From a virus, in IMG/VR virus record IMGVR_UViG_3300025010_000162, positions 1-33,563 of that record: a stretch of 33,563 nt of DNA, one strand, 5' to 3'. Positions 1 to 33,563 of this stretch are shown piece by piece. The position numbers were made by a program, and so were the translations under genes. The notes beneath the pieces were generated by a model that saw nothing but the letters and a program-made list of their open reading frames with translations, did no database searches and was not told the origin of the DNA. Numbering within the stretch: position 1 is the stretch's first letter; the number at the start of each line of letters is the position of its first letter.

Positions 1-480
1 AATTTTCAAGCTATCGCTACAAGAATATATAATGAACGAATTGAAGCTGGAGTTGCAAAAGAACAAGCAAGAAAAGATCTTCCATTATCAACTTATACAG
101 AAGCTTATTGGAAGATTGATTTGCATAACTTATTTAACTTTTTAAGACTTCGATTGGACTCGCATGCACAATATGAGATCCATCAGTATGCTTTGGCTAT
201 TGCAGAATTTGTTAAAGAAGAGTTCCCAATATCATGGTCTGCATTTGAAGAGTATGAGTTATATTCTTTAAAACTTTTCCAGAAAGACTATAACTTAATA
301 CAAATGATCATTGCTGAGAAATATACTCCAAAAGATATTTTTGAATTGGCCACAGAATTTGGTTGGTTGTCGTATGTTGATAATTCTTATATTAAGGTTT
401 CAAGAGAATTAGATGAGTTTGAATCTAAGTTGAAATTACTAGGCATTTCCTCACCTTTCAGTAAATTAAATAAAAAATAG
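1..480 (+). CDS. thyX: Flavin-dependent thymidylate synthase ThyX, C-terminal part (gene starts before the window)
   Basis: The frame is open from base 1 to the TAG at 478-480, giving about 159 residues. ThyX makes dTMP from dUMP using FAD, NADPH and methylene-tetrahydrofolate. The fragment has the typical C-terminal ThyX block: EQARKDLPLSTYTEAYW, then NLFNFLRLRLDSHAQYEIHQYA (quoted in parts: NLFNFLRLRLD and SHAQYEIHQYA), and a final P..W.AFEEY. The Arg before LDSHAQ matches the dUMP-activating Arg of bacterial ThyX. The catalytic RHRxxSxNExSxR region lies outside the window. The ATG-less internal TTG at 121 is not the start. The tail after AFEEY is longer than in typical short ThyX proteins. 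Phages carry thyX to supply dTMP for replication. Confidence 0.94.
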   Translation, partial: NFQAIATRIYNERIEAGVAKEQARKDLPLSTYTEAYWKIDLHNLFNFLRLRLDSHAQYEIHQYALAIAEFVKEEFPISWSAFEEYELYSLKLFQKDYNLIQMIIAEKYTPKDIFELATEFGWLSYVDNSYIKVSRELDEFESKLKLLGISSPFSKLNKK

Positions 481-494
481 AATCACTGATGTAT

Positions 495-502
495 TATTTT
501 TG
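495..502 (+). promoter_or_regulatory. Bacteroidota-type promoter (TATTTTTG) for a small RNA
   Basis: TAnnTTTG within GATGTATTATTTTTG then TTTTGTAC, matching the extended promoter found throughout the window. Start of transcription is expected about 7 bases downstream, near 510. No ORF follows before the terminator at 531-603. Confidence 0.6.
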
Positions 503-509
503 TTTTGTA

Positions 510-604
510 CTTTTTTGATTAAATAAAGTTTGCCTCTTTTGTCTTTAATATGTCCAATTGACCCCCCACAATTGGAAGCATTTAAAACTTAAGAGGCATT
601 TTTA
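510..604 (+). ncRNA. Candidate phage small RNA ending in a long terminator hairpin with a C6 loop
   Basis: Between thyX and the SPFH gene. The outer stem is TGCCTCTT (531-538) with AAGAGGCA (591-598). The inner stem is TCCAATTG (553-560) with CAATTGGA (569-576), joined by TTTAA/TTAAA and ATG/CAT pairs. The apical loop is ACCCCCCA (561-568). TTTTTA follows at 599-604, as in an intrinsic terminator. With its own promoter at 495-502 and another promoter right after it (615-622), this is either an independent RNA of roughly 95 nt or an elaborate thyX terminator. The pairing is seen in the sequence; expression is inferred. Confidence 0.55.
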
Positions 605-614
605 TTAGAAGAGA

Positions 615-622
615 TATATTTG
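615..622 (+). promoter_or_regulatory. Bacteroidota-type promoter (TATATTTG) for the SPFH gene
   Basis: TATATTTG followed by TTTTGTCAATAAATTAA, the conserved extended form. It lies 41 bases before the ATG at 663, with an AAAGGAG ribosome-binding site between. Confidence 0.75.
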
Positions 623-662
623 TTTTGTCAATAAATTAATTCAAACAATAAAAGGAGCTATA

Positions 663-1610
663 ATGGCTTACGAATCACCAATGCAACAATTACTCAATAC
701 TTTGAAATCAAGCAAAGGATTGAAAATCGGTTTAGGTATCTTTGGTATCTTAATCGTTCTCTGGATGGTTATTACAATCATACCAGAAGGTTCTCGAGGT
801 TTGCGTTTTAACATGGGTAAACTTGAACAAAGTACACTTAATCCTGGCGTTCAATTTACTATGCCATTCTTTCAATCGGTTGAAGTTTTGTCTGTGCGGC
901 CTGAAGAAATAGAAGTTGATGTTCTTGTAGGTCCGGAAGGCGCTATTACAAAAGATAACCAAACAGTCGGTGCGAGTACTAAACTATTTATATCTAACAA
1001 TGAATACAAACTGCATTATCTGTGGCAAAAAGTGGGCGTTGACAAGATGAAGAGCATTGTTTATCGAACTCTTCAATCCGCATTTAAGCAAGTTATTGGT
1101 AAATATACTATATTTGATGTCGCAGCTAATCAGCAAATGATTGCTGGTCAAGTCGAAGCTCTTATAAAGCAGGAATTAAAAATCTATCCTGTCTTGGTAG
1201 ATAATTTCAAAATCATTAACTACGACTGGTCAGAACAATTTGAGAAGCAAATTGAACGAACTATGGCTGAAGCTCAACAAGTGAAAGTAAAACAACAAGA
1301 ATTATTGATTGCAGAACAAGAAGCTCAAAAGCAAGTAAAACAGGCAGAGGCTCAAAAGACAGCGAAAGTATTAATTGCGGAAGGAAATCTCGCTGCGGCA
1401 GAAATCAATGCTAAGGCTAAGTTCAAAGAAGGAGAAGGCCTACAAAAGTACTACATATTGACTGCTTCATTTATGCAATATGAATTGGAAAAAATCCGGC
1501 TACAAAATAAATATGAAGAAATTAAAAGATGGGATGGAAGATATGTCCCAGCAAATCATTATGGGCCAATACCCGTACAAACAGGCTCATTGTTAGGTCC
1601 TAATCAATAA
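663..1610 (+). CDS. SPFH/band 7 (prohibitin-like) membrane protein
   Basis: 315 residues. One membrane helix at about 20-42 (GLGIFGILIVLWMVITI) is followed by a band 7 domain (about 43-200: PEGSRGLRFNMGKLEQ, NPGVQFTMPFFQSVEVL, then a DVAANQQMIAGQVEALIK block). A long Ala/Glu/Gln/Lys coiled coil follows at about 200-260 (EAQQVKVKQQELLIAEQEA), as in prohibitins and stomatins. SPFH proteins form large oligomeric rings or cages on membranes and control proteases or membrane domains. Prohibitin-like genes are known in large phages, where the role is unsettled; protection of the infected cell membrane or control of a host FtsH-like protease are possibilities. It has a strong AAAGGAG ribosome-binding site and its own promoter. 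A tRNA-like gene follows 43 bases after the stop. Confidence 0.9.
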   Translation: MAYESPMQQLLNTLKSSKGLKIGLGIFGILIVLWMVITIIPEGSRGLRFNMGKLEQSTLNPGVQFTMPFFQSVEVLSVRPEEIEVDVLVGPEGAITKDNQTVGASTKLFISNNEYKLHYLWQKVGVDKMKSIVYRTLQSAFKQVIGKYTIFDVAANQQMIAGQVEALIKQELKIYPVLVDNFKIINYDWSEQFEKQIERTMAEAQQVKVKQQELLIAEQEAQKQVKQAEAQKTAKVLIAEGNLAAAEINAKAKFKEGEGLQKYYILTASFMQYELEKIRLQNKYEEIKRWDGRYVPANHYGPIPVQTGSLLGPNQ

Positions 1611-1621
1611 AATAGGCTAGC

Positions 1622-1651
1622 AATCAAAGGAATTAAAAACGTACTTTGATT
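1622..1651 (+). other. Hairpin between the SPFH gene and the tRNA-like gene
   Basis: AATCAAAG (1622-1629) pairs with CTTTGATT (1644-1651) across a 14-base loop. There is no U-tract, so it is a weak terminator candidate. It could instead mark a processing point ahead of the tRNA-like sequence at 1654. Confidence 0.4.
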
Positions 1652-1653
1652 AC

Positions 1654-1726
1654 GGAGATGTTGTAATAATGGTAATTATCGTATCAGAAATGATATGGGA
1701 TTTAGGTTCGAGTCCTAACGCCTCCG
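1654..1726 (+). tRNA. tRNA-like gene, isotype uncertain and anticodon arm irregular
   Basis: Acceptor GGAGATG (1654-1660) pairs with CGCCTCC (1719-1725) with one A-C mismatch and one wobble; G1726 is the discriminator and CCA is not encoded. The T arm is perfect: TTAGG/CCTAA around TTCGAGT (1702-1718). The D loop AATGGTA has the conserved GG. The anticodon arm is ambiguous. GTATC/GATAT gives a 6-base loop without U33. ATCGT (1678-1682)/ATGAT (1690-1694) gives a normal 7-base loop with anticodon CAG (Leu) but breaks the D stem and leaves a short variable region, unlike a Leu tRNA. It could be a degenerate or non-decoding tRNA. Confidence 0.65.
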
Positions 1727-1744
1727 CAAATAAAAAGGATTTAC

Positions 1745-1960
1745 ATGGCTAATAAAATACAGATTGTAACTAATGAAAAATTAATCAATGCAAAGGTTCT
1801 AATTTCAATAGGTTTTGGTAGTGATAACAAAACTTTAGAGATTGTTTATAGGAAATCTATTAATTCATGTTATGTGTATAGAGAATGCTTTAATTTAAAA
1901 AGTACTAATAAACACAAACAGACATATTGTGATTCTTTCATTATGAAAAAAGAAAAATAA
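1745..1960 (+). CDS. Small hypothetical protein, 71 aa
   Basis: Starts 18 bases after the tRNA-like gene with AAAAAGGAT upstream of the ATG. Lys/Asn-rich, two Cys in the C-terminal half, no membrane segment. Not recognised. First of a run of four small genes with short gaps, with no promoter of the window's usual type before it, so it may be co-transcribed with the SPFH gene. Confidence 0.65.
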   Translation: MANKIQIVTNEKLINAKVLISIGFGSDNKTLEIVYRKSINSCYVYRECFNLKSTNKHKQTYCDSFIMKKEK

Positions 1961-1974
1961 TCTTGAGGTCTAAA

Positions 1975-2250
1975 ATGGCTGATGCTCTAATAGTTTTAAA
2001 ATTAAGACAGAATGCTTACGAGCAAGTAATGACTTATCCTCAATATAAAGGACATTTTGATAATTATGTTTTAATCCAAGTGAAAAAAAGAATAAAAACC
2101 AAAATGGGCAATATATTACCTAAAGGTAGTATAACAATTTGTAATCCTGTCATTATTGATGATAGATTTAGTAATAAATCTGTTCTTGTTTGGTCTTTTA
2201 CCCATAAAATAGATATTACAGTTCAATGCAAAGATATAGCATTTATTTGA
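1975..2250 (+). CDS. Small hypothetical protein, 91 aa
   Basis: The ATG at 1975 is chosen over the in-frame TTG at 1963 because CTTGAGGT sits at the right distance before it. TTGAGGT before ATG recurs at many genes in this window. Alternating hydrophobic pattern in the C-terminal half (SVLVWSFTHKIDITVQ) suggests beta strands. Not recognised. Confidence 0.72.
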   Translation: MADALIVLKLRQNAYEQVMTYPQYKGHFDNYVLIQVKKRIKTKMGNILPKGSITICNPVIIDDRFSNKSVLVWSFTHKIDITVQCKDIAFI

Positions 2251-2258
2251 GGTTTTAA

Positions 2259-2492
2259 ATGACACAACTTATATATAGCAGTAGTGAAATAGAGAGAATA
2301 ACTCTCAAAGGAGGAAAGTCTATATCATTATTAAATGTGTCAAGACTTTTAAAAGCTATTGAAGAGGGAAAAGATCTACAATCAAAAGCAGGTAAATTTA
2401 GCAAAGAGAGATGGGCAGATAGAATTTCAGTGTCACTATTTGATATTATTTCATATCCTGAAAATTTTAGAGTTAAACCTGATGAGTCATAA
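2259..2492 (+). CDS. Small hypothetical protein, 77 aa
   Basis: ATG at 2259 with TTTGAGGT upstream. Contains SISLLNVSRLLKAIEEGKDL and a basic middle (KFSKERWADR). Its end overlaps the next gene's likely start at 2482 by 11 bases. Not recognised. Confidence 0.7.
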   Translation: MTQLIYSSSEIERITLKGGKSISLLNVSRLLKAIEEGKDLQSKAGKFSKERWADRISVSLFDIISYPENFRVKPDES

Positions 2493-2745
2493 TAAAATTG
2501 CTATAATCGGAGTTGATTTTGGTGAAATAGAAGCTCAATTAATATCTCATATGGTGTCAATTAATAGTAAATTAAGAAACATTGAATTGTTCGAGATAAT
2601 AATTAAGACACCTGAAAGACTAGTACCTGAGATTTTCAAGCTTAGTAATGCACTATTTGAAATCCCAAAAGAAGTTTTTATTGAGAAAAGGAAAAGAAAA
2701 CATTGGGTAAAATCAAAGTTTTATCATGAAAGGAATAGATTTTAA
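2482..2745 (+). CDS. Small basic hypothetical protein, 87 aa
   Basis: The frame is open from 2359, but the ATG at 2482 (MSHNKIAIIGVDF) fits the compact overlap style of the region and avoids a 134-base overlap with the upstream gene. The C-terminus is strongly basic (EKRKRKHWVKSKF), so nucleic-acid contact is possible. No clear ribosome-binding site; probably translationally coupled. Not recognised. Confidence 0.6.
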   Translation: MSHNKIAIIGVDFGEIEAQLISHMVSINSKLRNIELFEIIIKTPERLVPEIFKLSNALFEIPKEVFIEKRKRKHWVKSKFYHERNRF

Positions 2746-2792
2746 ACTCCTTGAAAAACAGGGTAAATAAATAACTAAAATAGAGGTACTAA

Positions 2793-3443
2793 ATGGAAAG
2801 GTTATACTTGACAGATAGGTTGAAACAACCTATAACAAGAACCGACATTGAACAAGCTGTATTAAACTTCCCATTCTTTGTTGAACGCTGTAAAGAATTT
2901 GAAGCTGAGCTTCAAAGAGCAAAAGGAAATTACTCTGAAATAATAGCTTTAAATTATATTCAGGTCTTTCAGAAAATGTTTCTAAAAGAATTTATTAAGT
3001 CTAAAATCAGTTGGTATTTACCACCTCTTAACAGTTTTGGACGTTACTGGGTTAAAACACAATTAATCTATTTTTATCATTTGATGCTTTCAGATCTTCT
3101 AAGAAGATTAAAAATGCTAAACAAAGAACATGCAAAGATTTTATGGAATTTTTCAGTAGACTCAGATGTATTGACGGGCCTTAGTTTTTGGGGCTGTGAC
3201 TCAGTATATTCAATCAATGAAACTATTACTGAAATCTCTTTGGCTTTATTAAATACAATTATTGCAGATGTTTATGCAGTAAGCTCTTTATCTTTTCCTA
3301 CTCATGAGACATTTCAAATTATTCTTGATGGGGAGGTCGATGAAGTTGAAGTAGGGGAAAATGCAAGTGAACTTGAGACTGTTCTTAAAGATAAAAGACT
3401 TGAAGAGTTTTACATATTAAAATACAGTACTACTCTTATTTAA
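2793..3443 (+). CDS. Hypothetical protein, 216 aa
   Basis: ATG with TAGAGGT upstream. Soluble, helix-rich, with aromatic stretches (WYLPPLNSFGRYWVKTQLIYFYHL, seen as a hydrophobic patch at about 70-93) and an acidic segment near the C-terminus (DGEVDEVEVGENASELE). Last gene before a double-hairpin region and a new promoter, so it probably ends an operon. Not recognised. Confidence 0.78.
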   Translation: MERLYLTDRLKQPITRTDIEQAVLNFPFFVERCKEFEAELQRAKGNYSEIIALNYIQVFQKMFLKEFIKSKISWYLPPLNSFGRYWVKTQLIYFYHLMLSDLLRRLKMLNKEHAKILWNFSVDSDVLTGLSFWGCDSVYSINETITEISLALLNTIIADVYAVSSLSFPTHETFQIILDGEVDEVEVGENASELETVLKDKRLEEFYILKYSTTLI

Positions 3444-3479
3444 GAAGGTTTTTTGAGAAAGCACTCTTTTCCTTCTTAA
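3440..3479 (+). terminator. Probable terminator hairpin
   Basis: TTAAGAAGG (3440-3448) pairs perfectly with CCTTCTTAA (3471-3479) around a 22-base loop. It starts in the stop codon of the upstream gene. There is no long U-run directly after, so it may act with the second hairpin at 3484-3531. Confidence 0.5.
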
Positions 3480-3483
3480 TCCA

Positions 3484-3531
3484 AAGGCTTCGCCATATTA
3501 AATTTATGAGGTTTAATATGAGTGAAGCCTT
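3484..3531 (+). promoter_or_regulatory. Long hairpin abutting a promoter
   Basis: AAGGCTTC (3484-3491) pairs with GAAGCCTT (3524-3531), and ATATTAAA (3495-3502) with TTTAATAT (3512-3519), separated by a small internal loop. The last T of the stem is the first T of the -7 box TATATTTG. It could be a terminator for the upstream operon or a DNA operator for the promoter; the sequence alone does not decide. Confidence 0.5.
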
Positions 3532-3538
3532 ATATTTG
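3531..3538 (+). promoter_or_regulatory. Bacteroidota-type promoter (TATATTTG)
   Basis: GCCTTATATTTGTTTTTATC followed by AATTAAAAAC. It lies 37 bases before the ATG at 3576 and makes the upstream in-frame GTG at 3522 an impossible start for this transcript. Confidence 0.72.
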
Positions 3539-3575
3539 TTTTTATCAATTAAAAACAATTAAAAAGGGTATAAAG

Positions 3576-4163
3576 ATGAAAAAAGAAACAATCAAATGCT
3601 TTGAAGTTGAATTAACAAGCGCAAGTCCAATTTTGTATAATAAGCCTATTATCTCCAAAAAAGAAGCTGGAGATGCTCATGAAAAATTTGAAGACAAGAC
3701 TTGGAAAGAAAGACTTCATTTTGATCCAACAACTAAAGAAGTTTACATTCCTGGTAGAGCACTTAGTAACACTTTAGTTGAATGTGCAAGATTTTTATCA
3801 GAATCAGTTCCTGGTAAAGGCAAAGCAACTTACACAAAACATTTTGAAGCTGGCATATCAATTCCTGAAAATATCCAATTGGGTATTGATGAAAGTGCAG
3901 TAAGTTATCTACCAATGTTTGTACCTTCTGATGGTAAAAAGGGCGGAAGTTCAAGGGTATGGAAGAAATTTCCAGTTATTACAGAATGGACTGGAAAAGC
4001 AAGAATCATAATTATTGATCCTATTTTGATTGATAGGTCTGAAAAGGTTATTGAATATCTTGATAAAGCCGGTAAATTTGTAGGATTGTTGGCTATGCGT
4101 CCAAGAAAAGGTGGAGAATATGGACGTTTTCTTGTTAAATCATATAAAGAAGTTGAGTTATGA
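3576..4163 (+). CDS. Phage protein of unknown function with RAMP-like (Cas7-like) sequence features
   Basis: 195 residues; ATG at 3576 with AAAAAGGG upstream. Several blocks recall RAMP-fold proteins: a beta-strand start ending in SPILYN (about 17-22), EVYIPGRALSNTLVECARF (55-73; RAMPs have an IPGSSLKG-type motif here), and a C-terminal Gly-rich FVGLLAMRPRKGGEYGRF (168-185; RAMPs have a GxRGYG-type loop). In between is PGKGKATYTKHFEAGI (79-94) and FVPSDGKKGGSSRVWKKFP (115-133). From memory, phages of other hosts carry proteins with the GKGKATYTKHFEAG block, usually beside a partner gene like the one here. The RAMP relation is an inference from motifs and has not been tested. The next gene begins 1 base after the stop. 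Confidence 0.75.
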   Translation: MKKETIKCFEVELTSASPILYNKPIISKKEAGDAHEKFEDKTWKERLHFDPTTKEVYIPGRALSNTLVECARFLSESVPGKGKATYTKHFEAGISIPENIQLGIDESAVSYLPMFVPSDGKKGGSSRVWKKFPVITEWTGKARIIIIDPILIDRSEKVIEYLDKAGKFVGLLAMRPRKGGEYGRFLVKSYKEVEL

Positions 4164-4164
4164 T

Positions 4165-4695
4165 ATGGAAACACAAGAAATTAGACATTTTCCACATAAA
4201 TCAGTATTTACTGCTCAGTTGATTACATTATTGTCTTCAAAACAAGTAGGAGACATTATTTCAGATGCAGAGATGATGATCTTAATCAACAAAGATACTA
4301 GACCTAGCAGAAGTGGATATCAATTCTTATTGTCTGCTATTTCTTATGTACTTAGAAACAATGGACTAGTATGGAAACGATTATATAAGCAAGATTGTAT
4401 TAAGTGCTTAAATCCTTCAGAGATATCAGATTTAACAGATGGAGAACGCAGGAGGATATCTAAGACTGCATCTAGGTCAATAAGAAAGTTAACATCAGTA
4501 AATGTTGATTCCCTCCCAGCTGAGCAACGTCAAACTTATATTTCTAAGATTGCTCAATTTGGAATGTTAAAACAATTCTCAAGCGTTAAAACATTGAACG
4601 CACTTAAATCACCAGAGAAGTCAAATAAACTTTTATTTACTCCTGACATTGATTTTTACAAGAAAACTTTTTCTAATAAAATTGCAACATCTTAA
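4165..4695 (+). CDS. Partner of the RAMP-like-looking protein, 176 aa, possible nucleic-acid binder
   Basis: ATG at 4165, one base after the upstream TGA; the in-frame ORF extends back to 4111 but would overlap the neighbour. The N-terminal half (HKSVFTAQLITLLSSKQVGD, then ISDAEMMILIN, then SGYQFLLSAISYVLRNNGLVW) looks like a winged-helix fold. The middle is basic (DGERRRISKTASRSIRKL). A C-terminal helix resembles a leucine-rich packing segment. Proteins with this pattern accompany the GKGKATYTKHF protein in other phages, as remembered. A role in binding DNA or RNA is inferred only. A 370-base periodic array follows directly. Confidence 0.75.
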   Translation: METQEIRHFPHKSVFTAQLITLLSSKQVGDIISDAEMMILINKDTRPSRSGYQFLLSAISYVLRNNGLVWKRLYKQDCIKCLNPSEISDLTDGERRRISKTASRSIRKLTSVNVDSLPAEQRQTYISKIAQFGMLKQFSSVKTLNALKSPEKSNKLLFTPDIDFYKKTFSNKIATS

Positions 4696-4770
4696 TTATT
4701 CAATTAAGCTCGGTTTCATTTTATTTTACTATATTTAGTTGCTGTGGATTTGATTGTATTTCATTAAGTT

Positions 4771-4808
4771 AAGTTTGAGGCCTCTACTAGATTAGAGGCC
4801 TCAAATTT
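4771..4808 (+). repeat. Array hairpin 1
   Basis: TTTGAGGCCTCTA (4774-4786) pairs perfectly with TAGAGGCCTCAAA (4793-4805); A-A-G/T-T-T extends it to 16 pairs with one wobble. The loop is CTAGAT. Both sides of the stem are identical to hairpin 2. Confidence 0.85.
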
Positions 4809-4940
4809 GATTATTAAATTTGAATATATCTAGATTGATTCAGTTAAATTGTATTAGATTGAATTGCATTAACTTCTATTGAATTGAATTTCACTTTATT
4901 CAGGTTAGTTCAGTTTCAGTTTATTAGATTCAATTATATT

Positions 4941-4978
4941 AAGTTTGAGGCCTCTAGTCTAATAGAGGCCTCAAATTT
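4941..4978 (+). repeat. Array hairpin 2
   Basis: Same 16-pair stem as hairpin 1, with a different 6-base loop, GTCTAA. The conserved stem and changed loop point to a structural role rather than a random duplication. Confidence 0.85.
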
Positions 4979-5076
4979 GATTTTTAAGTCTTTTACTTTA
5001 TATTCGATTGAATTAAGTTACAGTATATTCAGTTCTGTTAAATTGAATTAAGTTAAGTTTATTATTTTAAAAGCCT

Positions 5077-5084
5077 TATATTTG
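5077..5084 (+). promoter_or_regulatory. Bacteroidota-type promoter (TATATTTG)
   Basis: AAGCCTTATATTTGTTTTTA, the same flank (GCCTTATATTTG) as the promoter at 3531. It overlaps the first in-frame TTG (5082) of the next ORF, so translation must start at the ATG at 5121. Confidence 0.72.
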
Positions 5085-5120
5085 TTTTTACCAATTAAAA
5101 TAAAATTTGAAGAGGATATA

Positions 5121-5474
5121 ATGTTGGATCCTAAGCTTTCTGAGTTAAATGAATGTATTATATTTACTCTTGAGAGATTAAGAGGTATACACTCTCTTAG
5201 ATGCGTCTATTTATCTAAAAACATTAATTTTGATGAAACTTTTCGTGAGTTTAAAGCTTTTCATGATATTGAAATTGCTGAAGAAATTGATGATGATATG
5301 TTAGCTCAGATTTCAATAAATTCAGTACCATTAGTCTTAATTTCCATCTATGATTTACTAGAAGATATGATTAGAGAATATATTGAAATGGGAGACGATT
5401 CAGAATCTTTAGCTGCGTTGACTGATCACATTGTTATTAATTATGAAGAATTCTTAAAGGAGCATTTAAAGTGA
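5121..5474 (+). CDS. Acidic hypothetical protein, 117 aa
   Basis: ATG at 5121 with GAAGAGGAT upstream. Strongly acidic and helical (DDDMLAQISINSVPLVLISI, then YDLLEDMIREYIEMGDD). Not recognised. Its TGA overlaps the GTG start of the next gene (GTGA), so the two are probably coupled. Small acidic phage proteins are sometimes DNA mimics, but nothing here shows that. Confidence 0.75.
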   Translation: MLDPKLSELNECIIFTLERLRGIHSLRCVYLSKNINFDETFREFKAFHDIEIAEEIDDDMLAQISINSVPLVLISIYDLLEDMIREYIEMGDDSESLAALTDHIVINYEEFLKEHLK

Positions 5475-5770
5475 GTACAAAAATAAAATTACCTTTGGTT
5501 TATGATAATGAAAAATGTAATCAATTTGTTAAAAGAATGGTTAAGGCTAATATTCCGGTTAGAGACTATCATGGAAGATTCTCTTGGACAGGTCCAGCAG
5601 TCTGCACAAACAGAAGAAAAGAAATTTACGCAGATGATATTAAAAAAGCTGCAAAAATGAAACTTCAAAGAGATGAGATGGGTTTAGAGATCATCTATTA
5701 TCCAATTGATAGAGGTAGACTCCTTGAAGATAATATAGAAGAATTTTATTCTGAAGATAATAAAAACTAA
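5471..5770 (+). CDS. Hypothetical protein, 99 aa, GTG start
   Basis: Starts at the GTG that overlaps the upstream stop. Basic in the middle with DYHGRFSWTGPAVCTNRRK, possibly a substrate-contacting loop, and an acidic C-terminus. Not recognised. Confidence 0.75.
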   Translation: MSTKIKLPLVYDNEKCNQFVKRMVKANIPVRDYHGRFSWTGPAVCTNRRKEIYADDIKKAAKMKLQRDEMGLEIIYYPIDRGRLLEDNIEEFYSEDNKN

Positions 5771-5784
5771 ACAAAAGGCTAATC

Positions 5785-5985
5785 ATGAAAGCTGCTCTTA
5801 AGATAATTGTTAAAAAATCCTCAAAGAATAATCAATGGTATTTTTCTATTGTTTCAAGAAATGGAAAAATTATGGCTCAAAGTGAAGGCTATAAAAAAGA
5901 ATCAAATGTTTTAAAATCTATTCAAAGTCTTAAAAATAATCTTTTCCTTTCAGACACTATTGTTATCAGACCTTTGAGAAAGTAA
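5785..5985 (+). CDS. YegP/DUF1508-like small protein, 66 aa
   Basis: Contains NNQWYFSIVSRNGKIMAQSE then GYKKESNVLKSIQSLKNN, which matches the YegP (DUF1508) repeat: a WYF strand, N-G-x turn, SEGY, then a helix ending SVKKN-like. One repeat of about 50 residues fills the protein. Cellular members are small beta-beta-beta-alpha proteins of unclear role. AAAAGGCTA upstream of the ATG. Confidence 0.8.
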   Translation: MKAALKIIVKKSSKNNQWYFSIVSRNGKIMAQSEGYKKESNVLKSIQSLKNNLFLSDTIVIRPLRK

Positions 5986-6009
5986 GATAAGTTTTAGCAG
6001 CTGTAGTAT

Positions 6010-6017
6010 TAATTTTG
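6010..6017 (+). promoter_or_regulatory. Bacteroidota-type promoter (TAATTTTG)
   Basis: AGTATTAATTTTGTTTTATC followed by AATT, 30 bases before the ATG at 6047. Nearly identical to the promoter at 6545. Confidence 0.7.
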
Positions 6018-6046
6018 TTTTATCAATTTTTAAAAGAGATAAAATT

Positions 6047-6541
6047 ATGTGCAAAAAGACACTAATAATTGCATTAATGTTGTTTTTTACTTCAATTGTA
6101 ATTAAGAGCCAGCCTTGGATTAGTCAAGCTATGGGCACTTTTAACTTAAAACAGTTAGTAGTATCATCTCAAACACATGGAAATGGATCAGGTCAATTCT
6201 TTTTGGGTATAGGTTCATATCAATCTCAATCAGGTCAAGAAATGATATATTCTTGTTATGTTGAAAGGTATGGAATTATATATCCATTAAATATTCCTGC
6301 AAGATTTGTTACCATAATAGAGTCTAATGAGCATTTGCATTTGTATGTTTTCTTAAACACTAAATCAATGAATATGGCTTTATCTTCTGGCAATGTTCAA
6401 ATTACTGATATTAATAATTTTGTATCACAGTATTTTTCTTCTGACTCATACGCTAAGTCATTATGTAATGCTGAATTTAGATTCTATATACCAAAGAATT
6501 CAATTATTAATACCATTGATTTGAATTTAAAGACAAGGTAG
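6047..6541 (+). CDS. Exported hypothetical protein with signal peptide, 164 aa
   Basis: The N-terminus has a basic start (MCKK), a hydrophobic core (TLIIALMLFFTSIVI) and a likely cleavage region KSQPW, a common ending of Bacteroidota signal peptides. The rest is Ser/Gly/Gln-rich and beta-like (GNGSGQFFLGIGSYQSQSGQ). It probably acts in the periplasm. Together with the lysozyme-like protein immediately after, it may take part in lysis or in altering the envelope. Function not recognised. Confidence 0.78.
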   Translation: MCKKTLIIALMLFFTSIVIKSQPWISQAMGTFNLKQLVVSSQTHGNGSGQFFLGIGSYQSQSGQEMIYSCYVERYGIIYPLNIPARFVTIIESNEHLHLYVFLNTKSMNMALSSGNVQITDINNFVSQYFSSDSYAKSLCNAEFRFYIPKNSIINTIDLNLKTR

Positions 6542-6544
6542 TAT

Positions 6545-6552
6545 TAATTTTG
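6545..6552 (+). promoter_or_regulatory. Bacteroidota-type promoter (TAATTTTG)
   Basis: AGTATTAATTTTGTTTTATC followed by AATTAAAA. It lies 28 bases before the ATG at 6580 and covers the in-frame TTG at 6550, so that TTG is not the start. Confidence 0.7.
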
Positions 6553-6579
6553 TTTTATCAATTAAAAAAAAGGTATTAT

Positions 6580-7245
6580 ATGCTAGAGCTCAATAAAAAA
6601 CTTTCATGGTTTGAGTGGTCTTTAGTCGTCTTAATAGTATTCTTAGTATTTGCCGGAAGTTTTTATATAAAAAGTCTAAAGGACGAGAGGGATCAATTAC
6701 TTATTTCATTCAAACAAGATCTATTTCGTTCTGATCTTCAATTTGTAAAAGAAGACATTGAGATGTATGGGTATATTTCAAAAAGAGTCAATAAAGATTT
6801 TATTGGTTCAATCGAGAAGGCTTCAAAAGAATATTCAATTCCGGTTGGAATGCTTCATTCAATATTTAGGGTTGAGTCAGATTATAGATGGATGATTAAT
6901 CACCCAAAGATATTTGTAAAAGGTAAAGAAACAAATGCAATTGGTCTAGGTGGGGTGGTTTGGGAATACTGGAGTGATAAATTAATAAATAAAAAAATTG
7001 CTGAAAACAGAAATGATCTTTATATACCAGAAGTTAATATTGAAGCTGCGGCTTATATTTTAAGATATATTATTAATGAAGAAATTCATAAACCAGGGGC
7101 TGATTTATTAGGCAGAATTATTACGCGTTATTATGGAGCTTATTCTGAACTATACAAAGATAAAACAATTAAAATTACCAGTGAGCTTTGGATGAAAAAA
7201 ATGATCAGAGATATTAAATTAATTGGTTTTGTGAAAATTAAGTAG
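6580..7245 (+). CDS. Membrane-anchored SLT-type lysozyme-like/transglycosylase protein
   Basis: 221 residues from the ATG at 6580 (AAAAAGGT upstream). A signal anchor at about 13-30 (WSLVVLIVFLVFAGSFYI) is followed by a linker helix. A lytic transglycosylase-like domain follows at about 70-200: SIPVGMLHSIFRVESDY with the presumed catalytic Glu99, NAIGLGGV (119-126, the usual xAxGLMQ motif with variation) and NIEAAAYILRYI (153-164, the usual AGxxYL motif). It should cleave peptidoglycan from the periplasmic face of the inner membrane. Its place far from the structural genes suggests a lysis or envelope role rather than a virion part. The GLGG variant could alter activity. Confidence 0.82.
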   Translation: MLELNKKLSWFEWSLVVLIVFLVFAGSFYIKSLKDERDQLLISFKQDLFRSDLQFVKEDIEMYGYISKRVNKDFIGSIEKASKEYSIPVGMLHSIFRVESDYRWMINHPKIFVKGKETNAIGLGGVVWEYWSDKLINKKIAENRNDLYIPEVNIEAAAYILRYIINEEIHKPGADLLGRIITRYYGAYSELYKDKTIKITSELWMKKMIRDIKLIGFVKIK

Positions 7246-7251
7246 GTTATT

Positions 7252-7551
7252 ATGAACTTTGAAGAAAAAGCTTATTCAACTCTGAAGACTTGTACTCATT
7301 ATTGCGTTGTGCATAAAGGCATTTTTAGAAAAAGAAAGATTATATTTGCTTTTAAGAAAAATATTGGTACAAATGCTTGTTTACGGCTCGAGTCTTCAAA
7401 AAAAGGATTAAAGGTTATAAACGCTTATCAATATATTGCAGATGATGGGTTTTCAGTTATAATGGATGAACACACAACAGTAAATGTTTCTAAAGAGGTT
7501 TTTGATAAGCTTGAAGAATGCATAATTGAAAATTTAAATGAATGGAAATAA
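7252..7551 (+). CDS. Hypothetical protein, 99 aa
   Basis: Starts 6 bases after the lysozyme-like gene (TAGGTTATTATG). Basic N-terminal half with three Cys, acidic C-terminus (KLEECIIENLNEW). Beta-like middle. No membrane segment. Not recognised; probably in the same transcript as the lysozyme-like gene. Confidence 0.75.
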   Translation: MNFEEKAYSTLKTCTHYCVVHKGIFRKRKIIFAFKKNIGTNACLRLESSKKGLKVINAYQYIADDGFSVIMDEHTTVNVSKEVFDKLEECIIENLNEWK

Positions 7552-7567
7552 AATAAGGATAATAGAT

Positions 7568-7972
7568 ATGATCTCACCAATGTTATTTGCTCCAATCTTT
7601 TTCAGAAGAGGTAGAAGAGGTGGAATAGGAGGTCCTTCATCTAAACCTGTTGAAGACACAAGAACTCAATGGCAAAAGTATTTAGATGAACCAATTTGGA
7701 GACCCTCAATATTCTTTTTCTCTTTTGCTCTAGCTTCTTTTATTTTCCTTTTGGTCTTTGAGGCTGCTATACGTTGTCTTGCAGTAATTGGAATAGAAAC
7801 AATTGAAATCACAAATCAGTGGTCAATAATTATATTAACTGGAGATTATTTTATAAAGTTTTGTGCTTTATATTCTCTATTATATCTATTGTTCTTGATA
7901 ATAGGTCTAATCTTATTACCTTTTGCCATACGCAGAAAAGATAAAGCAATTAAAGCAGGAGATGAAGAATAA
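7568..7972 (+). CDS. Membrane protein with two predicted helices, 134 aa
   Basis: The ATG at 7568 is preferred over 7538 because AAGGATA precedes it. The N-terminus has RRGRRGGIGGP, a basic Gly-rich stretch, then membrane segments at about 48-70 (SIFFFSFALASFIFLLVF) and 95-125 (FCALYSLLYLLFLIIGLILL). The C-terminus is charged. Downstream of the lysozyme-like gene, a holin-like role is possible but unsupported by any signature. The branched hairpin at 7977 starts 4 bases after the stop. Confidence 0.72.
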   Translation: MISPMLFAPIFFRRGRRGGIGGPSSKPVEDTRTQWQKYLDEPIWRPSIFFFSFALASFIFLLVFEAAIRCLAVIGIETIEITNQWSIIILTGDYFIKFCALYSLLYLLFLIIGLILLPFAIRRKDKAIKAGDEE

Positions 7973-7976
7973 GTTT

Positions 7977-8064
7977 AAGCCGGAGATTTTAACACTAAAC
8001 AATCGGGTAAAGCGTTAATTTGTGTATTGTGAGGGTCACAATAAACACTCCGGCTTTATTTTTT
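7977..8064 (+). ncRNA. Three-way-junction RNA structure with U-tract
   Basis: The outer stem is AAGCCGGAG (7977-7985) with CTCCGGCTT (8048-8056), 9 perfect pairs. Branch 1 is TTAACACT (7989-7996) with AGCGTTAA (8011-8018), one mismatch, loop of 14. Branch 2 is TATTGTGA (8025-8032) with TCACAATA (8036-8043), 8 perfect pairs and loop GGG, extended by TGT/ACA. TATTTTTT follows. It is more elaborate than a simple terminator. It may be a terminator with a folded body, a processed small RNA, or a regulatory leader of the gene at 8079. No known riboswitch consensus was recognised. Confidence 0.65.
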
Positions 8065-8078
8065 AAAGGATTTTTAAA

Positions 8079-8396
8079 ATGAATGGTTTAGAAGCATTAT
8101 TGATATTAATGGGGTTGTTTGCATTTTTTATTTATATTTCAATTTCATCAAATTGGTACCATGAAATAATTCAACTGCGAAAAAAAGAACAAAGATGGAT
8201 GGATATATATGTACCAAGTCTAGATGAAATCATTCAACATGAAAGAAGTTCAAAATTTATCAATGGTTTAATTTTTTTAATAGGCAGAACTAATAGACTA
8301 TTTATTGCAATTAAAAATATTAAACACTTTAGGTTTAATTTAGATATTGCCAAAGCTTATCGAGAGTTATCAATCAATAAAAATATTATTCAATAA
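8079..8396 (+). CDS. Small membrane-anchored protein, 105 aa
   Basis: ATG at 8079 with AAAGGAT upstream. One helix at about 5-24 (EALLILMGLFAFFIYISI), then a charged cytoplasmic or periplasmic domain and a weaker hydrophobic stretch (FINGLIFLIGR). Not recognised. It follows directly on the branched RNA, so that structure may be its leader. Confidence 0.72.
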   Translation: MNGLEALLILMGLFAFFIYISISSNWYHEIIQLRKKEQRWMDIYVPSLDEIIQHERSSKFINGLIFLIGRTNRLFIAIKNIKHFRFNLDIAKAYRELSINKNIIQ

Positions 8397-8414
8397 AATC
8401 ACGAGAGTACTATA

Positions 8415-8849
8415 ATGGAAGTAACAATTAAAAACATGCCGGTTCTGGAAGTTGAAGTAAAGATTAACAAGAAACAATTCTTTTTTAATCTTGAAAGAGA
8501 TGGGAATAATTTTGGTGTTATTAAAGTTATTAATATCATTTCAAGTGAAAACAATACTAAAAATGTATTTATAGAAATGGCAGTAGCTCCTGAAATTGCT
8601 GCAATTTGGAACATGACTCCTGAAAATTCTCAAGCTATTATTCAAAAGAATTATCCAGAGCTCCATCCTTTAACTGAAGAAGTAATAAAATTCTTACTTA
8701 AGCATAAGAAATTGGATGTGCATTCGGACTTTATTGATTCTTTTAATAATGATTTTGAACCTAATAATGAAATCTTAAAAGGTCTAACCTTTGTAGCTTC
8801 TCAGCCAAAAATTGTATCTATCGATAAAAGGAACCGTAATATTAACTGA
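8415..8849 (+). CDS. Hypothetical protein, 144 aa
   Basis: ATG at 8415, no strong ribosome-binding site. Beta-rich N-terminal half (VLEVEVKINKKQFFFNLERD), helical C-terminal half. Soluble. Not recognised. The next gene starts 6 bases after the stop. Confidence 0.76.
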   Translation: MEVTIKNMPVLEVEVKINKKQFFFNLERDGNNFGVIKVINIISSENNTKNVFIEMAVAPEIAAIWNMTPENSQAIIQKNYPELHPLTEEVIKFLLKHKKLDVHSDFIDSFNNDFEPNNEILKGLTFVASQPKIVSIDKRNRNIN

Positions 8850-8855
8850 GGTTAA

Positions 8856-9083
8856 ATGGACCAGAACGAGTTATTAAAGTTTAAGCTAAGAGAAAGTGTT
8901 GAGACTATTAATAAGTGTCATACACTGCTTGACAAAATTAATATGCCAAGAACTTCAAGGGATAATAAAATGTTTTCTCTAGAAGAAAGAATTTCAATAT
9001 TAGTTGATATAAAGAATGATCAAATCAAATACTCAATTTTCAGCAAATTTTTACATAAATTGAGAACGAAGCTTTATATTTGA
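8856..9083 (+). CDS. Small hypothetical protein, 75 aa
   Basis: ATG with CTGAGGT upstream. Helical, basic C-terminus (FLHKLRTKLYI). Its last codons and TGA overlap the promoter box at 9075-9082. Not recognised. Confidence 0.7.
   Translation: MDQNELLKFKLRESVETINKCHTLLDKINMPRTSRDNKMFSLEERISILVDIKNDQIKYSIFSKFLHKLRTKLYI
9075..9082 (+). promoter_or_regulatory. Bacteroidota-type promoter (TATATTTG) inside the end of a gene
   Basis: TTTATATTTGAATTATTGAT keeps the -7 box but the downstream part differs from the consensus. It would give a leader of about 110 bases ahead of the ATG at 9202. Confidence 0.5.
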
Positions 9084-9115
9084 ATTATTGATTTAAAACA
9101 ATTTGATTTTTGTAT

Positions 9116-9184
9116 TGCCTAGCCTTTGCAATATGACTCACTCACCAATAGGGGTAGGATGAATTTCCGCCCCCTATAAAGGCA
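9116..9184 (+). ncRNA. Structured 5' leader with GGGG/CCCC stem
   Basis: GCCTTT (9122-9127) pairs with AAAGGC (9178-9183), stacked directly on ATAGGGG (9048+100, i.e. 9148-9154) paired with CCCCTAT (9171-9177). GGA/TCC can close inside the loop. A second TGCC copy at 9116 could compete for the same partner. There is no U-tract after it and the ATG follows at 9202 with TTGAGGAAA, so this looks like a leader element (a cis-regulator) rather than a terminator. No known riboswitch was recognised. Confidence 0.55.
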
Positions 9185-9201
9185 TTAAATTTGAGGAAAA
9201 T

Positions 9202-9426
9202 ATGGCAGAATTAACTCAACAACAAATTGATAGTATAGCTGAAACTATAAAAGCTATGGATCAGTATACCCTTTGTAGGAATTGGAGGTTTGCTCCTTCT
9301 GGTACTTTAATGTTTAGGAAAGATTTAATTACTAGTGAAGGTAAAAGTTTGGGAGATTTATTTTCAGACACTCTGAAAGAAAAAGGTGGATTTACTTCAG
9401 AAATTTCAAAAGAATTGGGGTGGTGA
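9202..9426 (+). CDS. Small hypothetical protein, 74 aa
   Basis: ATG at 9202 with TTGAGGAAA upstream. Two parts: a helical N-terminus and a segment TLCRNWRFAPSGTLMF, ending GGFTSEISKELGW. Not recognised. First gene behind the structured leader. The next gene starts 1 base after the stop. Confidence 0.72.
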   Translation: MAELTQQQIDSIAETIKAMDQYTLCRNWRFAPSGTLMFRKDLITSEGKSLGDLFSDTLKEKGGFTSEISKELGW

Positions 9427-9427
9427 A

Positions 9428-9787
9428 TTGACTAAAGAACAATATGATATTTATATTGAGAATAGAAATCATAATCCTCATAAAATTGATTACCTCTACA
9501 GATGTTTATATACTGGTGCAGGAGAAGAGTATCAATTAGAAGGACAATTTAACTGTTCTATTAAGGAATTGAAAGAGCTTTATCCAGGTGTTCATCATAC
9601 TCAAATAACATTACTTAAAGCGCTTTTTATTTCTCTAGATGAAGGGCTTAATAATCAACCTATTCAGGATCAATTGCTCGAAGAATTTAAACTTTATGTA
9701 TCAAATAAAGATTTATTTGATACTGATATCAGTAAATGGCTGCTTCTTATTGAAACAGATAGTTATGAAGAATTAATGGAAGGATGA
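9428..9787 (+). CDS. Acidic hypothetical protein, 119 aa, probable TTG start
   Basis: The frame is open from 9386, but a start at TTG 9428 (then TKEQYDIYIENRN) removes the overlap with the upstream stop and has GGGGTGG just upstream. Helical, acidic, ends DSYEELMEG. Not recognised. Start codon uncertain. Confidence 0.66.
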   Translation: MTKEQYDIYIENRNHNPHKIDYLYRCLYTGAGEEYQLEGQFNCSIKELKELYPGVHHTQITLLKALFISLDEGLNNQPIQDQLLEEFKLYVSNKDLFDTDISKWLLLIETDSYEELMEG

Positions 9788-9788
9788 T

Positions 9789-10253
9789 ATGGCAAAAAAC
9801 CCTATTAATCATATGAAATCTGCAAATACTTCGATTTATGAAAGTTCAAATTTTATGTCCCAGAGACTTTTTATAAAGTCTTTGAGAAAGTTTATTGAAG
9901 AAAATTATAATTTGACTCAGTCTCATGCTTTCATGCAAATGCTTTTGTTATTGAGAGATTATTACTATCACAGAGTAGTTAAAGAGGCTTATGAGAAAGC
10001 AAACCTTGTTTTCTTTGAAAGAGTTTTAAAAGGTGATATCCCAGTAGGTCCATTATCACTAGTAGATAAAAATATGCCAACCCTTAATGAGCTCCCATAT
10101 TTAATTGAAGATATATTGGAAAGGGAAAATTCTAGGTATTATGAGGCTGTTTTATCTGGTCGTCCTCTAATACAGGACCATCAAATCAAAGGATATACTT
10201 GGTTATATAATGAGATGACTTCATTTATAAAATTTAGGAAAGATATTAAATGA
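9789..10253 (+). CDS. Hypothetical helical protein, 154 aa
   Basis: ATG one base after the upstream TGA, with GGAAGGAT upstream. Long helices with many aromatic residues (LLLRDYYYHRVVKEAYEKAN). No membrane helix. The ATGA overlap with the next gene suggests coupling. Not recognised. Confidence 0.76.
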   Translation: MAKNPINHMKSANTSIYESSNFMSQRLFIKSLRKFIEENYNLTQSHAFMQMLLLLRDYYYHRVVKEAYEKANLVFFERVLKGDIPVGPLSLVDKNMPTLNELPYLIEDILERENSRYYEAVLSGRPLIQDHQIKGYTWLYNEMTSFIKFRKDIK

Positions 10254-10558
10254 GAAAAAGAAAGCCTTTAGGTATTTATGGAATGTGTATAGGTAAGAAT
10301 ACTTGTATAGGTACAAAACCAAAAAAGGTCATTGTTGTTTATTGGAGAGAAAATAAACAAAAGAAGACTAAGAAGTTTTATTACCATGTTTATGCTAAAC
10401 CTTTAGGTACTTATGTAAGATCAGATATTTATTCTGTATCAAAAAAAGCATTGAGGTTCAGAAACTCACTTAGTTATTATAAACTTAAATTCTCTCATAT
10501 TACTCAAAAACAACTTTTTACTGCTATTGATTCTCTTAATTGGAGGTTTGACATATAA
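10250..10558 (+). CDS. Very basic small protein, 102 aa
   Basis: ATGA overlap with the upstream gene. Lys/Arg/Tyr-rich throughout (GTKPKKVIVVYWRENKQKKT), beta-like, so nucleic-acid binding is plausible. The TAATG junction with the next gene implies coupling. Some resemblance to AP2-like or integrase-arm DNA-binding folds in the strand pattern is only an impression. Confidence 0.74.
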   Translation: MRKRKPLGIYGMCIGKNTCIGTKPKKVIVVYWRENKQKKTKKFYYHVYAKPLGTYVRSDIYSVSKKALRFRNSLSYYKLKFSHITQKQLFTAIDSLNWRFDI

Positions 10559-11196
10559 TGATAAATACTATATCACTTTGTGATGGAAAGTATACTTTTA
10601 AACATGATGATGAGATTGGTTCTTTTATTTGTTTAAGATATGGTGGTAATTGGAGAAATTTTACTGGAGATGGTGCAGTTCTTTCACTATTTCAATATAT
10701 TCAAGATCTTGAACTTGAATTAAAAAAATCAAAGAATCAACTTGAAATGATGAAAGAAGATTATCATGCTCAATTAAGTCAAAATGCTTTAATTCAGAGT
10801 CAAAATGCTTTTAATCAAGACCCTAAGTTTCAAGAATTAGGTGAGTTTGAACTAGATGATATGCTACCTATTGAAAATCCATATTATATTGTAGTTAATA
10901 AACATAATAGAGTAATTGCCTATGGTAATCATGACGAACAAGCTGTTAAAACTTGGGCAGATGAGTGGGCAATTGAGAGTGATATGATATTAGATGTAGA
11001 TTACGAAATAATATTAATTGATTTACTTAAACCAACTCAGAAAGAACAGTATTATGCTGTTATTAACAAAGTTAATAAAGTAATTGCTTATGGTCATCAT
11101 AATAAAGAAATAGTAAAAGATTGGGCTTCACAATTTGCTGAAGGTCAATTCAGTTATGAAATAAAAAGATTATTCTCAAGGAAAATAGGTTTATGA
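10558..11196 (+). CDS. Hypothetical protein with an internal duplicated module, 212 aa
   Basis: The N-terminal part (about 1-45) is beta-like with SFICLRYGGNWRNF. A coiled coil follows at about 45-75 (YIQDLELELKKSKNQLEMM). Two similar repeats then occur: YYIVVNKHNRVIAYGNHDEQ with VKTWADEW, and YYAVINKVNKVIAYGHHNKE with VKDWASQF. The duplication is within the gene and in frame. The repeat unit is not recognised. ATGA overlap with the next gene. Confidence 0.77.
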   Translation: MINTISLCDGKYTFKHDDEIGSFICLRYGGNWRNFTGDGAVLSLFQYIQDLELELKKSKNQLEMMKEDYHAQLSQNALIQSQNAFNQDPKFQELGEFELDDMLPIENPYYIVVNKHNRVIAYGNHDEQAVKTWADEWAIESDMILDVDYEIILIDLLKPTQKEQYYAVINKVNKVIAYGHHNKEIVKDWASQFAEGQFSYEIKRLFSRKIGL

Positions 11197-11384
11197 AAGA
11201 ATATTTATTTATTGTAGGGTATTCTTGTGATCCCAAAAAGTATATAACGAGAGTATATGCTGATTCTTATGAACTAGCAGTGGATTTTTTCATGGAAGTT
11301 AATGGTCTTGATAAACAAAAATATCGAGGGGTTGTATCAACTGTAATTGAATTAACAAGTATGTCATATAAAAGAACTAAGTAG
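11193..11384 (+). CDS. Small hypothetical protein, 63 aa
   Basis: ATGA overlap with the upstream gene. A beta-alpha-beta pattern (EYLFIVGY, then YADSYELAVDFFMEV, then VVSTVIEL) reminiscent of the repeat module in the preceding gene. Not recognised. A promoter follows 3 bases after the stop. Confidence 0.72.
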   Translation: MKEYLFIVGYSCDPKKYITRVYADSYELAVDFFMEVNGLDKQKYRGVVSTVIELTSMSYKRTK

Positions 11385-11387
11385 TAT

Positions 11388-11395
11388 TAAATTTG
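11388..11395 (+). promoter_or_regulatory. Bacteroidota-type promoter (TAAATTTG)
   Basis: AGTATTAAATTTGTATTGTA followed by ATTAAAATTGAGGT; 27 bases from the -7 box to the ATG at 11422. Confidence 0.68.
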
Positions 11396-11421
11396 TATTG
11401 TAATTAAAATTGAGGTTTAAA

Positions 11422-11835
11422 ATGGCAAAAACTGTATTAGCAATAGTGCTCAATAAAAAAGATTCATCTCAAACCCTTTTATCTGTTTTATCTGAAGGTA
11501 TTAATGATAATTTTAATACTTCAGATCTTGAAGAAAGAAGAGTTAAAAATAAATCTATTTATGATGAATTTCAAGCTATTAATGACCCATTCATTATTTC
11601 AAAATTTAAAAATACACGTGGATTTTTAGATGCTAGAATGAAATGGGAAGTGGATCGTTGTTTTACAAATGAGATAACTTCTGAGTTGTCAGAAGAGATG
11701 CATATTAATAATGAAGAAGCTCAACTGTTAATGGAAGAACTTACTTATATTATTGTTAATGCTGCTGCAAGATTAAAGATGTCAAGATATTCTCTAATTG
11801 AAGCAATTAAGACCAATTGCTCGGATAATTTTTAA
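11422..11835 (+). CDS. Hypothetical protein, 137 aa
   Basis: ATG at 11422 with ATTGAGGT upstream; the in-frame TTG at 11410 is part of the ribosome-binding site. Helical and acidic C-terminal half (NEEAQLLMEELTYIIVNAAA). Soluble. Not recognised. Confidence 0.76.
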   Translation: MAKTVLAIVLNKKDSSQTLLSVLSEGINDNFNTSDLEERRVKNKSIYDEFQAINDPFIISKFKNTRGFLDARMKWEVDRCFTNEITSELSEEMHINNEEAQLLMEELTYIIVNAAARLKMSRYSLIEAIKTNCSDNF

Positions 11836-11868
11836 TGTATCTATACAATAAATTGAAGGCATTTTATT

Positions 11869-12333
11869 ATGCAAATTCCAAATAGTATATTAATAGAGCA
11901 ATATCATAAACTTTATAAATGTTTGAAAAAGATTAAATCTATTCATGCTCTATCTGTTAAAAACTTCATTGATTATTATTCAATAAATAGAAGGATATAT
12001 TATATCCCCAATCATGATGAATACTTAATGGCTTTATTGAAAACTTTGAAAAGGTCTAAGCTTCTAAAGAAGGGTAAATTGAGGGTTATAGAGTTTAAGT
12101 TATTAGATGTTCCACCTCATCATTGTGGAGATATTACTTTATGTCTTAGTGACTATGGAGCAATGAATTCAATTGTTGAGTTTTTTAAGTATGATAAATT
12201 TGAGTACAAGAAACAAATAATTAAAAAGAAACTTACTAAATTATATCCTGATTTAAATCATTGTATTTGGGCAGTTATTATGTTTATAGTTGATAGATCA
12301 TTGGAAGATTCTTTACAGAGTAAAAAAAGATGA
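11869..12333 (+). CDS. Basic hypothetical protein, 154 aa
   Basis: ATG with TTGAAGGCA upstream. Lys-rich with helix-turn-helix-like spacing in the first half (LSVKNFIDYYSINRRIYYIP) and a GDITLCLSDYGAM segment. Its TGA overlaps the ATG of a 23-residue membrane peptide. Not recognised. Confidence 0.72.
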   Translation: MQIPNSILIEQYHKLYKCLKKIKSIHALSVKNFIDYYSINRRIYYIPNHDEYLMALLKTLKRSKLLKKGKLRVIEFKLLDVPPHHCGDITLCLSDYGAMNSIVEFFKYDKFEYKKQIIKKKLTKLYPDLNHCIWAVIMFIVDRSLEDSLQSKKR

Positions 12334-12401
12334 AAGCTATAATAAGTATTTTAATTTGGGTCTGCATAGTAATATTGATATTAAGACTTTGGAGAAAATA
12401 A
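12330..12401 (+). CDS. Micro-protein with a single membrane helix, 23 aa
   Basis: ATGA overlap with the upstream stop. The product is MKAIISILIWVCIVILILRL followed by WRK, an almost ideal single membrane span with a basic tail. The junction style and the hydrophobicity argue for a real gene even though it is very short. It overlaps the start region of the next ORF in another frame. Function unknown. Confidence 0.5.
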   Translation: MKAIISILIWVCIVILILRLWRK

Positions 12402-12685
12402 TAATCTATTGTAGAAATAATATTAATCAATACTTAAGAGGGCTTATGTTCATTTATTATATTTTTTCATTTGATTATATTAATAATATTGAAAAATCAA
12501 TTGAAGTTATTAAAATTAAAGCTAAGTCTAAAATGAAAGTTGAAGAATATATAGATTCTAGCTTAGCTACTAATACAAGTACTGATATAATCTTAAATGG
12601 TGAACAATTTAAAATACTTGAAAGTAAAGTAAAGATATCAAAAAAGTTAAAAACAATTGATATTTCTGATTCAGATGAGTTTTAA
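12389..12685 (+). CDS. Hypothetical protein, about 98 aa, start uncertain
   Basis: The frame is open from a TTG at 12290 but that would overlap the upstream gene and the micro-protein. A TTG at 12389 (then EKIIIYCRNNINQYLRG) or the ATG at 12446 are alternatives. Contains a hydrophobic segment (LMFIYYIFSFDY) and a Lys-rich C-terminus. It runs directly into the sigma region 4 gene (TAA then ATG), so it may be its partner. Not recognised. Confidence 0.55.
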   Translation: MEKIIIYCRNNINQYLRGLMFIYYIFSFDYINNIEKSIEVIKIKAKSKMKVEEYIDSSLATNTSTDIILNGEQFKILESKVKISKKLKTIDISDSDEF

Positions 12686-12913
12686 ATGGATAATTGTATA
12701 GATATACAGGAACAATTTGAACAAGAAGAAACTAATCAAAAACTTCTTGAATTATTAAAGAAATTACCAGAAAGAGAACGTACGCTACTAATCCTCAAAT
12801 ATAGAGATGGTTTATCAATAAAAGAAATTAGTAGAATTCTTGATGTGAAACCTATGTCTCTTTATATTATGCATCAAAAAATCTTCACTAAGCTAAAAAC
12901 TGCACTTGAATAG
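12686..12913 (+). CDS. Stand-alone sigma-70 region 4 protein, 75 aa
   Basis: Residues 22-72 match sigma region 4: LLKKLPERERTLLILKYRDG, then LSIKEISRILDVKPMSLYIM, then a helix with HQKIFTKLKTALE. That is the LPxxER start and the helix-turn-helix (about 43-64) which in full sigma factors contacts the -35 or -33 element and the RNA polymerase flap. There is no region 2, and the upstream gene does not look like one. It may redirect host RNA polymerase to the phage promoters, which lack a clear -33 element, or act as an anti-sigma or co-activator. Confidence 0.85.
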   Translation: MDNCIDIQEQFEQEETNQKLLELLKKLPERERTLLILKYRDGLSIKEISRILDVKPMSLYIMHQKIFTKLKTALE

Positions 12914-12923
12914 TCAGATGTAT

Positions 12924-12931
12924 TATATTTG
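12924..12931 (+). promoter_or_regulatory. Bacteroidota-type promoter (TATATTTG), best-conserved class
   Basis: GATGTATTATATTTGTTTTG followed by TCAATCAAAA. The same string recurs at 16743 and 24839 nearly unchanged. 36 bases before the ATG at 12967. Confidence 0.78.
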
Positions 12932-12966
12932 TTTTGTCAATCAAAATAATTTGAAAGGAAACAAAT

Positions 12967-13398
12967 ATGTCCAAAGAATTAATAATTCCTAAATCACTTT
13001 CACATTTCAAAGATGGTTTACATTATTTAGCATTTGATACATTGAATGCTCAAGCGCCAAAAGAAAACAGAGATCATTTGAAGCTTAATGGGTATAATAC
13101 TGTTGAAGAATTGATTAATGGAGATTTTGATTTACAAATTTATCATGCTGAAAACTTGATTATGCATATTGATCTTGAACAAAAAGGAATTTTCTTTACT
13201 GAGGCTTCACTTGAGCAATGTTTAAAGATAGCAAATCTCGGTGAAGATAAAATTATGGAATTATATTCAAAGCATGATATATCTCATGATGGTGGAGATG
13301 ATTTTGATTATGGTCAAAGTTTTCCTGGGATGCTTTTTGATATTATGGATGCTTGTGTAAAAGATGAAACAACTGAAACTGCGGTGTATCTTCAATGA
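12967..13398 (+). CDS. Hypothetical protein, first member of a tandem duplicate pair, 143 aa
   Basis: ATG with GAAAGGAAACAAAT upstream. Similar along its whole length to the gene at 13455: LIIPK, LAF(D/N)TL, (D)FDL(Q/K)IYHAE(N/S)LIMHID, QKGIFFTE(A/T)SLE, and a C-terminal FPG...IM(D/K)ACV. Not recognised as a family. See the duplication finding. Confidence 0.78.
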   Translation: MSKELIIPKSLSHFKDGLHYLAFDTLNAQAPKENRDHLKLNGYNTVEELINGDFDLQIYHAENLIMHIDLEQKGIFFTEASLEQCLKIANLGEDKIMELYSKHDISHDGGDDFDYGQSFPGMLFDIMDACVKDETTETAVYLQ

Positions 13399-13454
13399 CA
13401 AAATATAATTTTGAGCATTATACTGATATGGATAATTTTTCAAAGGAAACAAAT
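13395..13454 (+). repeat. Partial duplicate of the 5' end of the gene at 13886
   Basis: Encodes MTKYNFEHYTDMDNFSK in frame with the next gene; the gene at 13886 begins MSKYSFEHKTDMDNFSK. About 50 bases are nearly identical to 13886-13936. It continues into AAAGGAAACAAATATG, the same sequence that precedes the first duplicate at 12967. This is the scar of a tandem duplication. Confidence 0.75.
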
Positions 13455-13886
13455 ATGCTTAAGTCTTTAATTATCCCAAAACATTTTTCTTACTTTAAAA
13501 AGGACCTACATTTTTTAGCGTTCAATACTCTTGAAGCAAAATTTCATGAAATGATGAAGACTCTAGATTTAAGGCATGAACATTGGGGTTTAATCGAAGA
13601 AAAGATTAATAGAGATTTTGATTTGAAAATTTACCATGCTGAATCATTAATTATGCATATTGATACTATTCAAAAAGGTATCTTCTTTACAGAAACTTCA
13701 CTTGAAAAATGCATTGAAATAGCTAATAAAGATGAACATGATATTATATCTCTTTATGCATCTCATGGATTTTCCTATAATGGTGAAGACGATTTTTATG
13801 ATGTTCAAGGTTTTCCTGGATGGGTTCTTAATATTATGAAAGCTTGTGTTGATGATAAATCTATTGAAACTTTAGTACATTTCTAA
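13455..13886 (+). CDS. Hypothetical protein, second member of the tandem pair, 143 aa
   Basis: The ATG at 13455 has the same AAAGGAAACAAAT ribosome-binding region as its paralogue at 12967. The reading frame is also open from an ATG at 13395 that overlaps the upstream stop (ATGA), which would add 20 residues copied from another gene; a fused product is possible. Conserved with the first copy in the IYHAE.LIMHID and QKGIFFTE.SLE blocks, and diverged in the middle. Not recognised. Confidence 0.76.
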   Translation: MLKSLIIPKHFSYFKKDLHFLAFNTLEAKFHEMMKTLDLRHEHWGLIEEKINRDFDLKIYHAESLIMHIDTIQKGIFFTETSLEKCIEIANKDEHDIISLYASHGFSYNGEDDFYDVQGFPGWVLNIMKACVDDKSIETLVHF

Positions 13887-14062
13887 TGAGTAAATATAGT
13901 TTTGAACATAAAACTGATATGGATAATTTTTCAAAGAAAGATTTTACATTGGCTATTGAGGTAGTCGAAGGTTTAATAAGTAGGACTACTAATCCACTTG
14001 AGTTAAGGAAATGGAAAACTCGATTAGATGATCTTAAAAGAAGGATGAAAAAATTAAAATGA
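13886..14062 (+). CDS. Small basic hypothetical protein, 58 aa
   Basis: ATG shares its A with the upstream TAA and the stop overlaps the next ATG (ATGA). Product starts MSKYSFEHKTDMDNFSKK and ends LDDLKRRMKKLK, a basic helix. Its 5' end is the source of the duplicated fragment at 13395. Not recognised. Confidence 0.7.
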   Translation: MSKYSFEHKTDMDNFSKKDFTLAIEVVEGLISRTTNPLELRKWKTRLDDLKRRMKKLK

Positions 14063-14583
14063 GAAAAGGTTATAATAAAATTACTAGTAATAGAATTTAT
14101 ATTACTTATTCTGACAGTAATGGAAAACTTCATCTTCAGGGTAAAAGACAAATTGATAAGTACAAAGACCATCCGTTAATTAAAGTGGCAGTAAAAGAAA
14201 AGTCAAAAATTGCTATGGTTAAGTTTATCAGAGGTAATTACAAAGAATATATTAGCCTTAGAACTGCTCTTGATATAGTGAATGCTATTATGATAGGCTC
14301 TCATAAAGATTTCTTAACCACAATGGAGGTTCTTGATACAGAATTTACTTATTGTGGTCCTATAGAAAGTTCTTTTTCAAAATTTAAGAAATTTAACCTT
14401 GCAGAAGTTTTACTATTAGAAGAAGAACTAAAACTAATTGAAACATCAAAACTCAAAACAATGAGGACGTCATTAAAAGAATTGGTTTTTGCAGAAATGT
14501 ATAGCTTTTTTAAGAATCAACCCCCATCAATATTAATACAAAACTTTCAAGCATTTTCAAAAGAAATAATAAGAAGAACATGA
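14059..14583 (+). CDS. Basic hypothetical protein, 174 aa
   Basis: ATGA overlaps on both sides. The N-terminus is beta-like and basic (GYNKITSNRIYITYSDSNGK), the rest helical. Not recognised. It sits in a tightly coupled run with two zinc-ribbon-like genes. Confidence 0.75.
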   Translation: MRKGYNKITSNRIYITYSDSNGKLHLQGKRQIDKYKDHPLIKVAVKEKSKIAMVKFIRGNYKEYISLRTALDIVNAIMIGSHKDFLTTMEVLDTEFTYCGPIESSFSKFKKFNLAEVLLLEEELKLIETSKLKTMRTSLKELVFAEMYSFFKNQPPSILIQNFQAFSKEIIRRT

Positions 14584-14765
14584 AAACTATAAAACTTAAA
14601 AAACTTGTCGAAAGAGAAACTAAAGATTATGGCAATCTTTTAGAAGAAGCTCTTTGTGGAAATTGTGATGGAGTATTATTAGGATATGATGAAGAGATCT
14701 GTCCAAGTTGTGGTTGTTTAGTAGATTGGAATATCAAAGCAGAAATTATCAAAGCTGAGGAATAG
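14580..14765 (+). CDS. Small zinc-ribbon protein, 61 aa
   Basis: Two Cys pairs, CGNC (about 26-29) and CPSC (42-45) followed by GC, form a rubredoxin or zinc-ribbon-like knuckle between a basic N-terminus and an acidic tail. Probably binds one zinc ion; may contact nucleic acid or protein. ATGA overlap upstream; the next gene begins directly after the stop. Confidence 0.76.
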   Translation: MKTIKLKKLVERETKDYGNLLEEALCGNCDGVLLGYDEEICPSCGCLVDWNIKAEIIKAEE

Positions 14766-15002
14766 ATGGCTTTTAGTAAAGATAGAGAAAGACAGAGGGA
14801 TCAGGCAATTATAAACAATTATAAATCCATTGTATTTGGGCAGGTCAAATCTATACAGATTACTTTTATCTGTCCTTGTTGTCATCAATATGAAAAGTTG
14901 GGTTTCTCAGAGGGTTTATTTTTATTGGATTTCAAAGAGCATCAATATAAGCATAAAGCTTGTGGTAATGTTTTTCCATTAAAGATTCAAATGCCAAAAT
15001 GA
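14766..15002 (+). CDS. Small Cys-containing basic protein, 78 aa
   Basis: ATG immediately after the upstream TAG. CPCC (about 36-39) and a later HKACG could form a zinc site with a nearby His. Basic, Arg-rich N-terminus (SKDRERQRD). Not recognised. Confidence 0.72.
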   Translation: MAFSKDRERQRDQAIINNYKSIVFGQVKSIQITFICPCCHQYEKLGFSEGLFLLDFKEHQYKHKACGNVFPLKIQMPK

Positions 15003-15011
15003 CAGAGATAT

Positions 15012-15019
15012 TATACTTG
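15012..15019 (+). promoter_or_regulatory. Bacteroidota-type promoter (TATACTTG, one mismatch)
   Basis: AGATATTATACTTGTATTGT followed by CAATTAAAAAGAGGT, the usual downstream pattern. 29 bases before the ATG at 15048. Confidence 0.62.
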
Positions 15020-15047
15020 TATTGTCAATTAAAAAGAGGTAATATAT

Positions 15048-16085
15048 ATGATGAAGATTAAAGTAGCAGACTATTTTGCAACTTCAGGGTCTGATCAAAT
15101 GTCAATTTCATTACCAAATAATCTATTAATTGGTAACAGATTATACTTAATGAAAGGCTCAGAAGTTTATTTTAAAGTCTCTTGGGGAAGGTTAATCTTG
15201 AAAATTGAATTTTTTCTTGAGCATACTAAAGATCAAGGCTATTATTTATTACATAATGCTTCTGATCATAAATATATCCTTCCAAGAAATTTACCATTCT
15301 TTAATAAATATTTTTCTTGCATTGAGTATTTTGATGTAGTAGATGCTAATCCAAATATTAACTCAATAACAATATCTTCTAGATTTATATTTAAATTATT
15401 GTTTCTTCAAAGATATAGCTCTTTTAATGATGTTAAAATTTTCTTAAGAAGATTAGTATTTAAAGGGAAAAAAGAAAATAAAAATGAAAATGAAAATATA
15501 CCTGTTGAGGCTGCAAATGTGGCAGATCAATCAATAACTCAAGAGAATTATAATCCAGAGCTTTTTGCGCTTCAATCAAAGAAACATGCAGAAGCTCTTA
15601 AAAAACTAGAATCAAAAATTAAAGTAATTGATGTTAACAAGTTAAGTAAACATGACCGTTACTGTGGTTTATATAGCTCAAGGAATCATATCCCAAGAAT
15701 CAGATTCAGTTCCTATTTTAGAAGTCTTTTGAATTGTAAATTGTCTGCTATTAATGATGTTGATGATACTGATTCAAGAATTACATACATCATTGAGAAT
15801 GTGGTTGAAGATGATAATTTATTAAAGTTTTGTATTATGATAGAAAAATCATTAACAGGTAAAAAGATATCTTGTGTTGGTGATAGAGCTTATCTTGAAA
15901 GAGCGCACAGACTGCAAGGAGCCCCGTCTGAATTTACAATAGCTAAGAATGTATTTGAGCCAATATATAAATTGGTTGGTACAGCAAAACCTACTAATAT
16001 TAGCTTTGATGAAACATATAAGACTTTAGCTATTTGTTTTGAGTTAGACAAGACTTCAAAAACACCATATAAGTTTGATAAATAA
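15048..16085 (+). CDS. Hypothetical protein, 345 aa
   Basis: ATG ATG with AGAGGT upstream. Two regions are joined by a Lys/Asn/Glu linker at about 139-160 (KGKKENKNENENIPVE). The first is beta-rich (SISLPNNLLIGNRLYLM); the second is mixed (KHDRYCGLYSSRNHIPRIRF). The linker with AAAGAAAATAAAAATGAAAA-type repeats looks like slippage-prone DNA. No membrane helix. The largest unknown gene of this array. Not recognised. Confidence 0.8.
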   Translation: MMKIKVADYFATSGSDQMSISLPNNLLIGNRLYLMKGSEVYFKVSWGRLILKIEFFLEHTKDQGYYLLHNASDHKYILPRNLPFFNKYFSCIEYFDVVDANPNINSITISSRFIFKLLFLQRYSSFNDVKIFLRRLVFKGKKENKNENENIPVEAANVADQSITQENYNPELFALQSKKHAEALKKLESKIKVIDVNKLSKHDRYCGLYSSRNHIPRIRFSSYFRSLLNCKLSAINDVDDTDSRITYIIENVVEDDNLLKFCIMIEKSLTGKKISCVGDRAYLERAHRLQGAPSEFTIAKNVFEPIYKLVGTAKPTNISFDETYKTLAICFELDKTSKTPYKFDK

Positions 16086-16099
16086 CAGGAGACATACTT

Positions 16100-16447
16100 T
16101 TGAATACTTTTAATTTTAAAGCATCAATGATTATAGTTTTCTTAATAATCACTATTATATGGATGGTGGTGTTTATGATTAAGAAAGAACATCAGTATAA
16201 AAGAAAGATTATTGTTGAGAAAGTACTGTCAACTAGCTTAAATAAATATTCAATAAATTATTATATTCAATCAGTCGGATGGATAACTGAATTCTCAGAT
16301 ATAGTATCAAAAGGGAATATAGTAAAAGTTGAATATGATGAAGTATACGTAAGAATTCCTTTGTGGTATTTCCCTTTTTCTTATGGTAATAATTCTTTTA
16401 CTTATATTCACTCAAAAGGTATAAGTATTGAACCTATAATAAATTAA
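16100..16447 (+). CDS. Membrane-anchored protein, 115 aa, TTG start
   Basis: TTG at 16100 is supported by ACAGGAG eight bases upstream. One helix at about 9-27 (MIIVFLIITIIWMVVFMI), then a basic stretch and a beta-rich domain. Not recognised. Followed by a lipoprotein gene, so both may act in the envelope. Confidence 0.72.
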   Translation: MNTFNFKASMIIVFLIITIIWMVVFMIKKEHQYKRKIIVEKVLSTSLNKYSINYYIQSVGWITEFSDIVSKGNIVKVEYDEVYVRIPLWYFPFSYGNNSFTYIHSKGISIEPIIN

Positions 16448-16482
16448 TTTTAAATCTTGTTAATAAACTAAAAGGTATATAA

Positions 16483-16743
16483 ATGAAATTTTACAGAATG
16501 CTTTTAATAACTTGGTTGTTACTAACATTTATAGGTTGTGCTCCCAAACAAAAAATTATTACTGGGTATGAAACTAAAATAATTTTTGTTCAAGAAAATA
16601 ATTATGAATCTAATAAAAGATTTAATGAGTTAACTACTGCTGGGTGGGAAATTAAATCAAGCCGAAGAGCATGGACTGGTTCAAGACGCGATATGAAATG
16701 GGGTACAGAGTATTCTATGCAAAAAGCTATTTATTCAGAATGA
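16483..16743 (+). CDS. Small lipoprotein, 86 aa
   Basis: Type II signal peptide: MKFYRMLLITWLLLTFIGC with lipobox TFIGC and lipidated Cys19. The mature part has FNELTTAGWEIKSSRRAWTG, resembling the RFNELGAEGWELV-type motif of small DUF4177-like proteins. ATG with AAAGGTAT upstream. Likely on the inner or outer membrane; a role in superinfection exclusion or lysis control is possible but not shown. Confidence 0.8.
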   Translation: MKFYRMLLITWLLLTFIGCAPKQKIITGYETKIIFVQENNYESNKRFNELTTAGWEIKSSRRAWTGSRRDMKWGTEYSMQKAIYSE

Positions 16744-16748
16744 TGTAT

Positions 16749-16756
16749 TATATTTG
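16749..16756 (+). promoter_or_regulatory. Bacteroidota-type promoter (TATATTTG), best-conserved class
   Basis: GATGTATTATATTTGTTTTG followed by TCAATCAAAA, starting within the stop codon of the lipoprotein gene. 37 bases before the ATG at 16793. Confidence 0.78.
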
Positions 16757-16792
16757 TTTTGTCAATCAAAAACAAATTGAAAAAGGTTTGAT

Positions 16793-16987
16793 ATGGATAG
16801 TAAGTTAAATTTTATTGAAGCATCTAATCCATTTGAAAAGACCTTTGTTCTAAAAAACCATCATCATATAATATCTAAGCAAAAAACTATTACTGCTAAA
16901 AAGACTCTTGGTAGAAATGACTTTTGTTTTTGTGGTAGTGGAAAGAAATATAAATTTTGTTGTATTGATAAAAGAGGAATCATATGA
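16793..16987 (+). CDS. Small SEC-C motif protein, 64 aa
   Basis: The C-terminal part is LGRNDFCFCGSGKKYKFCC (39-57), a full SEC-C zinc motif with ligands Cys45, Cys47, Cys56 and Cys57 or a nearby His. In SecA this motif contacts SecB and the ribosome; it also occurs as a small adaptor in other proteins. Here it forms nearly the whole protein behind a short N-terminus with HHH. A decoy for SecA partners or a ribosome-binding factor are possibilities. ATGA overlap with the next gene. Confidence 0.88.
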   Translation: MDSKLNFIEASNPFEKTFVLKNHHHIISKQKTITAKKTLGRNDFCFCGSGKKYKFCCIDKRGII

Positions 16988-17355
16988 AACTCAATAAAGC
17001 TCAAATATCTGCAATTGCGTCAAAGATTAAAAATGCTAGAATATTACAGATTGTAAAAGAAAAGAAACGATTAGAAAAAGATGCATCAGTCAATTTATCC
17101 TTGGGTAACTGTTTAGCTATCATTAAGAGAGCAGAAGATTTATTGAATAAACTACCTTTTAAAGCAGATGTCTATATATCTTCTTATTCTGTAACAACTC
17201 AAGAATCTGCAGTTAAAGATAAATTAATTGATGCAAGAATTGAAGCTTTGAAAATTAATACTAATCATGAAAGTATAATGGAAGAGATTCAATTGGCTTT
17301 GATCGATTCAAAAGATCTTGAAACACTGTTAAGTAAATTTGATATTAAATTATAA
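16984..17355 (+). CDS. Helical hypothetical protein, 123 aa
   Basis: ATGA overlap with the SEC-C gene, RBS-like AGAGGAAT upstream. Lys/Glu-rich helices (SKIKNARILQIVKEKKRLEK), probably a coiled coil. Not recognised. The next ATG directly follows the stop. Confidence 0.75.
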   Translation: MKLNKAQISAIASKIKNARILQIVKEKKRLEKDASVNLSLGNCLAIIKRAEDLLNKLPFKADVYISSYSVTTQESAVKDKLIDARIEALKINTNHESIMEEIQLALIDSKDLETLLSKFDIKL

Positions 17356-17550
17356 ATGGAATCATTTCAATATATTCCAGAATATATTTTTTCAAAAGAG
17401 ATTCCAATGTGGGTTGATTCTTTGGTATTGGAGTTTAGAAAGAGAAATGGTATTAGAAAATCAAATAACTCTTTTGTTTACAGAGATGAATTACAGTTTG
17501 TACATAGAAATATGCCAAAGGTACTAGATTATTCAAAAGGGAATAAATAA
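17356..17550 (+). CDS. Small hypothetical protein, 64 aa
   Basis: ATG at 17356 follows the TAA directly. Contains FSKEIPMWVDSLVLEFRKRN. An overlapping ORF in another frame (17339-17527) is a shadow. Not recognised. Confidence 0.68.
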   Translation: MESFQYIPEYIFSKEIPMWVDSLVLEFRKRNGIRKSNNSFVYRDELQFVHRNMPKVLDYSKGNK

Positions 17551-17552
17551 CA

Positions 17553-18035
17553 ATGAAGCATTTGCAAAAACACTTGTTAATTATAATCGAAAAAGTAACA
17601 CCAGAATTAAGAATACTTATTACCAATTCAAAATTTGGTAGAAAGTTTAATGCTTTTTTTCTGAATGATGAAGACTCACAAGATTTTCATTTTATAATAC
17701 CTTCAGACTTAATTATACATAATATTGATGAAGATTTAAGAAATGAATTTGGTGTTTTGGAATTCCAAGTTTGTGCACTTCTTCCTGATAAGATATATAC
17801 TTCAATAGATAGTTCCAAAATACCAAATGCAAGATTTCTTGAAGATGCTGCAGAACACCTTGAGACACAGGCTCAGGTCTTCATTCAGAGGAGAAATAAG
17901 TCTCCTGAGCAATTCTTATCCAAGATGCTTGATAGAATACTTTTGTTTGCAATTGATCATATAAAGCCAGAATCAATTGAAGTACCCGTAAAATCATCTG
18001 TTACAATACATCAGTTTCCAAAGAGTACATCATAA
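17553..18035 (+). CDS. Hypothetical protein, 160 aa
   Basis: Begins 2 bases after the upstream stop (AAATAACAATG). Mixed alpha/beta with an acidic middle and VFIQRRNKSPEQFLSKMLDR. Not recognised. Soluble. Confidence 0.74.
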   Translation: MKHLQKHLLIIIEKVTPELRILITNSKFGRKFNAFFLNDEDSQDFHFIIPSDLIIHNIDEDLRNEFGVLEFQVCALLPDKIYTSIDSSKIPNARFLEDAAEHLETQAQVFIQRRNKSPEQFLSKMLDRILLFAIDHIKPESIEVPVKSSVTIHQFPKSTS

Positions 18036-18054
18036 TTTCAAATATAGGATAAAT

Positions 18055-18273
18055 ATGTTAAATGAGCTTATCTTATTAATTGTTTCATATGTGGTTCAAT
18101 TGTTTGTTCTCATAATACTTGTAATAGATGGATATCCATATATTGAAACTAAGAAACAATTTCACATTTTAATGATACCTTTTATTTTATGGTTTTTCTT
18201 GCTCTATAGAATGTGTATTAATCTAATTGATACTTTTAATGATATTAAAGAATATTTTAAGGATTTAGATTGA
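18055..18273 (+). CDS. Small membrane protein with two helices, 72 aa
   Basis: ATG with TAGGATAAAT upstream. Helices at about 3-25 (LNELILLIVSYVVQLFVLII) and 38-55 (ILMIPFILWFFLLY), and an acidic tail. Immediately precedes the triplicated Cys-rich family and overlaps its first member by one base (TGATG). Not recognised. Confidence 0.74.
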   Translation: MLNELILLIVSYVVQLFVLIILVIDGYPYIETKKQFHILMIPFILWFFLLYRMCINLIDTFNDIKEYFKDLD

Positions 18274-18689
18274 TGGGATATGGTCAAAAAAACATTGATG
18301 CACTTCAAGAAATTATTAAACGTTATGAGTCTATAACGGATGATATGATAAAAAAAGTATATGTTGAGTATAAAGAACGTCACCAATTATCCTTAATTAC
18401 TGAAAAAGAAATATGGGAAAGAATGCCATATCTTGTTAAAAAAGAATATATTTTGGATGGACATGAATGTTTATTATGTAAATCATTATATAAAGAGTCT
18501 GTTACTGATAAAAATTGTAAGTTTTGTATTTTATATGATAGACAAGAGTATAAATTTTGTACTTTTCATATTACTTATATATCTTTTGATTCAAATTGCA
18601 CAAATCATTTAATGGTTTATGAAATGATTAAAGCAAGGATTAATTATTTGAAAAAAGTATTAAAAGAAAAGGCTGGAATTGAATTATGA
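18273..18689 (+). CDS. Cys-rich protein, copy 1 of a tandem triplicate, 138 aa
   Basis: Start ATG 18273 overlaps the upstream TGA. Shares with the next two genes a helix (NIDALQEIIKRYESIT), a motif (E)CLLCKSL, a CKFCIL knuckle and a C-terminal helix ending ARINYLKKVL. The CxxC...CxxC...C pattern suggests one or two zinc sites. Not recognised as a known family; ATGA overlap with copy 2. Confidence 0.78.
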   Translation: MGYGQKNIDALQEIIKRYESITDDMIKKVYVEYKERHQLSLITEKEIWERMPYLVKKEYILDGHECLLCKSLYKESVTDKNCKFCILYDRQEYKFCTFHITYISFDSNCTNHLMVYEMIKARINYLKKVLKEKAGIEL

Positions 18690-19078
18690 TATACTCTAAA
18701 GAGCATATTGATGCTTTGAAAGAAGTCATTAAACGTTATGAGTCTATAACGGATATTGATATATTAAGAATACATTCTAAGCATAAAGCTACTTATCATC
18801 CTTATACTTGGGAAAAGATGCCTTATTTAATTAGAAAAGAATTAGTATTTGAAGATGGAGAATGTTTATTGTGTAAGTCCCTTAATAAAAATACTATTAT
18901 TGATAAAGAATGTATGAAATGTATTTTATTTGTTGATGAACATCCTTGTGTTAAGAGCTCTACCTACTTATTAATGGGAGAACACTGTCTTTCTATAATT
19001 CATCTTGTCAAACTTATTAATGCAAGAATTAAATATTTGAAAAGAATATTAAGTGAAAAAACAGGTGTTGAGCTATGA
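18686..19078 (+). CDS. Cys-rich protein, copy 2 of the triplicate, 130 aa
   Basis: ATGA overlaps on both sides. MIYSKEHIDALKEVIKRYES, ECLLCKSL, CMKCIL and ARIKYLKRIL align with copy 1. The DNA encoding the KRYESIT block is almost identical to copy 1 (AAACGTTATGAGTCTATAAC), so part of the duplication is recent or under conversion. Confidence 0.78.
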   Translation: MIYSKEHIDALKEVIKRYESITDIDILRIHSKHKATYHPYTWEKMPYLIRKELVFEDGECLLCKSLNKNTIIDKECMKCILFVDEHPCVKSSTYLLMGEHCLSIIHLVKLINARIKYLKRILSEKTGVEL

Positions 19079-19488
19079 CATATTCTAAAGAACATATTGA
19101 TACTTTAAAAGAGGTTATTCGACGATATAGAAGTATTACTGAGAAACAAGTTTATAAAGAATTAGAAGACTTTTCTGCAGGAAAAGTGCCCAAGAAATTA
19201 AAAAATAAATATGTTCTAAACGTATTTGGTACTTGTTTATTATGTGAGCAAGTTTATTTTCCATATCATTTTTTTGGTATGTCAGATAATTGTAATAAAT
19301 GTATTTTAGGTCAAGATGATCATTTTAAGAGATGTAAATCTCATCCTAGTTACATACTTTATGATTATGAGGATTTACCTCCCTCACCTAAAGCTATATT
19401 AAAATTGTTAAATGATAGAGCTGATTATCTTCAGTCTATTTTGAATAAATATTCAATGGAATTATTAGATGAGCTTAAGAAAGATTAA
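19075..19488 (+). CDS. Cys-rich protein, copy 3 of the triplicate, 137 aa
   Basis: ATGA overlap with copy 2. MTYSKEHIDTLKEVIRRYRS, CLLCEQVYF, CNKCIL and RADYLQSIL keep the family frame, but the middle is diverged and the C-terminus is longer. It overlaps the next gene by 20 bases. Confidence 0.77.
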   Translation: MTYSKEHIDTLKEVIRRYRSITEKQVYKELEDFSAGKVPKKLKNKYVLNVFGTCLLCEQVYFPYHFFGMSDNCNKCILGQDDHFKRCKSHPSYILYDYEDLPPSPKAILKLLNDRADYLQSILNKYSMELLDELKKD

Positions 19489-19660
19489 AACAGCCAGTAA
19501 GACTTTGAAGAAACAGCAGATTATTTCAAAAGCAACAACTTCAAAATTACAAGAAGCAGTTCCTGAATTATTGGATATATTACGCAGTGGAGACTATTCT
19601 CATAACAGGTCTCTTCAAACTATTGAAATAACAATCTCAGTAACTTATGACACTAAGTAA
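19469..19660 (+). CDS. Small basic hypothetical protein, 63 aa
   Basis: ATG at 19469 within the end of the upstream gene. Basic N-terminus (SLRKIKTASKTLKKQQ), then VPELLDILRSGDY and a beta-like tail. No strong ribosome-binding site; overlap suggests coupling. Not recognised. Confidence 0.62.
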   Translation: MSLRKIKTASKTLKKQQIISKATTSKLQEAVPELLDILRSGDYSHNRSLQTIEITISVTYDTK

Positions 19661-19841
19661 TATTAGAACAAAAATCATTTCTGAAAATATTAATATTGTT
19701 TTGAGACATGAGAAAGAATTAACTGATTGGGAATTAGGTTTCATAAAGAGTACGCATAAATATTATACTCAAAAAGGAGATCTTTCACCAAGACATTTTA
19801 ATACACTGAAGAATGTCGCAGATAAATATAGAAATAAATAA
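19647..19841 (+). CDS. Small basic hypothetical protein, 64 aa
   Basis: ATG at 19647 overlaps the upstream gene by 14 bases. Contains ELTDWELGFIKSTHKYYTQK and LSPRHFNTL, a pattern reminiscent of small phage proteins with an LTxWExxFI(xS) segment near recombination genes. Function not assigned. Confidence 0.66.
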   Translation: MTLSNIRTKIISENINIVLRHEKELTDWELGFIKSTHKYYTQKGDLSPRHFNTLKNVADKYRNK

Positions 19842-19854
19842 ATTGAGGTACAAA

Positions 19855-20319
19855 ATGAAAGCAGTAATAAAAATATCTGAAGATGAATTAATGAGTCGCT
19901 CTGATTGTGTTAAAGAGACCAGAGAAAATATTGATAAAATAGATGAGATCTTAGCTCATAAAGGCCCTATTCGAATTGATGGCTTCAAAATTAGATTGGC
20001 AAACGACCAGGATATTGATGATCAAACTACGATAACATTATCAGACGCTTTCATTGAAGACATTCTTTCAAAAACTGTTCTTGTAGATAGCCTTCTCAAA
20101 TTGAAGAAACAATATCAAGAGGTTATTGTTGGAGAGCTCACTTTTCCAATACTAGATAATAGTTTGATGAAAAATCTTTTGAATATTCGGTCTTATATAA
20201 TTGAATACAATAACTTGGAGTCAGAATACAAAGTTATTGACCGAATATATCTACCATCTGCTTTGCAAGGAATTCAAGAATTGATTGATAAGCTTGAGGT
20301 TAAAGATGAAAACTTATAA
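19855..20319 (+). CDS. Hypothetical coiled-coil protein, paralogue of the gene at 20520, 154 aa
   Basis: ATG at 19855 with ATTGAGGT upstream. Two helical segments flank a beta-like middle: NIDKIDEILAHKG, then IDDQTTITLSDAFIEDIL, then LLKLKKQYQEVIVGELTF. The gene at 20520 repeats this layout (NKIDEIDALLLKD, YIITISEDLLPDL, KLKNLRKNYIKFIEDELPF). Not recognised. Confidence 0.74.
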   Translation: MKAVIKISEDELMSRSDCVKETRENIDKIDEILAHKGPIRIDGFKIRLANDQDIDDQTTITLSDAFIEDILSKTVLVDSLLKLKKQYQEVIVGELTFPILDNSLMKNLLNIRSYIIEYNNLESEYKVIDRIYLPSALQGIQELIDKLEVKDENL

Positions 20320-20533
20320 TGAAATTGCTATTTTTGAGAGTATTGATAATACTAAAAGGATTGAAACAGAAGCCAATTTGTTTATGGAACATTTGAGAAA
20401 GACTAAGAATGATTTAACAATTAAAGTTCTATTATCAACCTCACAATCACATTCTCTTTATGGTGGTGCACCAATCACAACAACTATTTGTATACATTAT
20501 TCATATAAGGAAGACGTAAATGGGACAAATTAA
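20306..20533 (+). CDS. Small hypothetical protein, 75 aa
   Basis: ATG at 20306 with CTTGAGGT upstream; overlaps both neighbours by 14 bases. Sits between two paralogues. Contains a HSLYGGAPITTTICIHYSY strand-rich end. Not recognised. Confidence 0.7.
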   Translation: MKTYNEIAIFESIDNTKRIETEANLFMEHLRKTKNDLTIKVLLSTSQSHSLYGGAPITTTICIHYSYKEDVNGTN

Positions 20534-20828
20534 ATTGACTTTGCAAGAATTTCAAAAAAAGATTAAGATTATATCACAGCTTCAAAACAAGATAGATGAA
20601 ATTGATGCATTGTTGTTGAAAGATTCTGATTCAATTGAAGTTACTAATCTTTCATTGAGAAAAAGTTTGTTACCACATGAACCAAGATACATAATAACAA
20701 TTTCTGAAGATCTTTTACCTGACCTTGAATTAGAATCTGCTATTATTTCCAAATTGAAAAATTTGAGAAAGAATTATATTAAATTTATTGAAGATGAATT
20801 ACCTTTTAAAAATGGAGATGAATTGTGA
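20520..20828 (+). CDS. Hypothetical protein, shorter paralogue of the gene at 19855, 102 aa
   Basis: ATG at 20520 overlapping the upstream gene by 14 bases. Starts KLTLQEFQKKIKIISQLQNK and keeps the helix-beta-helix layout of its paralogue but lacks the last 40 or so residues. Its TGA overlaps a GTG that opens a very short related frame. Confidence 0.73.
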   Translation: MGQIKLTLQEFQKKIKIISQLQNKIDEIDALLLKDSDSIEVTNLSLRKSLLPHEPRYIITISEDLLPDLELESAIISKLKNLRKNYIKFIEDELPFKNGDEL

Positions 20829-20896
20829 AGTATTACGTGATGTCTATAGAAGAGTTTAAACAAAGGTTAAGTGACATCAATGCACTTGAAGTATAA
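20825..20896 (+). pseudogene. Truncated third copy of the 19855/20520 family
   Basis: GTGA overlap with the upstream gene. The frame encodes only KYYVMSIEEFKQRLSDINAL and EV before TAA. SIEEFKQRLSDINALE resembles LTLQEFQKKIKIISQLQ of the neighbour. After the stop the same frame continues INENEKLEIQKGNG before more stops. It is best read as a decayed duplicate; a functional 23-residue peptide is less likely. Confidence 0.45.
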
Positions 20897-20956
20897 ATTA
20901 ATGAAAATGAGAAGCTCGAGATTCAAAAAGGTAATGGAAATTAATAAAAAGGATAA

Positions 20957-21286
20957 ATGATGACATTAATAGATATTATTTTGTTTGTTATGACTTGGTC
21001 AATACTTTGTTCAATTTTCGCTGTAATTATCTATAAAATTGGCATAAAAACCAAAAAACAGATAGTGCCTACATCAAAATCATCTTCACTGAGAGCTCAT
21101 CAATCCAGAATCATATCCTCCAAGAATGCCCCGTTGGTCACAGATCTTCTCACTAAACATTTGAACGATATTCAGAAAGATCACCAAAATGACAATCTGA
21201 CTTTCACAACGCAGTATTCCACAGACCTGACATCTTGGTCGGTTCTGATCATCTGGTCTTGGGATGGTCCCACAGATACCATTTGA
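20957..21286 (+). CDS. Membrane-anchored protein with a compositionally foreign C-terminal half, 109 aa
   Basis: ATG with AAAAAGGATAA upstream. One membrane helix at about 3-26 (LIDIILFVMTWSILCSIFAV). From about residue 40 onward the codons switch from AT-rich to C-rich (TCC, CTC, ACC, GAC), coinciding with the start of a compositional island at about 21.07 kb. The C-terminus is polar and ends in a Trp-rich strand (SWSVLIIWSWDG). It may be an original short gene fused to inserted DNA. Not recognised. Confidence 0.58.
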   Translation: MMTLIDIILFVMTWSILCSIFAVIIYKIGIKTKKQIVPTSKSSSLRAHQSRIISSKNAPLVTDLLTKHLNDIQKDHQNDNLTFTTQYSTDLTSWSVLIIWSWDGPTDTI

Positions 21287-22264
21287 CTCTCTTTTCAAAA
21301 TATTGACTCCATATCCCATTCTCCACACACAGATAGTCCAATTCAATAAATTTTCCAAAATATCCAAAATACAATCATCTCCACATCTGGACACTTCACA
21401 GCCTCCGTCCGTCCTCTCACCCGCCACCTATCAAATTTATATTATAGTACTCATTACTTTGGGGGTGTACGTTAAAAGTTTGGTGCCCTTATAAGTTGTA
21501 TTCTTTATATAATAAATACTATTCATTATAAGACTTAAACTAAAAACAATAGCATTCCAAATACATACATTAACATAAATATATAAGGAAAATATGCTAA
21601 GAGTAATGTATTGAATGGATAAAATAAAATATCTTTTCAAAGAAAACTCTATCTTTTAACATACAATAGGAATAATAGTAGGATAATGAATGTAATGGAA
21701 AAGAAAAGGAAAAATGTAAATTTAACCGGCTGGGACGGATAAAATGGCTATAAGCTTAACCAGTTTTAAATGGCTAACCGGCTATGTTACTATGTATTAA
21801 TATTCAATAAAAGCGACCTGTCAGTTCCGTGCAGCCGCCATTAGGCTGGAATAGATGTTCCAGCAACTTGAAACATCTTGTAATTGATAGATGGAACAAA
21901 ATGTTCCACTGTTCCAGTAACTTGAAACGATGTTCCAGCTTCAAGCCGGTTAGCCAATGAGCCCCTAGTTTGTTTTTCTTTTCAATATAAGTAACTTTAT
22001 CTATCCAAAATGGCTCCCGTAGATTATTCAAGGATATCCAACGAACAGCTCTCAATAACCACACCAGATAGCAAATGTGCCCCTATTGCAAATTCCAATT
22101 GTATCCTTGGCATACTTTGGAGTCGTCGGGCTTTCTTTTGTAGTCGTTGGCAAACCTTGGTAAAAAGATACCATTGTTGCCAATATACAATACTTAGCCC
22201 AGATCTCCATCTTTGACCGGCTAATAGGCACAAACTATGGGATATAATACATAAGTTGAGGAAA
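21287..22264. other. Long non-coding stretch with C-rich and repeat-rich parts
   Basis: No convincing gene on either strand. 21287-21430 continues the pyrimidine-rich island of the upstream gene. 21430-21720 is plain AT-rich. 21722-21955 holds the iteron-like repeats listed next. 21960-22260 has mixed composition with TAGTCGT/AGTCGT repeats near 22122-22148 and another ACCGGCTAA at 22216-22224. The stretch ends at a recurring structured element and a promoter. Confidence 0.7.
21722..21955. repeat. Iteron-like cluster: ACCGGCT and GTTCCA motifs
   Basis: GGCTAACCGGCT (21772-21783) and its exact inverse AGCCGGTTAGCC (21944-21955) face each other, with TTAACCGGCT at 21722-21731. Between them GTTCCAGYAACTTGAAAC occurs at 21857-21874 and 21911-21928, with further GTTCCA at 21903 and 21932. 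Small hairpins are AGATGTT/AACATCT (21853-21878) and GGAACA/TGTTCC (21893-21907). AGCCGGTTAGCC returns at 27255. The layout resembles a replication origin, partition site or regulator-binding site. Confidence 0.6.
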
Positions 22265-22334
22265 GAAGCCCAGAATATAAGATATGATAGCTGCGACTTA
22301 CTTCGTCCACTGGACTCGCTGATTAATGATATAG
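22265..22334 (+). ncRNA. Recurring intergenic element, copy 1
   Basis: GAAGCCCAGAATATAAGATA (22265-22284) is followed by a GTCC...GGAC hairpin and GACTCGCTGATTAATGATAT. It aligns, with gaps, to 24419-24481 (copy 2). It lies 16 bases before a promoter box. A transcribed small RNA, a transposed repeat or a protein-binding site are all possible. Confidence 0.45.
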
Positions 22335-22350
22335 GATTAGATAGCTGTAT

Positions 22351-22358
22351 TATATTTG
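22351..22358 (+). promoter_or_regulatory. Bacteroidota-type promoter (TATATTTG)
   Basis: CTGTATTATATTTGTTTTGT followed by CAATTAAATAA; 34 bases before the ATG at 22393. Confidence 0.76.
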
Positions 22359-22392
22359 TTTTGTCAATTAAATAATAAAATTGAGGTACCAG

Positions 22393-22692
22393 ATGCCATT
22401 TACAATTAATGCAGAAAAACATCTTTACTCCGATGCTATTGAAGAATATTATCATACTATAAAACCTAATATTAAAGCAAAATTTACTCATTATGATTTA
22501 TCACAGCTAACGGATGATCCAGGTAATACAACTCTACATATGGTATCTATTAATGCTGGTTATGATAATCTAATGTCCAAACAAGAAGTTGAAGGATTGA
22601 AAGAGTATTTTAACATCACATTTGATGATGAAACAATGGTTTGGATCTCTCAAAATAATGAAGATATTTTTATTATAAGCTCCATACAGTAA
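22393..22692 (+). CDS. Acidic hypothetical protein, 99 aa
   Basis: ATG at 22393 with ATTGAGGT upstream; the in-frame TTG at 22381 is the ribosome-binding site. Acidic, mixed alpha/beta, ends DDETMVWISQNNEDIFIISS. Isolated between two non-coding stretches with its own promoter. Not recognised. Confidence 0.74.
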   Translation: MPFTINAEKHLYSDAIEEYYHTIKPNIKAKFTHYDLSQLTDDPGNTTLHMVSINAGYDNLMSKQEVEGLKEYFNITFDDETMVWISQNNEDIFIISSIQ

Positions 22693-22913
22693 CATTTTAT
22701 TGCGCGCTATCATCTGGGCAAAGATGTCAGCTATCTCACCCATATGGATGATACACTAATGTCCCAGAAAGTTATATAACTTTCAGACGTCTGGACAAGC
22801 AGGCATAACTGATAATTATAATAATCTTTTTGGGGCAGAGGTGTGCTCTTAGATTGCTCTGTTATATATGTTAATAAAGTTAAAAAATGGTTGATAATAT
22901 TGATAAAAGTATT
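22693..22913. other. Non-coding stretch with palindromes
   Basis: GAAAGTTATATAACTTTC (22767-22784) is an 18-bp perfect palindrome, directly followed by CAGACGTCTG (22784-22793), a 10-bp perfect palindrome. GTCCCAG upstream can pair with CTGGAC downstream to enclose both. No gene seen. Possible operator or RNA hairpin. Confidence 0.6.
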
Positions 22914-22921
22914 TATTTTTG
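22914..22921 (+). promoter_or_regulatory. Bacteroidota-type promoter (TATTTTTG)
   Basis: AGTATTTATTTTTGAATTGT followed by CAATTAAAATAAAA; 45 bases before the ATG at 22966. It overlaps the upstream in-frame codons of the ORF, ruling out a start at 22843. Confidence 0.68.
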
Positions 22922-22965
22922 AATTGTCAATTAAAATAAAAAATAATTCAAAAGGAGGCAACGTA

Positions 22966-23490
22966 ATGCAACAATATTTTGATACAATCAATTTGAAGCA
23001 GGTAAGAATAAAAGTACATCATAATACAAAATGCTTTTGTTCTACCCTTCCTAAACAAAAAACATACTTAACTGAAGCGGAAGAAGCTCAAAAAATTAAA
23101 GATGCTCAAAGAACAAAATTATTGAATATGTATAAAGAATCAAATAGGGTAAAGCCTTTTGTTCTTGAATTGAATCAAGCTATTGCAGCCAAAAACAATC
23201 CTCTCCTTGTTGAGTTAATAACCAAATATGGTATGGAATTTGGCTTCTTTAATAAAAAAATTGAATCACTAATTGCTCAAAAACCAATCCTCATTTCAAA
23301 AATTGTTATAAATCATTATTTAAAAACTCTTGATGATACAAGTCAAACAATCCGTTCTTCAAAATTCATCCCATTGAAGCTTAAATATACAATATCAAAG
23401 AAGGATAAAGAAAGGCATAATAGGGTTGAAGAAGAAATTAAAAAATTGAATCCAAATTATGAAATGAACCTTTATATTATTGAAGACTAA
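22966..23490 (+). CDS. Basic hypothetical protein, 174 aa
   Basis: ATG with a strong AAAGGAGG site. Starts with a beta part and CFCSTLP, then a helical body (TEAEEAQKIKDAQRTKLLNM). Basic C-terminal region (KFIPLKLKYTISKKDKERH). First of three genes with unusually strong GGAGG sites. Not recognised. Confidence 0.77.
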   Translation: MQQYFDTINLKQVRIKVHHNTKCFCSTLPKQKTYLTEAEEAQKIKDAQRTKLLNMYKESNRVKPFVLELNQAIAAKNNPLLVELITKYGMEFGFFNKKIESLIAQKPILISKIVINHYLKTLDDTSQTIRSSKFIPLKLKYTISKKDKERHNRVEEEIKKLNPNYEMNLYIIED

Positions 23491-23519
23491 TTAACTAATA
23501 AGCTATAAGGAGGCAAAAA

Positions 23520-23915
23520 ATGGAAGTTTACCAAGATACACTGCGGATTAAAACAATTAAAAATGTTCCTCCAACTCAAGCGGAAGTAATACAAAAAGCA
23601 CAAATAAAGATAGATGAATATTATTCTGAAAACGTTATTAATGGCATTAGAACTTCAATTGATGAAAAAAAGATACTCAAAGAAGAACAAGAATATAGAA
23701 GATCTGATTGGGGTAAAATCAGGAATAAAAGACTGGCACAGTTTGATGCATTTATTGATGGGATAGAAGATCCGGAATTAGCAGATTATCTTATTATCTG
23801 TAGTACAAGATTGTTTGGGAAGCCTGAACCCGAAGAGTTGAGGTTAATTCGGGAATACAAAAAGAAGTTTGGTAATGTTAAAAAGATTTATTCACATATA
23901 AATGAGGAGGATTGA
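23520..23915 (+). CDS. Charged hypothetical protein, 131 aa
   Basis: ATG with AAGGAGGCAAAAA upstream. Highly charged helices (DEKKILKEEQEYRRSDWGKI). No membrane helix or Cys motif. Not recognised; in the same transcript as its neighbours. Confidence 0.76.
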   Translation: MEVYQDTLRIKTIKNVPPTQAEVIQKAQIKIDEYYSENVINGIRTSIDEKKILKEEQEYRRSDWGKIRNKRLAQFDAFIDGIEDPELADYLIICSTRLFGKPEPEELRLIREYKKKFGNVKKIYSHINEED

Positions 23916-23917
23916 AA

Positions 23918-24334
23918 ATGAAACAAGATGTAATTGCAAAAGTATATGTTAATGCTGACGGAGTTGATCTTGGTACTACATTTATTAAAGCTCATTATAC
24001 TAATCCAGACTTTGGTATAAGACCTGAGTGGGAAGAATACAAAGATGGAGAACAACGTAGGATAGATGCTATTAATGCAATATCAAAACATATTGGCTCT
24101 ATGGTCATATTATTTACTTGGGTTGAGCTACACGGTGCTTATTCAATCTCGGCTACATTCCATTTTAAAGAAGCTTTTGTCTCTCACGGGCTTTTGATTA
24201 AAGAAGAATATGCAGAAGATCAGAAGATTTGGGATGCTTTCATAAAGGCTTTATTGAATGATGAGCAATGGAATGATGTATTTGCGGAAGCGGGTGTTGA
24301 TAGAACAATATTATTTTATTGTGAATCATATTAG
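23918..24334 (+). CDS. Hypothetical protein, 138 aa
   Basis: ATG at 23918 with GAGGAGG upstream; the TTG at 23912 is less likely. Alpha/beta with VELHGAYSISATFHFKEAF and an acidic second half ending FYCESY. Not recognised. Followed by a structured non-coding region. Confidence 0.76.
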   Translation: MKQDVIAKVYVNADGVDLGTTFIKAHYTNPDFGIRPEWEEYKDGEQRRIDAINAISKHIGSMVILFTWVELHGAYSISATFHFKEAFVSHGLLIKEEYAEDQKIWDAFIKALLNDEQWNDVFAEAGVDRTILFYCESY

Positions 24335-24335
24335 A

Positions 24336-24482
24336 TAGCTAAGAACTTGTAGATATAAGAAAGCTTATTAATAAGAAGTAAGCCTCTATGTTTCAAAGAT
24401 AAGAGGGCTCTGAAGTAGGAAGCCGGCAGGATAATATAAGATGGTAGGACGAAGTCCGATGGGTTCGCTGATGATATTATCT
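24336..24482 (+). ncRNA. Recurring intergenic element, copy 2, inside a structured region
   Basis: From 5': palindrome CTTATTAATAAG (24364-24375); AGCCTCT (24381-24387) pairing with AGAGGGCT with one bulge; then the element GAAGCCGGCAGGATAATATAAG (starting 24419). GATAATAT (24430-24437) pairs with ATATTATC (24474-24481), enclosing hairpin GGAC-GAA-GTCC (24447-24457) and GGGTTCGCTGATG. Three helices in about 120 bases suggest a folded RNA. No ORF. It is related to the element at 22265 and more loosely to 25351-25376 and 25593-25640. Confidence 0.5.
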
Positions 24483-24560
24483 AAAATTAGAGATGTTTTT
24501 ATGTTTGGTAATTAAATTATAAAAAGTTAAATAAATGTTGACAAAAGAAAATTTAGATAT

Positions 24561-24568
24561 TAATTTTG
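24561..24568 (+). promoter_or_regulatory. Bacteroidota-type promoter (TAATTTTG)
   Basis: GATATTAATTTTGAAATATC followed by AATTTTATAAAA, close to the class at 6010 and 6545. 45 bases before the ATG at 24613. Another box, TATGTTTG, is at 24500-24507. Confidence 0.55.
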
Positions 24569-24612
24569 AAATATCAATTTTATAAAATAATATTAATTGA
24601 GGAGAAGTTCAG

Positions 24613-24834
24613 ATGATTAATTTAAATTTATTGTCTCATTTTGTTCTAGGCTATATAATTGAATCTTTTTTATCATCAAGAGAGAAATCATATTATGCTT
24701 CAACTTCAGAGAGAGAAGACTATTTGAATGGTTTTCAAAATAAGTTACTTGAAGAAGTAAAGATTAGAGGATTTGACTCTTTTGATTCATTTATTAAATT
24801 TGTTAATCTTGAGTTGAAAAGAGTATATAAATAA
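24613..24834 (+). CDS. Small hypothetical protein, 73 aa
   Basis: ATG with TTGAGGAGAAG upstream. Helical, with a short hydrophobic N-terminus (LNLLSHFVLGYIIESFL) and a charged body. Not recognised. Confidence 0.7.
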   Translation: MINLNLLSHFVLGYIIESFLSSREKSYYASTSEREDYLNGFQNKLLEEVKIRGFDSFDSFIKFVNLELKRVYK

Positions 24835-24844
24835 ACGGATGTAT

Positions 24845-24852
24845 TATATTTG
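24845..24852 (+). promoter_or_regulatory. Bacteroidota-type promoter (TATATTTG), best-conserved class
   Basis: GATGTATTATATTTGTTTTG followed by TCAATCAAAAA. 37 bases before the ATG at 24889; it covers the TTG at 24850, so that is not a start. Confidence 0.78.
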
Positions 24853-24888
24853 TTTTGTCAATCAAAAATAATATTTAAGGAAATTAAA

Positions 24889-25233
24889 ATGGCTACTAGA
24901 ACTACACTTCAAAATAACATTAACAAATTAAAAATGATCGTTATATCAGAAACAGGATCGCCGAACAAAAAGGGCTTTAAGAGAACAAAACCTCTTTATA
25001 AAATGAATTTTGTTCAAGCTCTTCACCGGATTGGTTTTAATAACTACGCGTTGGCTAAAGCTGCTGGTATGAGTATTGCAGACTTTAAAGCTATCACCGG
25101 TATATCAATTCAAGAAGCAAAAGAAAACAAATCGTTGCAATTAAAAAGATCGAAACTGAACATGGCTTTATCTACATTGGCTAATAGAGTTATTCGTCAT
25201 AATGGAAAAGCCGGATATGTTCTCGGATATTAA
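24889..25233 (+). CDS. Basic protein with a helix-turn-helix-like segment, 114 aa
   Basis: ATG at 24889 with TAAGGAAAT upstream. Very basic N-terminal half (NKKGFKRTKPLYK). A segment FNNYALAKAAGMSIADFKAI (51-70) then TGISIQEAKENK looks like a helix-turn-helix of the LAKAAGMS...F....G.S type. A DNA-binding regulator is likely by look; no family named. A clean terminator follows. Confidence 0.72.
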   Translation: MATRTTLQNNINKLKMIVISETGSPNKKGFKRTKPLYKMNFVQALHRIGFNNYALAKAAGMSIADFKAITGISIQEAKENKSLQLKRSKLNMALSTLANRVIRHNGKAGYVLGY

Positions 25234-25267
25234 TTAGTAGCCTCCTTAACTATTTATGATTGACTTG

Positions 25268-25300
25268 ATCCCGGATCATATTAACCATCCGGGATTTTTT
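25268..25300 (+). terminator. Intrinsic terminator
   Basis: ATCCCGGAT (25268-25276) pairs with ATCCGGGAT (25287-25295) around a 10-base loop, followed by TTTTT. It ends the transcript of the gene at 24889. Confidence 0.85.
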
Positions 25301-25718
25301 ATGCGCGCAAATGGACAGAGATAAGCCTGCGAACACCATGGAAGTGGGTAGTTATAATATAAGGATAAGATATGGCTTTTACGATTTTACCTATTACACA
25401 ACTCACCCAATACTTCTCACAAAATTTTTACATTTCACCTTATATAACCAAATATAATACTTATCTATTCACCACCCACTTTACACTTGTCAATACACAA
25501 TTCCCTACATTGTAATGTATATAATATACAAAGCAATTGAAACAACATGAACAACAAACTATATTAAGACCTTAATATCGGATTAGCCATATAGGATAAT
25601 AAGATACTAATGTCCGATTTCCACGGGATTCGCTATAAGTATAAAGTATTTAAATCTAAAGCAATTTCACGGGAGTCGCAAACTACATTAAGACCTTAAT
25701 ATCTTTTTTAGGTACATC
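25301..25718. other. Non-coding stretch with a direct repeat pair and further copies of the recurring element
   Basis: No gene on either strand. 25351-25376 has TTATAATATAAGGATAAG, like the core of the recurring element. 25375-25520 is markedly pyrimidine-rich on the plus strand. A 25-bp direct repeat (24 of 25 identical, core ATTAAGACCTTAATATC) lies at 25555-25579 and 25679-25703, bracketing 99 bases. Inside are GGATAATAAGATACTAATGT (25594-25613) and GGGATTCGCT (25625-25634), a third, looser copy of the element. Confidence 0.65.
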
Positions 25719-25750
25719 GAAAAGCGGATTGTTAGTCCGCTTTTCTTTTT
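25719..25750 (+). terminator. Intrinsic terminator facing the minus-strand genes
   Basis: GAAAAGCGGA (25719-25728) pairs perfectly with TCCGCTTTTC (25736-25745) around TTGTTAG, followed by TTTTTATT. Strongest on the plus strand, but the A-run before the stem lets it work partly for the minus-strand gene ending at 25752. It separates the converging transcripts. Confidence 0.82.
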
Positions 25751-25751
25751 A

Positions 25752-26270
25752 TTACTTAGCTTCGGTTTTAACTTCGGTTTTAACTTCGGTTTTAGCTTCG
25801 GTTTTGGCTTTGGTTTCGGCTTTGGTTTCAATTTTACTTTGAACAGTTTCAACTTTTGAAAATCGTTTTTTCAATCCGGTTAAGCTGAAAAGTAAAACGT
25901 TTCCTTTTTCAACGAATGAAACTGCGCAAATATCACCATCAATAGAAACAAACTTCTTTGAGTTAGCAATTTCTTGAATAGCTTCAAAGTTTAAACCGCC
26001 ATCTTTTACCACTTGATTTTGAGAGATACCCAAATTTTTACTTTTTTGGCAATAGTGCCTAAAACTTGAAAAAGGCTCAATTTTTGATGAATGGTTTTTT
26101 AAACCAATTCCTGAGTAACTGCCTAAGTAAATGTTTCCAGCTTGCAGGTGAGTTTTTAAATTCTTACTCTCATCAGTTGAAAAGGGGACTTCAAGGGCTT
26201 TTTGAGCTTCTGAAGATTGGGAAGTCCGTGAGTTAATGTTTACGGAATCACTGAATTTTTGCTCTGACAT
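25752..26270 (-). CDS. Hypothetical protein with a C-terminal KTEx repeat tail, 172 aa
   Basis: Minus strand, ATG with ATAGGAGTAATATT upstream. The N-terminal part is Ser-rich and polar; the middle (about 75-145) is a folded-looking part with NQVVKDGGLNFEAIQEIANS and GDICAVSFVEKGNVLLFSLT. It ends in a tail of short repeats (KTEAKTEVKTEVKTEAK). The repeats are encoded by near-identical TTCGGTTTTA-type units and probably vary in number by slippage. Downstream-most gene of the minus-strand group. Not recognised. Confidence 0.8.
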   Translation of the reverse strand: MSEQKFSDSVNINSRTSQSSEAQKALEVPFSTDESKNLKTHLQAGNIYLGSYSGIGLKNHSSKIEPFSSFRHYCQKSKNLGISQNQVVKDGGLNFEAIQEIANSKKFVSIDGDICAVSFVEKGNVLLFSLTGLKKRFSKVETVQSKIETKAETKAKTEAKTEVKTEVKTEAK

Positions 26271-26303
26271 AATATTACTCCTATTTGATTTGGTTTTTAT
26301 TTT

Positions 26304-26326
26304 AGCTTAATTACCTTAATTAAGCT
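26304..26326. promoter_or_regulatory. Inverted repeat upstream of the 26270 gene
   Basis: AGCTTAATT (26304-26312) and AATTAAGCT (26318-26326), 9 perfect pairs, loop ACCTT. It has no U-tract on either strand and lies 34 bases before the minus-strand start at 26270, so an operator is more likely than a terminator. Confidence 0.4.
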
Positions 26327-26405
26327 GTTTAAAAATAATTTCTTTTTTTACTAAAGTCAAGTTATTTTTTTATAAAGTTGCTTTTTATAAAGTTATATCT
26401 TAAGT

Positions 26406-26579
26406 CTAAAACTTATAAATTTGTTGTTTAATGTCATTTTTTAAGTCATGTTTCAAACCATTATATTTAACCTCAGTTTGAAAAATTGGACTTGGTTTTT
26501 TTTGTTCATTTAAAGCTATGGAATGCCTTACCATATTAGCCGATACATAACTTTTCTTTTTATTAATTTGATTTGCCAT
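26406..26579 (-). CDS. Small basic hypothetical protein, 57 aa
   Basis: Minus strand. The ATG at 26579 (MANQINKKKSYVSANMVRHS) is preferred to the one at 26615 because AAGGGTAATAGC precedes it and because the region upstream encodes another small gene. Basic, soluble. Not recognised. Confidence 0.66.
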   Translation of the reverse strand: MANQINKKKSYVSANMVRHSIALNEQKKPSPIFQTEVKYNGLKHDLKNDIKQQIYKF

Positions 26580-26589
26580 GCTATTACCC

Positions 26590-26715
26590 TTAAAATATAA
26601 AATTAAATGATTCATTATTTAAATACCATGCCCACCCCAATAACCAAAAAATACCGCTTAATATTGCTAAAAATAAACCTACTCCATTTTCTTGCTTATC
26701 TTCAACTATTTTCAT
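26590..26715 (-). CDS. Small membrane protein, 41 aa
   Basis: Minus strand. ATG one base after the upstream TAA, with AGAGGT at good spacing. The product begins MKIVEDKQENG and has one clear membrane helix (VGLFLAILSGIFWLLGWAW). It is too short for usual ORF cut-offs but fills the gap between two minus-strand genes exactly. Function unknown. Confidence 0.68.
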   Translation of the reverse strand: MKIVEDKQENGVGLFLAILSGIFWLLGWAWYLNNESFNFIF

Positions 26716-26716
26716 T

Positions 26717-26971
26717 TTAACCTCTTAATATGTGATTGTTTAAGTCTTGATTATTATTTCTTTTATTTCCTGATGTTAATTTTGCTGTTGCAACCTCATC
26801 AATTAGAACCCTAAAAACTTGATTTTGATGAATTAAAGTTGCTTCTGTTTTATTAAGATTTAAAACTATAGTCCAACCCTTGTATCTCCCATAGGTTACT
26901 TTAGATTCAAAGTATCTTATTTTGTTTCCAATTGCAGTAACTATTCTAAATTCTTTTTTTATTGTTTCCAT
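26717..26971 (-). CDS. Small hypothetical protein, 84 aa, first gene of the minus-strand group
   Basis: Minus strand. Beta-rich (EFRIVTAIGNKIRYFESKVT, then GRYKGWTIVLNLNKTEATLI). TTGAGATATAAAC precedes the ATG. A possible promoter on the minus strand reads TTGTATTATAGTTGTCAAG near 27190-27210, a partial match to the phage promoter. Not recognised. Confidence 0.72.
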   Translation of the reverse strand: METIKKEFRIVTAIGNKIRYFESKVTYGRYKGWTIVLNLNKTEATLIHQNQVFRVLIDEVATAKLTSGNKRNNNQDLNNHILRG

Positions 26972-27719
26972 GTTTATATCTCAATTAATTACTAAATGAA
27001 ACTTAATGAATGTATAAACAAAAATCAATACTTTGTAAAAATAAATAATATATATTTTGTGAACTATCAAGACTCAAACTATTACAACTCAAAAAAAGTT
27101 TCAAAGATATATGACGGGCGTCGCCTTGTCTATACACCATAACCTTGAAAATAAGCATTTCTACTGTGGACATGTTTCCGTCTTTGTCACTTGACAACTA
27201 TAATACAACTCAATTGACAACTTTTTTTATCAATGAGAAGCCCGTATCCGGAATAGCCGGTTAGCCACTAAAGCTGATTAGCCACTAAAGCTGATTAGCC
27301 ACTAAAGCTGATTAGCCAATATCCAATCATCCAATCATCCAATTATTCCACCTATTAACAACTCGCAACGATTTCAAAGTCTAGTCATCTTCCAAAAAAT
27401 TTCTTAAAAAATTTTTGAACTTACCCGACTCATCCGTCTTTCACATGCCTAAAAAATCTTCACTCAACTTGCAAGCGGCTTCCAATTTGAAATTATACTG
27501 AGATATTGAATATCCTTTAATTTTGGATTTTCATAAAACTAATCCAGTGTAAGCAGGACTATATAATTGATAAAATATACGCTAACAAATATCTCCATAT
27601 TCCCAAATTATAATAAAATTGTATCGCTGTGCTTTGATTGAGTTCTTAGCATATATAGATGGGATAGGCTAAATAAAGCCATTTTAATTTTCCGTAAAAA
27701 CATAAGTGATCTATCCTAG
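26972..27719. other. Long non-coding stretch between divergent gene groups
   Basis: No gene seen on either strand. It separates the minus-strand group from the packaging genes, so it should hold promoters for both. Visible items: two TTGACAACT copies (27191-27199 and 27214-27222), the AGCCGGTTAGCC motif and 17-bp tandem repeat at 27255-27317, ATCCA repeats at 27321-27342, and GGATAG (27662-27667) with CTATCC (27713-27718) bracketing the base before the ATG at 27720. Confidence 0.7.
27255..27317. repeat. AGCCGGTTAGCC motif and three 17-bp tandem repeats
   Basis: AGCCGGTTAGCC (27255-27266) runs into three exact copies of TTAGCCACTAAAGCTGA (27261-27277, 27278-27294, 27295-27311) and a fourth partial TTAGCCAAT. 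The 12-base motif is identical to one at 21944-21955. Exact 17-bp iterons are typical of replication origins, partition sites and regulator arrays. Confidence 0.75.
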
Positions 27720-28496
27720 ATGGCAAAACAACAGATAAGACTCGGATCTCTCTCAGAACAATCAAAGACCAAAGATGACCCTGGACAATTTATAAAGACT
27801 GTTAGCAGGCAGATTAGTGGCATACGGAAACTTAAAAAACTCCAAGGATATCGGGTTGAAGAAGATACAGCTGAGAGCACTCATTGGTTGATATCGCCAG
27901 AAGGAGTTAAACTAAGAAAAATCTGTGGCCATAGAACAACATATGGTCCATGCCTTTTGACTGCAGGATGGGGATCAGATCACAAAGGATTCGGAAAATG
28001 TTCGAATCACGGTCGACGGTCATTGTATAATATTCAGCTTTCAACGGCACACAGGCTCCCAGCACGGATGTCAGAATTATTGGAACATGCAGAGGAGCTG
28101 GAGGAGAAAGATCTCATGTCTGTTGACACAGAGATCAAAATGCTATATGCTTTGCAAAACTATATTATGACAATGGGTGAAGAAATGACTCTCGACCAAA
28201 TTGAGACTGTCAGAGGTATCACACTTGATTTGGTGAAAGCCAAGGGTCTGAAAAACAAAATACAGCGAGAATTGCGTCTCGATGCAACCTCCGTCAGAGA
28301 ATTTGTCCAACAGATATTTGAGATCATTGCTGGAAGAATTCGCGGCCCAGAGGCTAAGAACCTCATGAACGATATTCTGAATCAAGTCATCATTCCGTTT
28401 AGAAATAAAGATAGAATACATTCTGGAGAAATAGATCCAGACCAAATGAAAAATTCATTTTTGAAAAAAGTTGAAGCTGCTATTCCTGTGGAGTAA
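27720..28496 (+). CDS. Probable terminase small subunit with a zinc-binding module
   Basis: 258 residues. A zinc-type motif lies at about 69-98: CGHRTTYGPC (Cys69, Cys78), then AGWGSDHKGFGKCSNHG with His88, Cys94 and His97. This CGxxTxxGxPC...AGxGTDHxGxGxCxxHG pattern is common in phage small-terminase-like proteins. Helices follow (about 112-250), with EIKMLYALQNYIM and LDLVKAKGLKNKIQRELRLD suited to oligomerisation. TerS binds the packaging start site and loads TerL. Position ahead of TerL supports the call. Codons are less AT-rich (CTC, CGG, GTC) than in neighbouring genes. No Shine-Dalgarno site is visible before the ATG (TATCCTAG). Confidence 0.68.
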   Translation: MAKQQIRLGSLSEQSKTKDDPGQFIKTVSRQISGIRKLKKLQGYRVEEDTAESTHWLISPEGVKLRKICGHRTTYGPCLLTAGWGSDHKGFGKCSNHGRRSLYNIQLSTAHRLPARMSELLEHAEELEEKDLMSVDTEIKMLYALQNYIMTMGEEMTLDQIETVRGITLDLVKAKGLKNKIQRELRLDATSVREFVQQIFEIIAGRIRGPEAKNLMNDILNQVIIPFRNKDRIHSGEIDPDQMKNSFLKKVEAAIPVE

Positions 28497-28498
28497 TC

Positions 28499-28705
28499 AT
28501 GGCTGGAGTTGTGAATTCTGAAACATATTATCTTGGTGCAATCAAAGCTAAAAGGCCGAAAGGTTTTCTGGGGAAATGGTATTTCATTGACCTGAGATTA
28601 TGCTCTGATAAAGAAGCCATATTAAATAGATTAAAAACTTTCTCAGACTTTGAGTATGACAAGAAATTGTATACTCTGAAAGAAGAAGATGCTGAGAAAG
28701 TATGA
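28499..28705 (+). CDS. Small hypothetical protein, 68 aa
   Basis: ATG two bases after the upstream stop. Basic with FLGKWYFIDLRLCSDKEAIL. ATGA overlap with the next gene. Not recognised. Confidence 0.72.
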   Translation: MAGVVNSETYYLGAIKAKRPKGFLGKWYFIDLRLCSDKEAILNRLKTFSDFEYDKKLYTLKEEDAEKV

Positions 28706-28875
28706 AGACCTATGTTGATGTTGCGGCTTGGTTAGCCGGTCCTGGTTATAAACCAGTGTATATTCAATGTTGGATTATGCACAAATATAGTGACAGAGTC
28801 TATGCCAGAATAAAAGGTTTTACTCTACCAGGCTGGATACCAAAAACATATATCATAACTGAGAAAAGCTCTTAA
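28702..28875 (+). CDS. Small hypothetical protein, 57 aa
   Basis: ATGA overlap with the upstream gene. Product begins MKTYVDVAAWLAGPGYKPVY and is Tyr/Trp-rich with two Cys-free strands and KGFTLPGWIPKTYII near the end. Too short for usual cut-offs but fills the gap exactly with coherent composition. Not recognised. Confidence 0.62.
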   Translation: MKTYVDVAAWLAGPGYKPVYIQCWIMHKYSDRVYARIKGFTLPGWIPKTYIITEKSS

Positions 28876-28893
28876 AACTCTTGGAGACTATAA

Positions 28894-29112
28894 ATGGCAA
28901 GAATTATTATTGAACAAGATGACAAAACTGTTATAACTTTGGAAGGATATGAAGCTAGTAAATGGATGTCAAATAATTTGTTAATGGCAAGTAATGCACA
29001 AAAACATGGATGCAATCCTTTCGAAAATGACCCAATAAAATGGAATACTTATCTTCCTACAAATCCTGAAAATAGTTATATCAGAAATAGGATAAATGAG
29101 ATTTTTGAATGA
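28894..29112 (+). CDS. Small hypothetical protein, 72 aa
   Basis: ATG with CTTGGAGACTATAA upstream. Acidic, with KTVITLEGYEASKWMSNNLL. Codon use returns to AT-rich. Not recognised. Confidence 0.7.
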   Translation: MARIIIEQDDKTVITLEGYEASKWMSNNLLMASNAQKHGCNPFENDPIKWNTYLPTNPENSYIRNRINEIFE

Positions 29113-29177
29113 AACTAGAATGGACAAATCAGAAACCAGATCACTGGAGGATAAAATTAGATTATGATGAAACTTAA
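29109..29177 (+). CDS. Possible micro-protein, 22 aa
   Basis: ATGA overlap with the upstream gene; product MKLEWTNQKPDHWRIKLDYD then ET. It ends 11 bases into the next gene. The junction style favours it, but length makes it uncertain; it may instead serve only to couple translation. Confidence 0.33.
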   Translation: MKLEWTNQKPDHWRIKLDYDET

Positions 29178-29415
29178 GAAAGATGATTTAATATTAGTTG
29201 ATTGGGTAGATTCAAGTGGTCAACCGGGTTGGTTGAGTAAACAAGATTGTCATATTGATATATCACAGTGTCAATCGGTAGGTTTTCTAATTGAATATAC
29301 TAAAGAAGGTATTTGTTTAGCAGAAAGTCGTTGTACTACAATAGACCATAGGCCTTATAGTGGATTAACATCTATACCAAAACAAGCAATTATAAAAATA
29401 AAGAAGCTAAAGTAA
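29164..29415 (+). CDS. Small hypothetical protein, 83 aa
   Basis: ATG ATG start, preceded by ACTGGAGGATAAAAT. A beta-rich fold (DLILVDWVDSSGQPGWLS, then CQSVGFLIEYTKEGICLAES). Similar small beta proteins sit near terminase genes in some phages, as remembered. TAATG junction with the TerL ATPase gene. Confidence 0.74.
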   Translation: MMKLKKDDLILVDWVDSSGQPGWLSKQDCHIDISQCQSVGFLIEYTKEGICLAESRCTTIDHRPYSGLTSIPKQAIIKIKKLK

Positions 29416-30521
29416 TGGCAAAAAAAGATGAATCACAAGATTATTTATATAAGTTCGCACAAGACTATATAGATGATTATAATAAAAAGACCACTGGAGC
29501 TGTTTTTGAGTGGAATCAACGTATTGCTAATGAGTTTGCACAGATCCCTATTGAAACTTTGATAAAAGATCCATACTTTTTAGGTTTTGGAGATAAAGTT
29601 TATGATGGTGTTTTACAAGATATAGTAGATTTGTTTGAAGAGAGAAAGAAAAGACAGGTAAACTTAGTTATTTTCATGGAAGGAATCGGCTCTGGTAAGA
29701 CAACTAAGTCTTCTATTATTACTTGGCTTCAATGGTTTGAATTGTCCTTGATTGATAACCCACAAGATTACTTTGATTTAGCTCCAAGCTCAGTTATAGC
29801 ATTGATTAATATGAACCGCACAGAGAAACAAGCTAAAAAGGTAACATTCACTGAAGTCTTTAATCGCTTCCAGTGTGGATTTAATAAAGACTATTTTCCT
29901 ATTGATTCAAGATTTACAACTGAGATCCGGATCTCAAGAAACAATACTACAATTTTCCCTGGTACAAGCTCTGCTCTTTCAGCATTGGGCTATAACTTAT
30001 ATGGGAGTATTATCGATGAAGCTGCTTTTTTGGAAGTTACTGAGGATTCTAATAAGACTGTTGATGGGAGTTTTGATGCTTGTGAAGAGATGTATAATGC
30101 TATTTACAACAGAATGACTTCAAGATTTATGAAACATGGTAAATTACCAGGTATGATCTGTATGATTAGTTCTCCAAACTTTCCCGATGATTTTATGCAT
30201 AAACAGATGGAATTGCATGATAAAATTGTAAAGGAAGCAAAAGAAAAGGGTACTATTCCAGATTCTGGAATCTTTTACAGAAGAAGACCCATGTGGGAAG
30301 CAAAAGGGCATAAATTTTACCCTGAATTTAATGGAGGTTATGATGAAGATGGAAAACTCCATAAAAAAGATAATTTTTATATTGATACTGATAATGCAGA
30401 GATTATATCTGATCCAAAAGTCATAGAATTACTTGATGCTGCTGATGCTGCAAACTTTCCAATTGTGTCAATGGAAGCTGAATACCTTTCAAAAGTTGCT
30501 AAGTACTTAAAGGTAGGTTAA
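29415..30521 (+). CDS. terL: Terminase large subunit, ATPase domain only (split TerL)
   Basis: 368 residues. Walker A at 90-97 (GIGSGKTT), Walker B at 196-202 (YGSIIDE, Asp201-Glu202) and a coupling motif ISSP (251-254). This is the motor half of TerL, which pumps DNA into the prohead. The protein stops at a point where other TerL proteins go on to a linker and the RNase H-like nuclease; that nuclease is encoded separately at 31376. TAATG overlap upstream and TAATG junction with the exonuclease gene downstream. The stop is clean (AGGTTAATG), with no sign of a simple frameshift. Confidence 0.92.
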   Translation: MAKKDESQDYLYKFAQDYIDDYNKKTTGAVFEWNQRIANEFAQIPIETLIKDPYFLGFGDKVYDGVLQDIVDLFEERKKRQVNLVIFMEGIGSGKTTKSSIITWLQWFELSLIDNPQDYFDLAPSSVIALINMNRTEKQAKKVTFTEVFNRFQCGFNKDYFPIDSRFTTEIRISRNNTTIFPGTSSALSALGYNLYGSIIDEAAFLEVTEDSNKTVDGSFDACEEMYNAIYNRMTSRFMKHGKLPGMICMISSPNFPDDFMHKQMELHDKIVKEAKEKGTIPDSGIFYRRRPMWEAKGHKFYPEFNGGYDEDGKLHKKDNFYIDTDNAEIISDPKVIELLDAADAANFPIVSMEAEYLSKVAKYLKVG

Positions 30522-31132
30522 TGAGTGAAGTAAGTCGATTATTGATTTTACAGAAAGACTTAATAAAACTAATAGAAGAACCCATAGAAGAGGAAGATAT
30601 GCATAACATACCCACATTTAATGTTGTTGATTTAGAAACTACTAATTTGAGTCCTAATGTAGGAGGTGAAGTAGCTGAAATAGCAATTATAAAAGTTATA
30701 GGTAATCAAGTAAAAGATGTATATCATAAGTTTTATTCTATTAAAAGCATCTCAGATAAAGCTGCTGAAAGAAATGGCTTATCAGTTGATTTATTGAAAG
30801 GATTTCCATCATTTAATACCAAAGAAGTCATAAAAGAAGTGAAAGAAGTACTTGGAGAACATCCAATATATGCACACAGTGCCGCTTTTGAACATGCTTT
30901 TCTAGAATTTTATGGTGCTACTGCTCCTAATCATGTTTATATTGACACATTAAAATTATGTAGAGAATCAAGGAATAAACTAGTAAACAATCAATTATCA
31001 ACTTGGACTTCTACTATGAAGATAACTCATCGGCCTCATGGAGCTTTATCAGATGCAATTGCACTAACCAATTTAATTTTACTCATGGGTTGGCAAATTA
31101 ATCTACTAGATATAGTAGGGAATAAAAAATGA
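30521..31132 (+). CDS. DEDDh-type 3'-5' exonuclease (DnaQ-like) inserted within the terminase
   Basis: 203 residues. ExoI motif FNVVDLETTN (33-42) with Asp37 and Glu39; ExoII region IYAHSAAFEHAFLEF (116-130), where the usual Asp is Glu124; ExoIII HGALSDA (173-179) with His173 and Asp178. This family removes nucleotides from 3' ends of DNA or RNA. Placed between the two TerL halves and coupled to both sides (TAATG, ATGA), it could act on DNA ends during packaging. The first 30 residues are an acidic extension before the fold. The Glu in ExoII may reduce activity or change metal use. Confidence 0.88.
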   Translation: MSEVSRLLILQKDLIKLIEEPIEEEDMHNIPTFNVVDLETTNLSPNVGGEVAEIAIIKVIGNQVKDVYHKFYSIKSISDKAAERNGLSVDLLKGFPSFNTKEVIKEVKEVLGEHPIYAHSAAFEHAFLEFYGATAPNHVYIDTLKLCRESRNKLVNNQLSTWTSTMKITHRPHGALSDAIALTNLILLMGWQINLLDIVGNKK

Positions 31133-31410
31133 TATATGTAACTGATATTCATGGTCTTGTTAAACCTCATGCCCATCTATTCTCTGATAAGTCTGCAGAA
31201 GAATTAGTAATATTTGCTGCAGAGATTTTAGGGTTAGAACCTGATAAAGCACACTGGGTGAATCCGGAAAGAACAACAAAAATAGTTGAGTTTCACTTTA
31301 ATATTTCTGAAGCAGATAGAAATACTTGCATTTTTCGTGGAGCTAAAGCCATTAATAAAAAGGAATTAGTTAAACATGATTATTCGTGTACCAAAGTCAC
31401 TACAATCTAG
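31129..31410 (+). CDS. DUF4031-like protein, 93 aa
   Basis: ATGA overlap with the exonuclease gene. The order of motifs fits DUF4031: HAHLFSDKSAEELVIFAAEI, then LGLEPDKAHW, then FHFNISEADRNTCIFRGAKAI. DUF4031 members in other phages have CHMIADTEEELHAFA and HYDL...R..A..GA at these places. Function is unknown; a small enzyme or nucleic-acid-associated protein is likely. It overlaps the nuclease gene by 35 bases. Confidence 0.78.
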   Translation: MIYVTDIHGLVKPHAHLFSDKSAEELVIFAAEILGLEPDKAHWVNPERTTKIVEFHFNISEADRNTCIFRGAKAINKKELVKHDYSCTKVTTI

Positions 31411-32404
31411 TGCTCAAAGGAATATTGAGAACTTCATTAGAGATATTGCAAACATTACCCAGAGAGGTATACATCCTTTTATCAGACGTAAAAGAAAAAT
31501 AAAAGACTGCAAGAAACCATATCCTAATTTATTTAATCCATTTACAAAGACTTTTGACCCAGATTTTATCTGCAAAGATACATTTAGACGTTTTATGCAT
31601 ATAGATTTAGGTCAAAATAGAGATGCTGTTGGTATAGCCATGTGCCATGTCCCTTCCTTTGTTGATAGAGAAGTTTGGCTTGAGAATCCTAATGATAAAG
31701 ATAAATTAAAGATAGAAAAAGTTAAATTACCCGTTGTGAAATGTGACTTCTGGGGTAGGATTACTGTAAGGAAAGGTGAAGATATTATATTAGGTGAAAT
31801 AAGGGAGCTAATTTATGAATTAGCTCGTCGTCACTTTTATTTTGGTCTTATTTCTTTTGATAGATTTCAATCATTAGATAGTATTCAGATTTTAAGAACT
31901 TATGGTTTTAGAGCTGGTCATTTATCTATTGATAGGACAGCACACTGGTTACAACTTGATGATAATGAATTAGGTTATTCAAAGAAGTCAACTGAAGGAA
32001 ACTATAATGCAGCTCAATATACCTTAAGAGAATTGATTTATGATGATAGATTACATATACCAAATTCAGAAAATGTAGGCTATGATAGAGACTACTTTGA
32101 AGATGAATTAAGCTATGCTCAAGAAGTGGGTGCTACTGGTAAAATAGATCATCCACCTGGAGGTACACTTGATGTTGAACAAGCTATATGTGGAGCAACA
32201 TTCCATTGTGTAATGAATGAAAGGATGTATTATACCACTCAAGCAGAACAAGAATTTGAACAGAATCAAGACCAGTTCTATAAGAACGCTCAAGCACAAT
32301 ATGACAACTATCTATTATCTAATGATGGTAATGGTATCTCAACTGACCCAAGAGATATACAAGATTTAAGATCATCATCTAGATTGAATAATCCGTATCT
32401 ATAG
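31376..32404 (+). CDS. terL: Terminase large subunit, nuclease domain (split TerL)
   Basis: 342 residues. The start (MIIRVPKSLQSSAQRNIENF, then IRDIANITQRGIHPFI) matches the linker after the ATPase in single-chain TerL (VPxEF...LRDIAGI). The RNase H-like nuclease has three acidic residues: Asp77 in HIDLGQNRD, Asp162 in ISFDRFQS and Asp266 in GGTLDVEQAICG. It cuts concatemeric DNA at the start and end of packaging. The clean restart at the domain boundary suggests that both halves assemble into a working terminase. The portal gene starts 7 bases after the stop. Confidence 0.9.
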   Translation: MIIRVPKSLQSSAQRNIENFIRDIANITQRGIHPFIRRKRKIKDCKKPYPNLFNPFTKTFDPDFICKDTFRRFMHIDLGQNRDAVGIAMCHVPSFVDREVWLENPNDKDKLKIEKVKLPVVKCDFWGRITVRKGEDIILGEIRELIYELARRHFYFGLISFDRFQSLDSIQILRTYGFRAGHLSIDRTAHWLQLDDNELGYSKKSTEGNYNAAQYTLRELIYDDRLHIPNSENVGYDRDYFEDELSYAQEVGATGKIDHPPGGTLDVEQAICGATFHCVMNERMYYTTQAEQEFEQNQDQFYKNAQAQYDNYLLSNDGNGISTDPRDIQDLRSSSRLNNPYL

Positions 32405-32411
32405 GATATAA

Positions 32412-33563
32412 ATGAAAAATCCATTTAAGTTCAAAATTAGAATTACTACTCAAGAAACTATTGATACTCAGATTAGTAAAGCTTCTGAAGAAGCTGCATC
32501 AGCAGCTGTTAATTTGTTCTATGAGAAACATAAAGAACGAATTGAAAATGAACTTGCAGAAGCTAGAATACTTTCTTCAAATTCAGAATATTTATTTAGT
32601 GAGATTGAAAGGAGAGACAATAGTAAAAAAGAGCTTACAGCATTTGTTAAGAAACAATTAGTAAAAGATGAGAAGTTTTCAAAGAATTTTAATGATGTAA
32701 ATGATATTATGTTAAGCTCTATGGATTCTGTTCCTGAGATTGATTTAACAAACTCAGAACTATGGTTGATTCAAGATGCTTGTTGGACAAAATATGCTTT
32801 AGATCCTTTGATAAATGGAATAGTAGATAATTATATTGATTATGTTATTGGTACTGGTATCACAGTTTCTACACCGGTGAAAGAAGTTAATGAAGTTATT
32901 TCAGAATTTCGTAGAATTAATTCTATGGAAATAAAAGAAAGAGAAATTGTTAAAAATGCTTTTCTTGATGGAGAGTATTTCTCATTACTTTTTAATAACG
33001 CAAAGGGGGATGTGTATTTAAGAAAAGGTCATCCAAAGACAATTGAAGCTATTGAGCCTAATCCTGGAGACATTGAAACTATTTATTCTTACAGACAAGC
33101 TTTTGCAAAATATGATTCTGAAGGAAGTTCAATGGGGTCAATGAATCCTCGGTATATAAAAGATATTAATTATGATGAAGTATTGGCTACTGGTATTTTC
33201 AGAGAAAGGTCTGTTTATGAAACAGTATTTGAAAAAAATATTGTTATTAAATTTATAAAATTAAATGATGCAGATAAGTTAAGAGGATTACCACCACTAA
33301 AAAGGATTCTTAAGCTTACTAAGATGTATGAAAACTTCATGATGGATAGGATGGTTTTAAATCATGAAAGGGCGAAAGTAGTTTGGATAAAGAAGATCCT
33401 TGGAAGACCTAATGAAGCAGGTAATGCTAATAGAGCAGTTAATTCGCCTAGAGGCGGAATGATGATGGTTGAGACTGAAGGAGTTAGTTATAGAATTGAA
33501 TCTGCTAAATTAGAAGCTAGTGAAGCAAAAGAAGATGCATTAGGTCTTTTATATTATATTGGG
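32412..33563 (+). CDS. Portal protein, N-terminal 384 residues (runs off the window)
   Basis: ATG at 32412 with ATAGGATATAA upstream; open to the last base. Portal features: an N-terminal helical segment, LWLIQDACWTKYALDPLING, IVDNYIDYVIGTGITVSTPV, then IERSVYETVFEKN-like strands and the stem-region block RGLPPLKRILKLTKMYENFM then DRMVLNHERAKVVWIKKIL. Portals form the dodecameric channel at the head vertex that the terminase docks on. Position right after TerL is typical. Confidence 0.9.
   Translation, partial: MKNPFKFKIRITTQETIDTQISKASEEAASAAVNLFYEKHKERIENELAEARILSSNSEYLFSEIERRDNSKKELTAFVKKQLVKDEKFSKNFNDVNDIMLSSMDSVPEIDLTNSELWLIQDACWTKYALDPLINGIVDNYIDYVIGTGITVSTPVKEVNEVISEFRRINSMEIKEREIVKNAFLDGEYFSLLFNNAKGDVYLRKGHPKTIEAIEPNPGDIETIYSYRQAFAKYDSEGSSMGSMNPRYIKDINYDEVLATGIFRERSVYETVFEKNIVIKFIKLNDADKLRGLPPLKRILKLTKMYENFMMDRMVLNHERAKVVWIKKILGRPNEAGNANRAVNSPRGGMMMVETEGVSYRIESAKLEASEAKEDALGLLYYIG

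What the first reader, a model, noticed from the sequence alone, without database searches (positions are those of the whole stretch)
22265..25640. A recurring structured intergenic element
Blocks at 22265-22334 and 24419-24481 share GAAGCC, an AATATAAGAT core, a GTCC/GGAC hairpin and TCGCTGAT...TGATAT in order; 25351-25376 and 25593-25640 share parts. Copy 2 closes on itself by GATAATAT/ATATTATC. Each copy lies in a gene-free gap between short operons. They could be a family of phage small RNAs, a small mobile repeat, or binding sites that space the operons.
Basis: seen in the sequence. Interest (0 to 1): 0.55.

Follow-up and report, generated by a model that had tools for sequence, protein, structure and literature searches.

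The report
Duplicated regulatory spacer beside phage genes
A short stretch of non-coding DNA next to gene-switching signals has been duplicated within one small region of a poorly known bacterial virus; it looks more like ordinary control DNA than a new RNA, and my searches found it only in this virus.

Summary
The two main blocks are truly related: copy 1 (22257-22343) and copy 2 (24411-24493) share 57 of 88 aligned columns, and 0 of 1000 dinucleotide shuffles reach their score. A third copy (25565-25661) is probable but weak. The fourth claimed copy (25351-25376) is not a forward copy; its opposite strand (25389-25329) resembles copy 3 instead. The RNA reading fails the tests I could run: no copy folds better than shuffles, the consensus structures do not beat column shuffles, and the 'GTCC/GGAC hairpin' has its arms in opposite order in the two copies. 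A sequence model found no further convincing copy in two overlapping contigs of the same phage. Two well-specified pattern scans of IMG/VR gave only the phage's own copies as plausible members. The copy 1/copy 2 similarity runs on into a promoter-like motif (4 to 20 of 2000 shuffles) that occurs 15 times in the window. Best reading: a locally duplicated operon-boundary cassette, a cis-acting DNA box ahead of a phage promoter, comparable to promoter/stem-loop cassettes and start-associated repeats of other phages. Function is inferred. Interest is low.

The parts
22257..22343 (+). copy 1 (E1) of the element
   Evidence: local alignment to copy 2, 0 of 1000 shuffles; leave-one-out nhmmer E 0.045 from copies 2+3
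22347..22375 (+). promoter-like motif P directly after copy 1
   Evidence: 38.0 bits in the P matrix, of which it is a training site; ORF start at 22393
24411..24493 (+). copy 2 (E2) of the element
   Evidence: same alignment; leave-one-out nhmmer E 0.017 from copies 1+3
24494..24540 (+). possible decayed P motif directly after copy 2
   Evidence: E1 tail against E2 tail: 4, 5 and 20 of 2000 shuffles under three scoring schemes; not among the 40 best matches of the ungapped P matrix
24557..24585 (+). P motif further downstream of copy 2
   Evidence: 14.1 bits, not a training site; ORF start at 24613
25565..25661 (+). copy 3 (E4), weaker member, no P motif found after it
   Evidence: 5 of 1000 shuffles against copy 1; leave-one-out E 0.66; tail against the E1 tail not significant, 1218 to 1681 of 2000
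25329..25389 (-). reverse-strand partner of copy 3 (E3r)
   Evidence: 61 nt ungapped, 40 identical, 2 of 1000 shuffles
25665..25679 (+). isolated 15-nt core-like site (E5)
   Evidence: held-out matrix rank 6 in the window, 16.7 against 16.8 bits for an unrelated site at 149; R1 model E 1.01

Best explanation
The blocks are diverged copies of one non-coding cassette that arose by local duplication inside a gene-poor control tract (about 21.6-27.7 kb) of a dsDNA phage. In copies 1 and 2 the cassette is an 83-87 bp box followed at once by a promoter-like motif (decayed in copy 2) that drives the next short operon. The box most likely acts as DNA: a regulator, of phage or host, would bind its conserved blocks (AGCC, ATAAGAT and TCC...GG...TCGC) and adjust firing of the adjoining promoter or insulate neighbouring transcription units. 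Copy 3 and its inverted partner would be older copies that lost, or never had, the promoter. Shown: homology of copies 1 and 2, its extension into the promoter-like motif, and absence of conserved RNA structure by the tests used. Inferred: that P is a promoter, that a protein binds the box, and that it regulates.
For: Copy 1/copy 2 homology, 0 of 1000 shuffles. Homology continues into the P motif, 4, 5 and 20 of 2000 shuffles under three schemes. P matrix: 15 plus-strand sites at 13.7 bits or more, next best 9.8; 11 of the 15 were training sites. 13 of the 15 have an ORF of at least 45 aa starting 38-56 nt after the motif start. On the two phage contigs the P pattern has 9 forward and 3 reverse matches on G001 and 3 reverse on G002, with 0 for the backwards control. 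Copies fold no better than shuffles; no consensus structure. The repeat finder also shows other local duplications in this phage, such as 4718-4817 with 4888-4987 and 13105-13404 with 13596-13895.
Against: The decayed P after copy 2 is not among the 40 best matrix matches, and the E1 tail matches the real P gap (24541-24612) just as well, so the extension may partly reflect shared promoter sequence. 13 of the 15 P motifs have no recognised element ahead of them (one search found only three full copies). Copy 3 and its inverted partner have no P. No binding protein is identified and no expression data exist. The inverted partner contradicts a strict orientation rule.
Confidence: 0.45

Rival explanations
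1. Non-functional remnants: a piece of operon-boundary DNA was duplicated once or twice and has drifted, with the remaining identity reflecting common descent rather than function.
For: Only one pair is beyond doubt; copy 3 is marginal; the phage shows other local duplications; no copy outside the tract.
Against: Identity is clustered in blocks (AGCC, ATAAGAT, TCC..GG..TCGC) that recur in the weaker copies, although the sites were partly chosen because they matched.
Confidence: 0.3
2. A family of small structured RNAs made by the phage.
For: The copies keep word order over 80-110 nt; the gap 25304-25752 is bounded by terminator-like hairpins and folds mildly better than shuffles on both strands (z -1.91, 6 of 100; z -2.01, 4 of 100); 21641-22392 also (z -1.86, 1 of 20).
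Against: Single-copy fold z-scores -0.39, +0.48, +0.66, +0.04; consensus fold energies reached by 54 to 300 of 300 column shuffles; hairpin arms not homologous; gap 24335-24612 folds like shuffles (52 of 200); no Rfam match at gathering score.
Confidence: 0.12
3. Parts of a replication, packaging or partition region: the tract also holds 17-nt tandem repeats (27255-27322), AACCGGCT/GCCGGTTA words and a 105-nt G-free run, so the copies may be initiator or centromere sites.
For: Four tandem 17-nt units at 27255, 27272, 27289 and 27306, with one related unit at 21944; the two 8-mer words 4 times each in the tract and 0 in the rest of the window; longest G-free run in the window at 25384-25488, next 52 nt.
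Confidence: 0.1

Closest known systems
PeSLs (promoter early stem loops) of T4-type phages
   Same: Intergenic cassettes pairing a promoter with another conserved feature, spaced among short genes.
   Different: Here no conserved stem-loop was found, only two copies carry a promoter-like motif, and no sister genome shows shuffling. I saw only passages that cite PeSLs (PMC4503421, PMC3950731); the original papers were not held.
SAS/ESAS repeats of Cluster K mycobacteriophages
   Same: A short motif recurring ahead of many genes (like P), with a longer extra element directly upstream of only some of them (like the box).
   Different: SAS lies at translation starts and ESAS is a 17-bp imperfect inverted repeat; the box here has no consistent inverted repeat and P lies 38-56 nt before the start codon. 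Passages read in PMC3203893.
Stoperators of Cluster A mycobacteriophages
   Same: Asymmetric sites in short intergenic gaps between transcription units.
   Different: Stoperators are 13-mers at more than twenty places, oriented with transcription. Here three full copies, one inverted partner, and no known repressor. Abstract and an introduction passage seen in PMC9283540.
TATA-like plus inverted-repeat motif of archaeal virus HGTV-1
   Same: A conserved promoter-like motif with an extra element ahead of many genes.
   Different: The inverted repeat is not conserved here. Seen only as a passage in PMC3950731.

Membership tests
PeSL cassette (T4-type phages) | promoter within the cassette | tested here: inconclusive
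   P motif directly after copy 1, decayed after copy 2, not found after copy 3; promoter activity unknown
PeSL cassette (T4-type phages) | conserved stem-loop | tested here: not met
   no conserved structure among the copies
PeSL cassette (T4-type phages) | mediates gene shuffling between related genomes | not testable with these tools
   only identical or near-identical contigs of the same phage were found
SAS/ESAS (Cluster K phages) | 17-bp imperfect inverted repeat upstream of a start-associated motif | tested here: not met
   arms in different order in copies 1 and 2; no consensus pairing
Stoperator | many short asymmetric sites oriented with transcription | tested here: not met
   matrix finds five sites, one on the opposite strand, before unrelated sites
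Stoperator | bound by a phage repressor | not testable with these tools
   no binding data
Rfam RNA family | match at the family's gathering score | tested here: not met
   0 matches in the window; 7 sub-threshold matches at E up to 5 in 21500-27720, two of them touching 25631-25754
ParB/parS partition site | ParB-family protein in the genome | tested here: not met
   no PF02195 on G001 or G002; the genome may be incomplete

The most novel reading that the evidence does not exclude
The copies, the inverted pair, the G-free run, the tandem 17-nt repeats and the AACCGGCT words together form one multi-part control centre of an uncharacterised phage lineage, in which a phage protein reads the box to switch operons or start replication.
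Probability: 0.1. Interest if true: 0.45.

Novelty: new member of a known kind. Interest (0 to 1): 0.2.

Why it matters
If the box is a regulator site, it gives a handle on how an unstudied phage lineage separates its many short operons, and the 15-copy promoter-like motif beside it is a ready test set. Otherwise it is a caution: order-preserving word matches in AT-rich gaps can look like a structured RNA family without being one.

Tried and rejected
Small-RNA reading: single folds, long-gap folds and consensus folds gave no structure specific to the copies. Mobile-element reading: no integrase family, no further copies. Partition reading: no ParB_N. tRNA-like reading: ARAGORN finds one tRNA, at 1654-1727. 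Coding reading: by eye the copies are in different frames and hold stops. Relatives: proteins from the window and its sister contig brought in only contigs of the same phage (99.9 to 100% identical) apart from two distant DnaB matches at 28-29%. blastn of copies 1 and 2 against phage records gave only chance-level matches (best E 0.3 and 4); copy 3 was not searched that way. A crAss-like assignment, my first guess, was not confirmed: the portal protein has no tblastn match in phage records, and terminase models PF03237 (G001 only) and phrog_2 (both contigs) found nothing.

Pattern scans: one search gave 42 stretches, 2 of them the phage's own (copies 1 and 2); the other 40 I judged by eye as unrelated and later scanned with the sequence model. 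One search gave 5, 2 of them the phage's own (holding copies 1, 2 and 3); the other 3 had no model match. One search was my mistake: the pattern was one base short and could not match copy 3, so its 15 stretches say nothing. The model over those 40 + 15 loci gave one weak match, L014 368-426 minus strand, E 0.023, away from the pattern site and low in G+C; I take it as chance but did not pursue it. In one search, 6 stretches held the P motif; the 2 outside this phage share one and the same surrounding sequence and had no model match.

Full report
Setting. The window is an identical piece of IMG/VR record 3300025000_000075 (79,949 nt, handle G001); BLAST showed 100% over window 14889-33563, and other loci place the whole window at G001 43540-77102. 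A second contig, 3300025073_000045 (77,451 nt, G002), carries an identical DnaB protein and overlaps G001, judging by shared motif spacing. The phage encodes DnaB, an ATP-dependent ligase, a 5'-3' exonuclease, a DEAD-type helicase and a portal-like protein, and a Band 7 protein. One protein (6550-7245) resembles Campylobacter phage proteins at about 31%; the host is unknown.

Noticed in passing
window, 15 sites: 491, 611, 3527, 5073, 6006, 6541, 9071, 11384, 12920, 15008, 16745, 22347, 22910, 24557, 24841 (+): A 25-29 nt promoter-like motif ahead of 13 ORF starts; also on the reverse strand of the phage contigs, which I did not map against genes there.
   Followed up: partly
22735-22850 (+): Strong predicted RNA hairpin in the gap after gene 22393-22692, z -5.48, 0 of 200 shuffles; no Rfam match.
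   Followed up: no
27255-27322 and 21944 (+): Four 17-nt tandem repeats (AGCTGATTAGCCACTAA type) ahead of an uncharacterised 258-aa gene, and one related unit at 21944; AACCGGCT/GCCGGTTA words cluster in the same tract.
   Followed up: partly
25384-25488 (+): 105 nt without a single G, twice the next longest run in the window; C-rich, possibly a Rho-type site.
   Followed up: no
4718-4817 and 4888-4987 (+): Duplicated intergenic segment holding GAGGCCTCT palindromes, 74% identical.
   Followed up: no
25555-25579 and 25679-25703 (+): 25-nt direct repeat, 24 of 25 identical, flanking copy 3.
   Followed up: no
1654-1727 (+): tRNA gene with an unassigned four-base anticodon call (gaaa).
   Followed up: no
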